Positions 1 through 53,816 of a stretch of 53,816 bases of DNA are shown one piece after another. Origin of the DNA: an uncultured Lachnospiraceae bacterium (lineage in GTDB: Bacteria > Bacillota > Clostridia > Lachnospirales > Lachnospiraceae). The notes beneath the pieces were generated by a model. That model was not told the DNA's origin. It did no database searches and was given only the letters and a program-made list of their open reading frames with translations. Each line of letters begins with the position of its first letter. Within the stretch, counting starts at the first letter, position 1. The position numbers and the translations under genes were made by a program. The stretch is from positions 1 to 53,816 of the forward strand of contig CANRBX010000015.1 of assembly GCA_947628955.1 (NCBI GenBank). Direction: 5' to 3'.

Positions 1-3
1 AGA

Positions 4-46
4 AAACCGATGGCTCCTGACTGAAATAAGTCTACTCCATCGGTTT
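4..46 (+). terminator. Possible terminator at left edge of window
   Basis: A 10-bp inverted repeat (AAACCGATGG at 4-13, CCATCGGTTT at 37-46) with a 23-base loop is followed by a short T-rich stretch. It would end whatever gene lies left of the window and separates it from the fhs promoter. The U-tract is weak and the loop is long, so the call is tentative. Confidence 0.35.
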
Positions 47-115
47 CCTTTATTCAAGCTGGCCTCTGAACAGTAACCGAAATTTTCCGCGGCGCCGAAT
101 TTTTCTGATAAATTC

Positions 116-144
116 TTGACGAAAGAAAAATAATTTGCTATAAT
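116..144 (+). promoter_or_regulatory. Sigma-A promoter of fhs leader
   Basis: TTGACG at 116-121 and TATAAT at 139-144 are separated by 17 bases. Transcription would start near 151, just before the THF riboswitch. Confidence 0.85.
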
Positions 145-157
145 TAGCGGCGAATAA

Positions 158-256
158 GAGGTAGAGAAGATACTGTACGTTAAGTGTCACACGATGGGAA
201 GGTCTTTATGTGAACGAAGGAGGGTTCTCCGCGTTACGGTATCGCTTCCGCTACTG
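158..256 (+). promoter_or_regulatory. Tetrahydrofolate (THF) riboswitch upstream of fhs
   Basis: The leader carries the conserved core GTTAAGTGT (179-187) typical of the THF-I riboswitch. The closing stem pairs GTAG (161-164) with CTAC (251-254). A second helix pairs GATAC (169-173) with GTATC (239-243). The order of conserved blocks, ending in a CGCTTCCGCTAC-like 3' segment, agrees with the family as I know it. It lies directly downstream of a strong promoter and 115 bases before fhs, a THF-dependent enzyme gene and an expected target. The assignment rests on motif recognition, not a covariance-model search. Confidence 0.85.
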
Positions 257-296
257 CGTGAAATGGATTTCCGGGTCCCTTTGCGCAGTTTTTTTT
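254..296 (+). terminator. Riboswitch expression-platform terminator
   Basis: CTGCG (254-258) and CGCAG (284-288) form the base of a hairpin, extended by AAA/TTT pairing, and are followed by eight Ts (289-296). The left arm touches the 3' strand of the aptamer closing stem, so ligand binding could control its formation. An ACGCAG copy after the T-run (297-302) could compete for the same left arm. Confidence 0.65.
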
Positions 297-370
297 ACGC
301 AGAGGCAAAGGACAGAGTCCATTCTATTCAAACAGCTCTATGTGTAAAAAAGAAAGGAGAACTGAAGACT

Positions 371-2056
371 ATGGGATTCAAAACAGACATTGAGATCGCT
401 CAGGAAACAAAGATGTCCCCGATCACGGAGATCGCGGCAAAGGCAGGCATTGACGCGAAATACCTGGAGCAGTACGGAAACTACAAGGCAAAGATCGACT
501 ATAATCTGCTGAAGGAGACGGATAAGCCGGACGGCAAGCTTGTGCTTGTGACCGCGATCAACCCGACGCCGGCAGGCGAGGGCAAGACGACGACGACGGT
601 CGGTCTGGCGGACGGACTTTCCAGGCTCGGCAAGAACGTTATGGTAGCGCTTCGCGAGCCGTCTCTTGGACCGGTATTTGGCGTGAAGGGCGGAGCCGCA
701 GGCGGCGGATACGCACAGGTGGTTCCGATGGAGGACATCAACCTGCATTTCACGGGCGACTTCCACGCGATCGGCGCGGCGAACAATCTGCTCGCGGCCA
801 TGGTTGACAATCATATTTACCAGGGCAACGCGCTGAACATCGATCCGCGCAAGATCACCTGGAGACGCTGCGTGGACATGAATGACCGTCAGCTGCGCTT
901 CGTGGTGGACGGCCTCGGCGGAAAGACGAACGGCATGCCGAGAGAGGACGGCTATGATATCACGGTGGCCTCCGAGATCATGGCGGTGCTCTGCCTGTCC
1001 AACGATATCACAGACCTGAAGAACCGTCTGGCGAGAATCATTGTCGGATACACATACGGCAAGGCTTCCGAGCAGAAACCGGTCACGGCCGGCGACCTGA
1101 ACGCACAGGGCGCAATGTGCGCGCTGCTGAAGGATGCCCTGAAGCCGAACCTGGTACAGACCCTGGAGCATACGCCGGCGATCGTGCACGGCGGCCCGTT
1201 CGCGAACATCGCACACGGCTGCAACTCCGTCATCGCGACGAAGATGGCCCTGAAGCTTGGCGATTATGCGATCACAGAGGCAGGCTTCGGCGCAGACCTC
1301 GGCGCTGAGAAGTTCCTTGACATCAAGTGCCGTATGGCAGGACTGAAGCCGAATGCGGTTGTCATCGTTGCTACGGTGCGTGCACTGAAGTACAACGGCG
1401 GCGTTCCGAAGGCAGAGCTGAATACTCCGAACCTCGAGGCTCTGGAGAAGGGTCTTCCGAACCTTCTGAAGCATGTCAGCAACATCAGAAACGTCTACAA
1501 GCTTCCGTGCGTGGTCGCGATCAACGCGTTCCCGACCGACACTCCGGAGGAGCTTGCCCTGGTGGAGAACAAGTGCAGAGAGCTTGGCGTGAATGTTGCC
1601 CTGTCCGAGGTATGGGCAAAGGGCGGCGAAGGCGGCATCAAGCTTGCTGAGGAAGTGATCCGCCTGGTAGAGGAGCCGAACGACTTCACATACAGCTACG
1701 AGCTGGAGGGAAGCATTGAGGATAAGCTGAACCAGATCGTACAGAAGATCTACGGCGGCAGCAAGGTGGTTCTGACCGCAAACGCGCAGAAGCAGGCGAA
1801 GGAGCTCGAGGCTCTCGGCTACGGCAACTGCCCGATCTGCGTTGCGAAGACACAGTACTCCCTGACCGACGACCAGACGAAGCTCGGCGCTCCGACCGGA
1901 TTTGAGGTGACGGTGCGCAACCTGAAGATCTCCGCGGGCGCAGGCTTCATCGTTGCCCTGACCGGCGAGATCATGACGATGCCCGGCCTGCCGAAGGTTC
2001 CGGCTGCAGAGCGCATCGACGTAGACGAGACCGGCAAGATCTCCGGCCTGTTCTGA
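371..2056 (+). CDS. fhs: Formate--tetrahydrofolate ligase
   Basis: Cytosolic enzyme that joins formate to tetrahydrofolate with ATP hydrolysis, giving 10-formyl-THF for purine synthesis and the folate (Wood-Ljungdahl methyl) branch. The 561-residue product is the usual family length. It has the N-terminal P-loop [12 protein letters not shown] at about residues 66-77, then family-typical stretches such as [19 protein letters not shown] and an [15 protein letters not shown] block. The ATG at 371 is chosen because AGGAGA lies at 355-360; the longer reading frame from 194 would run through the riboswitch and is not used. It is preceded by a THF riboswitch and terminator, so expression should respond to folate status. 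A formate channel gene follows 180 bases later, which fits formate supply. Confidence 0.97.
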
Positions 2057-2158
2057 TACGGCGGGACCGGTGCGGAAAAGCGGGCATGGACGGCATGCCT
2101 CTCCGCAGAAGGAGAATATAAGGGACACGTTGTTTAAGTGATTCCCCCATAAAGGCGG

Positions 2159-2186
2159 AGCTCGCCGCACTTCTGCGCGGCGGGCT
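2159..2186 (+). other. GC-rich hairpin in focA leader
   Basis: AGCTCGCCGC (2159-2168) pairs with GCGGCGGGCT (2177-2186) with one G-U pair. No T-run follows, so it is not a classic terminator. It may act as a processing or stability element between fhs and focA. Confidence 0.4.
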
Positions 2187-2235
2187 TCGACTGTATATGC
2201 CGGAGACTGGAATTGTTTACAGGAGGATTGAATGC

Positions 2236-2997
2236 ATGTTTAAAAATGAGATAGAGGCAGTAGGCAACACTGCGAAGGGAAAACTGAAGCTGCTGGAGAA
2301 TAATATGACCGGATACGTGCTGATGGCGGTCCTCGCGGGAGTGTTCATCGGTTTCGGAAGCATTATGATGGGCATTGTCGGGGGCGTGATGGCGGGACAG
2401 CCGGCGCAGAAGCTGATCTGCGGCATTGTCTTTTCCGTAGGGCTCTGCCTGGTGACGGTTGCCGGGGCGGAGCTGTTTACCGGCAATAATTTTGTCATGG
2501 CGGTCGGCAGCTTTACCGGGGCGGTTCCGTGGGCGAAGACGATCAAGCTGTGGGTGGTCTGCTACATCGGCAATCTGATCGGTTCCGTGGCTACGGCTGT
2601 GGTCTTTATCCTGACCGGGCTGGACACCGGGGATACCGGCACGTTCCTGTCAAACGCTGCGGCGGGCAAGATGGCCGGAGCTCCCCTGAACCTGTTCACC
2701 AAGGCGATCTTCTGCAACATGCTCGTGTGCCTCGCCATCTGGTGCGGCGCGAAGCTGAAATCAGAGGGCGCCAAGATCGCGATGAACTTCTGCTGCGTCG
2801 CCACGTTCGTAACCTGCGGCTTCGAGCACAGTGTCGCAAACATGACATTCCTGACGATCGGCCTGATGAATCCGATGGAGGCCACGGTGAGCATCGGAGG
2901 ATTTTTCTACAACCTTCTGATCGTCACAGCTGGAAATATGGTGGGCGGCATCCTGTTTGTCGCGCTCCCGTACTATCTGATCGCAAAGGAAAAATAG
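2236..2997 (+). CDS. focA: Formate/nitrite transporter (FocA family)
   Basis: Integral membrane channel of the formate-nitrite transporter family, forming pentamers that pass formate or related small anions. The 253-residue product shows six hydrophobic segments and an internal ELFTGNNFVM stretch that matches the family signature region, with a second half containing GFEHSVANM. The ATG at 2236 is preceded by AGGAGG at 2221-2226. Position downstream of fhs suggests it supplies or balances formate for one-carbon metabolism; direction of transport cannot be told from sequence. Confidence 0.93.
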   Translation: MFKNEIEAVGNTAKGKLKLLENNMTGYVLMAVLAGVFIGFGSIMMGIVGGVMAGQPAQKLICGIVFSVGLCLVTVAGAELFTGNNFVMAVGSFTGAVPWAKTIKLWVVCYIGNLIGSVATAVVFILTGLDTGDTGTFLSNAAAGKMAGAPLNLFTKAIFCNMLVCLAIWCGAKLKSEGAKIAMNFCCVATFVTCGFEHSVANMTFLTIGLMNPMEATVSIGGFFYNLLIVTAGNMVGGILFVALPYYLIAKEK

Positions 2998-3024
2998 AGA
3001 TGTGACGGGGCATCCCGGAGGGAA

Positions 3025-3104
3025 CGGATACATAAAAGATCTGCGGTTCTGCCGGACTGACCCGAAGGAAAGCGGATACATAAAAGATGCGCGGTTCTGA
3101 CGGA
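3025..3104. repeat. Two-copy 48-bp tandem duplication
   Basis: The block starting CGGATACATAAAAGAT occurs at 3025-3056 and again at 3073-3104 with a few substitutions, giving a 48-base period. It lies in the 3' flank of focA and overlaps no supported gene. Confidence 0.75.
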
Positions 3105-3169
3105 TCCGTCCGGAAGGGAAGAACAAGAGATTCTGCCAGGGTATTCCGGGAGAAAATGAATAGAAGAAT

Positions 3170-3227
3170 ATGCGGCTTCGCAGAGCAGCGGCTGTCTGTA
3201 TGACAGGCTGCCCGACGGAAGCCGCAT
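3170..3227. terminator. Bidirectional hairpin between focA and the convergent gene
   Basis: ATGCGGCTTC (3170-3179) pairs with GAAGCCGCAT (3218-3227), with a nested stem pairing CTGTC with GACAG and GCAGC with GCTGC. Genes converge on it from both sides. T-tracts on either side are poor, so termination efficiency is uncertain. Confidence 0.6.
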
Positions 3228-3337
3228 TTGACGTCAGAGGGTTTTTCCCTGCCAGAGGGCTTTTCTTCCTGCTCCCGCACAGAAAGCGCTCCGCGCATGG
3301 ACATGCAGGGGAAAACTGCTTTGTGGCTGCCGCTTTG

Positions 3338-3838
3338 CTACAGGGGATTCCTGGCGCGGTCGAGCGCCTTTGAGATTGCGGACAGGAGGAGCTGGGAGGT
3401 GTACCGGTTCTCCTGCGGGCAGGTGATCCCCTCGAGCGTCTGCTTTTCCAGGATCTGCGAGGTGATATGCTCCAGGGACGGCGAGACGAGCGGAAAGGCC
3501 GCCTCTGTCGCTTCGCTGAGGTTCACAAGCCGGATGGAGTTGATATGGTTCTGGTCGACCGTGACCTCCACATCGACAGCGGAATCCCCGAGCGTCACCG
3601 GCGTCGTGTAGACTCCGGCTGTGAAGGCCGCAGACTCTGACTGGCTTTTGGCGGCCTCGGAGGAGGCCTGCGTCTGTGCCTGGACGGCGGGACTGCCGCT
3701 CTGATTGCTCTGTGTTTTCAGCTTTCCGGAGAACATCAGCACCAGACATACGATCAGCAGGATCGCGAGAAAGAGCAGAAGCAGGGTGTAGATGATCTCC
3801 CGGGTTTTAAGGACAATGATCTTGGGATTGGAACTCAT
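3338..3838 (-). CDS. Membrane-anchored protein, possibly FMN-binding-domain-like
   Basis: A 166-residue protein with a short cytosolic N-terminus, one strong membrane segment at about residues 15-36, a Gln/Ser/Ala-rich linker at about 40-72, and an outside domain of about 95 residues. That domain begins with a YTTPVTLGDSAVDVEVTVD strand pattern and ends with an amphipathic helix. The fold order recalls small extracytoplasmic FMN_bind domains, but the Ser/Thr flavin-attachment motif is not clear, so the assignment is an inference. The start has CCGGAG about 7 bases upstream and a TATAAT-like box about 15-20 bases upstream. It is transcribed divergently from the DegV gene. Confidence 0.65.
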   Translation of the reverse strand: MSSNPKIIVLKTREIIYTLLLLFLAILLIVCLVLMFSGKLKTQSNQSGSPAVQAQTQASSEAAKSQSESAAFTAGVYTTPVTLGDSAVDVEVTVDQNHINSIRLVNLSEATEAAFPLVSPSLEHITSQILEKQTLEGITCPQENRYTSQLLLSAISKALDRARNPL

Positions 3839-3908
3839 GGCATACTCCGGAATAATTATATTTTAATACAGTTTATTGCAGGTGGTCATGCTTTATGATA
3901 ACTATTGT

Positions 3909-3937
3909 TTGCAAAGACGCCGGGTTCGTGGTATGAT
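3909..3937 (+). promoter_or_regulatory. Promoter of degV-like gene
   Basis: TTGCAA (3909-3914) and TATGAT (3932-3937) are spaced by 17 bases, 33 bases before the start codon. Confidence 0.65.
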
Positions 3938-3970
3938 TGGAAAAGAAAACAGAGAAACAGGGGGACGGCT

Positions 3971-4840
3971 ATGAACGACTATTTAATCACAACGGACAAC
4001 ATGGGCGATCTGCCGGAGGAATATGCTGCGGAGCATCAGCTTCCGATGATGTCCCTCACATATCTGCTGGACGGGAAGACGTACAACGCAGAAAATTCTC
4101 TCCCGTACCAGGAGTTTTATAAAAAAATGCGCGAGGGATGCATGCCGACGACATCCCAGGTCAATCCTGCGGAGGCGAAGGAGAGGCTGTCAGAGTTTCT
4201 GAAGCTCAACCGCAATCTGATCCACATCGCATTTTCCGGCGGCCTGAGCGGCACGTGCAACAGTGTGCGCCTCGCTGCGCAGGAGCTGATGGAGGAGCAG
4301 CCGGACTGCAGGATCACGGTGGTCGATTCCCTGGCCGCTTCCATGGGCGAGGGACTGTACGTCTACAAGGCGCTTGAGCAGCAGGCGGCAGGCCTTACCT
4401 ATGATGAAATGGTACAGTGGCTCGAGGACAACAAGCAGCATATCTGCCATTATTTCACGGTGGACGACCTGTTCCATCTCTACCGCGGAGGGCGCGTTTC
4501 AAAGGTGGCGGCGGTGGTCGGCACCATGATCAATCTGAAGCCGGTGCTGTACGTCGACTCCGAGGGGCATCTGATCCCTCTGGCGAAGGTGCGCGGCCGC
4601 AGAAAATCGCTGAATGCGATCGTGGACTACATGGAAAAGAAGATGGGCAGCTTCAGGGACAAGAACGACATCGTCTTTATCAGCCACGGAGACTGCTACG
4701 AGGATGCGCTCTATGTGCAGGAGCAGGTTCGGAAACGCTTCGGCATCCAGAATTTCATGATCGCGCCGGTGGGGCCGACGATCGGGGCACATTCCGGGCC
4801 GGGGACTCTTGCGTTGTTTTTTATGGGAGATGAACGCTGA
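3971..4840 (+). CDS. DegV family fatty-acid-binding protein
   Basis: A 289-residue cytosolic protein of the DegV/FakB family, whose members hold a single fatty acid and in some species present it to fatty acid kinase FakA. Family hallmarks are visible: an early TTDNMGDLP, the TTSQVNPAE motif near residue 57, SGGLSGTCNS near 91, and VVDSLAASMGEG near 115, followed by a C-terminal GPTIGAHSGPG. The ATG at 3971 follows a GGGGGAC ribosome site; the upstream in-frame TTG at 3905 lies inside the promoter. Its 3' end is only about 50 bases from the large secreted protein gene, so the two may be co-transcribed. No fakA is nearby. Confidence 0.9.
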   Translation: MNDYLITTDNMGDLPEEYAAEHQLPMMSLTYLLDGKTYNAENSLPYQEFYKKMREGCMPTTSQVNPAEAKERLSEFLKLNRNLIHIAFSGGLSGTCNSVRLAAQELMEEQPDCRITVVDSLAASMGEGLYVYKALEQQAAGLTYDEMVQWLEDNKQHICHYFTVDDLFHLYRGGRVSKVAAVVGTMINLKPVLYVDSEGHLIPLAKVRGRRKSLNAIVDYMEKKMGSFRDKNDIVFISHGDCYEDALYVQEQVRKRFGIQNFMIAPVGPTIGAHSGPGTLALFFMGDER

Positions 4841-4889
4841 GGACACAGCGGCGCTGTGAGACTAGACAGGCTGACAGGAGGAAAATCAG

Positions 4890-7802
4890 ATGAAGCGACG
4901 TTTTCTTGCGATATTGATGGCGGCTGTTATGACAGGCACGCTGCCCGGCTCTGCACTGATGACGAATGCTGCCGGGGATGAGCTGATCGTGGAGATCGCG
5001 GAGGAGCCGGCCGGGGAGGCGCTGACTGTGGATGCGCCGTCCGTGGGTATATCGGACATGGGGATGCCGGCTGCGCTGCCTGCGGAGCCGTCCGCGAATT
5101 TTGAGGAGATTCTGGATGAAGACTCGCAGGGGCCTTCCGGAGCCACAGGGACTGCCGATGGTCTGGCCGGTGACCTTTCCGGGGCCGCGGGGAACACTGA
5201 CGGTTCGGCCGGCGACCTTTCCGGGGCTGCGGGGAACGCGGACGGTTCGGCCGGTGACCTTTCCGGGACTGCGGGAAATACTGATGATTCGGCCGACAAT
5301 CTTTCCGGGGCCGCAGGGAGTGCTGATGGCTTGGCCGGTGATCTTTCCGGGGCTGCAGGAAGTGCGGACGGTTCAGCCGGTGAGCCGGGCGAGACGACAG
5401 CGAACGCCGGCGGGCTTCCAGGGGCGGCCGGGATTGCAGGCCTGGGCGCGCCCATTATCATGATTGAGGACATCCAGACGGAAACCACCGCAGAGACGGA
5501 GACAGAGACAGAGCCTGACTCTGAGCAGGAGACAGTCATTGCGTATGAGACAGAGACCGGGATGCTCCAGGAGTCCGGCCTTGCCTCGGAGGCATCGAGC
5601 CCGCAGTATGCGCTCATGCGCATCGCCAGTACAGCGTACAGCGGATCGTATGGCGCGCAGCTCTCCGGAAATTCAAAGACGGTCTATGACAAGATGAAGG
5701 AAGTGCTGCTTGGCGAGGCGGCGCCGGCGGACACCACCATTGCGCTGACGACGCCGATAACCTTCACGCTGCAGAAATACGTGGCGGAGACCTGGAACAC
5801 GGATAAGCTGACTGATGCCGGGTATCAGGCGGGGATGAATGAGGTCAAATACATCGTGCAGTCCGCATTTGACGCATTTGCCTATGACTGTCCGCAGGTG
5901 TTCTGGCTGAAGGCGCCGAAATATAATGTGAGCATATCGATCACAAAGGGTGCAAGTATCACAGGAACGGTTAAGAGCGTTACCATAGGCATCGGAAGCG
6001 CAGTGCTTTACGAGGGGGCCTTTGCGGACAGGGCAGCGTTTAATACGGCGGTGCAGTCCGCGGTGATAGAGATCAAAAAGGAACTGTCGTCGGACACCTC
6101 CAGGGCAGAGACATTAAAGACCATTCACGATTACCTGTGCGAGAAGATCGTATACGGAGAGAATACGTTCAGCCATTCGGCAGTCGGCGTGTTCCTGAAG
6201 GGCGGGACGGTGGTCTGTGAGGGCTACGCAAAATCATACAAGATCCTCTGCGACCAGTTTGGGATACCATGCGCCCTGGTTGTGGGAGACGCAAATGAAG
6301 GCGCGCACATGTGGAACTATGTGCAGATGGAGGACACGAACTGGTATCTGGTAGACGTGACCTGGGACGATCAGACAACCGGTATTTTTGATACGTATTT
6401 CCTGGCCGGAAATAATACGACCGTGTTCAACAATAAAAAGGTCAGCGAAGAGCGCACGGTCCGTACGAATTTTTCCAATTCCACATCGACGATGAGCTTT
6501 ACCATTCCGGTGCTGAACAGCGAATCCTATGCGGCAGTGCACGGACTGCCGGCACATACACACAGCTGGAAGGTCATAGAGAGCAATGCCTCCTGCAGAG
6601 GCGAGGGCACAACGAAGGTTGAATGCAGAGGATGCGGACAGACCAAGACATTTACAGCCCCGGCGCTCCCGCATGAGCTGGTTGAGATTTCAGATAACAA
6701 TGCGACCTGCATGAAGGACGGAACAAAGAGGAAGCGCTGCAGTGTCTGCGGCTACGAGGAAGCGCCTGTAGAGGATCCGGGCACAAAGCTGCCGCACCGC
6801 TTTGAAAATTATGTTTCGGACAACAATGCAACCTGCCAGGCGGACGGAACGAAGACGGCATTCTGTGAGTACGACTGCGGCACATCGGATACAGTACCGG
6901 ATGTCGGAAGCAGGCTGCCAAACCATGTCTTTGAAAATTACGTTTCCAATCATGACGCGACCTGCACGGCGGATGGCACAAAGACGGCACTCTGCAAATT
7001 CAACTGCGGCGCCTCCGACACCGTACCGGATGTCGGCACAAAACTGCCGCATGTATTTGAAAATTACGTGTCAAACCATGATGCGGTAAGCTGCATGGCG
7101 GATGGGACAAAGACCGCGTTCTGCATCTATAACTGCGGCACGAAGGATACGGTCACGGATCCCGGCAGCAGGCTTGCGCACAGCTTTGTAAATTACGTTT
7201 CCAATAATGACGCGACCCGGGATCAGGACGGCACGAAAACCGCTTCCTGCATCTATGGCTGCGGCACGAAGGATACGGTAACGGATCCCGGCACAAAACT
7301 GACGTCGAAGCCTAAACTGAATGTCAGTTCCCTGAAGCTGAAGATGGGCCAGTCGACGACCTGCGTGGAGGTCAGCGGCCTTGTCCGCGGCGACAAGATC
7401 GTAAGCTGGAAATCCTCGAATACGAAAATTGTCAAGGTGACCAAGAAAGGCAAGATCACGGCGCAGAAGAAGACCGGATCCGCGAAGATCACGGTGACGG
7501 TGAAGAACGGAAAGCACAAGTATCCCCTGACCGTAAAAGTAACGGTGCAGAAGAACACGGTCAGGACGACGAAGATTTCCGGGGTTGAGGAGAAGCTCAC
7601 GCTGAAGAAAGGAAAGACCGTCAGGCTGAAGCCGGTGCTCAAGCCGCTCACCAGCCAGGAGAAGATCACATACAGCTCTTCGAATAAGAAGGTAGCGACA
7701 GTCTCCGCGTCGGGCAAGATCAAGGCGATTAAGAAGGGCACAACAACGATCACCGTAAAGAGCGGATCGGTCACGGTGAAGTGCAAGGTGACTGTGAAGT
7801 AA
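4890..7802 (+). CDS. Secreted transglutaminase-like protein with Cys repeats and Ig-like C-terminus
   Basis: A 970-residue exported protein. Order of parts: a signal peptide (residues 1-28, ending at TNAAG); an acidic Gly/Ala/Asp/Ser region with five 14-residue repeats (93-162); a Thr/Glu linker; a transglutaminase-like domain at about 400-510 with Cys443 (in VCEGYAKSY), His473 (AHMWN) and Asp489 (VDVTWDD) as the likely catalytic triad; at least five 42-43-residue repeats with paired Cys residues at about 557-807 (pattern NYVSNNDATC..DGTKTA.C...CGT); and two Lys-rich Big2/Ig-like domains at about 808-970. No LPXTG anchor or SLH domain is seen, so it is probably released or bound non-covalently to the wall. 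AGGAGG at 4876-4881 supports the start. Function may be protein cross-linking or peptide cleavage at the cell surface; the substrate is unknown. Confidence 0.85.
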   Translation: MKRRFLAILMAAVMTGTLPGSALMTNAAGDELIVEIAEEPAGEALTVDAPSVGISDMGMPAALPAEPSANFEEILDEDSQGPSGATGTADGLAGDLSGAAGNTDGSAGDLSGAAGNADGSAGDLSGTAGNTDDSADNLSGAAGSADGLAGDLSGAAGSADGSAGEPGETTANAGGLPGAAGIAGLGAPIIMIEDIQTETTAETETETEPDSEQETVIAYETETGMLQESGLASEASSPQYALMRIASTAYSGSYGAQLSGNSKTVYDKMKEVLLGEAAPADTTIALTTPITFTLQKYVAETWNTDKLTDAGYQAGMNEVKYIVQSAFDAFAYDCPQVFWLKAPKYNVSISITKGASITGTVKSVTIGIGSAVLYEGAFADRAAFNTAVQSAVIEIKKELSSDTSRAETLKTIHDYLCEKIVYGENTFSHSAVGVFLKGGTVVCEGYAKSYKILCDQFGIPCALVVGDANEGAHMWNYVQMEDTNWYLVDVTWDDQTTGIFDTYFLAGNNTTVFNNKKVSEERTVRTNFSNSTSTMSFTIPVLNSESYAAVHGLPAHTHSWKVIESNASCRGEGTTKVECRGCGQTKTFTAPALPHELVEISDNNATCMKDGTKRKRCSVCGYEEAPVEDPGTKLPHRFENYVSDNNATCQADGTKTAFCEYDCGTSDTVPDVGSRLPNHVFENYVSNHDATCTADGTKTALCKFNCGASDTVPDVGTKLPHVFENYVSNHDAVSCMADGTKTAFCIYNCGTKDTVTDPGSRLAHSFVNYVSNNDATRDQDGTKTASCIYGCGTKDTVTDPGTKLTSKPKLNVSSLKLKMGQSTTCVEVSGLVRGDKIVSWKSSNTKIVKVTKKGKITAQKKTGSAKITVTVKNGKHKYPLTVKVTVQKNTVRTTKISGVEEKLTLKKGKTVRLKPVLKPLTSQEKITYSSSNKKVATVSASGKIKAIKKGTTTITVKSGSVTVKCKVTVK
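5166..5375 (+). repeat. Five 42-bp coding repeats
   Basis: The 14-residue unit AGDLSGAAGNTDGS is repeated five times without gaps inside the secreted protein gene. Units differ mainly by synonymous or conservative changes. The region is probably a flexible surface spacer prone to copy-number change. Confidence 0.85.
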
Positions 7803-7958
7803 TTTTCTGAGTTCTCTTTTTTCAGAAAAGAATTCCTGTAAAACTGGAATAAAAACAGTAAAAAAGTACATATTACTACCATAACGGCTGCGCGGAAGAG
7901 AGTTTCTCCGGCGCGGCCGGGTAGCTACAGGAAAAAAAGAAAAAGGAGAACGGGAACT

Positions 7959-8519
7959 ATGAAACGCTGGAAAATGTACACGTTATGTATCGCCTGTGTA
8001 TGCAGCATGGCGGTCCTGACAGGCTGTGGGAATGATGAAAGCAGAAACAAAAACGAACAGGAAACGCAGAAAATTACAACGGAAAATCAAGCGGCAGACG
8101 GTAAAAACGATACTGCGGGCAATGTTCCTGCTGCAGAAGACAACGCTGAAAATGGCGTGGAAAATGGCGCCGCTGCGGATAGTATGGCGCAGGGCGGCAG
8201 CCCGTCGGACAGCAGCGGGAACGTGAACAGCGCGACCGATAAAAATTCCGACGCGGGAAATGCAGCTGCGGACAACAGTAACAATGCCGATGACAGCGCT
8301 GACAAGAATGCCGGCAGCGATGTACCCGGGAATAATGTCTCGGACAATAACGGCACAGACGGGGGCGTCGTCGGCGACGCAGGCTCTGACATCATCGAGG
8401 GAGTCGGCGAGGCAGGAAAGGATGTTATTGACGGAGTGGGCGATGCCGGAAAAGAAGTGATCGACGGAGTGGAGGATGCCGGCAATGCCCTGACCGGGAA
8501 TGAACAGAAAAATCCCTGA
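7959..8519 (+). CDS. Low-complexity lipoprotein
   Basis: A 186-residue predicted lipoprotein. The signal peptide ends in the lipobox LTGC with Cys at about residue 23. The mature part is almost wholly Asn, Asp, Ala, Gly and Ser, followed by a C-terminal region with near repeats of the type GVGDAGKEVIDG, which could form an amphipathic helix. No enzymatic domain is recognised. The start is supported by AAAAAGGAGAACGGGAACT upstream. A stem-loop terminator follows at 8563. Its closeness to the secreted transglutaminase-like protein gene suggests a cell-surface role but not what it is. Confidence 0.8.
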   Translation: MKRWKMYTLCIACVCSMAVLTGCGNDESRNKNEQETQKITTENQAADGKNDTAGNVPAAEDNAENGVENGAAADSMAQGGSPSDSSGNVNSATDKNSDAGNAAADNSNNADDSADKNAGSDVPGNNVSDNNGTDGGVVGDAGSDIIEGVGEAGKDVIDGVGDAGKEVIDGVEDAGNALTGNEQKNP

Positions 8520-8562
8520 CAGCAGGCCGGATCCGGCGCCGGAGGCGGCATACAGAAATCAC

Positions 8563-8608
8563 GCGCGGCAGGTTTTTCAGAGAAAGAAAGATCTGCCGCG
8601 CAGTTTTA
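8563..8608 (+). terminator. Terminator of the lipoprotein gene
   Basis: GCGCGGCAG (8563-8571) pairs perfectly with CTGCCGCGC (8593-8601), and AGTTTTAT follows. Confidence 0.65.
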
Positions 8609-8627
8609 TCTGCCGGAGGACAGGCAG

Positions 8628-8885
8628 GGCCTGGCCGGAAAAAACAGACCTGGCCAGACAGATCAGGCAGGGCCGGGTGCCAGAAGGAACAGGTCAGGCA
8701 GACAGGGCCAGGCGGCAGAGCAGGCTTGATCAGACAGATCAGGCAAGGCCTGGCCGGAAAAAACAGACCTGGCAAGACAGAGCAGGCAGGGCCGGGCGCC
8801 AGAAGGAACAGGCAAGGCCTGGCCGGAAAAAACAGGCCTGGCCAGACAGAGCAGACAGGGCCGGGCCAGAAAAAGCAGACAGAGG
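8628..8885. repeat. Imperfect tandem repeats before the hisA-like gene
   Basis: Three copies of a block beginning GGCCTGGCCGGAAAAAACAG start at 8628, 8747 and 8816, so periods are about 119 and 69 bases, with partial shorter copies between. Each holds CTGGCC and GGCCAG arms able to pair. Together with the terminator at 8563 it fills the 382-base gap between the lipoprotein and hisA-like genes. The only ORFs across it are low-complexity and unsupported. Confidence 0.8.
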
Positions 8886-8900
8886 ACAGAGGGTGAAAAA

Positions 8901-9710
8901 ATGCGGTTCCGTCCGTGTATTGACATACATAATGGAAAAGTGAAGCAGATTGTCGGCGGCAGCCTGCGCGATGCGGGAGACCATGCCCACGAAAATTTTG
9001 TGTCGGAGCAGGACGCGGCGTTCTACGCGGATTTCTACCGGCGGGACGGCCTGAAGGGCGGACATGTGATCCTGCTGAACCCGCGCACCTCCGAATATTA
9101 CGGGGAGACGAGACGTCAGGCAATGCTGGCCCTCGCGGCGTATCCAGGCGGACTGCAGCTCGGCGGAGGGGTGGACGACACGAATGCCGCGGAATACCTG
9201 GAGGCCGGGGCCTCCCATGTCATTGTGACCTCTTTTGTTTTCCGAGACGGGCAGGTGGACTATGGAAATCTGGAGCGCCTGATCCGGGAGGCGGGCCGGG
9301 AGCATCTGGTGCTTGACCTGAGCTGCCGGAAGCGGGAGGACGGCTACTATATTGTCACGGATCGCTGGCAGAAATTTACGGAGGTTCGGCTGAGCCATGA
9401 GACGCTGGACATGCTGGCGGGCTACTGCGATGAATTTCTGATCCACGCAGCGGACGCGGAGGGCAGGCGGCAGGGCATCCAGGAGGATCTGGCGGAGATG
9501 CTGGGCGCCTGGGAGGGGATCCCCGTAACGTATGCGGGCGGCGTCGCAGACCTTGGGGATCTGCAGGCTCTCAGGATTCTGGGGAGAGACCGCCTTGACG
9601 TGACGGTGGGCAGCGCGCTGGATCTCTTCGGCGGCACGCTCCCGTACCGGAAAGTGCTTGAAATGTGCAAAAATAAGGAAAATCAGAAAGAAATTTTAAA
9701 CAATTCGTGA
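8901..9710 (+). CDS. hisA: HisA-type ProFAR isomerase of the eukaryotic (HIS6) subtype
   Basis: Predicted phosphoribosylformimino-5-aminoimidazole carboxamide ribotide isomerase, the fourth step of histidine synthesis, a cytosolic TIM barrel. The 269-residue product follows yeast His6 rather than ordinary bacterial HisA: an N-terminal CIDIHNGKVKQIVGGSL, then LQLGGGVDDTNAAEYLEAGA, VIVTSFVF, VLDLSCRK, DEFLIHAADAEG and VYAGG-like / GSALDLFGG blocks in the same order. The substrate Asp (CIDIH) and the later Asp (DLSCRK) are in place. The ATG at 8901 follows GAGGGTGAAAA. It stands alone, with no other his gene nearby, after a repeat array. Confidence 0.85.
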   Translation: MRFRPCIDIHNGKVKQIVGGSLRDAGDHAHENFVSEQDAAFYADFYRRDGLKGGHVILLNPRTSEYYGETRRQAMLALAAYPGGLQLGGGVDDTNAAEYLEAGASHVIVTSFVFRDGQVDYGNLERLIREAGREHLVLDLSCRKREDGYYIVTDRWQKFTEVRLSHETLDMLAGYCDEFLIHAADAEGRRQGIQEDLAEMLGAWEGIPVTYAGGVADLGDLQALRILGRDRLDVTVGSALDLFGGTLPYRKVLEMCKNKENQKEILNNS

Positions 9711-9725
9711 CAGCCATAATTTTTG

Positions 9726-9753
9726 TTGAAAAAAATGGAAGATGTGGTATACT
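9726..9753 (+). promoter_or_regulatory. Promoter of hpf
   Basis: TTGAAA (9726-9731), a 16-base spacer and TATACT (9748-9753) with an upstream TG, giving an extended -10 element. Confidence 0.65.
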
Positions 9754-9826
9754 GAAAAGAAGAACAGGATGCCGCAGGGCTACAGGCGGCGGAAGTTCCA
9801 GTCTCAGATAAAGGAGTTGGATAAAT

Positions 9827-10357
9827 ATGAAGTTTACGATCAGCGGCAAGAACATCGAGGTGACGGAGCATCTGAAGTCAGCGATCCGGGACAAGCTTGG
9901 CAAGCTGGAGAGATATTTCACTCCGAATACAGAAGTAATCGTGACATTGAGCGTTGAGAAAGAGCGTCAGAAGATCGAGGTGACGATCCCGGTCAAGGGC
10001 AACATCATCCGTTCCGAGCAGGTGAGCAATGATATGTACGTTTCCATCGATCTGGTGGAGGAGGTCATTGAGCGCCAGCTGCGCAAGTACAAGGAAAAGA
10101 TCATCGAGAAGCATCAGGACGGGGGCAATTTCAAGCAGGAATTCATCGAGAAGGAGAGCGACCCGCTGGATGAGGTAAAGATCATCCGCACGAAGCACTT
10201 CGGCATGAAGCCGATGTACCCGGAGGACGCCTGCGTGCAGATGGAACTCCTTGGCCACAATTTCTATGTATTCTTCAACGCGGAGACCGAAGAAGTCAAC
10301 GTCGTTTACAAGAGAAAAGGCAACACATACGGGCTGATCGAGCCGGAGTATTCATAA
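9827..10357 (+). CDS. hpf: Ribosome hibernation promoting factor, long form
   Basis: A 176-residue protein that binds the 30S decoding region and, in the long form, joins two 70S ribosomes into inactive 100S dimers. The N-terminal half (about 1-100) is the S30AE domain beginning MKFTISGKNIEVTEHL. After a linker, the C-terminal dimerisation domain (about 118-176) has the typical IIRTKHFGMKPMYPEDACV and a final NVVYKRKGNTYGLIEPE. It lies just upstream of secA, as in many Firmicutes, but with its own promoter and a strong hairpin after it. Confidence 0.95.
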   Translation: MKFTISGKNIEVTEHLKSAIRDKLGKLERYFTPNTEVIVTLSVEKERQKIEVTIPVKGNIIRSEQVSNDMYVSIDLVEEVIERQLRKYKEKIIEKHQDGGNFKQEFIEKESDPLDEVKIIRTKHFGMKPMYPEDACVQMELLGHNFYVFFNAETEEVNVVYKRKGNTYGLIEPEYS

Positions 10358-10399
10358 ATCGACAGACACGGCTTCCTGAACAGACATACAGAGCGTGAG

Positions 10400-10442
10400 G
10401 GCCGCCGCCCCTGTGCTTTGGCACAGGGCGGCGGCCTGTATT
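10400..10442 (+). terminator. Strong hairpin after hpf
   Basis: GCCGCCGCCCCTGTGC (10401-10416) pairs with GCACAGGGCGGCGGC (10421-10435) with one bulged C and a four-base loop. The tail (CTGTATTAT) has few Us, so it may be only partly terminating. Confidence 0.65.
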
Positions 10443-10485
10443 ATGGCCGTAAACTTACGGTCGGGAACTTTTCAAAAAATTGTGA

Positions 10486-10514
10486 TTGTCTTGCAGACAT
10501 GAAAGTGATACAAT
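10486..10514 (+). promoter_or_regulatory. Promoter of secA
   Basis: TTGTCT (10486-10491) and TACAAT (10509-10514) are 17 bases apart, 70 bases before the start codon. Confidence 0.5.
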
Positions 10515-10583
10515 AGATGGAACGTTGTATCTGTGAAGGCACAGAACAGACACGGAACATTATTTTTGGATGGGAGAAACAGG

Positions 10584-13160
10584 ATGAAATTATTAGAAAA
10601 AATTTTCGGCACCCACAGCCAGCGTGAGCTGAAGATGATCATGCCGATTGTGGACAAGATAGAAGACCTGCGTCCCCAGATGCAGGCGCTTTCTGACGAT
10701 GAGCTGAAAGCAAAGACCCCGGAGTTTAAGAACCGTTATGCGAACGGAGAGACCCTTGACGATCTGCTCCCGGAGGCTTTTGCGGTGGTGCGGGAGGCAG
10801 CGAAGCGTGTGCTTGATATGGAACACTACCGTGTACAGCTGATCGGCGGCATCATCCTTCATCAGGGGCGTATCGCTGAGATGCGTACCGGTGAAGGAAA
10901 AACGCTTGTGGCCACGCTCCCGGCGTATCTGAATGCGCTGACCGGGCAGGGCGTGCATATTGTCACGGTCAATGACTATCTGGCAAACCGTGACGCAGAG
11001 TGGATGGGACAGGTGCACAGATTCCTCGGCCTGACCGTCGGCTGCGTGCTCAATTCGATGAACAACGATGAGCGCAGGGAGCAGTATGCCTGCGATATCA
11101 CCTACATCACAAACAATGAGGTCGGTTTTGACTACCTCCGCGACAACATGGTCATCTATAAGGAGCAGCTTGTGCAGCGCGATCTGGTCTATGCGATCAT
11201 CGACGAGGTCGACTCGGTCCTGATCGATGAGGCGCGGACGCCTCTGATCATTTCCGGGCAGAGCGGGAAGTCGACAAGGCTGTATGAGGTCTGCGATATC
11301 CTGGCGCAGCAGCTGCAGCGCGGCGAGGCCAGCGGCGAGGTGACGAAGATGACGGCCCTGATGGGAGAAGAGATCACCGAGACCGGGGACTTCATTGTAA
11401 ACGAGAAGGACAAGATCGTCACGCTGACGCAGCAGGGCGTCGAGAAAGTGGAAAAATTCTTCCAGATCGACAACTTCTCCGACGCGGAGAACCTGGAGAT
11501 CCAGCACAATGTCGACCTGGCGCTGCGCGCGAACAACCTCATGCACCGTGACCAGGACTATGTCGTAAAGGACGACCAGGTGCTGATCGTGGACGAGTTT
11601 ACGGGGCGCATCATGCCGGGCCGCCGCTATTCGGACGGCCTGCACCAGGCGATCGAGGCGAAGGAGCACGTGAAGGTGAAGCGTGAGAGCAAGACGCTCG
11701 CGACGATCACGTTCCAGAATTTCTTCAACAAATACCAGAAGAAATGCGGTATGACAGGTACCGCGCTGACTGAGGAACAGGAGTTCCGCGACATTTACGG
11801 GATGGACGTCATCGAGATCCCGACCAACCGCCCGGTGTGCAGAAAGGATCTGGACGACGCGGTCTATATGACAAAGAAGGAGAAGTACCGCGCCGTTGTG
11901 GAGGCGGTTAAGGAGGCCCATGCGAAGGGCCAGCCGGTGCTGGTCGGTACGATCACGATCGAAGTGTCCGAGCTTATCAGCGGCCTTCTGAAGCGCGAGG
12001 GCATCCAGCACAAGGTCCTGAATGCGAAGTTCCATGAGCTCGAGGCCGAGATCGTGGCGGACGCCGGTATTCACGGGGCGGTCACGATCGCCACGAACAT
12101 GGCCGGCCGTGGTACGGATATCAAGCTTGACGAGGAGGCCCGCGCGGCGGGCGGCCTGAAGATCATCGGCACGGAGCGCCATGAGTCCAGACGTATCGAT
12201 AACCAGCTGCGCGGACGTTCCGGACGTCAGGGCGATCCCGGCGAGTCCAGATTCTATATTTCGCTCGAGGACGATCTGATGCGCCTGTTCGGCTCCGAGA
12301 AGATGATGAAGATGTTCCAGTCGCTCGGCGTGCAGGAAAATGAGCAGATCGAGCACAAGATGCTCTCAAGCGCGATCGAGAAGGCCCAGACAAAGATCGA
12401 GGGCAACAACTTCGGGATCCGCAAGAACCTGCTCGAGTACGACCAGGTAAACAATGAGCAGAGAGAGATCATCTATGCGGAGCGCAGACGCGTGCTCAAC
12501 GGCGAGAACATGCACGATTCCATAATGAAGATGATGCGCGACGTGGTGGATCATGTGGTTGAGATGTGCCTGGGCGACAACACGGACCGCGACGAGTGGG
12601 ATCTGAATGAGATCAATTCCGTGCTCCGCCCCGTCATCCCGATGGAGCCGGTCACGAAAGAGCTGATCAACAGCGTCTCGGGCAAGAATGAGCTGAAGGA
12701 GACTCTGAAGAAGCGCGCGGAGGATCTGTACGCGCAGAAGGAGAAGGAATTTGAAGATCCCGAGCAGATGCGCGAGATCGAGCGCGTGATCCTGCTGAAG
12801 GTGATCGACCGCAAGTGGATGGACCACATCGACGATATGGACCAGCTCCGCCAGGGGATCGGCCTGCAGGCGTACGGCCAGCGGGATCCGCTCGTCGAGT
12901 ACAAGATGAGCGCATACGAGATGTTCGACGGGATGACGGCCGCGATCCAGGAGGATACGGTGAAGCTTCTGTTCCATGTGAAGGTTGAGCAGAAGGTCGA
13001 GCGCGAAGAGGTTGCGAAGGTGACAGGGACGAACAAGGACGATTCCGGCCCGCGCGCGCCGAAGAAGCGCGCCGCCGAGAAGATCTATCCGAACGATCCG
13101 TGTCCGTGCGGCAGCGGCAAGAAGTACAAGCAGTGCTGCGGACGGAAGAAGGCATCCTGA
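10584..13160 (+). CDS. secA: Preprotein translocase ATPase SecA
   Basis: The motor that pushes unfolded preproteins through SecYEG using ATP. The 858-residue product has the DEAD-like motor with Walker A MRTGEGKT near residues 100-107, the [16 protein letters not shown] Walker B region near 206-220, the preprotein cross-linking domain, the second helicase domain with [11 protein letters not shown], and at the C-terminus a zinc-binding SEC-C motif [14 protein letters not shown] (about 840-853). The ATG at 10584 follows GGGAG at 10572; an upstream GTG at 10533 is not needed. It is followed by prfB as in many Firmicutes. Confidence 0.98.
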
Positions 13161-13304
13161 TAAAGGCAGCTTTTCAGCCTGCACTCCGGGGCCGGGCAGG
13201 ACCGATATCCGGCTCCGGCGGCGGCATCGCCGGCAGGGCAGGAATGCCCCGGACCAGCGGGAAATACAATCATAAAGAAAATCATTATGAAAGAAGGTGA
13301 CGCA

Positions 13305-14436
13305 GTGGTTGAACTGGATCAGTTTAAGACGACTTTAGGAAGCTACACAGAACCATTGTTGGAAGTGAGGGATTCACTTTAACCTCGCATATAAGGAACA
13401 GAGGATCCAGGAGCTGGAGCGGGAAATGGAGGCTCCCGGCTTCTGGGACAATCCCGAGAAATCGCAGGAGATCATGAAGACGCTGAAGTCTCTGAAGGAC
13501 GATATTGAGGTATATCAGAGACTTCGCGAGCAGTATGACGAGATTGAACTCCTGATCGATATGGGCTATGAGGAGAACGACCCGGCTGTTATCCCGGAGA
13601 TCGAGGAGACGCTGGAAAAGTTCCGGAACGCATTTGAAGATATCCGCATCAAGACGCTTCTGTCCGGGGAGTACGATGGCGATAACGCGATCGTGACGCT
13701 GCACGCCGGAGCCGGCGGCACCGAGTCCTGTGACTGGGCGTCCATGCTTTACCGCATGTATACGCGCTGGGCGGACAAACGTGGCTACCAGGTGGAAGTT
13801 CTCGATTATCTGGACGGTGAAGAGGCCGGCATCAAGTCGGTGACCTTCCAGGTCAACGGGATAAATGCCTACGGGTACATGAAGTCTGAGAAGGGTGTGC
13901 ACCGTCTGGTGCGCATCTCCCCGTTCAATGCGGCGGGCAAGCGCCAGACCTCCTTTGTGAGCTGCGACGTCATGCCGGATATCGAGGAGGATGTGGACAT
14001 CGAGATCAACCCGGATGATCTGCGCATCGACACGTACCGCTCCAGCGGCGCCGGCGGACAGCACATCAACAAAACGTCCTCGGCGGTCCGCATTACGCAT
14101 CTGCCGACGGGCATTGTGGTGCAGTGCCAGAACGAGCGCTCCCAGCATCAGAACAAGGACAAGGCCATGCAGATGCTCAAGGCGAAGCTGTATCTGCTGA
14201 AGCAGCAGGAGAACGCAGAGAAGGCATCCGGTATCCGCGGCGAAGTCAAGGAGATCGGCTGGGGCAACCAGATCCGTTCTTACGTCATGCAGCCGTACAA
14301 GATGGTGAAGGATCTGCGCACAGGTTCGGAGACCGGCAATGTGGACAGCGTGATGGACGGAAACATCGACCAGTTTATCAACGCTTATCTGAAGTGGGTC
14401 TCTCTTGGAGAGAGCGCCGCGGAGCAGGAGGACTGA
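13305..14436 (+). CDS. prfB: Peptide chain release factor 2 (programmed +1 frameshift)
   Basis: RF2 ends translation at UGA and UAA codons. Frame 0 starts at GTG 13305 (AGAAGG just upstream, product MVELDQFKT...) and stops after 25 codons at TAA 13380-13382. Skipping T13380 joins the +1 frame (NLAYKEQRIQELE...) to 14436, giving 376 residues. With this join, the stop-codon-reading SPF tripeptide falls at residues 205-207 and the catalytic GGQ at 250-252, the same numbers as in E. coli RF2, which supports the splice point exactly. The slip site is CTT TAA C rather than the usual CTT TGA C. It sits 145 bases after secA. Confidence 0.95.
13364..13383 (+). promoter_or_regulatory. RF2 frameshift site with UAA stop
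   Basis: A Shine-Dalgarno-like GAGGG (about 13367-13372) precedes the slip codon CTT (13377-13379), in-frame TAA (13380-13382) and C (13383). The slip from CUU to UUU on the same tRNA is the standard RF2 mechanism. Confidence 0.85.
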
Positions 14437-14514
14437 ACACGGGCGGAGGACGGCCCGAGAACGGCGGTGCGCAGGACGCGCTTCACGAGAGTATGCAGTT
14501 AAGGAGAAACGGAA

Positions 14515-14958
14515 ATGCCGGATAGGTCAAAGTATTTTGTGGTCAGGCAGAAGGCAGTGCCGGAGGTGCTTCTGAAGGTTGTGGAGGCCAAGCGGCTTCT
14601 GGAAACGCGGCGCGCGGAGACCGTGCAGGAGGCTGCCGACCAGGTGGGGATCAGCAGAAGCTCTTTTTATAAGTACAAGGATGATATCTTTCCGTTCCGC
14701 GACAATGTGAAGGGGAAGACCCTTACGTTCATGCTGCAGATGCATGACGAGCCGGGGCTCCTCTCGGACGTTTTGAACATAGTGGCGGAGTACAAGGCGA
14801 ATATTCTGACGATCCATCAGAGCATACCGACGAACGGTGTGGCGACGCTGACGCTGAGCGTGGAAATTTTACCGGCGACCGGGGACGTCTCCAGCATGAT
14901 CGAGGCGATCGAGGCCCGGCCGGATATCCAGTACTTAAAAATACTGGCGAGAGAATAG
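14515..14958 (+). CDS. ACT domain protein (PheB/UPF0735 type)
   Basis: A 147-residue protein with an N-terminal helix-turn-helix-like part (AADQVGISRSSFYKYKDDIF, about residues 42-61) and a C-terminal ACT domain (about 70-145; TFMLQMHDEPGLLSDVLNIV). ACT domains bind amino acids and regulate their synthesis. The family is often named PheB without firm biochemical support. It starts at ATG 14515 after AAGGAG (14501-14506) and is 18 bases ahead of homoserine dehydrogenase, so it is probably co-transcribed and may sense threonine or a related amino acid. Confidence 0.88.
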   Translation: MPDRSKYFVVRQKAVPEVLLKVVEAKRLLETRRAETVQEAADQVGISRSSFYKYKDDIFPFRDNVKGKTLTFMLQMHDEPGLLSDVLNIVAEYKANILTIHQSIPTNGVATLTLSVEILPATGDVSSMIEAIEARPDIQYLKILARE

Positions 14959-14976
14959 AAGGGAAGGAAAGAGAAA

Positions 14977-16203
14977 ATGACAGAGATTGCAGTGTTGGGC
15001 TATGGGACAGTTGGTTCTGGCGTGGTGAAGGTGATCGAGACCAATCACGACAGCATTCTGGCGAAGGCAGGCGTGGATCTGCATGTGAAATATGTGCTGG
15101 ATCTGCGCGACTTTCCGGGAGATCCGATCCAGGAGCGGATCGTTCACGATTATGATACGATCGTCAATGATCCGGAGATCGCGGTGGTCGTCGAGGTGAT
15201 GGGCGGCACGGAGCCGGCCTTTACATTTTCGAAGCGCGCGCTCGCGGCGGGAAAAAGCATCTGCACTTCGAATAAGGAACTGGTCGCCAGGCATGGGACA
15301 GAGCTGCAGGAGCTTGCGCGGCAGAACCACGCGAGCTATCTCTTTGAGGCGAGCTGCGGGGGCGGCATCCCGATCATCCGCCCGCTGCGCACATCTCTGA
15401 CGGCAGATGTGATCGATGAGATCACAGGCATTTTGAACGGCACGACGAATTATATCCTGTCAAAGATGATTGACGAGGGACTGGAGTTTGACGACGTCCT
15501 GAAGGACGCGCAGCAGAAGGGCTATGCAGAGCGCAACCCGGAGGCGGATGTGGAAGGACATGACGCGTGCCGCAAGATCGCGATCCTCTCATCGCTCGCG
15601 TACGGAAAGCGCGTCGATTTTACGGATATTTACACAGAGGGGATCACCAGGATCACCTCAGCGGATATCAGATATGCGCGGGCGATGAAGAAGACCATCA
15701 AGCTTCTGGCGTACAGCGGACGGAAGGGAGACCAGGTCACTGCCATGGTCGCCCCGTACCTGGTGGATCGCGAGGATCCGCTCTACGGCGTCAGCGGTGT
15801 TTTCAACGCGATCTTTGTACACGGAAATATGCTCGGCGACGCGATGTTCTACGGGCAGGGCGCCGGCAGGGAGGCGACCGCGAGCGCGGTTGCGGCGGAC
15901 GTCGTGGAGGCGGCCCGTGCGCTTGGAACAGGCGTGGTTTCTGAATGGGATCCGGAGAAGCAGGTGCTGACCGACGTCTCCAGCACAAGAAAAGCGTTTT
16001 TCGTCCGGGTGCAGGGAGACGCTTCGCAGATTGCAAAGATGGAGGCTGTGTTCGGGCCGGTATCCCTTGTTGAGGCGGGCGTGGACGGAGAGTACGGCTT
16101 TACTACGCGGGTCATGACGGAGGCAGAGTATCAGGCGTGCGCTTCGCAGACGGAAGGCATCCTGGGCATGATCCGCATCCGTGAAAAGGGAGAGGCCTGC
16201 TGA
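14977..16203 (+). CDS. hom: Homoserine dehydrogenase
   Basis: Reduces aspartate semialdehyde to homoserine with NAD(P)H, the branch step to threonine and methionine. The 408-residue product has the nucleotide-binding GYGTVGSG at residues 8-15, the substrate region with EASCGGGIPIIRPL and ILNGTTNYILSKM, the AERNPEADVEGHDACRKIAILS block, and a C-terminal ACT domain (about 325-405) expected to give threonine feedback inhibition. It lies between an ACT protein and a presumed homoserine kinase, forming a threonine-synthesis unit. Confidence 0.96.
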   Translation: MTEIAVLGYGTVGSGVVKVIETNHDSILAKAGVDLHVKYVLDLRDFPGDPIQERIVHDYDTIVNDPEIAVVVEVMGGTEPAFTFSKRALAAGKSICTSNKELVARHGTELQELARQNHASYLFEASCGGGIPIIRPLRTSLTADVIDEITGILNGTTNYILSKMIDEGLEFDDVLKDAQQKGYAERNPEADVEGHDACRKIAILSSLAYGKRVDFTDIYTEGITRITSADIRYARAMKKTIKLLAYSGRKGDQVTAMVAPYLVDREDPLYGVSGVFNAIFVHGNMLGDAMFYGQGAGREATASAVAADVVEAARALGTGVVSEWDPEKQVLTDVSSTRKAFFVRVQGDASQIAKMEAVFGPVSLVEAGVDGEYGFTTRVMTEAEYQACASQTEGILGMIRIREKGEAC

Positions 16204-16267
16204 GACCGGAACGAACCGTATGGTGCCGGAAAAAACATGAGACTATATAGGAAAGGAAATTGCGGAC

Positions 16268-16354
16268 ATGGCTCTGATGCAGATGGTCGTGTCCGTATCT
16301 TTTGGTGAAAATGATGAAATATATCGTGGTTTTGGGAGACGGAATGGCGGATGA
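16268..16354 (+). CDS. Short leader ORF overlapping the next gene's start
   Basis: A 28-codon ORF (MALMQMVVSVSFGEN...) starts at ATG 16268, with AGGAAAGGAAAT at the proper distance upstream, and ends at TGA 16352-16354, about 40 bases inside the following gene in another frame. The downstream gene's own ribosome site is weak (GGTGA at 16304). The ORF may help ribosomes reach that start by coupling, or may simply be chance. No homology is recognised. Confidence 0.35.
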   Translation: MALMQMVVSVSFGENDEIYRGFGRRNGG

Positions 16355-17519
16355 GCCGCAGGAGCAGCTCGGAGGGCGTACGGTGCTTGAGGCGGCGCAC
16401 ACGCCTGTGATGGATGCGCTGTCCGCGTCGGCCGAGGTGGGAATGGTTCAGACGATTCCGGAGGGGATGAGCCCCGGAAGCGATACGGCGAATCTGTCTG
16501 TGCTCGGATACGATCCGGCAAAGTACTATACGGGGCGCTCCCCGCTCGAAGCGCTGTCGATCGGCGTTCCGATGAAGGACACGGATGTGGCGATGCGCTG
16601 CAATCTGGTGACGCTCTCTGAAGAGGAGCCGTTTGAGAGCAAGCGTGTGCTTGACCACAGCTCGGGAGAGATCAGCACGCAGGACGCCGCCGTTTTGCTG
16701 GATGCCGTCCGGGCGGAGCTGGAGAACGAGACTTACCAGTTTTATGTGGGCACGAGCTACCGCCACTGCGTGATCTGGGCAAACGGCAGGGTGGAGGCCC
16801 TGGCCGCGCCGCACGACCATCTGACCGAGGTGATCACGCCTTATCTGCCGGAGAATCCGGTGCTGCGGGCGATGATGAAGCGCAGCTTTGAGATCCTTGA
16901 CGGCCATCCGATCAATCAGGAGCGCAGGGAGAAGGGCCTGAATCCCGCGAACTGCTGCTGGTTCTGGGGCGCGGGCACAAAGCCGATGCTGACTTCGTTT
17001 GAGAAGGAATTCGGGAAAAAGGGCGCGATGATCTCCGCCGTGGATCTGCTGAAAGGGATCGCAGTCGGGGCCGGCATGCAGGTGATCACGGTGCCGGGCG
17101 CAAATGGCGGACTGAACACGAATTACGAGGGAAAGGCGCAGGCCGCAGTCGACGCGCTCCTGAAAGGGAACGCAGACTTTGTGTATGTGCATCTGGAGGG
17201 ACCGGACGAGATGGGACACCAGGGAAGTCTCGAGCGGAAGCGGAAGGCGATAGAGAACCTGGACGGCAGAGTGCTGAAGATCATCACGGAACAGATGGAT
17301 GCGGCCGGAGAGCCGTACCGGCTTCTGGTATTGCCGGACCATCCGACCCCGCTTCGCATCCGCACACACACGGGAGACCCGGTGCCGTACCTGCTGTATG
17401 ACAGCACCAAAAAGCTCGGGGACGGACGCCTGTACGGAGAATCCTCGGCCCGGGAGAGCGGGATCCTCCGCAGGGAGGGCTGCCGTCTGATGCGCGTGCT
17501 CCTTGAACAGGAAGTGTAG
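16314..17519 (+). CDS. Phosphoglycerate-mutase-like protein, presumed homoserine kinase
   Basis: A 401-residue member of the alkaline-phosphatase/cofactor-independent phosphoglycerate mutase superfamily (archaeal ApgM-like). It opens with KYIVVLGDGMADEP, carries GMSPGSDTANLSVLGYDP (phosphoserine/metal region, about residues 48-65), then HLEGPDEMGHQG and VLPDHPTPLRIRTHTGDP, the metal ligands of this fold. The branch found beside homoserine dehydrogenase in Clostridia and Bacteroides has been proposed to act as homoserine kinase where thrB is missing. Position 110 bases after hom supports that; the alternative is a glycolytic mutase. ATG 16314 or 16311 could be the start; TTG and GTG codons lie just upstream. 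Confidence 0.85.
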   Translation: MKYIVVLGDGMADEPQEQLGGRTVLEAAHTPVMDALSASAEVGMVQTIPEGMSPGSDTANLSVLGYDPAKYYTGRSPLEALSIGVPMKDTDVAMRCNLVTLSEEEPFESKRVLDHSSGEISTQDAAVLLDAVRAELENETYQFYVGTSYRHCVIWANGRVEALAAPHDHLTEVITPYLPENPVLRAMMKRSFEILDGHPINQERREKGLNPANCCWFWGAGTKPMLTSFEKEFGKKGAMISAVDLLKGIAVGAGMQVITVPGANGGLNTNYEGKAQAAVDALLKGNADFVYVHLEGPDEMGHQGSLERKRKAIENLDGRVLKIITEQMDAAGEPYRLLVLPDHPTPLRIRTHTGDPVPYLLYDSTKKLGDGRLYGESSARESGILRREGCRLMRVLLEQEV

Positions 17520-17581
17520 AGCGCTCAGACAGAAAGGATAAAATACCGGCGATTGCGGGGCAGCCGCCGGGCAAAACGGAT

Positions 17582-17638
17582 AAAAAACTGACGGACCATG
17601 GACAGCCGCAGAATATTCGGCGGCTGCCCATGGTCCGT
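17582..17638. terminator. Bidirectional terminator between convergent genes
   Basis: ACGGACCATGGACAGCCGC (17591-17609) pairs with GCGGCTGCCCATGGTCCGT (17620-17638), one mismatch, short loop. On the minus strand a run of six Us follows (complement of 17582-17588), so it should work well for the membrane-protein genes; the plus-strand tail (TGTTCCTTC) is weaker. Confidence 0.85.
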
Positions 17639-17656
17639 TGTTCCTTCAGGCTTTGT

Positions 17657-18379
17657 TCAGATGTCTGCCTGCGTCTTCTTCAGATCCAGATAGAAGAGCG
17701 CCTGTACCGTGATCATGTACGGCTGTGCGAACAGCAGGCCGATTCCGGAAGAGAGCAGAACGAGCAGCATGATCCCGGCAAAGGAGACCATCAGGCAAAA
17801 GAAGCGGGCCTTGTTTCCATGCATGAGCTGCAGGCTCTCCCGGAGGAGCTGCAGGCCGGACTGCTGCGGGTTGTCGCAGTATACGAAAAACGCCATTGAC
17901 AGTCCCAGCTCGATCCATACAAGAAGAACCAGCAGGGCGGCGGCCCCGGCACCGAGCCCGAGAAGCTCTGCGGCCCCTGTGCTGCGCCACAGGCCGCCCA
18001 TAAGCCAGAGGGCAAGATTGGCAGCGACGGTCTGGATCGCGAACTGTACGGCCGCGTAGACCGCGACCGGCTCCGGCCGCCGGGCAAATGCCTCGGTCAG
18101 CTGCCCGAGCTTCAGCTCCTGGCCGCGGCACAGGCGCAGATAAAGCGCGGACTGCCCGGCACAGAACAGATAGTATACGATGTTGATCAGAAGAGAGCAG
18201 ACCAGCCCGAGGATCAGATTCAGCATCCCGCCGGCCGCCGGAAAGGCGCCGTTCAGGACATAGGTCATGAGCAGATAGACCATGGTCACGATAAATGTGA
18301 CAAGCGCCAGAAATCCGTGCTTATCCATGATCAGCACGCGGGCCCTTGCTTTTAATTCACGTGTTTTCGATACAGTCAT
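17657..18379 (-). CDS. Polytopic membrane protein (DUF975-like)
   Basis: A 240-residue protein with about six hydrophobic segments and the end PYMITVQALFYLDLKKTQ, which resembles the last part of DUF975 proteins; the opening SKTRELKARARVLI also fits. No function is known for the family. Its start overlaps the stop of the upstream gene by four bases, so translation is coupled. A strong terminator follows. Confidence 0.75.
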   Translation of the reverse strand: MTVSKTRELKARARVLIMDKHGFLALVTFIVTMVYLLMTYVLNGAFPAAGGMLNLILGLVCSLLINIVYYLFCAGQSALYLRLCRGQELKLGQLTEAFARRPEPVAVYAAVQFAIQTVAANLALWLMGGLWRSTGAAELLGLGAGAAALLVLLVWIELGLSMAFFVYCDNPQQSGLQLLRESLQLMHGNKARFFCLMVSFAGIMLLVLLSSGIGLLFAQPYMITVQALFYLDLKKTQADI

Positions 18380-18990
18380 AGGAATCTTCCCTCCTCGTCA
18401 GAATGCGGTGCGGACGGAGCGTCGGGGGACTCATCCGGTGTTTCATCCGGTGTGTCGTCCGCGGCGCTGTCCTCGTCGTCGTCCGCGATATTCAGGTTGA
18501 CGCGCGGCCTGTCCTGATCCGCGGCATCTTCGCCCTGATAGCCGGAGCCTTCGGGGGCATCCTGCGTGCCTGCGGGATTTTCGAAGAGGGGCGCGCCGGA
18601 GGCGTCGCCGTCAAGGAAGGTGCCGAGAAACGGAAAAGCGTTCTCCAGCTCCCGGTCAAGGTCGAACGAGGGATCCCCGAGATAGTACTGCATATAGTAT
18701 TCCAGGTATGCTCTCATCTGCGGATTTGTCAGCATCATCCAGACGGAGGAGAGCGTGAGGAGCAGCGACATCACGATCGCGCAGCCGCCGCAGATCAGTC
18801 CGGCCCTGCTTTTGCCGGGCATTTGACTGCGCCCGCGCGAGAGAAGGGCGCAGAGCACGGCGAGTGCGCCGCAGGGAACCGCAATATAGAAAAAGAGACA
18901 GGACATCAGGGAAATGATCCCCAATGTGATCGCGGCCGTCGCCATCGGGTTCCGGGGCCGCATCTGCGGATATTCATATTCTGTATCCAT
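18376..18990 (-). CDS. Membrane protein with acidic C-terminal tail
   Basis: A 204-residue protein. Two membrane segments (about 17-50 and 65-88) are followed by an outside region with a Tyr-rich helix (AYLEYYMQYYLGDPSF) and a strongly acidic, Pro/Asp-rich tail from about residue 125. The N-terminal half resembles DUF4190-type proteins. The start has GGAGG 8 bases upstream. It forms a two-gene operon with the DUF975-like gene (ATGA overlap). Confidence 0.75.
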   Translation of the reverse strand: MDTEYEYPQMRPRNPMATAAITLGIISLMSCLFFYIAVPCGALAVLCALLSRGRSQMPGKSRAGLICGGCAIVMSLLLTLSSVWMMLTNPQMRAYLEYYMQYYLGDPSFDLDRELENAFPFLGTFLDGDASGAPLFENPAGTQDAPEGSGYQGEDAADQDRPRVNLNIADDDEDSAADDTPDETPDESPDAPSAPHSDEEGRFL

Positions 18991-19096
18991 AAATACCTCC
19001 GTGTGATAAAACTATTCCTCTGTGTATGACGCCGTGTGCCGGACGGATTTCCGGCGCATGGCTTTTTTGCGGCAGGAAAGACCTCCGGCCTGCTTT

Positions 19097-19125
19097 ATCA
19101 TAGCACAGGTGGGGAAATCTGGCAA
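19097..19125 (-). promoter_or_regulatory. Promoter of the minus-strand membrane-protein operon
   Basis: On the minus strand TTGCCA (19125-19120) and TATGAT (19102-19097) are 17 bases apart. It leaves a leader of about 100 bases that contains a GCCGGA/TCCGGC hairpin. Confidence 0.65.
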
Positions 19126-19184
19126 GACGCGCTGTGGCCCGATGTCCGCGTGGAGCACCTGAACTTTCTCAAAATATTTTCCGT

Positions 19185-19213
19185 TTGACGCATTGTTTTT
19201 AGAATGATATGAT
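19185..19213 (+). promoter_or_regulatory. Promoter of tex
   Basis: TTGACG (19185-19190) and TATGAT (19208-19213), 17-base spacer. Confidence 0.8.
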
Positions 19214-19246
19214 GGACAAAGCAACTAATTTGTCAGAGCAATAGCA

Positions 19247-19278
19247 GGATTGTGGGAGTGCGAAGCACGGAACAATCC
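19247..19278 (+). promoter_or_regulatory. Hairpin in tex leader
   Basis: GGATTGT (19247-19253) pairs with ACAATCC (19272-19278), and GTGC pairs with GCAC inside around a GAA loop. The 3' half, GCACGGAACAATCCGTATGGC, is nearly the same as the 19-bp repeat unit found downstream of tex and could alternatively fold as ACGGA/TCCGT. Confidence 0.6.
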
Positions 19279-19324
19279 GTATGGCATCATTTGACCCTAA
19301 CACCATAACAGGAGACCGACGAAC

Positions 19325-21469
19325 ATGGATATAATCAGGACACTGGCAGAGGAACTGGAGATCCGCCCGCAGCAGGCAAAGGCTGCGGTGGAGCTGATTG
19401 ACGACGGAAATACGATCCCGTTTATTTCCCGATACCGCAAGGAGGCGACAGGCTCACTGAACGACGAGGTGCTGCGGAGATTATCCGAGCGGCTGAATTA
19501 TCTGCGGAATCTGGAGGAAAAGAAGGAGCAGGTGCTTTCTGCGATTGAGGAACAGGGAAAGCTGACGGCGGAGCTGCGTGCACAGATCGAGTCGGCCTCC
19601 ACACTTGTGGTTGTCGAGGATCTGTACCGCCCGTACCGGCCTAAGCGCAGAACCAGGGCGACGGTGGCAAAGGAAAAGGGCCTGGAGCCGCTGGCGAATC
19701 TGATCCTGCTGCAGATGGTGCAGCGGCCGCTCGAGAAAGAGGCGGAGGCATTCCTTTCCGAGGAAAAGGAAGTCCTGACGCCGGAGGATGCGATCGCCGG
19801 GGCCAGGGACATCCTGGCGGAGATGGTGTCGGACGAGGCGGATTACCGCATGCGGATCCGCAGCATGACCGAGAAGGAAGGGCTGCTGGTGTCGTCTGCG
19901 AAGGACGAGAACGCTGAGTCGGTCTATGAAATGTACTATTCCTACACAGAGCCGGTCAGGAAGGCGGCGGGCCACCGGATCCTGGCAATCAACCGCGGCG
20001 AGAAGGAGAAGGTGCTGACCGTGAAGATCGAGGCCCCGCAGGAGCAGATCCTGCGCTACCTGGAGAAGCAGGTCATCACGCGCGACAACGTGTATACGAC
20101 TCCCGTGCTCCGGGAGGTTGTGGAGGACAGCTACAGGCGCCTGATCGCTCCGGCGATCGAGCGCGAGATACGGAATGAACTGACGGAGAAGGCGGAGGAC
20201 GGGGCGATTTCGGTCTTTGGAAAGAATCTGGAGCAGCTTCTGATGCAGCCGCCGATCGCCGGCCAGGTGGTGCTCGGCTGGGATCCGGCATTCCGAACGG
20301 GCTGCAAGCTGGCGGTTGTTGACGCGACAGGCAAGGTACTCGACACGACGGTCGTTTATCCGACCGCCCCGACGAATGAGACGAAGATCCGGGCCGCCAT
20401 GGACACGGTGAAGCGGCTGATCGCAAAGTACGGGGTGACCCTCATCTCCCTCGGAAACGGCACGGCCTCCCGCGAGTCGGAGCAGGTGATCGTAGATATC
20501 CTGAAGGAGGTTCCGCAGAAGGTGGCCTACGTGATCACGAATGAGGCGGGAGCCTCCGTATATTCGGCGAGCAGGCTGGCGACGGAGGAATTTCCGAATT
20601 TCGACGTGGGCCAGAGAAGCGCGGCATCCATCGCGCGGCGCGTGCAGGATCCGCTTGCCGAGCTGGTGAAGATCGATCCGAAGTCTATCGGCGTCGGGCA
20701 GTATCAGCACGATATGAATCAGAAGAAGCTGGGGGAGGCGCTGGACGGCGTGGTTGAGGACAGCGTAAACCGCGTCGGCGTGGACCTGAACACGGCCTCT
20801 GTGCCGCTGATGGAGCATATCTCCGGGGTGTCAAAGACGATCGCGAAGAATATAGTAGCCTATCGGGAGGCGAACGGGCGCTTCCGCAGCCGCAGCGAGC
20901 TGCTGAAGGTGCCGAAGCTTGGCCCGAAGGCGTTTGAGCAGTGCGCCGGCTTTCTGCGCATCACGGGCGGGGACAATCCGCTCGATGCGACGAGCATCCA
21001 CCCGGAGAGCTATGAGGCGGCCGGGATGCTGCTGGAGGAGCTCGGGCTGGCGCAGGAATTTGCGTCCGGCAGGGGCGTGAAGACGATCCGGGTAGGGGAT
21101 TACAGGAAAATGGCGGAGAAGCTCGGCATCGGAGAGCCGACCCTGCGGGATATCGTGCAGGAGCTGAATAAGCCGGGGCGCGATCCGCGCGACGGCATGC
21201 CGCAGCCGATCCTGCGCACGGACGTCCTGGAGATGAAGGATCTGAAGGAAGGCATGATCCTGAAGGGAACCGTGCGGAATGTCATCGACTTCGGCGTGTT
21301 TGTGGACATCGGCGTCCACCAGGACGGCCTGGTGCATATTTCCCAGCTTACGGACAAAAAATTTGTGAAGCACCCGCTGGAGGTTGTGAGCGTCGGCGAT
21401 ATCGTTGAGGTGAAGGTGCTGAGCGTCGATCTGCAGAAGAAACGGATCGCCCTTACAATGAAACTGTAG
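19325..21469 (+). CDS. tex: Tex family RNA-binding transcription accessory protein
   Basis: A 714-residue protein of the Tex/Spt6 family. The N-terminal helical part is followed by a YqgF/RNase H-like domain (about 320-450; VLGWDPAFRTGCKLAVVD), helix-hairpin-helix repeats (about 490-560; TASVPLMEHISGVSKTIAKN) and a C-terminal S1 RNA-binding domain (about 640-714; LKGTVRNVIDFGVFVDIGVH). Tex binds nucleic acid and affects transcription; its exact role varies between species. AGGAGA at 19310-19315 supports the ATG. It has its own promoter and structured leader, and a tandem repeat array follows. Confidence 0.96.
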   Translation: MDIIRTLAEELEIRPQQAKAAVELIDDGNTIPFISRYRKEATGSLNDEVLRRLSERLNYLRNLEEKKEQVLSAIEEQGKLTAELRAQIESASTLVVVEDLYRPYRPKRRTRATVAKEKGLEPLANLILLQMVQRPLEKEAEAFLSEEKEVLTPEDAIAGARDILAEMVSDEADYRMRIRSMTEKEGLLVSSAKDENAESVYEMYYSYTEPVRKAAGHRILAINRGEKEKVLTVKIEAPQEQILRYLEKQVITRDNVYTTPVLREVVEDSYRRLIAPAIEREIRNELTEKAEDGAISVFGKNLEQLLMQPPIAGQVVLGWDPAFRTGCKLAVVDATGKVLDTTVVYPTAPTNETKIRAAMDTVKRLIAKYGVTLISLGNGTASRESEQVIVDILKEVPQKVAYVITNEAGASVYSASRLATEEFPNFDVGQRSAASIARRVQDPLAELVKIDPKSIGVGQYQHDMNQKKLGEALDGVVEDSVNRVGVDLNTASVPLMEHISGVSKTIAKNIVAYREANGRFRSRSELLKVPKLGPKAFEQCAGFLRITGGDNPLDATSIHPESYEAAGMLLEELGLAQEFASGRGVKTIRVGDYRKMAEKLGIGEPTLRDIVQELNKPGRDPRDGMPQPILRTDVLEMKDLKEGMILKGTVRNVIDFGVFVDIGVHQDGLVHISQLTDKKFVKHPLEVVSVGDIVEVKVLSVDLQKKRIALTMKL

Positions 21470-21493
21470 GAGGCAGGGGTGCGGGCGCCTGAC

Positions 21494-21660
21494 GCGGAAC
21501 GATCCGTCTGGCGCGGAACGATCCGCCTGGCCTGGAACGATTCGCCTGACCTGGAACAATCCGTCTGGCGCGGAACGATCCGCCTGGCCTGGAACAATCC
21601 GTCTGGCGCGGAACGATCCGCCTGGCGCGGAACAATCTACATAGTGCGGAACACCCTGCC
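21494..21660. repeat. 19-bp tandem repeat array downstream of tex
   Basis: About nine consecutive units of consensus GCGGAACGATCCGCCTGGC, exact period 19 bases from 21494; the last unit is partial. Each unit can fold as GCGGA-ACGA-TCCGC. The array fills most of the 305-base gap between tex and the nucleotidyltransferase gene, and no supported gene lies in it. Confidence 0.92.
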
Positions 21661-21773
21661 CGGCGTCATCTGTCTCTGGTATCACTGTGAAGGCACCTGG
21701 CCGGGAGGACACGAAAGGACGCCCCGCCATCCTGGAAAAAACGGGATAGAGAAAAAGATAAGGAGAGAAGAAA

Positions 21774-22718
21774 ATGAAGAAACCGGTACTGGTCGTGATG
21801 GCCGCTGGAATGGGAAGCCGCTATGGCGGCCTGAAGCAGATTGATCCGATTGATCAGGAAGGACATATCATCATAGATTTTTCAATCTACGACGCGGTGA
21901 AGGCCGGGTTTGAGAAGGTTGTATTTATCATAAAGCGAGAGAATGAGGCCGATTTCCGGGCGGTCATCGGCGACAGGCTGAGCCGGTACATCGAGGTGGC
22001 CTATGTGTTCCAGGATCTGCAGGATCTGCCGGAGGGCTACGAGATGCCGGAAGGCCGGGTAAAGCCCTGGGGGACGGGACACGCGGTCTTAAGCTGCAGG
22101 AATGAGATTGACGGGCCGATGGCGGTGATCAATGCGGACGACTATTATGGGTGCCATGCGTTCCAGATGGCGTATGATTTCCTGGCAGAGCCGGGCGCGC
22201 AGGACGGGAAATATCACTACATGATGGTCGGCTATCAGCTTGAAAATACCCTGACGGAGAACGGCCATGTGGCGCGCGGCGTATGCGTGACAGACGACCG
22301 GGATCATCTGCTCCGCGTAGATGAGCGGACTCATATTGAGAAGCGCGGGGACGGCGCGGCATACACAGAGGACGACGGCGCGACCTGGGTGGAGATCCCT
22401 GCCGGGAGCACAGTTTCCATGAACATGTGGGGATTTTCCGCCGATATCCTGGCGGAGCTGGAGACCCGGTTTGTCGGTTTCCTGGACGAGAACCTGGAGA
22501 AAAATCCGCTCAAATGCGAGTATTTTCTGCCGTTTGTCGTGTGCGAGCTTCTGGAGGAGGGAAAGGCGGACGTAAAGGTGATGCAGTCTCTGGACCGCTG
22601 GTACGGGGTCACGTACAAGGAGGATAAGCCTGTGGTCATGGCTGCGATCCAGAAGATGAAGGATGAAGGCCTGTATCCTCAGAACCTGTGGGAGAGTGTC
22701 CCGCAGCGGAAGAACTGA
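21774..22718 (+). CDS. Sugar nucleotidyltransferase
   Basis: A 314-residue NTP-transferase-family protein. It starts with the nucleotide-binding LVVMAAGMGSRYGGLKQIDP and has the metal-binding Asp pair in VINADDYYG (about residue 120). Such enzymes couple a sugar-1-phosphate to UTP or another NTP. Substrate is not clear from sequence. The neighbouring NahK-like kinase would make a sugar-1-phosphate, so the pair probably performs kinase-plus-activation salvage of a hexose or N-acetylhexosamine. AAGGAGAGAAGAAA precedes the ATG. The last four codons and stop are included in a downstream duplication. Confidence 0.88.
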   Translation: MKKPVLVVMAAGMGSRYGGLKQIDPIDQEGHIIIDFSIYDAVKAGFEKVVFIIKRENEADFRAVIGDRLSRYIEVAYVFQDLQDLPEGYEMPEGRVKPWGTGHAVLSCRNEIDGPMAVINADDYYGCHAFQMAYDFLAEPGAQDGKYHYMMVGYQLENTLTENGHVARGVCVTDDRDHLLRVDERTHIEKRGDGAAYTEDDGATWVEIPAGSTVSMNMWGFSADILAELETRFVGFLDENLEKNPLKCEYFLPFVVCELLEEGKADVKVMQSLDRWYGVTYKEDKPVVMAAIQKMKDEGLYPQNLWESVPQRKN

Positions 22719-22863
22719 GCAGAGGCGGATCGAATGTCCGTCCCGGACAGAGCGGCATGTCTGTGAGGGAAGGCCAGGAATGTGGCGGAAGAACTGAGCA
22801 GAGGCGGATCGAATGTCCGTCCCGGACAGAGCGGCATGTCTGTGAAAGAAGGCCCGGAATGGA
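22706..22863. repeat. 79-bp duplication that includes the end of the nucleotidyltransferase gene
   Basis: The block from 22706 (GCGGAAGAACTGAGCAGAGG...) repeats from 22785 with almost no change. The first copy begins inside the last codons of the upstream gene and contains its TGA; the second is non-coding. Each copy has a TGTCCG-TCC-CGGACA hairpin. Confidence 0.9.
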
Positions 22864-22950
22864 CTGACGCGATGACCGCGGGCGGCAGGACGTCCGTCTG
22901 CCCCGGAAGGTACGGAACTAATTGGCGTAACGGTAGTTGGAGGATAAGAG

Positions 22951-24060
22951 ATGGATGCGAAGATACATGCAGAGATGCGAAAGACCATTGCACAGTTTGC
23001 TTTTTCCGGTGAGCTGCAGGAGTGCATTCCCTTTGGGAGCGGCCATATCAACGACACATACCGCCTGACCTTTCAGGAAGAGAATGGGCCTGGCCGGTAT
23101 ATCCTGCAGAAGATGAACAAGGAGGTTTTCAGGAAGCCGGCGGAGCTGATGGAGAATATCTGCGGTGTGACGACCTGGCTGCGCAGGAAGATCCGGGAGG
23201 ACGGTGGCGACGAGAAGCGCGAGACGCTGAATGTGGTGCCTGCCGTGGACGGACGGCCTTATTATATTGATTCGGACGGGGAGTACTGGCGCGTATTTTA
23301 CTTTATCACCGACGCAGTCAGCTACGATCATGTGCGGGACGACAGGGATTTCTACGAGAGCGCCGTAGCGTTCGGCCATTTTCAGCGCCTTCTGGCGGAT
23401 TATCCGGCGGAGACGCTTCATGAGACGATCGAGAAATTTCATGATACGGTGGATCGGCTGGCAAAATTTGATGCGGCCGTCCGTGCGGACGTATGCGGCC
23501 GGGCTGCTTCCGTGGCGGAGGAGATCCGTTTTGTGCAGGAGCGGAGAGACCTGGCGCATGTGCTCTGCGATATGCAGGCTGCGGGCGAGCTTCCGCTTCG
23601 TGTCACGCACAACGATACAAAGCTCAACAATATTCTGATCGATAACAGATCGGGCCGCGCGATCTGCGTGATCGACCTGGATACGGTGATGCCGGGGCTG
23701 TCGGTCAACGATTTCGGGGACTCCATCCGCTTCGGGGCGAGCACGGCGGAGGAAGACGAGCGCGATCTGACGAAGGTGAAGCTGGACCTGCACTTGTACG
23801 AAGTATATGTGAAGGGCTTTATCGAGGGCTGTGCGGGGGCCCTGACCGACAGGGAGCTGGAGATGCTTCCGATGGGCGCGGTTCTGATGACATTTGAGTG
23901 CGGGATGCGCTTCCTGACCGACCATCTGGAGGGCGACCATTATTTCAAGATTCACCGGGAAGGACATAATCTCGACCGCGCCAGGACGCAGTTCAGGCTG
24001 GTGCGCGAGATGGAACAGAACATGCCGCAGATGCGCGCGATCGTGGAGAATTACAGGTGA
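22951..24060 (+). CDS. NahK-like sugar 1-kinase (aminoglycoside phosphotransferase fold)
   Basis: A 369-residue kinase of the APH/choline-kinase fold. The start GSGHINDTYRLTF and YILQKMNKEVFRKPAELMEN match N-acetylhexosamine 1-kinases of the Bifidobacterium NahK type. The catalytic loop is HNDTKLNNIL (His220, Asp222) and the metal site is IDLDTVMPG (Asp242, Asp244). It probably phosphorylates a reducing sugar at C1. It starts at ATG 22951 after GGAGGAT and follows the nucleotidyltransferase gene, with a repeat in between. Substrate (GlcNAc/GalNAc or other) is inferred from family only. Confidence 0.87.
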   Translation: MDAKIHAEMRKTIAQFAFSGELQECIPFGSGHINDTYRLTFQEENGPGRYILQKMNKEVFRKPAELMENICGVTTWLRRKIREDGGDEKRETLNVVPAVDGRPYYIDSDGEYWRVFYFITDAVSYDHVRDDRDFYESAVAFGHFQRLLADYPAETLHETIEKFHDTVDRLAKFDAAVRADVCGRAASVAEEIRFVQERRDLAHVLCDMQAAGELPLRVTHNDTKLNNILIDNRSGRAICVIDLDTVMPGLSVNDFGDSIRFGASTAEEDERDLTKVKLDLHLYEVYVKGFIEGCAGALTDRELEMLPMGAVLMTFECGMRFLTDHLEGDHYFKIHREGHNLDRARTQFRLVREMEQNMPQMRAIVENYR

Positions 24061-24234
24061 GGGAAGCTTGAAGCTTCAGCTGCCGGAGTCCAGGCCCCGG
24101 CGCGCCCGGCTGATCGGGAGGGAAACTTCGGCTGCCGGACTTCTAAATCCGGTGTGTTCAGGCGGCATCAAACGGTGCGGACAGTAAGTGCGGAAAAGCC
24201 GAAAGTCAAAAAGGTCGAAAGAAGTCGGATTATC

Positions 24235-24263
24235 TGGACGCGGTGAAGAATGTATGGTATACT
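24235..24263 (+). promoter_or_regulatory. Promoter of coiled-coil gene
   Basis: TGGACG (24235-24240), 17-base spacer, TATACT (24258-24263) with an extended TG element. A second GGTATAC follows at 24275. The stretch 24061-24234 upstream holds two diverged copies of a CTTCRGCTGCCGGA-type block but no gene. Confidence 0.5.
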
Positions 24264-24336
24264 CGGATGTGTGTGGTATACCGGACAGCACGCGCAACCG
24301 AAAACTTATAATTTGCAGGGAAAGGATGGTACAGCG

Positions 24337-24987
24337 ATGAGCGACTCCGAAAAACTCGATCTGATTCTGAATCAGATGACGACTCTGCACAAAGGATTAA
24401 ACGGCATGGACGAGAAGCTTGCCGGGATGGACAAAAGACTGGACGGAGTAGACAAGAGACTGGACGGAGTAGACAAGAGACTGGACGGAGTGGACAAAAG
24501 ACTTGATGTGGTAGACAAAAGACTGGATGGGGTAGACAGAAGATTAGTCGACGTGGATAAGAGACTGGACGTGGTAGACAAAAGACTCGACGTAGTTGAC
24601 AGGAGATTAGACGGCATGGACGAGAAGTTTGCCGGGATGGACAAAAGATTAGACGGCATGGATGAGAAGTTTGCCGGGATGGACAAAAGATTAGACGACA
24701 TGGATAAACAGTTTGACGTCGTGAGAGAAGACATCATGGCGCTCGACGTCAGGATGGATGTCATGGCGGAAAAAGTGACAGATACGAGGCTTTATGTCGA
24801 AAATACACTGGATCACAATATTCAGCTGATCGCGGAGAACCATATGTCTCTGGTGGACAAGCTGAACCAGGCAATCCGGGTGTCGGACAAAACGATTCTC
24901 TACGAGATACAGGTTTCCGGCCTGAAAATGCGCGTCGACAGGATAGAAGCTGATCTGGCAGAAATAAAGGGAAGACTGGCCTCATAG
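24337..24987 (+). CDS. Heptad-repeat coiled-coil protein
   Basis: A 216-residue soluble protein. Residues about 20-130 are an almost perfect run of seven-residue units of the type KRLDGVD, then DEKFAGM; the DNA repeats with 21- and 42-base periods. The rest (about 130-216) continues as helix with fewer repeats and ends IEADLAEIKGRLAS. It has no signal peptide or membrane segment. ATG 24337 has AAAGGATGG 8 bases upstream; the longer frame from 24250 covers the promoter. Function is not recognised; long parallel coiled coils of this kind occur in phage tail and surface proteins and as partners of nucleases. Confidence 0.8.
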   Translation: MSDSEKLDLILNQMTTLHKGLNGMDEKLAGMDKRLDGVDKRLDGVDKRLDGVDKRLDVVDKRLDGVDRRLVDVDKRLDVVDKRLDVVDRRLDGMDEKFAGMDKRLDGMDEKFAGMDKRLDDMDKQFDVVREDIMALDVRMDVMAEKVTDTRLYVENTLDHNIQLIAENHMSLVDKLNQAIRVSDKTILYEIQVSGLKMRVDRIEADLAEIKGRLAS

Positions 24988-25069
24988 CTGCCGTTTTGAA
25001 AGCCGGGTTTTAGCTGTGAAGGACAGAAAATGACGCAGACAAAAGATAATGAGAGTATGAAATAGTGTA

Positions 25070-25110
25070 AAAGGTGCAGAGTTACTTCCGGTATGACTTT
25101 GCACCTTTAT
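25070..25110 (+). terminator. Hairpin after coiled-coil gene
   Basis: AAAGGTGCAGAGT (25070-25082) pairs with ACTTTGCACCTTT (25096-25108), 13 bp with one G-U. The following T content is low. The remaining 150 bases to the next gene show no clear element. Confidence 0.55.
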
Positions 25111-25261
25111 GCTGTACTGTTTCCAGGGTTACGGACACCGGGAACTGTACCGTCATCCTGAGGAATGCCGGATTCTGCTCCTTTATGCCGTGGGGGGCGA
25201 CCCGGACAGAAAGCAAGGGGCCTGATGCCGCCGGCGAAAAGGCGGAGGAATGGAGATTTTT

Positions 25262-26953
25262 ATGAAAAAAGTTATTGCGATCGGGGTGCAGGATTTTGCA
25301 CAGATGCGCGAAAACAATTATTTTTATATTGATAAGACCGGTTTTATACGGGAGTGGTGGGATTCCGGAGATGTGGTAACTCTGCTCACACGCCCGCGCC
25401 GTTTCGGCAAAACACTGAACCTGAGCATGCTGGAATGCTTCTTCTCAGACAAGTATGCCGGCCGGGAGGACTTATTCGGCGGGCTCGAGATATGGCAGGA
25501 TGAGAGATTCCGAAAACTGCAGGGAAGCCGCCCGGTGATTTTTCTGTCTTTTGCCGGGGCGAAGCATGCCGATTATGAGAATACCAGGGCCACCCTGAAT
25601 ACATTCATCGCAAATCTTTATAAACGATATGAATGGATACTGGAGGATGAAAGATTTACGGATGCGGATCGGAAGGCATTTCGGAGTGTGTCAAGAGAGA
25701 TGGATGATTCTGCAGCGGCCCTGTCGCTGAATATGCTGTGTGAATGGCTGTACCGTTACTATGGGAAAAAATGCATCGTGCTTCTGGATGAATACGATAC
25801 GCCCATGCAGGAGGCTTATATCCATGGGTTCTGGGACGAACTGGCAGCGTATATCCGGGCTTTGCTGAATAATACATTTAAGACGAATCCGTACATGGAA
25901 CGGGGAATCCTGACCGGGATCACCAGAGTGAGCAGGGAATCTGTTTTTTCTGATCTGAACAACCTTAATGTAGTTACAACTACTTCCTGCGAGTACGCGA
26001 CAGCGTTCGGATTTACAGAGGCCGAAGTATTTGCGGCCATGGATGCCCGGGGCCTTCCGGAGACAGAGAAAGAAAAGGTAAAGTTCTGGTATGACGGCTT
26101 CACTTTCGGAGGGGTGCCGGATATTTATAACCCCTGGTCTGTGACACTTTTCCTGGATAAGGGAATTTTTGATACCTACTGGGCAAACACCAGCGGAAAC
26201 GCGCTTGCAGGAAAGCTGGTCAGGGAGGGAAACAGAGGGATCAAAACAGAATTTGAGCGGCTGCTGAACGGAGAATACATCGAGACAAAGCTTGACGAGC
26301 AGATTGTTTTTGACCAGCTGCAGAGCAACATGAATGCGGTATGGAGTCTCCTGCTGGCATCCGGTTATCTGAAGGTAACCGGGATGACCCGGAAGGCCCC
26401 GGACGATCTGCCGGTCTATCGGCTGGAAATTACCAATCATGAAGTAAAACTGATGTTTTTCCGGATGATAGAGGGATGGTTCGCGCAGGGGCCGGAATTC
26501 AATGAGTTTGTATCCGCCATGTTCCGGGGAGATGTTCAGAGCATGAACCATTATATGAACAGGGTGGCGTTAAACACGTTCAGCTATTTTGACGCAGGCA
26601 GCAGGCCGTCTGCCAGAAAAGAACCGGAGCGGTTTTATCACGGCTTTGTCCTGGGTCTGCTGGTGGACAGCGCGGAGAATTATCTGGTCAGATCGAACCG
26701 GGAATCCGGGTTCGGCCGGTATGATGTGGTGATGGAGCCGAAGAACACCGGGGATCCGGCCGTCATCATGGAGTTTAAGGTTTTTGACGGAGAAGGAGGG
26801 GAAAAAACTCTGGAGGATACCGCGGACAGCGCTCTGCGGCAGATCGGGGAGAGAAAGTATGCGGCGGATCTGCTGGCAAGGGGCATCCCAAAGGAGCGGA
26901 TCTGGCAGTATGGATTCGCGTTTGAGGGCGAAAAATGCCTGATCCGGCGCTGA
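25262..26953 (+). CDS. AAA-ATPase-like protein with PD-(D/E)XK nuclease domain
   Basis: A 563-residue protein of the AAA-ATPase_like/PDDEXK_9 (DUF1703) type. The N-terminal part has YIDKTGFI then TRPRRFGKTLNL (Walker A-like, about residues 43-54) and LLDEYDTPM (Walker B-like, near 177). A long helical middle follows. The C-terminal domain (about 450-563) has the nuclease pattern RYDVVM...AVIMEFKVF, with the Asp and the E-x-K in place. These proteins are common in gut Bacteroidetes and Clostridia, often in many copies; their function is unproven. ATG 25262 is chosen over ATG 25250 because GGAG sits at a better distance. Confidence 0.88.
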   Translation: MKKVIAIGVQDFAQMRENNYFYIDKTGFIREWWDSGDVVTLLTRPRRFGKTLNLSMLECFFSDKYAGREDLFGGLEIWQDERFRKLQGSRPVIFLSFAGAKHADYENTRATLNTFIANLYKRYEWILEDERFTDADRKAFRSVSREMDDSAAALSLNMLCEWLYRYYGKKCIVLLDEYDTPMQEAYIHGFWDELAAYIRALLNNTFKTNPYMERGILTGITRVSRESVFSDLNNLNVVTTTSCEYATAFGFTEAEVFAAMDARGLPETEKEKVKFWYDGFTFGGVPDIYNPWSVTLFLDKGIFDTYWANTSGNALAGKLVREGNRGIKTEFERLLNGEYIETKLDEQIVFDQLQSNMNAVWSLLLASGYLKVTGMTRKAPDDLPVYRLEITNHEVKLMFFRMIEGWFAQGPEFNEFVSAMFRGDVQSMNHYMNRVALNTFSYFDAGSRPSARKEPERFYHGFVLGLLVDSAENYLVRSNRESGFGRYDVVMEPKNTGDPAVIMEFKVFDGEGGEKTLEDTADSALRQIGERKYAADLLARGIPKERIWQYGFAFEGEKCLIRR

Positions 26954-26990
26954 AGCTGTAAAACCGCTGTCCCGGGAACGCGGCGGATGA

Positions 26991-27027
26991 GATGCGGCGG
27001 GTCTTCCTTTTTCGGACCCGGCGCATC
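26991..27027. terminator. Hairpin between convergent genes
   Basis: GATGCGGCGGGTC (26991-27003) pairs with GACCCGGCGCATC (27015-27027) with one mismatch; the T-rich stretch is in the loop. Genes converge on it. Outer GCGGA/TCCGC arms can extend the stem. Confidence 0.6.
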
Positions 27028-27068
27028 CTCCGCGGATAAGCTGCCACAGATAAGCTGCCGCGGATAAA

Positions 27069-28949
27069 TTACCGCAGCAGGTCCTCCTGCTGGCGGATGT
27101 ATGATTCCAGCGTATTTTTATCGATCAGAGCGGGAACCACACCCTCTCTTGTGACACTGAATCCTGCTGCGTAGGTGGCAATGCGGATGGAGGCTTCCAG
27201 AGAGCAGCCGTCCAGCAGATAGCAGGCCAGGGCGCTGATGAAGGCGTCGCAGGCGCCGGAGCTGTCGACCGAGGAAAACTTTGCCGCCGGGAAGCAGGAG
27301 GAGGTGTCTTTATTTTTCAGGTAGCAGCCGCGGGGGCCGAGCGTGACGATCACATTGCCCACGCCCTGCTGCAGGAGATATTCGGCGCGTTCCTCCAGCG
27401 AGGAGCCCTGCGGGCAGATTTCCTCCAGCTCGTCCTCATTGGGGATCAGGTAGTCGGTCAGTCGCAGGATGGAGCCGGACAGGGGGCCGACCGCGGAGGG
27501 CTTGATCATGGTCTGCACCTGGTGCCTGCGCGCCAGCACACAGGCGGCCTCCACGGTTTCCAGAGGGATCTCCGTCGGGATCAGGCAGAACCCGGCGTTG
27601 TCAAACAGATCTTCGTTTTTCTGTACCGCCTCCGGCGTCAGCATGATGTTTGCGCCGGAAAGGATGGAGATCATGGAATCTCCGTCCTTCTGGACGAAGA
27701 TATAGGCCTGTCCGGTTTTGGCGTCGTTGTTGCGGTGTACTCCCCTGGGGTCGATATTAAAGCGGCGGATAACCGAAAAAATGAGATCCGAATCGAGGTC
27801 GTTCCCCACACTGCCGATCAGGGACACGCGGCGGCCCATTTTGGAGACTCCGACCGCCTGGTTCATGCCCTTGCCGCCGGGATACTGCTGTGCGATCGGG
27901 GAATTGACGGCTTTGCCGGAATGGGGCAGCGTATCTACGCGCAGGTAGTTGTCGATATTGATACTGCCGACGACCAGGATCTTTTTCCCCTGTCTGTCGT
28001 AGGGAACGCCGACGGTGGCCATGCTGCCGGCCGGCTGCGGATCAAAGGCGAAGGCGGGCTCATCCAGGGATTCCAGTCTGGCAATCAGCAGCCTGCCCAG
28101 ATAGTTTCCGAACTCATGGCGCGGAACCGGCAGCGAAGTGATGTCCGGGCAGGAGAAAGCGGCGTAGGCGTCATCCTTCAGGGTGACGAGCGAAAGATCA
28201 CAGGGCAGCGTATAATGCAGGGTGTTCAGCTTCTCATAGAGGCGAAGAGCCGTGAGGTAATGGGAAGCTACCAGGCCGCTGACAGAATGGCTGGCGATGC
28301 TGCGGAGCAGGTTCTGATCGGGGCCGCGGAACAGAAGCTCGCTGCGGAAGGGAATGTTGTGGTCAAACAGGCACTGTCTGTAGCCCTGCAGCACACTGTC
28401 CGCGTAACGGCCTGTGTCCAGAAGACAGCCGATCTCGCGGTGCCGGTGTCTGATCAGCAGCTCCGTGGCCTGGTATCCGAGCCGGCGAAAATCCAGACAG
28501 ACGGCCTGCGGCTGGCTGCAGTGGAAAAAAACGCAGGGGATGCCGGCGTCGGCGAGCGCCTGCTTTGATTCTTTGCTGAAATGGTCCGAGGCCTCCAGAA
28601 GGATGCCGTCGGCGTGCCGGCTGATCATCGAGGATACCTGCCGGTATTCCAGTTCGGGGTCGTTGCCGCTTGCGCTGACCGTCAGCGAATAGTCCGCATT
28701 CTGAGCTGCGTCCAGGATGCCGCTCAGGATGGTATCGCGGTTTTTAAGGGAGCGGAAGATCACTCCCAGCAGCATGGTCCGGGAATTGCCGGAGAGTACG
28801 GACGCGTAAGGAGAATAGTGGTACTCTTTGGCAAGATTTAAAACGCGGGTGCGCGTACTGCTGCTGATACTGTCGTCTTTGCCGTTCATGATCTTTGATA
28901 CGGTGGAAACGGAAACACCTGCCAGCCGGGCAATCTCTCTTATGGTCAT
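27069..28949 (-). CDS. LacI-type regulator fused to a PfkB (ribokinase-like) domain
   Basis: A 626-residue fusion. Residues 1-46 are a LacI DNA-binding domain (MTIREIARLAGVSVSTVSKI). Residues about 60-315 are the periplasmic-binding-protein-like effector domain. From about 322 (KKILVVGSINIDNYLRVDTL) to the end is a full PfkB kinase domain with motif 1 YPGGKGMNQAVG and motif 2 DSSGACDAFISA (catalytic Asp kept, but GACD instead of the usual GAGD). ATG 28949 has AAGGA 6 bases upstream; the 25 extra N-terminal codons of the open frame are unlikely. It is divergent from a second PfkB kinase and transporter operon, which it probably represses. Whether the kinase domain is active or only senses sugar is unknown. 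Confidence 0.9.
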   Translation of the reverse strand: MTIREIARLAGVSVSTVSKIMNGKDDSISSSTRTRVLNLAKEYHYSPYASVLSGNSRTMLLGVIFRSLKNRDTILSGILDAAQNADYSLTVSASGNDPELEYRQVSSMISRHADGILLEASDHFSKESKQALADAGIPCVFFHCSQPQAVCLDFRRLGYQATELLIRHRHREIGCLLDTGRYADSVLQGYRQCLFDHNIPFRSELLFRGPDQNLLRSIASHSVSGLVASHYLTALRLYEKLNTLHYTLPCDLSLVTLKDDAYAAFSCPDITSLPVPRHEFGNYLGRLLIARLESLDEPAFAFDPQPAGSMATVGVPYDRQGKKILVVGSINIDNYLRVDTLPHSGKAVNSPIAQQYPGGKGMNQAVGVSKMGRRVSLIGSVGNDLDSDLIFSVIRRFNIDPRGVHRNNDAKTGQAYIFVQKDGDSMISILSGANIMLTPEAVQKNEDLFDNAGFCLIPTEIPLETVEAACVLARRHQVQTMIKPSAVGPLSGSILRLTDYLIPNEDELEEICPQGSSLEERAEYLLQQGVGNVIVTLGPRGCYLKNKDTSSCFPAAKFSSVDSSGACDAFISALACYLLDGCSLEASIRIATYAAGFSVTREGVVPALIDKNTLESYIRQQEDLLR

Positions 28950-29046
28950 GATAATCCTTATTCTCCTTGTCTTATAATGATTCATAAAATGATGCCGCGG
29001 GTTTTCCGCACTTCGTGCTTTCAAAATCCTGGCAATGTATAAATTT

Positions 29047-29075
29047 ATTATTGCACAATTCCGGGAGCTTTACAA
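29047..29075 (-). promoter_or_regulatory. Likely promoter of the LacI-PfkB gene
   Basis: Minus-strand TTGTAA (29075-29070) and AATAAT (29052-29047) are 17 bases apart. The leader has a perfect GCAC-TTC-GTGC inverted repeat at 29008-29018. Confidence 0.5.
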
Positions 29076-29158
29076 TCACAAAATGAAGGCTCTCTTTTTT
29101 ATCCCCATGCGGAAGATTTCCGGCATAAACCATACAGAAGGTTTCCAGTAAAAACCTG

Positions 29159-29187
29159 TTGACAAATGAAAGTTTCGGTGGTACTCT
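29159..29187 (+). promoter_or_regulatory. Promoter of the kinase-transporter operon
   Basis: Perfect -35 TTGACA (29159-29164), 17-base spacer and a weak -10 TACTCT (29182-29187) with an upstream TG. A palindromic GAAAGTTTC (29168-29176) lies between the two boxes. Confidence 0.6.
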
Positions 29188-29201
29188 TTGAGAAAAGAAA
29201 A

Positions 29202-29221
29202 TGGTTTCGGAAACAAGTTTC
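29202..29221 (+). promoter_or_regulatory. Candidate LacI-family operator
   Basis: GTTTC-G-GAAAC (29204-29214) overlaps a second inverted repeat GAAAC-AA-GTTTC (29210-29221), about 10-28 bases after the expected transcription start. LacI-family operators are short palindromes in such positions. A further dyad CGGAA-GAT-TTCCG is at 29110-29122. Confidence 0.45.
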
Positions 29222-29241
29222 TTTAGACCGGAGGGACGGAC

Positions 29242-30135
29242 ATGAGAATAACAAATCTTGGATCTCTGAACATAGACAGAACTTATCAGCTGGAACGCTT
29301 TGTGGAGCCAAAGGAAACGGTGACCGCGCTGGGCTACGAGGAGCACTGCGGCGGCAAGGGCCTGAATCAGTCGGTGGCTCTGGCCAGAGCGGGGGCCGAA
29401 GTGTACCATGCCGGCCTCATCGGAAGCGGCGGGGATCTGCTTCTGGAGACACTGCAGCGGGCCGGCGTGCATACGCAGCTGGTGCGAAGGACGGATGCTC
29501 CCGGCGGCCACGCCGTCATCCAGGTGGACGCAAAGGGTCAGAACAGCATCATCGTCTTCGGCGGCGCTAATGAGAGGATCACCAGGGAATACATCGACAT
29601 GGTCCTGCAGCAGACGGGGGCGGGCAATCTGCTTCTTCTGCAGAATGAGGTATCCAACATCGACTACGCGATCGAAAAAGCCTCAGAGATGGGGATCCTC
29701 ATCGCGTTCAATCCCTCGCCGTTTAACGAGAGGATCCTTCGCTGCCGGCTGGAACTGGTGGATTATTTCCTCGTCAATGAGGTGGAAGGAAGGCTGCTGG
29801 GCGGGGCCGGCTCGCTCGAGCCGTGCGAGATCATTGAAAAACTGAAGCGGAAATTCCCGCGAAGCGCCTTTGTGGTGACCTTCGGGGAAAACGGTTCCTA
29901 TTATGCGAAGGACGATGCATGCCTGTTCCAGCCTGCTTTTCCGGTCAGGGCCTGCGATACGACGGCCGCGGGAGATACCTACTGCGGTTATTTCCTCGCC
30001 GGACTGGCGTCCGGAAAAACGCTGGGGGAGAGCATGCGCCAGGCAGCCGCGGCGAGCGCCCTGGCGGTCACCGTAAAAGGCGCGGCCCCCAGCATTCCCT
30101 CACGGGAAGAAGTAACGAAATTTTTACTCCCATGA
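29242..30135 (+). CDS. PfkB family sugar kinase (ribokinase-like)
   Basis: A 297-residue kinase. Motif 1 is CGGKGLNQSVALARAGAEV (about residues 36-54); motif 2 DTTAAGDTYCGYFLAG (about 239-254) contains the catalytic Asp. The short length and NLGSLNIDRTY start fit ribokinase. It likely phosphorylates ribose or another pentose/hexose released from the compound imported by the downstream BMP transporter. GGAGGGACGGAC precedes the ATG. It is the first gene of an operon that runs at least to 36464. Confidence 0.9.
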   Translation: MRITNLGSLNIDRTYQLERFVEPKETVTALGYEEHCGGKGLNQSVALARAGAEVYHAGLIGSGGDLLLETLQRAGVHTQLVRRTDAPGGHAVIQVDAKGQNSIIVFGGANERITREYIDMVLQQTGAGNLLLLQNEVSNIDYAIEKASEMGILIAFNPSPFNERILRCRLELVDYFLVNEVEGRLLGGAGSLEPCEIIEKLKRKFPRSAFVVTFGENGSYYAKDDACLFQPAFPVRACDTTAAGDTYCGYFLAGLASGKTLGESMRQAAAASALAVTVKGAAPSIPSREEVTKFLLP

Positions 30136-30146
30136 GCAATGCGTCC

Positions 30147-30194
30147 GGCGGTTCTGCCTCCGGACCTTCCGGGTCCGGAGCTTCGGCAGGCGCC
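30147..30194 (+). other. Stable intercistronic hairpin before the BMP gene
   Basis: CTCCGGACC (30158-30166) pairs with GGTCCGGAG (30172-30180) around a five-base loop, and outer CTGC/GCAG and GGCG/CGCC arms extend it. There is no U-run. It probably marks an RNA processing or stability boundary rather than a terminator. Confidence 0.65.
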
Positions 30195-30246
30195 GCGGGG
30201 ATAACTGTCCCTGGGAGCAAAAAAATAAAAATAAAGGAGAAAAGAG

Positions 30247-31335
30247 ATGAAGAAAAGAGCAACGGCACTGATGGTGATGGTATGCGCGGCGCTGGCGGTA
30301 TGCACGGGCGTTCACGCGGAGGAGGAAAAACCTTCCTTTGTATTTGTCTGCACAGGTCAGCTGGGGGACAAATCCTTCAACGATTCCGCCAATGAAGGCG
30401 TGATGAAGATCGCGGAAGAGCTTGGCTGCGAGACAAAGGTGATCGAGGTCGGACGCGACCAGACAAAGTGGGAGCCGACCTTTATGGATCTGGCGGAAGA
30501 GGGCAGATATGATGTCATCATCTCCAACGGGTCTTCCTCTGCGGAAGTGATCGAAATGGTGGCGGAGGAGTTCCCGGATCAGAAGTTCGTGATGTTTGAC
30601 TCGACGATGGATGAGGATAAGTATCCGAACCTTTACGCGATCAGCTACAAACAGAACGAAGGCTCTTATCTGGCAGGTGTTCTGGCGGCCCTCGTGACTG
30701 AGTCCGATATGGAGAACGCCAACGAGGAGAAGAAGATCGGTTTTGTCGGCGGCTCCGAGCATCCGATCATCACTGATTTCCTGGTGGGCTACATCGCGGG
30801 CGCAAAATCCGTGGACGAGGACATTAAGGTATACGTCTCCTATATCGGTTCCTGGGACGATACTGCAAAGGGGAAAGAGACCGCTATCGCACAGTACAAT
30901 CAGGGCGTGGATATCATCTTCCCGGCAGCGGAGCAGGCAGGACTTGGCTGCGTGGAGGCTGCCGCGGAGATGAATAAATACATCATCGGCGTTGACTCCG
31001 ATCAGGCAATGCTCTTCAAGGGCACGGATGAGGCCAGGGCAAATGTGATCCTCACTTCCGTTCTGAAGCAGGTCGGCGATTCTCTGGTCCGCATGGCCAA
31101 AATGGAAATGGAAGGAACGGTTCCGTGGGGCAGATATGAGGAGCTGGGGATTAAGGAAAACGGCGCCGGCATCGCAGTCAACGAATATTACGAAGCGAAC
31201 GTTCCGGAGGAGATCCGGAAGACCGTGGAGGAGAAGAAGGAAGAAGTGACAGCCGGCGGCGTGGAGATCCCGACGGCTCTGGGTGACGCAGATCAGGACG
31301 AGGTTCAGGCTCTGATCGATTCAGTCGCACCGTAA
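30247..31335 (+). CDS. BMP family ABC transporter substrate-binding protein
   Basis: A 362-residue exported binding protein of the Bmp/PnrA (nucleoside) type. After an N-terminal signal (cleavage likely after VHA at residue 24) come FVFVCTGQLGDKSFNDSANEG, VIISNGSSSAEVIEMVA and FVMFDSTMDEDKYPN, the usual order of this family, whose known members bind purine nucleosides. A Cys in LAVCTG is near the signal end, but Val before it is a poor lipobox, so the mode of anchoring is unclear. AAAGGAGAAAAGAG precedes the ATG. Hairpins lie on both sides of the gene, consistent with higher mRNA stability than the rest of the operon. Confidence 0.92.
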   Translation: MKKRATALMVMVCAALAVCTGVHAEEEKPSFVFVCTGQLGDKSFNDSANEGVMKIAEELGCETKVIEVGRDQTKWEPTFMDLAEEGRYDVIISNGSSSAEVIEMVAEEFPDQKFVMFDSTMDEDKYPNLYAISYKQNEGSYLAGVLAALVTESDMENANEEKKIGFVGGSEHPIITDFLVGYIAGAKSVDEDIKVYVSYIGSWDDTAKGKETAIAQYNQGVDIIFPAAEQAGLGCVEAAAEMNKYIIGVDSDQAMLFKGTDEARANVILTSVLKQVGDSLVRMAKMEMEGTVPWGRYEELGIKENGAGIAVNEYYEANVPEEIRKTVEEKKEEVTAGGVEIPTALGDADQDEVQALIDSVAP

Positions 31336-31348
31336 CGGAGTTTATGGC

Positions 31349-31380
31349 AGGGGTTGCCGCAGAGGGATGCGGCAGCCCCT
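31349..31380 (+). terminator. Hairpin after the BMP gene (partial terminator or stabiliser)
   Basis: AGGGGTTGCCGC (31349-31360) pairs with GCGGCAGCCCCT (31369-31380), 12 bp with one G-U, followed by TTATC. Only 42 bases separate it from the ATPase gene, so readthrough must occur. Confidence 0.6.
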
Positions 31381-31422
31381 TTATCGGAAACGGCATATAA
31401 CTGGCAGGAAAGGGATGAAGTA

Positions 31423-32964
31423 ATGGCAAAGGATATTCTTCGGATGGAAGGGATCACGAAGATCTACCCGAATGGGGTAATGGCGAACCGGGATGTCACG
31501 TTCACCGTTCAGGAAGGTGAGATCCATGCGCTGATGGGAGAGAACGGGGCCGGAAAGAGCACGCTGATGAAGATCCTGTTCGGAGATGAAGAGCGGACGG
31601 AAGGTCATATTTTCTTTGAGGGCCGCGAGATCAGTCCCAGAAGCTCGGCGGAGACGATCGATATGGGGATCGGCATGGTGCATCAGCATTTTATGCTGGT
31701 GGATTCGCTGAAGGTATATGAGAATGTCATCCTGGGGATGGAGCCGAAAAAGGGATTTATGACCAGCAAGTCGGCAGCGGTTTCCATGGTGCAGGAGACG
31801 GCCGAAAAATATAATCTGAACGTGGATCCGGAGGCGAAGGTGGCGGATATTTCCGTGGGCCTCAAGCAGAAGGTGGAGATCTTAAAGGTGCTTGCCCGCG
31901 GGGCAAAGCTGCTCATTCTGGATGAGCCGACGGCGGTCCTGACGCCGCAGGAGACGGAGGAACTGTTTGAACAGCTGCTTTTGCTGAAAAAGAGCGGGCA
32001 CACGATCATTTTTATTTCCCATAAGATCCGGGAGGTCATGCAGATCTGCGACACGATCACCGTGCTGCGCGCCGGCCGAACCGTAGGCAGCATGCCGGTG
32101 GCAAATGCCACGGAGGAAGAGATCTCCCGCTTTATGGTGGGCAGGGATGTGGTCCTTAAGGTGGATAAAAAGAAGGCGGAGTTTGGCGAAGTGCTGCTGG
32201 ATGTGAAGGGCCTGACCTGCCACAACCAGGAGGGCAGAACGCTGCTGGATGGGGTATCGTTTCAGTTAAGGCGAGGCCAGATACTCGGTGTGGCCGGCGT
32301 AGAGGGCAACGGACAGAACGAGCTTGCGGAGGCCATTTTCGGCTTCTATAAAAACCTGAGCGGCGAGATCCGGTTCCAGGGCAGGAATATCTGCGGATAT
32401 AACATCCGCAGCATCCGGGAATCCGGCATTTCCTACATTCCGGAGGACCGTATCAAGATGGGCGTCGCCTCCAATGTGAGCATCTGGGAAAATCTGATCG
32501 CGCACCGGATGGACTCGGACGAATTCCGCAGCGGCGCGCTGCTCGATTATAAAAAGATCCATCATTTTGCGGCCGGGGCCATTGAGGATTTCAACATCCT
32601 GTGCAAAAATGACGAGCAGACGGCCGGGATGCTCTCGGGCGGCAATATGCAGAAAGTGGTCGTGGCGCGCGAGTTCTCGGATGATCCGGATCTGCTGATC
32701 GCGAACCAGCCGACGCGGGGCATCGACGTCGGCGCCAACGAATTTATCTGGAAGAAGATTGTGGAACATCGGGACAAAGGAAACGGTGTCATGCTGATCT
32801 CGGCGGATTTAAACGAGATCATGGAGCTTTCGGACAGCATCCTCGTCATGTGCGACGGAAAGGCGGCCGCATATTTTGAAGACAGTTCCAAAATCGATGA
32901 ATTTGAACTGGGCAAATATATGCTTGGCCTGAAGAGACAGGAGGGGATGAGCGATGAAGACTAA
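31423..32964 (+). CDS. ABC transporter ATP-binding protein, nucleoside/sugar type
   Basis: A 513-residue protein with two ABC domains. The first has Walker A MGENGAGKSTLMKI (about 37-50), the signature region ISVGLKQKVEILK and Walker B LLILDEPTAVL. The second has GVEGNGQNELAEAI in place of a standard Walker A, a known degenerate form in this subfamily, and the signature LSGGNMQKVVVARE. It powers import by the two permeases that follow. ATG 31423 is preceded by AGGAAAGGGA. It overlaps the next gene by 11 bases. Confidence 0.95.
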   Translation: MAKDILRMEGITKIYPNGVMANRDVTFTVQEGEIHALMGENGAGKSTLMKILFGDEERTEGHIFFEGREISPRSSAETIDMGIGMVHQHFMLVDSLKVYENVILGMEPKKGFMTSKSAAVSMVQETAEKYNLNVDPEAKVADISVGLKQKVEILKVLARGAKLLILDEPTAVLTPQETEELFEQLLLLKKSGHTIIFISHKIREVMQICDTITVLRAGRTVGSMPVANATEEEISRFMVGRDVVLKVDKKKAEFGEVLLDVKGLTCHNQEGRTLLDGVSFQLRRGQILGVAGVEGNGQNELAEAIFGFYKNLSGEIRFQGRNICGYNIRSIRESGISYIPEDRIKMGVASNVSIWENLIAHRMDSDEFRSGALLDYKKIHHFAAGAIEDFNILCKNDEQTAGMLSGGNMQKVVVAREFSDDPDLLIANQPTRGIDVGANEFIWKKIVEHRDKGNGVMLISADLNEIMELSDSILVMCDGKAAAYFEDSSKIDEFELGKYMLGLKRQEGMSDED

Positions 32965-34042
32965 AAAGGTGAGAATGTATTCCTCTTACGTGGAAGCACT
33001 GCGTATGACGGTGGCTGTCCTGTGTTCGCTGCTGATCGTTTTTGCGATCATCCTGATGACCAGCGAACAGCCGCTGGAGGCGCTGCGGAATTTTGTGTTC
33101 GGTCCGCTGACCTCTCTGCGGCGGTTCGGGAATGTGATCGAGGCGATGACGCCGCTGATGTTTACCGGCCTGGCGGTGATCGTGCTGTTCCGCCCGGGGC
33201 TGTTCAACCTTTCGATGGAGGGCGCCTTCTTTACGGGCGCGGTGGCGGCCTGCGCGGGCGCCCTGGTCGTCGATCTTCCGCCGGTCCTCAATCTGATTTT
33301 TGCGATGCTCTGCGCGATGATCGCCGGCGGCTTTACCTGTGCGATCCCCGGGGTGCTGAGGGCTAAATGCGGCGCGAACGAACTGGTGACCTCGCTGATG
33401 CTCAACTATATCTGCCTGTTTGCTGGGCTCTACGTCATCACGGCTTTTTTCTATGATCCGACGCAGAATTCCAATTATTCCTACAAATTTGCAGAGAGCA
33501 TGTCGCTTCCGAGGATCCTGCCGGGGACCCGCATCAATCTGGGCACGGTCCTGGCACTTTTAACGGTGGCGGCCGTCTGGCTGATCCTTACCAAGACCTC
33601 GTTCGGCTTCAAGACCAGACTGGTCGGAGAAAACAACACGATGGCGGACTATTCCGGCATCAACTCAGCGAATACCATTATCCTTTCACAGATCGTCGGC
33701 GGCATGCTGGCCGGTCTGGGCGGAGCGGTGGAGCTGTTCGGCATGTACCAGAGATTTCAGTACAGCGACCTTCCGGGCTTCGGCTGGGACGGTGTGCTGA
33801 TCACGATCGTGGCGCGGCATAAGGCGCAGTATGTGCCGCTGGCGGCATTTTTCCTGGCCTATCTGAGGACCGGGGCGGACATCATGTCCAGAAACTGCGA
33901 CATCCCCTTCGAGATCGTGAAGATCATTCAGGCGGTCATGGTGCTGCTGATCTCGGCGACGGCGATCCTGAGCGGCTTAAAGAAGCGGATGATCATCAAA
34001 GAAACCCGTGCCCTGGAAGCGCTGAATCAGGAGGTGAGATGA
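32954..34042 (+). CDS. ABC transporter permease (nucleoside type) 1
   Basis: A 362-residue inner-membrane permease of the BPD_transp_2 family with about ten hydrophobic segments. Family blocks include FRPGLFNLSMEGAFFTGA and LVGENNTMADYSGIN, typical for the first of two unlike permeases in nucleoside ABC systems (NupP-like). It overlaps the ATPase gene and ends three bases before the second permease gene, so all are translated together. Confidence 0.94.
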   Translation: MKTKKVRMYSSYVEALRMTVAVLCSLLIVFAIILMTSEQPLEALRNFVFGPLTSLRRFGNVIEAMTPLMFTGLAVIVLFRPGLFNLSMEGAFFTGAVAACAGALVVDLPPVLNLIFAMLCAMIAGGFTCAIPGVLRAKCGANELVTSLMLNYICLFAGLYVITAFFYDPTQNSNYSYKFAESMSLPRILPGTRINLGTVLALLTVAAVWLILTKTSFGFKTRLVGENNTMADYSGINSANTIILSQIVGGMLAGLGGAVELFGMYQRFQYSDLPGFGWDGVLITIVARHKAQYVPLAAFFLAYLRTGADIMSRNCDIPFEIVKIIQAVMVLLISATAILSGLKKRMIIKETRALEALNQEVR

Positions 34043-34045
34043 TTT

Positions 34046-34969
34046 ATGAATATATGGAGTGTTATTTTTTCAGCGGATTTCCTGTTCACGGCGATCCGGC
34101 TGATGACGCCGATCCTGTTTGCGGCGCTGGCCTGCATGGTCTTTACGAAGGGCGGCATCGACGCGATCGGTACGGAGGGCATCATGCTCAGCTGCGCGCT
34201 TGCCGGCCCGGTGGGAGCCTGGTTTTCCCAGAACGTGTTTGTGGGAGTTCTGGCAGCGGTGCTGGTCGGAATCCTGCTTTCCTGTATCTACGGATATTTT
34301 ACCATTGTGCTGGATACCAATTCGGTGCTGGCGGGCATCGCGCTGAATACGCTTTCGGGCGGCCTGACTATTTTTGTGATCTATGCCCTCACGGGGAATA
34401 AAGGTTCCACGCAGAGCCTCAGCAATCCGGTGGTCTCCAATCTTGAGATCCCCTTGCTGAAGGATATTCCGGTGCTGGGTTCCATCCTCTCGGGGCACAG
34501 TATCCTGACGTATCTGGCGCTGCTGCTGACGGCTGCGCTGGCCGTCTTTTTCTGGAAGACGCCGACGGGACTGCGTATCCGCGCGGTGGGAGAGAACGAG
34601 CATGCGGCCAGATCGGTCGGCCTGAATGTGATGAAATATAAATACATCGCGCTGTGCATGGCGGGCACGCTCGCAGGGCTGGGCGGCACCTATATGTCGA
34701 TGAGCTATGTCTCCTTCTTCTCGCGCGATATGATCGCCGGCCGCGGCTGGATCGGCATGGCCGCGGAGTCGATGGGGCGCGGCACGCCGTGGGGCATCAC
34801 GCTGTCCGTGTTTATCTTCGGCATTGCGGATTCTCTGTCGATCCGCCTGCAGATGCTGAGCCTTCCCTCGCAGCTGATTCAGACGATCCCCTATGTGGTC
34901 ACGATCGTCGCGATCGCCGGTTATTCCTGGCGGAGCATGAAGATGCGCAGGAAACCGATAAAACAATAG
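34046..34969 (+). CDS. ABC transporter permease (nucleoside type) 2
   Basis: A 307-residue permease of the BPD_transp_2 family, NupQ-like, with about nine membrane segments. Characteristic stretches: KGGIDAIGTEGIMLSCALAG near residues 33-52, IRAVGENEHAARSVGLNV and GMAAESMGRGTPWG. It pairs with the preceding permease to form the channel. Confidence 0.94.
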   Translation: MNIWSVIFSADFLFTAIRLMTPILFAALACMVFTKGGIDAIGTEGIMLSCALAGPVGAWFSQNVFVGVLAAVLVGILLSCIYGYFTIVLDTNSVLAGIALNTLSGGLTIFVIYALTGNKGSTQSLSNPVVSNLEIPLLKDIPVLGSILSGHSILTYLALLLTAALAVFFWKTPTGLRIRAVGENEHAARSVGLNVMKYKYIALCMAGTLAGLGGTYMSMSYVSFFSRDMIAGRGWIGMAAESMGRGTPWGITLSVFIFGIADSLSIRLQMLSLPSQLIQTIPYVVTIVAIAGYSWRSMKMRRKPIKQ

Positions 34970-35054
34970 GAATGGAAAGCTGTGCGGCCGGCCGGGAACA
35001 AAGCACATGCAGACATACGGAAAGCGATTAAGCGCAGGAAGTGAGGTTGCATAT

Positions 35055-36464
35055 ATGGGAAAAAAGGCCTGGGAATACGAATATGAATGGATCACGCACG
35101 CCGTGCCGCCGCGGGTGACGGAGGTGCAGGAAGAAGAGTGGATGAAATACTCAGAGAACGGCGCCGCGTCGGATCAGCGGCTGTTTACCGACTGGTACAG
35201 CGAGGTGCCCGGCTCCAGGGCGCCCTGCCATCTGGTGCCGGCGGCGATCCAGTGCATGGCCGCGAAGGGATATGACGTCTCGGAGGCGGAGCAGTATATT
35301 GAGGCAGGCTTAAAGGCGGAACGGGAGAAGGACGGGGCGGCCATTCAGCAGATCACGGCCCGCATCTGCTATATCCTGAACACGGCGAAGCAGGATCCGG
35401 CCTCCGCCTATGCATCCTGCGGCGTGTACCGCACGTTTGCGGATATCGAGAAGAAGGTTTCCTTTCCGCCGGCAGCAAAATACGATGTTTATGGGGAGGA
35501 CTTCGCGCAGCGCATCCGCGCGGGCTGGATGGGCCAGCTGGTGGGCGGGTGTCTGGGCACCCAGATCGAGGGCTACACGACGGAGAACATCCGCAGAGTC
35601 TTCGGGGAGGTGCGCGGCTATCTGCGCGCTCCCGAGACCTACAACGACGATATCACCTATGAGCTCGCCTATCTGGACGGATTTGCCGAGAAGGGCTACC
35701 GGATCACGCCGGAGGACATCGCCTTTAAATGGCTGGAGCTGATCGCCGACGGATATTCGGCGGAGAAGATCGCCCTGGAAAATCTGCGGCGCGGCCTGAT
35801 GCCGCCTGAGAGCGGAACGCAGAACAATTATTTTTCGGACTGGATCGGCGCGCAGATGCGCACCATGGTACACGGGATGGCGGCTCCCGGCGATCCCCGG
35901 CTGGCGGCGCGTCTGGCCGCGGACGACAGCGTGGTTTCGCATTCCAACAACGGGATGCTCGGCGGCGTGTTCAACGCGGTTCTGGTCTCTCTGTGCTTCA
36001 CCGAGACCGACATCCGCACAGCGGTGGAAAAGGCGGTCGCCTGCATCCCCGCGGACAGTGAATTTTACAGTGTGGTGGAGTTTGCGCTGTGGCAGTGCCG
36101 GGTACAGCGAACCTGGGAGGAGGCGTGGGCGGTATGTGAGGAGCGCTACCGCGAGTATAACTGGATCCATGCCTACCCCAATGCGGCCGCCGAGGTGATC
36201 GCGCTGTGGTACGGAAACATGGACTTTGATGAGACCTGCCATATCATCTGCATGGAGGGGCAGGATGTGGACTGTACGGCGACGCCTGTCCTTAACGCGC
36301 TGGCGGTGATGAAGGGGTACGATTCCATCGAAGAAAAATGGATCACGCCCATCGGCAGCGATATCTATACCACGATGCGCAAAATGCGTCACCTGACCTT
36401 TGACGAGCTTTGCGAAAAGACCGTGAGCGCGGTGCGCAGGGCGCAGAAGGAGAGGCACGCTTAA
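35055..36464 (+). CDS. ADP-ribosylglycohydrolase (DraG) family protein
   Basis: A 469-residue protein. An N-terminal extension of about 140 residues precedes the ADP-ribosylglycohydrolase fold (about 150-465), opening with RIRAGWMGQLVGGCLGTQIEG. Metal-binding patterns are YNDDITYEL (about 198) and GQDVDCTATPVLNAL near the C-terminus, where the family has G-D-x-D-x-N/T. Classical members remove ADP-ribose from proteins or cleave ADP-ribose-like glycosides. Encoded in a nucleoside-type transport operon with a ribokinase-like gene, it more likely hydrolyses an imported N-glycoside to ribose and base. ATG 35055 has GTGAGG 8 bases upstream. Confidence 0.88.
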   Translation: MGKKAWEYEYEWITHAVPPRVTEVQEEEWMKYSENGAASDQRLFTDWYSEVPGSRAPCHLVPAAIQCMAAKGYDVSEAEQYIEAGLKAEREKDGAAIQQITARICYILNTAKQDPASAYASCGVYRTFADIEKKVSFPPAAKYDVYGEDFAQRIRAGWMGQLVGGCLGTQIEGYTTENIRRVFGEVRGYLRAPETYNDDITYELAYLDGFAEKGYRITPEDIAFKWLELIADGYSAEKIALENLRRGLMPPESGTQNNYFSDWIGAQMRTMVHGMAAPGDPRLAARLAADDSVVSHSNNGMLGGVFNAVLVSLCFTETDIRTAVEKAVACIPADSEFYSVVEFALWQCRVQRTWEEAWAVCEERYREYNWIHAYPNAAAEVIALWYGNMDFDETCHIICMEGQDVDCTATPVLNALAVMKGYDSIEEKWITPIGSDIYTTMRKMRHLTFDELCEKTVSAVRRAQKERHA

Positions 36465-36469
36465 AAGGA

Positions 36470-36498
36470 TTGAAACCGTTCATGACAGATCGTATAAT
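36470..36498 (+). promoter_or_regulatory. Promoter of the LpdD-like gene
   Basis: TTGAAA (36470-36475), 17-base spacer, TATAAT (36493-36498). It starts a new transcription unit right after the transporter operon. Confidence 0.82.
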
Positions 36499-36537
36499 GA
36501 AATAAACTTACAGGCATTTATCAGAGAAAGGATCCGG

Positions 36538-36912
36538 ATGCATATGAGCAGAGACATAATTCTTGAGAAGAGATTATCATTTTCTTCGATTCACCTACAG
36601 ATATCCAGGATGGGCGAGGACTATCATATCCTGCTGTGGGGTGGGGAACGGCCGCACATCGGGTGTACGGTGCTGTCCGTCCCGCGGCCGTCGCTGACGG
36701 GCGACGGGAGCGTGTCCGTCACATCCTCGGTGCTGAATGTAACCGGGCATAAGGACGAGCAGATCTGCCGCCTGCTTGCGGATGAGGTCGCGGTGCGGAA
36801 GCAGGCTGTCGTCGTCTGTACCGGCGGCTTCCATTATGATGCGATAACGCCCGCCCAGATCCGTGAGGTCGTGGACGGGGTGAAGGAGATGGCGGCAGAC
36901 CCGGCAATATGA
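36538..36912 (+). CDS. lpdD: LpdD-like protein (gallate decarboxylase accessory)
   Basis: A 124-residue cytosolic protein that resembles the small subunit/chaperone LpdD encoded with Lactobacillus plantarum gallate decarboxylase. Matching features are GGERPHIGCTVLSVPR near residue 35, VTSSVLNVTGHKDEQI near 60 and TGGFHYDAITPAQI near 96. LpdD-like proteins are thought to help with the prenylated flavin cofactor. UbiD and UbiX genes lie 4-6 kb downstream on the same strand, which supports the role. ATG 36538 or 36544 may be the start (AAAGGA at 36527). The stop codon is part of the first unit of a tandem repeat. Confidence 0.8.
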   Translation: MHMSRDIILEKRLSFSSIHLQISRMGEDYHILLWGGERPHIGCTVLSVPRPSLTGDGSVSVTSSVLNVTGHKDEQICRLLADEVAVRKQAVVVCTGGFHYDAITPAQIREVVDGVKEMAADPAI

Positions 36913-37058
36913 GCCGGTGCCGTCACGGCGAAGGATGGCCCCGGCAATATAAGCCGGTGCCGTGACGGCGAAGGGCGGCTCCGGCAATATGAGCCGGTGG
37001 CGTCACAGAGAAGGGCAGCCTGGCAATATGAGCCGGCGCCGTCACAGGGAAGGACAGG
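36901..37058. repeat. Four-unit 40-bp array bridging two convergent stop codons
   Basis: Units start at 36901, 36941, 36981 and 37020, consensus opening CCGGCAATATGAGCCGGTGC. The TGA in unit 1 is the stop of the LpdD-like gene; the TCA in unit 4 (37042-37044) is the stop of the minus-strand LysR gene. Each unit can fold as CCGGC/GCCGG and most as GCCG/CGGC. Confidence 0.9.
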
Positions 37059-37938
37059 CGCTGCAGAACTCGGCGTAGAACAGTTCTGCGGCGCCGTTTT
37101 TTCTGCGCAGGTTACAGTAGAGATATTCGCTGAAGCGGCAGGCTGTGTCGGAGATGCCGACCGTGTGCGTGCTGCCGGCGGTGAATGCGCGGGCGTACCC
37201 CGGTATGATCGCGATCCCCTTCCCGACGGCGACCAGAAACAGTGCGGTGGAGAGATTGGGCACCGGGGTGCAGGTGACCCGGTTGTGGGTGTGCCGCTGC
37301 GCCAGCAGCCAGTTCTGGGCATACGGGCCGAAATACTCGTGCGAGAACGGGACAAGGATGTTTTCGCCTTCCAGATCCCGCAGCTGCAGGAGCGATTTCA
37401 TGAGGAGACGATGCCCCGGGCCGAGGGCGGCGCAGGTGCTGTGGCTGGCGATCAGGCGGGACTGGATGCCGTCGCCCGGATTCGGATATTCACATGGAGA
37501 GAAGATGAGATCGTACTCATCCCCGTGCAGGATATCCTCGGACAGTCCCTCCGTTTTTACCTCGAAATCCATATGAATATTGGGATAGCGGTCTGCGAAA
37601 CGGCTGATAAAGATCTGTATGTGGGATGCCTGTGTCATCTCCAGGGCGCAGGCGATGCGGATCTCCCCCTGGACGGGGAGGTTGGAGATCTGCAGCAGGG
37701 CTGCCGTCCTGTTGCAGCGGTCGATCAGCCCCTGCGCGCGGTCCGCCAGGATCCGTCCGCTCTCCGTCAGGGCGACGCCGTGCGTTGTGCGGGAGAACAG
37801 CACGGCATCCAGCTCGCGTTCCAGATCCTGAATATGCTTCGAGAGAACGGACTGCGAGATATATAAATGTTCCGCGGCCTTGCTGTAATTTAATGTCCTG
37901 GACAGAATCAGAAATTCATAGAGCCTGTCGGTGTTCAT
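37042..37938 (-). CDS. LysR family regulator 1
   Basis: A 298-residue LysR-type regulator. The N-terminal winged helix (RLYEFLILSRTLNYSKAAEHLYISQSV region, residues 4-40) is followed by the effector-binding domain. The start at 37938 is chosen because AAAGGAGG lies about 10 bases upstream and the HTH begins right after it. It overlaps the upstream LysR gene by 23 bases, so the two are co-transcribed and probably translationally coupled. Its last codons come from the repeat array. Likely role: control of the tannase/decarboxylase genes with an aromatic acid as effector. Confidence 0.9.
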   Translation of the reverse strand: MNTDRLYEFLILSRTLNYSKAAEHLYISQSVLSKHIQDLERELDAVLFSRTTHGVALTESGRILADRAQGLIDRCNRTAALLQISNLPVQGEIRIACALEMTQASHIQIFISRFADRYPNIHMDFEVKTEGLSEDILHGDEYDLIFSPCEYPNPGDGIQSRLIASHSTCAALGPGHRLLMKSLLQLRDLEGENILVPFSHEYFGPYAQNWLLAQRHTHNRVTCTPVPNLSTALFLVAVGKGIAIIPGYARAFTAGSTHTVGISDTACRFSEYLYCNLRRKNGAAELFYAEFCSACPSL

Positions 37939-38836
37939 AGCGGGCGGCCTCCTTTGTAAACTGAAAAAACAGATCGACAAATTTCCTCACCTCGGGCCTG
38001 CCCGCTTTCCGGCTGTAAAACAGCGCGGAGAATGCCGCGCAGGGAGCGTCTGTGAGCGGCAGACAGACCGTTTTTGGAGGAAGCCCAAAAACCGGCGCCG
38101 GCAGCAGGACAATTCCCTTCCCGACGGGAACCAGGAGTGCGAAAAATACCGGCGATGTGCCGCTGTCGTAAATGCTGCGGCGGATCCCGGACGCCTGCAG
38201 ATTTTCAAGCTGAAAATCCCGGATGCCGCTCTCCTTTGTCTGAGGATACAGAATGAAACACTCTCCGTCCAGGTCCCGCATGGAGACAGTCGGTCGGGAG
38301 GCGAGAGGATGGCCCTCCGGCAGCAGGACACAGTGCCGGGGCGGAGAAATGATCCTCCTTACGATCCCTTCCCGCTGCGGCAGGCGGTTCATGGAAGGCG
38401 CAAAGTAAACGTTGACCTCTCCGCTGTCCAGTCCCTCTGCGATCGAATAGCGTGTATCGTCGGAGAACTCCAGCCGGACATGCGGATACTTTGCGTTCAG
38501 AAGATCCAGAAACGGGCCCAGAAACAGGGGGAGCGCGATGCCGGACACAGCGATCTTCAGGCTTTGAAACTCCTGCGCGCCGGGCTGCTTCAGCGACTGC
38601 CGGAGGTCTGTGTATTCCCTGACAATCTCGAGCGCGTCCGCATAGAGCCGCTTCCCCTCTCCGGTCAGCGCAAGAACGCCGTTCTCCCTCTGAAAAAGCG
38701 AGACGCCGAGGGTGTTCTCCAGCACATGCATGCGGGAGCGCAGGGTGGCAGGCGGCAGGCGCAGCTCATCCGCGGCTGCTTTCAGGCTCCCGCGGTCTGC
38801 GATCTTTACAAATTCATGTAATCGTTCCAGTTCCAT
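37916..38836 (-). CDS. LysR family regulator 2
   Basis: A 306-residue LysR-type regulator with HTH at about residues 3-60 (ELERLHEFVKIADRGSLKAA) and a C-terminal effector domain. It is divergent from the tannase gene across a 310-base region, the usual setting for a LysR target. The HTH scaffold is less conserved than in regulator 1 (RLPPATLRSRMHVLE). It is first in a two-gene LysR operon. Confidence 0.9.
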   Translation of the reverse strand: MELERLHEFVKIADRGSLKAAADELRLPPATLRSRMHVLENTLGVSLFQRENGVLALTGEGKRLYADALEIVREYTDLRQSLKQPGAQEFQSLKIAVSGIALPLFLGPFLDLLNAKYPHVRLEFSDDTRYSIAEGLDSGEVNVYFAPSMNRLPQREGIVRRIISPPRHCVLLPEGHPLASRPTVSMRDLDGECFILYPQTKESGIRDFQLENLQASGIRRSIYDSGTSPVFFALLVPVGKGIVLLPAPVFGLPPKTVCLPLTDAPCAAFSALFYSRKAGRPEVRKFVDLFFQFTKEAARYEHRQAL

Positions 38837-38846
38837 GGCTTTACTC

Positions 38847-38900
38847 CAAATTTGAATAATAGAATAATAAAAGAATAGCGGAATGTCCCTGAGAAGTCAA
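38847..38900 (-). promoter_or_regulatory. Promoter region of the LysR pair
   Basis: Minus-strand TTGACT (38900-38895) and TATTCT (38877-38872) are spaced by 17 bases. A CAAATTTG palindrome at 38847-38854 could be an autoregulatory LysR site. In the rest of the 310-base divergent region, up to the tannase start at 39147, I see AT-rich sequence, a TATAAA at 39033 and no convincing -35 for the plus strand, as expected for an activator-dependent promoter. Confidence 0.55.
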
Positions 38901-39146
38901 CAGAAAAGATTAAAAACGCAGAAATAAAGAGATTTTCTGAAAAGAATTTCCATGCGCGGCATACAAAACGATGAAAAACAGAATAACAAAAGCGCGAAAA
39001 GGGATTCAAAAATCTCTGCCGTCATGCTAGAGTATAAACAGAGCAGAGATCTGCTTCTGACAGAGTCGTCTGCTGACGTGAAAAAAGGCGGCGGGAAGCG
39101 GATCGCAGCAGTATGTTCAGAAAATTTACTACAGGGAGGGTACAGG

Positions 39147-40883
39147 ATGTATACAGAAATTCCGGTGACAAATCAGACGATGGAGCTGGCTGACTGCAGG
39201 GACGCGTGGTTTTTTGATGAGAAATATCAGTGCTGGTGCCTGGAGGACGTGCTTTACACCGACAGGGCGACGACGCCCAAATTCCAGAGGCTCAGTGTTT
39301 TTGTTCCGGCGCCGTATATGAAGGAGCACGGCGTGATCGACCCGGAGGGGCAGATGAACGGGTATTCGGCCCGGACGGCCCCGGTGATCCTGCAGAATAA
39401 TTCCGCGGGATATATGCAGATGCCGCACATGTGGCTGGGCGGCCCGCGCTGCAGCGCGCCGCAGTACCTTGAACGCGGCTTCGTCTTCGTGACCTGCGGG
39501 AACCGCGGGAGGGAGTCGAAGGACAGCGCCGGCAGATCGTGCGGGAAAGCCCCGATGAATCTGGTGGATCTGAAAACCGTGATCCGCTTCCTGCGGCACA
39601 ACCGCGAAAGCATCCCGGGCGACCTCGGGCGTATCATTTCAATCGGAGCGAGCGCGGGCGGCGCGATGTCCTCCCTGCTGGCAGTCACGGGAAACCATGC
39701 GGATTTTGATCCGTATCTGAGGGAAAACGGCGCGTTCATGGATGAGCGGGACGATATCTTCGCGGCGCAGATCTACTGCCCGATCATCGACCTGGAGCAT
39801 GCGGATCCGGCATACGAGTGGGCGTTCTTCGCGGACCACGAAAATGAAAGCTCCCATGCGGGGCCGGCGGGCGTCATGACGCCGTTCCAGGAGGCGCTTT
39901 CGGCGGAGCTGAAGGAGCGCTATATCCGTTATTTCAACGATCTTGGCCTGACGGACCCGGCGACGGGCGAAATTCTTGCGATCCATGAGGATGGAAGGAG
40001 CGGCAGCGGCTATGAGTACCTGATGCGGCTGCTGAACGATTCCGCCTCCGATTTCCTTCGCAGGCTGAAAGAGGGGACGCTGGACAGAGACTATTCCGCT
40101 GAGGATTATCTGTCGGGAAATTATGAGTATCAGACAGAGGCCCCGATGGGCGGCCCCGGGGACGGTGACGGTTCTGACCTGCTGCAGGGGCATGCGGGAC
40201 CCGGGGTCGCGCTTGCAAAGGCGGAGGAGGGCAGCGGCCCGGCCGGCCGGCCCTCGCTCGGCGATCTCGTATCGCGCCCTCCGAAGGGAGTCCCCTACCG
40301 GGGAATGGAACCGCCGATGGTCACCGTCAGTGGCACGGACAAATCGGGCTGGCTTTCCTGGGACGGACAGCGGGCGCAGATCCGCGACCTCGACAGTTAT
40401 GTGCTGAACTACCGCAGACGCATGAAGCCGTGTACTGCGTTTGATGCGCTTGGAACGGACAGCGGGGAGAATGAGGTGTTCGGGACGGAGGAACGGCCTT
40501 ACGTGCACTTCAACGGCGAGATCGCCGACGCGGTTCTGGCGATAAAGGACCGGTTCCCGGAGGAGGCGGAGCGTTATTATGAGGCGTTTGCTGAGGCAGA
40601 AAAGGATGAAGAGCTGCGGCGCAGGGCCGCTTTGTACAATCCGCTGAATTATATCGGCGAGGGGAAGGGCGGAGACAGCGCGCAGTACTGCAGGATCCGC
40701 GTGGGTTCCCATGACGCGGACACCGCTCTGAGCGTCAGCATGACGCTTGCCCTCAGGCTGGCGCAGGCGGGCCGGGAAGTCGATTATGCGCTGGTGTGGG
40801 ATCAGCCGCACTGCGAAGCGGATTACCCGGGAGAACTGTGTGACTGGATCGAAAGGATTTGTGGGCAGCAGAGGGGGAATTGA
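39147..40883 (+). CDS. Tannase-like esterase (tannin acyl hydrolase)
   Basis: A 578-residue alpha/beta hydrolase without signal peptide, so probably intracellular. It resembles bacterial tannases of the L. plantarum type, which cleave galloyl esters. The nucleophile motif is IGASAGGAMSS (Ser169). Near the C-terminus, NYIGEGKGGDSAQYCRIRVG leads to the likely Asp525 in HDADTA and His555 in WDQPHCEADY, in the order and spacing of the tannase triad. The product is about 100 residues longer than the L. plantarum enzyme between Ser and Asp, including a Gly/Pro-rich stretch at about 330-365. GGGAGGG at 39134-39140 fixes ATG 39147. The decarboxylase gene starts two bases after its stop. Confidence 0.87.
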   Translation: MYTEIPVTNQTMELADCRDAWFFDEKYQCWCLEDVLYTDRATTPKFQRLSVFVPAPYMKEHGVIDPEGQMNGYSARTAPVILQNNSAGYMQMPHMWLGGPRCSAPQYLERGFVFVTCGNRGRESKDSAGRSCGKAPMNLVDLKTVIRFLRHNRESIPGDLGRIISIGASAGGAMSSLLAVTGNHADFDPYLRENGAFMDERDDIFAAQIYCPIIDLEHADPAYEWAFFADHENESSHAGPAGVMTPFQEALSAELKERYIRYFNDLGLTDPATGEILAIHEDGRSGSGYEYLMRLLNDSASDFLRRLKEGTLDRDYSAEDYLSGNYEYQTEAPMGGPGDGDGSDLLQGHAGPGVALAKAEEGSGPAGRPSLGDLVSRPPKGVPYRGMEPPMVTVSGTDKSGWLSWDGQRAQIRDLDSYVLNYRRRMKPCTAFDALGTDSGENEVFGTEERPYVHFNGEIADAVLAIKDRFPEEAERYYEAFAEAEKDEELRRRAALYNPLNYIGEGKGGDSAQYCRIRVGSHDADTALSVSMTLALRLAQAGREVDYALVWDQPHCEADYPGELCDWIERICGQQRGN

Positions 40884-40884
40884 G

Positions 40885-42384
40885 ATGGCAGATGTTTATG
40901 ACCTGCGTTCCGCACTGGAACTGCTGGAAAAGATACCGGGTCAGCTGATCCGGACCGATGTGGAGACAGAGCCGATGGCGGAGCTGTCCGGAGTGTACCG
41001 CCATGTCGGGGCCGGAGGGACGGTGCAGCGCCCCACACAGGAAGGGCCGGCAATGATCTTTAACAATATCAGGGGGCACAAAGACGCGAGGATCGTCATC
41101 GGCCTCCTGGCAAGCCGGAAGAGAGTGGGATATCTCCTGGGCTGCGACCCGAAGCGGCTTGGATTTCTTCTGAAGGAGAGCGTGGAGAACCCGGTGAAGC
41201 CGGTGGTGATTCCGAACGAGCGGGCAAAATGCCAGGAGGTGGTCCACTATGCCACGGAGGAAGGATTTGATATCCGCAGGCTCATCCCGGCGCCGACCAA
41301 CACGCCGGAGGATGCGGGGCCTTATATCACGCTCGGCATGTGCTATGCCTCGAATCCGCAGACCGGGGAGTCGGATGTGACGATCCACCGCATGTGCCTG
41401 CAGTCCAGAGATGAGATCTCGATCTTCCTGCAACCGGGAGCGCGCCATATCGGCTATTTCCGGGAGCTGGCGGAGGCGGCCGGAAAGCCGCTGCCGATCT
41501 CGGTCAGCATCGGGGTGGACCCGGCCATTGAGATCGCGTCCTGCTTCGAGCCGCCGACCACACCGCTCGGCTACGACGAGCTGCAGGCGGCCGGGGCCAT
41601 CCGAAAAGCTCCGGTCGAGATGGTGCAGTGCCTCACGATCCCGGAGAAGGCGATCGCCAACGCGGAGTATGTGATCGAGGGGGAAATCCTTCCGAACGTG
41701 CGTGTCCGGGAGGATCAGAATTCGAACACCGGGAAGGCAATGCCGGAATTTCCGGGCTACAACGGCCCCGCGAATCCGGAGCTTCCGGTGATCCGGGTGA
41801 AGGCGGTGACGACCCGCAGGCATCCGATCATGCAGACCTGCATAGGGCCGAGCGAGGAGCACGTATCCATGGCGGGGATCCCGACGGAGGCCAGCATTCT
41901 GCAGATGGTGGAAAAGGCGATGCCGGGGCGGCTGCAGAACGTTTACTGCGCGTCCAGCGGCGGCGGAAAATATATTGCGGTGCTGCAGTTTCGAAAGTCC
42001 GTGCCCTCGGACGAGGGCAGGCAGAGGCAGGCGGCGCTTCTGGCATTCTCGGCCTTTGCGGAGCTGAAGCACGTCTTTCTTGTGGATGAGGATGTAGACT
42101 GCTTCGATATGAATGATGTGATGTGGGCGATGACGACGCGCTTCCAGGCGGACATTGACCTGATCACGATCCCCGGCGTGCAGTGCCATCCGCTGGATCC
42201 CTCCAACCAGCCGGCCTACTCCGGGCATATCCGCGGCTCGGGGATCGCGTGCAAGGCGATCTTCGACTGTACGGTGCCCTTTGACCAGAAGGAGCGCTTC
42301 AGGCGAGCGAAATTCATGGAGGTTGATCCGCGCAGATGGGTTCCGGAAATGTACGGCTCTGGCAGCGCTGATCTGGCGGAGTAA
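40885..42384 (+). CDS. lpdC: UbiD family decarboxylase, LpdC-like (probable gallate decarboxylase)
   Basis: A 499-residue non-oxidative aromatic acid decarboxylase that uses prenylated FMN. Long stretches agree with L. plantarum gallate decarboxylase LpdC: ELSGVYRHVGAGGTVQRPTQ, PTNTPEDAGPYITLG, SDVTIHRM, FEPPTTPLGYDEL, GKAMPEFPGYNG, IGPSEEHVSMAGIPTEASIL and VDEDVDCFDMNDVMW. Expected reaction: gallate (or protocatechuate) to pyrogallol (or catechol) and CO2. It is coupled to the tannase gene (GAGGGGG at 40871 inside the tannase end; one-base gap) and is followed by the cofactor-making UbiX. Substrate is inferred from family and context. Confidence 0.93.
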   Translation: MADVYDLRSALELLEKIPGQLIRTDVETEPMAELSGVYRHVGAGGTVQRPTQEGPAMIFNNIRGHKDARIVIGLLASRKRVGYLLGCDPKRLGFLLKESVENPVKPVVIPNERAKCQEVVHYATEEGFDIRRLIPAPTNTPEDAGPYITLGMCYASNPQTGESDVTIHRMCLQSRDEISIFLQPGARHIGYFRELAEAAGKPLPISVSIGVDPAIEIASCFEPPTTPLGYDELQAAGAIRKAPVEMVQCLTIPEKAIANAEYVIEGEILPNVRVREDQNSNTGKAMPEFPGYNGPANPELPVIRVKAVTTRRHPIMQTCIGPSEEHVSMAGIPTEASILQMVEKAMPGRLQNVYCASSGGGKYIAVLQFRKSVPSDEGRQRQAALLAFSAFAELKHVFLVDEDVDCFDMNDVMWAMTTRFQADIDLITIPGVQCHPLDPSNQPAYSGHIRGSGIACKAIFDCTVPFDQKERFRRAKFMEVDPRRWVPEMYGSGSADLAE

Positions 42385-42456
42385 TGTGCCGGCCTGCATT
42401 CGCCTGAGCGTCTGCGGCGGCAGGATGAGAGTGAGGCTGACTGAGAGGAAGACGGG

Positions 42457-43056
42457 ATGAGACAGAGAATGATCGTGGGGATCAGCGGCGCGACGGGGAT
42501 GCCGATCGCCATCGAGCTGCTGCGCCAGCTGAAGAGGATGCCGGAGACGGAAACGCACCTGATATATACGGAGGGAGCGGAGCGGACGCTCCGCTCCGAG
42601 GGCGGAGTTTCCGCGGAGGAACTGCGCTCGCTCGCGGATTTTGTATATGACAGCCGGGACATCGGCGCGGGGCCGGCCAGCGGTTCCTGGGACTGCGGGG
42701 GAATGATCGTCGTTCCCTGCAGCATGAAAACGCTGGCGGGCATACACAGCGGCTACAGCGACAATCTGCTGCTGCGGGCGGCGGACGTGACCCTGAAGGA
42801 GCGCCGGAAGCTGGTGCTTGTGGCAAGAGAATGCCCGCTTGGCACAATCCATCTGCGGAATATGTATGAGCTGAGCCAGATGGGAGCGGTCATTCTGCCC
42901 CCGATGCTTTCCTATTACAATCATCCGCAGAGTGTGGAGGACTGTACCTGCCATGTCGTGGGGAAAATCCTGCAGCAGTTCGGGCTGGAGGGGGAAAACT
43001 ACAGGAGATGGGACGGAGCGGAACCGGGTGTTCGTCCGCCAGGAATACCTGGTTGA
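42457..43056 (+). CDS. lpdB: UbiX family flavin prenyltransferase (LpdB-like)
   Basis: A 199-residue enzyme that makes prenylated FMN from reduced FMN and dimethylallyl phosphate, the cofactor of UbiD enzymes. Visible family features: VGISGATGMPIAIELLR at the N-terminus, CGGMIVVPCSMKTLAGIHSG around residues 80-100, and RKLVLVARECPLGTIHLRNM near 125-145. It lies 72 bases after the UbiD gene in the same unit, matching the lpdB/lpdC arrangement of gallate decarboxylase systems. GAGGAAGACGGG precedes the ATG. Confidence 0.94.
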   Translation: MRQRMIVGISGATGMPIAIELLRQLKRMPETETHLIYTEGAERTLRSEGGVSAEELRSLADFVYDSRDIGAGPASGSWDCGGMIVVPCSMKTLAGIHSGYSDNLLLRAADVTLKERRKLVLVARECPLGTIHLRNMYELSQMGAVILPPMLSYYNHPQSVEDCTCHVVGKILQQFGLEGENYRRWDGAEPGVRPPGIPG

Positions 43057-43193
43057 TTTCTGTAATTGCAAACCGGATCTGAAGAAAATAGAATGAAGGG
43101 AAGCAGGACAGAAAATATGTTTCTAAAGAACCGCATTATTGCAGCATCAGTCACCGGCTGTGCTGAGGAGCCGTCGCCGGCGGCACAAACAGA

Positions 43194-43223
43194 TTGACAA
43201 ACTCCCTGCCGGAGGCAGATAAT
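43194..43223 (+). promoter_or_regulatory. Promoter of PfkB gene with internal dyad
   Basis: TTGACA (43194-43199), 18-base spacer, GATAAT (43218-43223). A CTGCC-GGA-GGCAG dyad (43206-43218) fills the spacer, a classic place for a repressor. Apart from this the 260 bases between UbiX and PfkB contain no supported gene. Confidence 0.72.
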
Positions 43224-43316
43224 AAGACAAAATGATGCCAGGGTCAAAAGTCATAAAATGCAGGAATCCGGGAATTTGCCGGCGGGCGGGTCCCGGAGGC
43301 CGGAAAGGCAGTGAGT

Positions 43317-44465
43317 ATGGGCAAAAAGGTGGTTGCGGCAGGTCACATCTGCCTGGATATTACACCGATATTTCCGGGGCGTCGGGTGGAATCGCTCGGC
43401 GAAGTCCTTTCCCCGGGGAAACTGATCCAGATGGGAGAGGCGGAGGTCCACACGGGAGGATCGGTCGCCAACACGGGGCTGGCCATGAAGATACTCGGCG
43501 CGGATGTATCTCTGATGGGAAAGATCGGGAAGGATGCGTTCGGGGAAATGCTGCTCGGAATATTGAAAAAGTACGGCGCGGATCAGGGGATGATCGCGGC
43601 AGACGGAGAATCAACCTCCTATTCCGTGATTCTGGCCGTGCCGGGCGTCGACCGGATCTTTCTGCACAATCCGGGAGCAAACCACACCTTCCGCGCGGAA
43701 GACATTTCCAGAAAGCAGCTTGAGGGCGCGGCACTTTTCCATTTTGGATATCCGCCCCTGATGCGCTCGATGTATGAGAATGACGGGACAGAACTGGAAA
43801 GGGTGCTGCAGCTGGCCCGCTCCTGCGGAGCTGCAGTGTCGATGGATATGGCTGCTGTTGACACGGAATCGGAGGCGGGCCGCGCCGACTGGAGAAAAAT
43901 TCTGCAGAGGGTGCTTCCGCTTGTGGATTTCTTTGTGCCGAGCGCCGAGGAGCTGTGCTGTATGCTGGACCGTGAGCGCTACCGGGAGTGGCAGAGACGG
44001 GCGGCGGGAAGGGACATTACGGAACTGCTGGATATCGGCCGGGACGTAAGGCCTCTGGCAGAAGAGTGCATGAGCTTCGGCGCAAAGGTTCTGCTGATCA
44101 AGTGCGGAGCGCCGGGCATGTATTACCGGACGGCAGGGCAGGAGCTGCTGCGGGAGATCAGCCCGCGCTGCGCGCTGCATATTGATGCCTGGGCCGGCAG
44201 AGAGGGCTTTGAGCGCAGCTATGTGCCGGATCGGATCGCATCCGGGACCGGAGCGGGCGACACCAGCATCGCCGCATTTCTGACAGCCATGCTGGAGGAA
44301 TGCTCCCTGGAGGAAGCCGTGCGCCTTGCAGCTGCGGCCGGAGCGTCCTGCGTGGCAGAATATGATGCGCTAAGCGGCCTGAAACCGCTTGCAGCCCTCA
44401 GAGAGAAGATCGCTTCCGGATGGGAAAAGCGCGGTTCTGAGAATGCCCGGGAAGAAACCTTATGA
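43317..44465 (+). CDS. PfkB family carbohydrate kinase
   Basis: A 382-residue PfkB kinase. Motif 1 is HTGGSVANTGLAMKILGADV (about 44-63) and motif 2 SGTGAGDTSIAAFLTAM (about 303-319). It is longer than ribokinase because of an insertion at about 215-285. Substrate unknown. ATG 43317 has AAAGG at 43303; GTG 43311 in the same frame is too close to it. It has its own promoter, so the link to the upstream decarboxylase genes is only positional; one possibility is use of the sugar core freed from galloyl glucose. Confidence 0.87.
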   Translation: MGKKVVAAGHICLDITPIFPGRRVESLGEVLSPGKLIQMGEAEVHTGGSVANTGLAMKILGADVSLMGKIGKDAFGEMLLGILKKYGADQGMIAADGESTSYSVILAVPGVDRIFLHNPGANHTFRAEDISRKQLEGAALFHFGYPPLMRSMYENDGTELERVLQLARSCGAAVSMDMAAVDTESEAGRADWRKILQRVLPLVDFFVPSAEELCCMLDRERYREWQRRAAGRDITELLDIGRDVRPLAEECMSFGAKVLLIKCGAPGMYYRTAGQELLREISPRCALHIDAWAGREGFERSYVPDRIASGTGAGDTSIAAFLTAMLEECSLEEAVRLAAAAGASCVAEYDALSGLKPLAALREKIASGWEKRGSENAREETL

Positions 44466-44563
44466 GAGCACTGCCGGAACGCCGGGCGATGCAGATATCC
44501 CCAGTCAATTTTTCTGAAGCAGATTTTTGAATGGATCCTTTTTGATTTTTTGCACGAAACTGC

Positions 44564-44592
44564 TTGCATAACTGCCTGCAGCGAGTTATAAT
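44564..44592 (+). promoter_or_regulatory. Promoter of ribU leader
   Basis: TTGCAT (44564-44569) and TATAAT (44587-44592), 17-base spacer, 20 bases before the FMN riboswitch. Confidence 0.82.
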
Positions 44593-44611
44593 GTCTTTAA
44601 TTTAAGATTTG

Positions 44612-44734
44612 TTCTTCGGGGCGGGGTGCGATTCCCCACCGGCGGTATAGTCCGCGACCCGCGCAAGCGGCTGATCCGGTGACATCGGCAGATGAATTCC
44701 GGAACCGACAGTTACAGTCTGGATGAGAGAAGAA
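44612..44734 (+). promoter_or_regulatory. FMN riboswitch (RFN element)
   Basis: TTCTTC (44612-44617) pairs with GAAGAA (44729-44734) as the closing stem. Inside are the hallmark blocks GGGGCGGGGTGCGATTCCCC, ACCGGCGGTATAGTCCGCGA, GGAACCGACAGTTACAGTCT and GGATGAGAGAAG in the correct order. It precedes a riboflavin transporter gene. Confidence 0.96.
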
Positions 44735-44760
44735 TGCGGAGTATTGGCAGGATACAAAGC

Positions 44761-44796
44761 GGCCACGGAGCTTTACATGAGTTCCCGTGGCCTTTT
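44761..44796 (+). terminator. Terminator of the FMN riboswitch
   Basis: GGCCACGG (44761-44768) pairs with CCGTGGCC (44785-44792), followed by TTTTCT. FMN binding is expected to favour this stem and shut off ribU. About 150 bases of unstructured leader separate it from ribU. Confidence 0.85.
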
Positions 44797-44948
44797 CTAT
44801 TGCATCCCGGAAGGCTCTTCCGGCTTCACACGGCCCCAAAACGGCCCGCGTGTGCCGGATGCGCCGCCGGATTCCGCAAAGAAAAAGAAGGACTTTTCTT
44901 AAATATGGGGAATGCCCCGCAATATTTCAAGAAAAGGAGAAATGAAAA

Positions 44949-45716
44949 ATGGGAACAGGTATTTTACAGGCAATCGGAGAGAATCTGCAGTTTGTGCTGG
45001 TGTGCGTGCTGGTGGTGTTCGCGCTCGTCGGCGGAGCGAAGCTCGTGGAGACCAGGGTGCTGAAGAACCGCGTGACGAATATGGGGAAGACCCGCTACAT
45101 AGCGATCTGCGCAATGCTCGGCGCGCTGGCGATGATCCTTCATCTGTTCGACTTCCCGGTGCCGTTTCTGGCTCCGGGCTTCTACAAGCTGGACTTCAGC
45201 GAGATCCCGGTCATGATCGGGGCGTTCTGCCTTGGACCGGTGGGCGGCATTGTGATCGAGCTGGTCAAGATCCTTCTGAAGCTTGTCGTGAAGGGGACGA
45301 GTACGGCGTTTGTCGGCGACCTGGCGAATTTCGTGGTGGGCTGCTCTTTTATCGTGCCTGCCTCGATCATCTACCATCTGCACAAGACGAGGACCACGGC
45401 GATTGTCTCGCTTGCAGCCGGCACGGTGACGATGACAGTGTTTGGCAGCCTGTTTAACGCGGTGTATCTGCTGCCTGCATTTGCGAGGCTCTATGGGATG
45501 CCGCTGGACGCGATCATCGGCATGGGAACCGCGATCAACAAAGGGATCACGAGTGTATCCACGCTCGTCCTGTTCGCGGTTGCCCCGCTGAATCTGTTAA
45601 AAGGTGTATTGATTTCTGTGCCGACTATGGTATTATATAAACGAATCAGCAAAGTTTTGCATAGTACCGCACAGGATGCCGCCGTTGTGAGCGGGCGCCA
45701 TCAGCCGCAGGGCTGA
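44949..45716 (+). CDS. ribU: Riboflavin transporter, ECF S component RibU
   Basis: A 255-residue membrane protein. One N-terminal hydrophobic segment (about 8-30) precedes the RibU core with five to six segments. YKLDFSEIPVMIGAFCLGPVGG near residues 78-99 is the riboflavin-site signature of RibU. It needs the shared ECF ATPases and T subunit, not present here. AAGGAG at 44934 precedes the ATG. The FMN riboswitch gives feedback control. Confidence 0.95.
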   Translation: MGTGILQAIGENLQFVLVCVLVVFALVGGAKLVETRVLKNRVTNMGKTRYIAICAMLGALAMILHLFDFPVPFLAPGFYKLDFSEIPVMIGAFCLGPVGGIVIELVKILLKLVVKGTSTAFVGDLANFVVGCSFIVPASIIYHLHKTRTTAIVSLAAGTVTMTVFGSLFNAVYLLPAFARLYGMPLDAIIGMGTAINKGITSVSTLVLFAVAPLNLLKGVLISVPTMVLYKRISKVLHSTAQDAAVVSGRHQPQG

Positions 45717-45763
45717 GGCCGGTCGGGACGGTTCCGGCTGCGGGCCGCATAGAGAGTCGGATG

Positions 45764-45805
45764 GGATGCTGCAAAACGGTTTGTCCGGATTTCAGCATCC
45801 TTTTT
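45764..45805 (+). terminator. Terminator of ribU
   Basis: GGATGCTG (45764-45771) pairs with CAGCATCC (45793-45800), with further pairing inside, followed by five Ts. Confidence 0.9.
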
Positions 45806-45872
45806 GCGCCGCAGGAGAAGACGGAGGATCCTTTTTCTGTGTGAAGAAAAAAGAAAAAATTCAGGAGCAGCT

Positions 45873-46493
45873 ATGGGAAAGGTTAAGAAAATTGAGCAGG
45901 TGACGCACAATCCGTTTGTAAATCTGTTTGATCTGTCGGTGGAGAACCGGCTTGGCAATCCGGGCAGATATTATGTCGCTTCCAGGTCGAAAGGGCCGGA
46001 GGAGCTGGAGCTTTCTTCCGGGGTACAGACGCCGGACGGGGTCATCATATACAGCCTCTATGGAGAGAAGCACGACCGCGTAGTGCTGGTCCGGCAGTAC
46101 CGGTATGCGATCAACAACTACATCTATGAATTTCCTGCGGGACTGGTGGAGCCGGGGGAGGACTATCATGCGTCGGCAGTGCGCGAGATGCGGGAGGAGA
46201 CGGGCCTGACGCTTCGGCCGATTCAGGTGGATACGATCTTTGAAAAACCGTATTATACGACGATTGGCATGACGGACGAGTGTTGCAGCACGGTCTACGG
46301 GTACGCTGAGGGGACGATCAGCAGCGACCGCCTGGAGGACAGCGAGGAGATCGAGGTGGTTCTGGCGGATCGCAGCGAGGTACGGCGCATTCTGCGCGAG
46401 GAACGCGTGGCGATCGTATGCTCCTACATGCTGCTGCATTTCCTGAACGATGAACAGCCGTTTCAGTTTCTGAACGCCGGGGAGGAAGCATGA
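45873..46493 (+). CDS. Nudix hydrolase (ADP-ribose pyrophosphatase-like)
   Basis: A 206-residue Nudix enzyme with a complete box, G90 to L112 (GLVEPGEDYHASAVREMREE followed by TGL). Nudix enzymes split nucleoside diphosphates linked to another group; the layout (about 90 residues before the box, preceded by YIYEFPA) fits the ADP-sugar pyrophosphatase branch. AGGAG at 45863 supports ATG 45873. Its end overlaps tsaE by four bases, so it heads the tsaE-tsaB-rimI unit. Confidence 0.88.
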   Translation: MGKVKKIEQVTHNPFVNLFDLSVENRLGNPGRYYVASRSKGPEELELSSGVQTPDGVIIYSLYGEKHDRVVLVRQYRYAINNYIYEFPAGLVEPGEDYHASAVREMREETGLTLRPIQVDTIFEKPYYTTIGMTDECCSTVYGYAEGTISSDRLEDSEEIEVVLADRSEVRRILREERVAIVCSYMLLHFLNDEQPFQFLNAGEEA

Positions 46494-46954
46494 TCACAGA
46501 GACAAATTCGGAGCAGGAGACATACGCGCTTGGACGGGATCTTGCAAGCCGGGCAAGGCGCGGGCAGGTTTTTGCGCTGACAGGGGATCTGGGCGTGGGG
46601 AAGACGGTGCTGACGAAAGGATTTGCGGCCGGCCTTGGCATTGAAGAGCCGGTGAACAGTCCCACGTTCACGATCCTGCAGGAGTATACGGCAGGACTGC
46701 TGCCGTTTTATCATTTTGACGTGTACCGGATCGCGGATCCGGAGGAAATGGACGAGATCGGGTATGAGGACTACTTTTTCGGAGAGGGAATCTGCCTGGT
46801 GGAGTGGGCGGATCTGATCGAAGAGCTGATGCCGGAGGACACGGTCTGGATCACGATTGAGAAGGATCTGGAGCGGGGATTCGACTACCGCAGGATCATA
46901 ATAGAAGAAAATCCTTCCGGGGATACCGGCCGGGACCGGAGCGGCAGAGACTGA
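46490..46954 (+). CDS. tsaE: tRNA threonylcarbamoyladenosine synthesis ATPase TsaE
   Basis: A 154-residue P-loop ATPase needed with TsaB and TsaD to make t6A37 in ANN-decoding tRNAs. Walker A is GDLGVGKT (residues 32-39); NSPTFTILQEY and HFDVYRI follow, both family features, then VEWADLIEELMP. The last 15 residues are an extra Gly/Arg/Asp tail. Confidence 0.96.
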   Translation: MITETNSEQETYALGRDLASRARRGQVFALTGDLGVGKTVLTKGFAAGLGIEEPVNSPTFTILQEYTAGLLPFYHFDVYRIADPEEMDEIGYEDYFFGEGICLVEWADLIEELMPEDTVWITIEKDLERGFDYRRIIIEENPSGDTGRDRSGRD

Positions 46955-47021
46955 TGGCCGGTTACAGAGCGGACTGCAGCCGGGCGCCGGGTGCATGCCG
47001 GAGAATGGAGTGAAGACAACG

Positions 47022-47744
47022 ATGAAAATACTGGCGCTGGACAGTTCCGGACTGGTAGCTTCCGTGGCGGTTGCCGAGGATGACACGCTGCTTGCCGAGT
47101 ACACTGTTAATTATAAGAAGACACACTCTCAGACCCTGCTTCCGATGCTGGACGAAGCGGCGCGGATGATCGAGCTGGACCTGAAGACCATCGATGCGAT
47201 CGCGGTGGCGGCCGGGCCGGGCTCTTTCACGGGGCTTCGGATCGGATCGGCCACGGCAAAGGGGATGGGCCTGGCGCTGGATAAACCGCTGGTACATATC
47301 CCGACGGTGGATGCCCTGGCTTACAATCTGTATGGCTGCGCGGGATATATCTGTCCCATGATGGATGCCAGGAGAGCGCAGGTCTATACAGGAATTTACC
47401 GCTTTGACGGCGGAAGGCTGTGCGTGATGGAGCCGCAGGCCCCGCGGGCGGTTGAGGACATTGCGCAAAAACTGAATGCGCTCGGCGGCGCCGTGACGCT
47501 GCTAGGAGACGGAGTGCCGGTCTACCGGACGAAGATTCAGGAGCTTTTGCGGGTGCCGTACGATTTCGCGCCGGCACACGTAAACCGTCAGCGGGCGTCG
47601 GCGGTGGCGGCGCTGGCAATGCAGTATGTGCGGGAAGGACGGGTAGAGACGGCCGCGGAGCACGCGCCGGATTACCTGCGGCCTTCTCAGGCGGAGCGTG
47701 AACGCGCGGCGGCGCTGCGCAGAGCAGGCAGGGAGAGCGTATGA
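47022..47744 (+). CDS. tsaB: tRNA threonylcarbamoyladenosine synthesis protein TsaB
   Basis: A 240-residue ASKHA-fold protein, the partner that stabilises TsaD. It begins MKILALDSSGLVASVAV and has THSQTLLPMLDE and AAGPGSFTGLRIGSATAKGM, the family core. ATG 47022 follows GGAGTGAAG. Four-base overlap with rimI. Confidence 0.96.
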   Translation: MKILALDSSGLVASVAVAEDDTLLAEYTVNYKKTHSQTLLPMLDEAARMIELDLKTIDAIAVAAGPGSFTGLRIGSATAKGMGLALDKPLVHIPTVDALAYNLYGCAGYICPMMDARRAQVYTGIYRFDGGRLCVMEPQAPRAVEDIAQKLNALGGAVTLLGDGVPVYRTKIQELLRVPYDFAPAHVNRQRASAVAALAMQYVREGRVETAAEHAPDYLRPSQAERERAAALRRAGRESV

Positions 47745-48412
47745 CCGGGACAGAACACAGTATTCCGGTGGACGGGCTTCGGCGAGCCGCCGGGAAAAAG
47801 ACAGAAATCCCGGAGGGCCTGCCGCAGGAAATGACGGGAGAAGAACCGGGCATATCCGAGGCGCTGTCACAGGAGAGAGCGGGAGAAGAACCGGGCATAT
47901 CTGAGGCGCTGCCACAGGAGAGGCCGGGAGAAGATCCGGGCATATCCGAGGTGCCTGCACAGGAAAAAGCGGGAGAAGAGCTGAGCATATCCGAGATGCT
48001 CCCGCAGGACGCTGCAGAGACAGCTGCGCTTGAACGAATCATTTTTACGATGCCCTGGAGTGAAAACGGTTTTCTCACATCCCTTCAGTCCCCGGATACG
48101 CTGTATCTTGTCGCGAGGGTGGGAGGACGGATCGCCGGGTACTGCGGATTTCTGCAGTCATTTGACGAGGCGGATATCACAAATGCTGCGGTCGCCCCGG
48201 ATTTTCGCGGCCGGGGGGTCGGCACCCGCATGCTGCGCGAGCTGATGGCGCGCGGCCGGGAGAGGGGTGTCAGCCGCTACACCCTTGAGGTGCGCCAGAG
48301 CAACGAAGCCGCGATCCGCCTGTACAGAAAACTGGGTTTTGCCTCCGTCGGCATAAGGAAGGATTTTTACGAGAGGCCCAGAGAGAACGCGCTGATCATG
48401 TGGACAGAGTGA
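47741..48412 (+). CDS. rimI: RimI-type GNAT acetyltransferase with N-terminal repeat extension
   Basis: A 223-residue protein. The C-terminal part (about 95-223) is an ordinary ribosomal-protein-S18-alanine acetyltransferase-like GNAT domain: FTMPWSENGFLTSL, NAAVAPDFRGRGVGTRML (acetyl-CoA loop) and TLEVRQSNEAAIRLYRKLGF. The first 94 residues are extra: a short basic start, then four acidic 15-residue repeats of the type GEEPGISEALPQERA at 33-92. RimI is normally about 150 residues. The start overlaps tsaB by four bases. The stop codon lies at the beginning of an intergenic repeat array. Confidence 0.9.
   Translation: MTGTEHSIPVDGLRRAAGKKTEIPEGLPQEMTGEEPGISEALSQERAGEEPGISEALPQERPGEDPGISEVPAQEKAGEELSISEMLPQDAAETAALERIIFTMPWSENGFLTSLQSPDTLYLVARVGGRIAGYCGFLQSFDEADITNAAVAPDFRGRGVGTRMLRELMARGRERGVSRYTLEVRQSNEAAIRLYRKLGFASVGIRKDFYERPRENALIMWTE
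47837..48016 (+). repeat. Four 45-bp coding repeats in rimI
   Basis: Units start at 47837, 47882, 47927 and 47972, exact 45-base period, so the reading frame is kept. They encode the acidic 15-residue repeats. Confidence 0.9.
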
Positions 48413-48596
48413 CATGGCTCGGATGACATGGCTGCCCTGTGGATCGGGTGACATGCTGCGCTGCGTGCCGGGTGGCACGACTGCAATATGAACCGGGTGG
48501 CATGGCTGCCCTGTGTGCCGGTTGACATGACTGCATTGCGGCTCGGGTGACATGGCTGTACTGCATGCCGGGTGATATGCTGCACTGCGTGCCGGG
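48408..48596. repeat. About eight 25-bp repeats starting at the rimI stop codon
   Basis: Units of consensus GTGACATGGCTGCMCTGYGTGCCGG, 24 or 25 bases long, run from the TGA of rimI (48410-48412) to about 48596. The first unit is truncated. The region is the 3' flank of rimI; no gene is supported. Confidence 0.85.
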
Positions 48597-48617
48597 AAAT
48601 GAACGTGACCATAACCG

Positions 48618-48658
48618 CCGGGTTCCGGATACAGATTCTGACCGCTGCCCGGTTTTTT
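48618..48658 (+). terminator. Possible terminator just before rnz
   Basis: CCGGG (48618-48622) and CCCGG (48648-48652) flank a 25-base loop, and six Ts follow (48653-48658). The rnz ribosome site is at 48665, so termination here would block rnz unless there is readthrough or an element within. Confidence 0.4.
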
Positions 48659-48676
48659 AAATCTGGAGAGAACAAT

Positions 48677-49594
48677 ATGTTGGATGTTTGTCTGTTGGGA
48701 AGCGGCGGGATGATGCCGCTTCCGTATCGTCATCTGACGTCGCTCATGACGAGATTTAATGGAAGCAACCTGCTGATCGACTGCGGCGAGGGGACGCAGG
48801 TTGCGATAAAAGAAAAGGGATGGAGCTTCAAGCCGATCGACACGATCTGCTTTACCCACTATCACGGGGATCACATCAGCGGGCTGCCCGGCCTTCTGCT
48901 CACGATGGGAAATGCGGAGCGGACGGAACCGCTCGTGCTGATCGGGCCCAGGGGGCTGGAGCGTGTTGTGAATGCGCTGCGCGTGATCGCGCCGGAGCTT
49001 CCGTTCCCGATCGTTTTCCGGGAGATCCAGGGCCCGGAGCAGACATTTGAAGAGAGGGGCTACCGGATCACGGCGTTTCGCGTAAACCACAATGTGATCT
49101 GCTACGGCTACACGCTGGAGATCAGCCGTGCGGGCAGGTTTGATGTGGAGAGGGCGCGCGCGGCAGAGATCCCGATGAAGCTCTGGAGCAGGCTGCAGAA
49201 GGGCGAGGTGATCATGCAGGACGGGAAGGTTTACCGGCCGGAGGACGTGCTCGGGCCATCCCGCAGGGGCATTAAGGTGACGTACTGTACGGATACAAGG
49301 CCGACGGATACGATCGCGGCGCATGCGGCCGGAGCGGATCTCTTCATCTGTGAGGGGATGTACGGCGAGCCGGAGAAAGCGAAGAAGGCAGTGGAATACA
49401 AGCACATGACCTTTGAAGAGGCGGCGCGCGTTGCCCGCCGTGCGGATCCGGAGCCGAAACAGATGTGGCTGACCCATTACAGCCCGTCTCTCGTGAGGCC
49501 GGAGGAATACGTGGGAGAGATCCGGAAGATTTTTGCAGAGACTTATCCGGGCAGGGACGGGAAGACGGCTGAGCTGGACTTTGCGGACGAGTGA
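48677..49594 (+). CDS. rnz: Ribonuclease Z
   Basis: A 305-residue tRNA 3' endonuclease of the metallo-beta-lactamase fold. The metal motif is THYHGDH (His61, His63, Asp65, His66); LIDCGEGTQ precedes it, and CTDTRPT and LWLTHYSPS-type blocks near the C-terminus complete the site. It matters here because the two tRNA-Ser genes nearby carry no CCA, so their 3' ends need this cut. ATG 48677 with GGAGAG at 48665; the frame open to 48572 runs into the repeats and is not used. Confidence 0.95.
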   Translation: MLDVCLLGSGGMMPLPYRHLTSLMTRFNGSNLLIDCGEGTQVAIKEKGWSFKPIDTICFTHYHGDHISGLPGLLLTMGNAERTEPLVLIGPRGLERVVNALRVIAPELPFPIVFREIQGPEQTFEERGYRITAFRVNHNVICYGYTLEISRAGRFDVERARAAEIPMKLWSRLQKGEVIMQDGKVYRPEDVLGPSRRGIKVTYCTDTRPTDTIAAHAAGADLFICEGMYGEPEKAKKAVEYKHMTFEEAARVARRADPEPKQMWLTHYSPSLVRPEEYVGEIRKIFAETYPGRDGKTAELDFADE

Positions 49595-49655
49595 GAGAAA
49601 GTGAGGGGCTGTCCGGCGGCCGGAGAGACAGCATCTGGAGGGAGAGAGTACGGGA

Positions 49656-50681
49656 ATGGACGAGAAGGATATTTTGATACTGGCGATTGAGAGCTCCTGC
49701 GACGAGACGGCGGCGGCTGTGGTAAAAAATGGAAGAGAAGTGCTGTCTAACGTGATCTCATCCCAGATCGAGCTGCACAAGCTGTACGGGGGCGTTGTGC
49801 CGGAGATCGCGTCTCGGAAGCATATAGAGAAGATCAACCAGGTAATAGAGGAAGCGCTGGCCGCTGCCGGGACGGGGCTGGATGACCTGGACGCGGTTGC
49901 GGTGACGTATGGCCCCGGCCTGGTCGGAGCCCTGCTTGTGGGCGTGGCGGAGGCCAAGGCGATCAGCTACGCGAAAAAACTGCCGCTGGTGGGCGTCCAT
50001 CATATCGAGGGGCACATCTCGGCCAATTATATCGAAAATAAAGATCTGGAGCCCCCGTTTATCTGCCTGGTGGTCTCCGGTGGGCATACGCATCTCGTCA
50101 GAGTAAAGGACTACGGCGAATATGAGATCCTGGGCAGGACCAGGGACGATGCGGCCGGAGAAGCCTTTGACAAGGTGGCGCGGGCGATCGGGCTCGGCTA
50201 TCCGGGAGGTCCGAAGATTGACCGCCTCGCCAGAGAAGGAAATCCGGACGCGATCGCGTTTCCGCGGGCAAAGCTCGAGGATTCCCCCTATGATTTCAGC
50301 TTCAGCGGGCTGAAATCGGCGGTGCTGAATTACCTGAACGGATGCCGCATGAAGAATGAGCCGGTCGTCGAGGCGGATGTCGCCGCGTCGTTCCAGAAAG
50401 CGGTGACAGAGGTGCTGGTCGGACATGCGATGCTTGCGGTGAAAGAATCCGGCATGAACAAGCTTGCCATCGCCGGGGGCGTGGCTTCGAACGGGGCGCT
50501 GCGCCAGGCGATGGAGACAGCCTGCATGGAGAACGGGATCCGGTTTTACAGACCGTCGCCGATTTTCTGCACGGACAATGCGGCAATGATCGGCGCCGCT
50601 GCATACTATGAGTTCCGCAGGGGAGTCCGGCACGGGCTGGATCTGAATGCGGTGCCGAACCTGAAGCTGGGTGAGCGGTAG
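49656..50681 (+). CDS. tsaD: tRNA threonylcarbamoyltransferase TsaD
   Basis: The catalytic subunit of t6A37 synthesis, 341 residues. [12 protein letters not shown] at the N-terminus and the metal-binding HHIEGH (His116, His120) are clear, with [21 protein letters not shown] and CTDNAAMIG completing the family pattern. It forms a functional set with tsaE and tsaB upstream, separated by rimI and rnz. Confidence 0.97.
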
Positions 50682-50752
50682 GAGCGGCCCGGCAGATGGG
50701 GTTCGGGTTCGCGGGCTGGGTGCAGAGACATCGGGAAGGAGAACGGATCGGG

Positions 50753-51463
50753 ATGAAAAGCACAGCGATTGTTCTGGCAGGGGGAAATGGGAGCAGGATG
50801 AACAGCGGCGTTGCAAAGCAGTATCTCGAGCTGAAGGGCAGGCCGGTTATTTTTTACTCCCTGAATGTATTTGAGCACTGCCCGTTCATCGACGAGATCG
50901 TACTTGTGACGCGGGCGGAGGATATTGATTTCTGTCGGGCGGAGATTGTGGGAAAATACGATTTCAGGAAGGTGAAGAAGATCGTGGCAGGCGGAAAGGA
51001 ACGCTTTCAGTCCGTTTGCCGGGGACTTCGCGCATCGGCGCCCTGCGATATCGTGTACATCCATGACGGTGCGAGACCGTTTGTGACCGGGGAGATCCTG
51101 GAGCGGGCGCGCGCCGATGTCGGGGCCTGCGGAGCATGCGCGGTCGGGATGCCGGTCAAGGATACCATAAAAATAAGCGACGAAGAGGGCTTCTGCGCAG
51201 ATACTCCGGACCGCTCGCTCATATGGCAGATCCAGACGCCGCAGGTGTTTGACTTCGACCTGATCTGCAGGGCGCATGAGCGCCTGAATGAGAGGCTGCG
51301 GGCCGGTGAAGAGCTTTCGGTGACGGACGACGCGATGGTCGTGGAGAAGATGACTGACGTGAAGGTGAAGCTGACTTTGGGCGACTACCGCAACATCAAG
51401 ATCACAACCCCGGAGGATCTGGCCCTGGCGGAGCTGTTTGCCGGCGGCCTGCAGATCCTTTGA
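50753..51463 (+). CDS. ispD: 2-C-methyl-D-erythritol 4-phosphate cytidylyltransferase
   Basis: Third step of the MEP isoprenoid pathway: CTP plus MEP gives CDP-ME. The 236-residue product has IVLAGGNGSRMNSGVAKQYL (CTP loop), VYIHDGARPFV, VGMPVKDTIK and IWQIQTPQVF, all family hallmarks. ATG 50753 gives the normal length and has AAGGAG at 50736; an in-frame ATG at 50696 is less likely. Dimethylallyl units from this pathway also feed the UbiX reaction. Confidence 0.95.
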   Translation: MKSTAIVLAGGNGSRMNSGVAKQYLELKGRPVIFYSLNVFEHCPFIDEIVLVTRAEDIDFCRAEIVGKYDFRKVKKIVAGGKERFQSVCRGLRASAPCDIVYIHDGARPFVTGEILERARADVGACGACAVGMPVKDTIKISDEEGFCADTPDRSLIWQIQTPQVFDFDLICRAHERLNERLRAGEELSVTDDAMVVEKMTDVKVKLTLGDYRNIKITTPEDLALAELFAGGLQIL

Positions 51464-51479
51464 GCTGAAGGGCGGACAG

Positions 51480-52991
51480 ATGGAGAAGCTGACAGGTATA
51501 CTGAAAAAAGCTGTTTATATTCTGTTTCTTGCAGTCGTGGCCTGGATTTTCTTCCAGGCATTCCGGATGGGACTGAGAAGACACCGGGCGCTGTTCCCGG
51601 CGGCGCTTGTGCTGCTGTTCCCGGTGCTGCTTCTGGCATACAGGAGACTGCTCCCATATGCGGAGCGCATGCCTGCCGGAAGACAGCATGCGCTGGTCGG
51701 TGCCGCAATAGCGGCCGCATTCTGCATCATGATAAAAGCCGGCTATTCCCTGCGGACAGACATTTTTGAGACATGGGATTACGGACAGCTCATCCGCACG
51801 GCTTACGGGATCGTCAGGGGCGAAGGCGTGATAGACGTTCCATATTATTATGCACGCTACCCGAACAACGGAATGTTCCTGCTGATACTGACGACCTATT
51901 TCCGCTGCGTCAGCGGTATCTGCGGGGATGATATTTACCGGTATCTGAACGCCACGATCCCGCTGAACAGTCTCTTGCTGGCGCTGTCCTGCCTGTTTGC
52001 CTATCTGGCAGTCTGCAGGCTCAGGGGGCGTATCCGGGGAATGCTGACAGCACTGCTTATGCTCAGCGCGCTTCCGCTGTACGGATATGCGGCGATCGCT
52101 TATACGGATGTCTGCGGAATGCTGCCGCTGTCGCTCACCCTGTATTTCTATGCCCATGCCAGGACAGCACGGAACACGGCGGAGAAAATACGGATGACCG
52201 TCTTTGCCGCCGCTGCGTCCATACTGGGATATTTTATAAAAGGATCGGTTATCGTCATTGCGATCGCACTTTTTCTGGATCTGCTGCTGGAGAACTGTAA
52301 AGTCCGCAGAAAACTGATCTGCGGGGCTGCGGGACTGCTCGCCTGTGTTGTCTGCATGGCGGCCGGCAGCGAGGTCACGGATCATTTCCTGATAAAGTAC
52401 GGAGTCAGCGCGGAGATGATGCAGGAAGAAGAGTTTCCGCCCGTCCACTGGATCATGATGTCGCTGAACCGGAAGGGCAGCGGCGGCTATATGGCGGAGG
52501 ATGTGGTGTATACCAGCAGTTTTTCCGGAAAGGAGGAAAAGCAGAAGGCCGATCTGAAAAAGCTCCTTGCCAGGATCAGGCGAAGAGGGCCGGGCGGAAC
52601 CCTGAACCATGTGCTGAATACAAAGGTCAGCCGGATGTGGTCGAGCGGCACATTCGGATCCGAGGACTATCTTTCCAGAAAACCGCTGACGCAGGGAGTA
52701 TTCAGGAATCTTTTTTCCCGGAATGGGAAATATATTTGGTGGTACTGCCTGGTCACCCAGCTCTGGTATATGGTTCTGCTTGCATTAATGGCGGGAAACA
52801 CGGCCTGCGCCATACGGCAGAGAGAGAAAGACCGCCCGGTTCTGCCTGAGCTTGCGGTCATAGGGGTATTCCTGTTTCACGTGCTGTGGGAGTGCAACAA
52901 CAGGTATGTATTTGTGTTTCTGCCTGTGCTGGCAGTCTGTGCGGGGGCAGGCTGCAGCGGCAGAAAAAATGAAAAAACGCAGAAAATCTAG
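51480..52991 (+). CDS. Polytopic membrane protein, GT-C glycosyltransferase-like
   Basis: A 503-residue protein with about 11 hydrophobic segments. An early external loop has FETWDYGQLIRTAYGI (about residue 95), an acidic position typical for GT-C-fold glycosyltransferases that use polyprenyl-phosphate sugars. A large hydrophilic loop (about 315-400) lies before the last segments. I cannot name the sugar or acceptor. ATG 51480 has AAGGGCGG upstream and follows ispD by 16 bases, so co-transcription is likely. Confidence 0.72.
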   Translation: MEKLTGILKKAVYILFLAVVAWIFFQAFRMGLRRHRALFPAALVLLFPVLLLAYRRLLPYAERMPAGRQHALVGAAIAAAFCIMIKAGYSLRTDIFETWDYGQLIRTAYGIVRGEGVIDVPYYYARYPNNGMFLLILTTYFRCVSGICGDDIYRYLNATIPLNSLLLALSCLFAYLAVCRLRGRIRGMLTALLMLSALPLYGYAAIAYTDVCGMLPLSLTLYFYAHARTARNTAEKIRMTVFAAAASILGYFIKGSVIVIAIALFLDLLLENCKVRRKLICGAAGLLACVVCMAAGSEVTDHFLIKYGVSAEMMQEEEFPPVHWIMMSLNRKGSGGYMAEDVVYTSSFSGKEEKQKADLKKLLARIRRRGPGGTLNHVLNTKVSRMWSSGTFGSEDYLSRKPLTQGVFRNLFSRNGKYIWWYCLVTQLWYMVLLALMAGNTACAIRQREKDRPVLPELAVIGVFLFHVLWECNNRYVFVFLPVLAVCAGAGCSGRKNEKTQKI

Positions 52992-53020
52992 TTGACAGAA
53001 TCTCCCGGAAATGATAACAT
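52992..53020 (+). promoter_or_regulatory. tRNA promoter
   Basis: TTGACA (52992-52997) begins one base after the preceding stop codon; 17 bases later is TAACAT (53015-53020) with an extended TG. A TGCGTCA/TGACGCA hairpin (53027-53045) sits at the transcript start. Confidence 0.75.
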
Positions 53021-53060
53021 ATTTCTTGCGTCAGTCAATGACGCATCTCGGGAGAGGCAT

Positions 53061-53146
53061 GGAGAGGTATCGAAGTGGTCATAACGAGGCGGTCTTGAAA
53101 ACCGTTTGTCCGAAAGGGCGCGTGGGTTCGAATCCCACCCTCTCCG
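53061..53146 (+). tRNA. tRNA-Ser (anticodon UGA)
   Basis: GGAGAGG (53061-53067) pairs with CCTCTCC (53139-53145), discriminator G53146. Anticodon loop CTTGAAA gives UGA (53096-53098). A long variable arm and GTGGG-TTCGAAT-CCCAC T arm are present. No CCA is encoded. Confidence 0.96.
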
Positions 53147-53208
53147 CTGGATATTAATAAAACCAAAGAAGGAGCCGATCCTATCCGGCATCTGGTATTT
53201 AGGCGCAT

Positions 53209-53297
53209 GGAGAAGTACCCAAGCGGCTGAAGGGGCTCCCCTGGAAAGGGAGTAGATCGTTAATAGCGGTGCGTGGGTTCAAATCCCACCTTCTCCG
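53209..53297 (+). tRNA. tRNA-Ser (anticodon GGA)
   Basis: GGAGAAG (53209-53215) pairs with CTTCTCC (53290-53296), discriminator G53297. Anticodon loop CTGGAAA gives GGA (53243-53245). Long variable arm; no CCA encoded. It follows the first tRNA-Ser by 62 bases and probably shares its transcript. Confidence 0.96.
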
Positions 53298-53336
53298 TTC
53301 TGTCAGCAGAAAAAATAAAAAAATTGAAAAAAGTTA

Positions 53337-53365
53337 TTGACAGAAATTGAAACAAGTGGTAATAT
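53337..53365 (+). promoter_or_regulatory. rRNA operon promoter
   Basis: TTGACA (53337-53342), 17-base spacer, TAATAT (53360-53365), within an A-rich upstream stretch that could act as an UP element. The leader to 53525 has no gene. Confidence 0.75.
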
Positions 53366-53525
53366 AAAAAAGCTGACGCGAGAGCGGAAGCAGCACAGAA
53401 CCTTGATAACTGAACAGTGACACAACCTTGAAAATTCTGAAAAGAAGTTTTATTTTTAAGGAACTGACCTTTAAAAACAGTAAGGGAAAGATAACCAGGA
53501 AGTTATCCGGATCGAGATCAACATT

Positions 53526-53816
<291 letters not shown>

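Follow-up and report, generated by a model that had tools for sequence, protein, structure and literature searches.

A compact tannase-decarboxylase locus, probably for gallate-ester catabolism, in an uncultured Lachnospiraceae bacterium

The clustering of tannase genes with genes for gallate decarboxylase has already been described in other bacteria. In S. gallolyticus, sgdCBD (the C, B and D subunits) is clustered near the gene for the intracellular tannase TanB (GALLO_1613 to GALLO_1609), and the same genes are co-induced by methyl gallate (PMC4218992). L. plantarum has the same enzymes; as described in the same source, its tanB lies close to lpdC and only lpdBD is far off, >1 Mb from lpdC. 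In C. butyricum, the tannase CbTan1 is encoded in the neighbourhood of a putative gallate decarboxylase (PMC8958541). The locus that is the subject of this analysis is therefore ordinary in kind. The initial annotation was right to place L. plantarum lpdC at a distance from lpdB and lpdD; its assertion that the tannases of that organism are elsewhere is wrong for tanB, and its view of the arrangement as unusual gives way to the like linkage in these three species and in 16 of 35 same-genus genomes (see below). On the published S. gallolyticus and L. plantarum layouts (PMC4218992), novelty relative to known tannin degraders was rejected.

The window (the whole stretch of DNA that was analysed: 53,816 nt, positions 1-53,816 of contig CANRBX010000015.1, assembly GCA_947628955.1, from an uncultured Lachnospiraceae bacterium) carries, within 6.5 kb (36538..43056), genes for an LpdD-like protein, LysR1, LysR2, a tannase, UbiD and UbiX, in that order (Table 1). 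All six had been recognised at these positions by the initial annotation and have strong family matches; the claimed compactness is borne out by the gene coordinates, as is the single base between the tannase stop (40883) and the UbiD start (40885). The purine-rich ribosome site of UbiD lies within the 3' end of the tannase gene. As in S. gallolyticus, tanB is thus close to the C, B and D subunit genes. In contrast to that region, the D gene is placed beyond the regulators, the tannase gene is immediately 5' of UbiD, and a tandem LysR pair lies within the locus (the S. gallolyticus regulators are outside this comparison); in contrast to L. plantarum, all of the genes are together.

Table 1. 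Features of the tannase-decarboxylase locus (window coordinates)
Feature	Position	Strand	Basis
Promoter-like site before LpdD-like gene, TTGAAA-17 nt-TATAAT	36470..36498	+	Consensus scan, 11/12 matches; a match only, not proof
LpdD-like protein, probable prFMNH2-binding chaperone, 124 aa	36538..36912	+	PF21758 E 1.7e-31; metal ligands kept
Array of four ~40-bp repeats between LpdD and LysR1 stops	36900..37055	.	Repeat comparison
LysR1 transcriptional regulator	37042..37938	-	PF00126 + PF03466
LysR2 transcriptional regulator, tandem with LysR1	37916..38836	-	PF00126 + PF03466
Intergenic region, presumed LysR-controlled promoter of tannase operon	38837..39146	.	Divergent layout; 9/12 promoter-like sites, both strands
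TanB-type tannase, 578 aa	39147..40883	+	NF041556 above cut-off; alignment to 3wa6, 7q6y
UbiD-family decarboxylase (LpdC/AroY-like), 499 aa	40885..42384	+	PF20695/PF01977/PF20696
UbiX flavin prenyltransferase (LpdB-like), 199 aa	42457..43056	+	PF02441, NF004685, 1sbz

Gene content and order, active-site residues and linkage across relatives can be read directly from the DNA, and from them we infer the substrates, co-transcription, LysR control and release of product that make this, very probably, a locus of gallate-ester catabolism. Small galloyl esters would enter the cell via a carrier and be cleaved there by TanB; the gallate set free would be decarboxylated to pyrogallol by UbiD with prenylated FMN, a cofactor that UbiX would make and LpdD would pass to UbiD. 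On sensing gallate or the ester, the tandem LysR regulators, which are transcribed in the opposite direction to TanB-UbiD-UbiX, would turn the operon on. The known pyrogallol transhydroxylase belongs to the molybdopterin oxidoreductase family; because the window genome (93.8% complete) yields no PF00384 match, pyrogallol is probably the end product and is probably released. Intracellular cleavage of galloyl esters followed by decarboxylation, as originally proposed, agrees with the homology (a tannase without a leader and with its contacts kept, UbiD, UbiX and LpdD), but the contrast with L. plantarum that was attached to it does not hold.

The tannase passes the curated subtype-B model NF041556 (330.9 bits, cut-off 300) and stays under the 550 cut-off of the subtype A model (266.3 bits). 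Its start is the Met codon at 39147, which has GGGAGG just 5' of it and an equivalent position to that at which homologues begin; these two observations favour it over the first codon of the ORF, at 38952, and the residue numbers of the initial annotation are consistent with the Met start. Alignment to 3wa6 and 7q6y sets Ser169/Asp523/His555 against the TanB_Lp triad S163/D419/H451, and Lys427/Glu441/Asp525 against the galloyl contacts K343/E357/D421; triad and contacts are identical across 8 aligned rows. Thus the serine and histidine of the triad proposed at the outset (Ser169/Asp525/His555) are confirmed, but Asp525 is rejected as the catalytic acid, since it aligns with the galloyl contact Asp421, and Asp523 takes its place. 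These roles of Asp419 and Asp421 are the ones described for TanB_Lp; in TanA-type enzymes Asp419 is replaced and Asp421 has been suggested to be the catalytic acid instead (PMC4218992). The window tannase has both aspartates. Its first 56 residues contain no hydrophobic stretch by a crude hydropathy test, which is not a signal-peptide predictor. At 578 residues it is longer than S. gallolyticus TanB and does not fit the description of TanB tannases as around 50 kDa (PMC4218992), and in the region from about residue 302 to about residue 409 it exceeds the solved structures by some 75-90 residues; because the published size is descriptive, the protein is nevertheless filed as subtype B with an insert. 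Homology supports a TanB-type enzyme with no leader, whereas CbTan1 is of subtype A with a predicted signal peptide (PMC8958541). TanALb (MBQ6323131.1) of a ruminant Lachnospiraceae bacterium, which acts on tannic acid and methyl gallate, shares the spacing of 32 between catalytic Asp and His (Asp582-His614 by published positions; D523-H555 in the window) and, by its description, a large insertion ahead of the catalytic Asp, but has a Ser-Asp spacing of 377 instead of 354 (PMC8715002). An AlphaFold model of TanB (pLDDT 46) was too poor for use. Circular permutation in tannases was not described in the literature search results (titles, abstract openings, open-licence PMC).

The UbiD protein has all three family domains (PF20695, PF01977 with E 2.4e-54, and PF20696) and 59.8% identity to EcAroY (5NY5), the protocatechuate decarboxylase. 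It keeps R187/E288/H326/K362/H435 of the AroY active site, the exchange of any of which is described as abolishing activity; at the position mapped from Arg181, as printed in the same source, there is no Arg (PMC5656893). The active-site residues are common to 89 of 89 rows of a UbiD tree in which AroY is the sole characterised row and LpdC is not among the rows. They therefore give no distinction between gallate and other catechol acids, and were rejected as proof of gallate specificity. A UbiD encoded on a Sporomusa termitida plasmid is nearer than AroY (70.5% identity), and its neighbours are CoA-ester genes. Against the VdcC model NF041204 (hydroxyarylic acid decarboxylase C) the score is 472.2 bits, under the cut-off of 650, and for this reason the protein is not filed as VdcC; homology supports its assignment as a decarboxylase of LpdC/AroY type with the AroY catechol-binding residues. 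UbiX (PF02441, E 2.1e-40; 1sbz, E 1.3e-61) passes the family models NF004685 (237.3, cut-off 188) and TIGR00421 (215.3, cut-off 108.9), and falls under the cut-off of the narrower VdcB model (255; 290). Three AroY relatives inspected on enterobacterial plasmids have a single LysR alongside and no TanB, unlike the window; in the E. coli one of the three, a gene annotated as belonging to the tannase/feruloyl esterase family follows UbiX at a distance of 1.5 kb.

The two regulators, each with an HTH and a substrate domain, had been called a divergent LysR pair. As a unit they are indeed divergent from the tannase gene, but they are not divergent from each other, both lying in tandem on the minus strand. 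The LysR1 ORF runs from a TTG at 37980; Met 37938 is the likelier start, and would leave an overlap of 23 bp with LysR2. One named locus (L068) has counterparts of LysR1 (56% identity) and LysR2 (50%) next to each other, likewise in tandem and ahead of an operon of this type; it is the only one among 80 named loci (the best 80 of 562) with the pair at 50% identity or above, the LysR proteins of the others being 21-39% identical. The LysR-side intergenic regions of the window and L068 share stretches of at most 12 bases, and this comparison revealed no operator; the control region of the tannase operon is presumed from the layout (Table 1).

TanB and UbiD genes are found on one contig, 53-3232 bp apart, in 16 of the 35 same-genus genomes; two have TanB only, three UbiD only and 14 neither (thresholds E < 1e-78 for TanB and E < 1e-160 for UbiD; Fisher p 3e-5, with shared descent ignored). 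The UbiD match spans only residues 178-486 in one of these genomes (G021) and is divided between two contigs in another (G027). The closest relative (G011) retains LpdD and an open UbiD beside scraps of tannase, and in G024, scored as without UbiD, the tannase is accompanied by a UbiD remnant of 30 residues. Among the best 80 of 562 confirmed UbiD candidates, a sample biased towards close relatives, 27 have a tannase in the examined flanks, in every case within 5 kb; about 10 kb on each side is available for 45 of the 80, and 16 of these 45 have a tannase. In 398 genomes of the phylum, tannase_B exceeds its cut-off in 10 and UbiD reaches at least 68% in 5; the two coincide in the window genome only, so that the pairing is a lineage feature, and a link between tannase and UbiD that holds throughout the phylum is rejected.

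The same homologies would accommodate a UbiD acting mainly on protocatechuate or another catechol acid and a tannase acting on protocatechuate esters, with catechol as the product. EcAroY also decarboxylates gallate, at a rate slightly below that with protocatechuate (PMC5656893), an ester of protocatechuate is among the substrates of bacterial tannases (PMC4218992), and the UbiD active-site residues, as noted, do not discriminate; however, TanB keeps all three residues that touch the three hydroxyls of gallate, and methyl gallate is the inducer in the S. gallolyticus equivalent (PMC4218992), making this an unlikely alternative to gallate. The place of LpdD is a separate matter. The protein matches PF21758 (108.8 bits over 27), and its H40/H71/D73 align with H35/H61/D63 of LpdD, the metal ligands of that prFMN chaperone (PMC10865409); its direct match to the solved LpdD sequence is weak (E 0.036). 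The gene is separated from the tannase downstream by 2.2 kb, with the LysR pair in between, and is outside the tannase transcript, which counts against gallate-ester catabolism as set out above, and it follows an ADP-ribosylglycohydrolase-family gene by 73 bp on the same strand. That it functions with a presumed nucleoside-transport operon upstream, as a mere neighbour of the UbiD cluster, is nevertheless highly improbable: it has a promoter-like site of its own, it adjoins UbiD in G011, where the genes upstream in the window do not align, and 44 of the named UbiD loci (the best 80 of 562) have an LpdD-like gene.

Relatives often carry a larger locus, with sugar transporters (GPH or ABC), a BD-FAE esterase and GH65 or GH3 around TanB-UbiD. 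In this full form, a GPH symporter or an ABC transporter of monosaccharide type would bring intact galloyl sugars into the cell, TanB and the BD-FAE esterase would remove the esters there, GH65 or GH3 enzymes would process the sugar part, and UbiD/UbiX/LpdD would dispose of the gallate. The window locus may be a pared-down form, eroded piecewise, of such a locus, which would serve galloyl-glycoside utilisation in gut Lachnospiraceae and in lineages close to them, a suggestion that we rate at somewhat less than even; no description of the wider locus in Lachnospiraceae appeared in the literature search results (titles, abstract openings, open-licence PMC). The window genome yields no GH65 match, distant GH3 matches (24-30%) and BD-FAE matches of 29-34%, the top one being TanB itself; at a completeness of 93.8% and a contamination of 6.2%, such absences are soft. 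Set beside the many relatives with transporters, esterase and glycosidases, they favour a reading that is still less likely than not, that the locus serves detoxification and pH homeostasis, not sugar gain, its sugar-handling genes having been lost or never gained in this lineage. Against this, three GPH-type transporters elsewhere in the window genome could supply the pathway, and glucose from galloyl glucose requires no special enzyme. On the detoxification reading only ester cleavage and proton-consuming decarboxylation would remain, which is compatible with the chemistry of gallate-ester catabolism.

The picture of tannin degradation is unchanged by this locus, but TanB adjoining a UbiD decarboxylase offers a well-defined gene marker for predicting the ability to convert dietary gallotannins to pyrogallol in uncultured Lachnospiraceae, and the larger version in relatives indicates candidate galloyl-sugar carriers. 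With one mismatch allowed, the 16-base core of the repeat array between the LpdD and LysR1 stops is confined, in the window genome, to its four copies there.

All the genes of the initial annotation (an LpdD-like protein, two LysR regulators, tannase, UbiD decarboxylase and UbiX) are present in the locus, and the coordinates bear out its one-base spacing between the tannase and UbiD genes; UbiD and UbiX are 72 bp apart, and a plausible ribosome site of its own precedes each of the three. The sequence supports this gene content well, and likewise the proposal that galloyl esters would be cleaved inside the cell by the tannase, with decarboxylation to follow. The N-terminus of the tannase is not hydrophobic. 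The arrangement had also been thought unusual; it was already known in S. gallolyticus and as tanB-lpdC in L. plantarum (PMC4218992), and for CbTan1 in C. butyricum (PMC8958541). The window is the whole of contig C15 (53,816 bases) in a 3.5 Mb genome of 136 contigs (completeness 93.8%, contamination 6.2%).

Features of the locus and its surroundings, with a second tannase-like gene outside the window
Feature	Position	Strand	Remark
LpdD-like gene (plus); two LysR genes (minus); tannase, UbiD, UbiX (plus)	36538-43056	plus; minus; plus	window
PfkB kinase, Bmp-type substrate-binding protein, transporter-like ORFs, ADP-ribosylglycohydrolase-family gene	29242-36464		single run directly upstream of the locus
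LacI-PfkB fusion protein	27069-29024		
Another tannase-like protein, secreted (about 1226 aa, with a hydrophobic leader)	G000:C72, locus L042:3250-6936	minus	outside the window

Starting at 39147, about where its homologues begin, the tannase has 578 residues; it passes the NCBIfam subtype-B model (330.9 against a cut-off of 300). Its matches among solved structures comprise six distinct sequences, five labelled as tannases and the sixth as an alpha/beta hydrolase. Alignment with the structure 3wa6 pairs the TanB_Lp catalytic triad, Ser163, Asp419 and His451, with Ser169, Asp523 and His555, and the contacts to gallate hydroxyls, Lys343, Glu357 and Asp421, with Lys427, Glu441 and Asp525 (roles as assigned in PMC4218992). 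Since Asp525 aligns with Asp421, it is a substrate contact; the triad acid, originally placed there, is Asp523. Some 75-90 residues beyond the aligned solved structures lie between ~302 and ~409, a large insertion ahead of the catalytic Asp such as TanALb of a ruminant Lachnospiraceae also has (341-450), which its authors read as a lid (PMC8715002).

Over 487 alignment columns, the window UbiD shares 59.8% identity with EcAroY. Arg188, Glu289, His327, Lys363 and His436 of AroY, named in PMC5656893, are identical in it; the 'Arg181' of that paper has no Arg at the mapped position. All 89 UbiD tree rows keep the five residues, which therefore mark a catechol-acid decarboxylase, not gallate specificity. 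In this tree (midpoint root, short search) the window UbiD falls in a 45-row group (SH-aLRT 99); of the 28 rows carrying a tannase-linked label, the window UbiD among them, all but Clostridium caldaquaticum belong to this group (27 rows). The residues that bind Mn in the solved chaperone (PMC10865409) are conserved in LpdD, whose overall sequence match to it is weak.

Among 35 other genomes of the genus, 18 have a strong TanB (E below 1e-78), 19 a strong UbiD (E below 1e-160), 16 both and 14 neither (Fisher p 3e-5, ignoring common descent); wherever both occur they share a contig, with gaps of 53-3232 bp. G018 and G024 have TanB without a strong UbiD; G011, G016 and G019 have the reverse. Of 80 named UbiD loci, the best among 562 confirmed candidates, 27 have a tannase within the flanking sequence covered, always within 5 kb and in nine within 200 bp. 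By contrast, of 398 phylum-sampled genomes, 10 exceed the tannase_B cut-off and five have UbiD at 68% or more; only the window genome has both, so the pairing is characteristic of this lineage and of certain others.

Within those best 80 of 562, the 27 tannase loci differ from the other 53 in accompanying genes: GPH symporter (11 against 1), BD-FAE esterase (13 against 4), GH65 (7 against 0), GH3 (12 against 2) and monosaccharide-type ABC permease (8 against 3). LpdD-like genes are commoner without tannase (33/53 against 11/27); UbiX is in 19/27 of the loci with tannase and 40/53 of those without. L068 (Eubacteriales S26M_St_29), alone among the 80 in having both LysR proteins at least 50% identical to the window's (LysR1 56%, LysR2 50%), carries the same tandem ahead of esterase, GPH, esterase, TanB, GH3, HAD, UbiD and UbiX, which ties the LysR pair to the pathway. 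The window genome has three GPH transporters away from the locus, distant matches only for GH3 and BD-FAE, and no GH65 match. Pyrogallol is converted to phloroglucinol by a known molybdenum route, unlikely here because this genome has no molybdopterin oxidoreductase match.

In the L042 protein the Ser motif is GGSGGG and Glu replaces the catalytic Asp. Its Lys..Glu galloyl-binding block follows the catalytic His instead of lying between Ser and Asp; in a comparison of 13 proteins from the genus, this one among them, 10 have this order, the other three being unreadable there. These may form a tannase family with rearranged order; the motif is the main evidence for the kinship of the block, since profile comparison (68 columns, 29% identity, E 0.0038) gives a probability of only 9%. 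Elsewhere, an annotated subtype B tannase adjoins a PTS EIIC gene on an Enterococcus raffinosus megaplasmid (L154), which may be another hint of galloyl-sugar import before cleavage. On an Escherichia coli plasmid (L149) a LysR is followed by a UbiD-UbiX pair and, 1.5 kb downstream of that pair, by an annotated tannase/feruloyl esterase-family gene (7598-8371), perhaps an independent esterase-decarboxylase pairing.

G011, the closest relative, has a UbiD 98% identical to the window's. It aligns with LpdD, one repeat, the final ~56 bp of LysR1, a tannase piece of 105 bp, and the last ~30 bp of tannase plus UbiD; no other part of the tannase or of either LysR gene is present, and its 19-kb contig has no UbiX match. 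In G024 the tannase adjoins a 30-residue UbiD match. These losses may reflect erosion of the locus; misassembly could also account for them, the assemblies being drafts. The run upstream of the window's locus is presumed to serve nucleoside uptake.

Four ~40-bp repeats (36900-37055) overlap the LpdD stop codon; G011 has a single copy at that place, and no other occurrence of their 16-base core was found in the window genome. Further tandem arrays, at 8740-8889, 21486-21637, 22706-22861 and 48420-48587, have unrelated units of 19-79 bp and sit, within a few bases, between ORFs.
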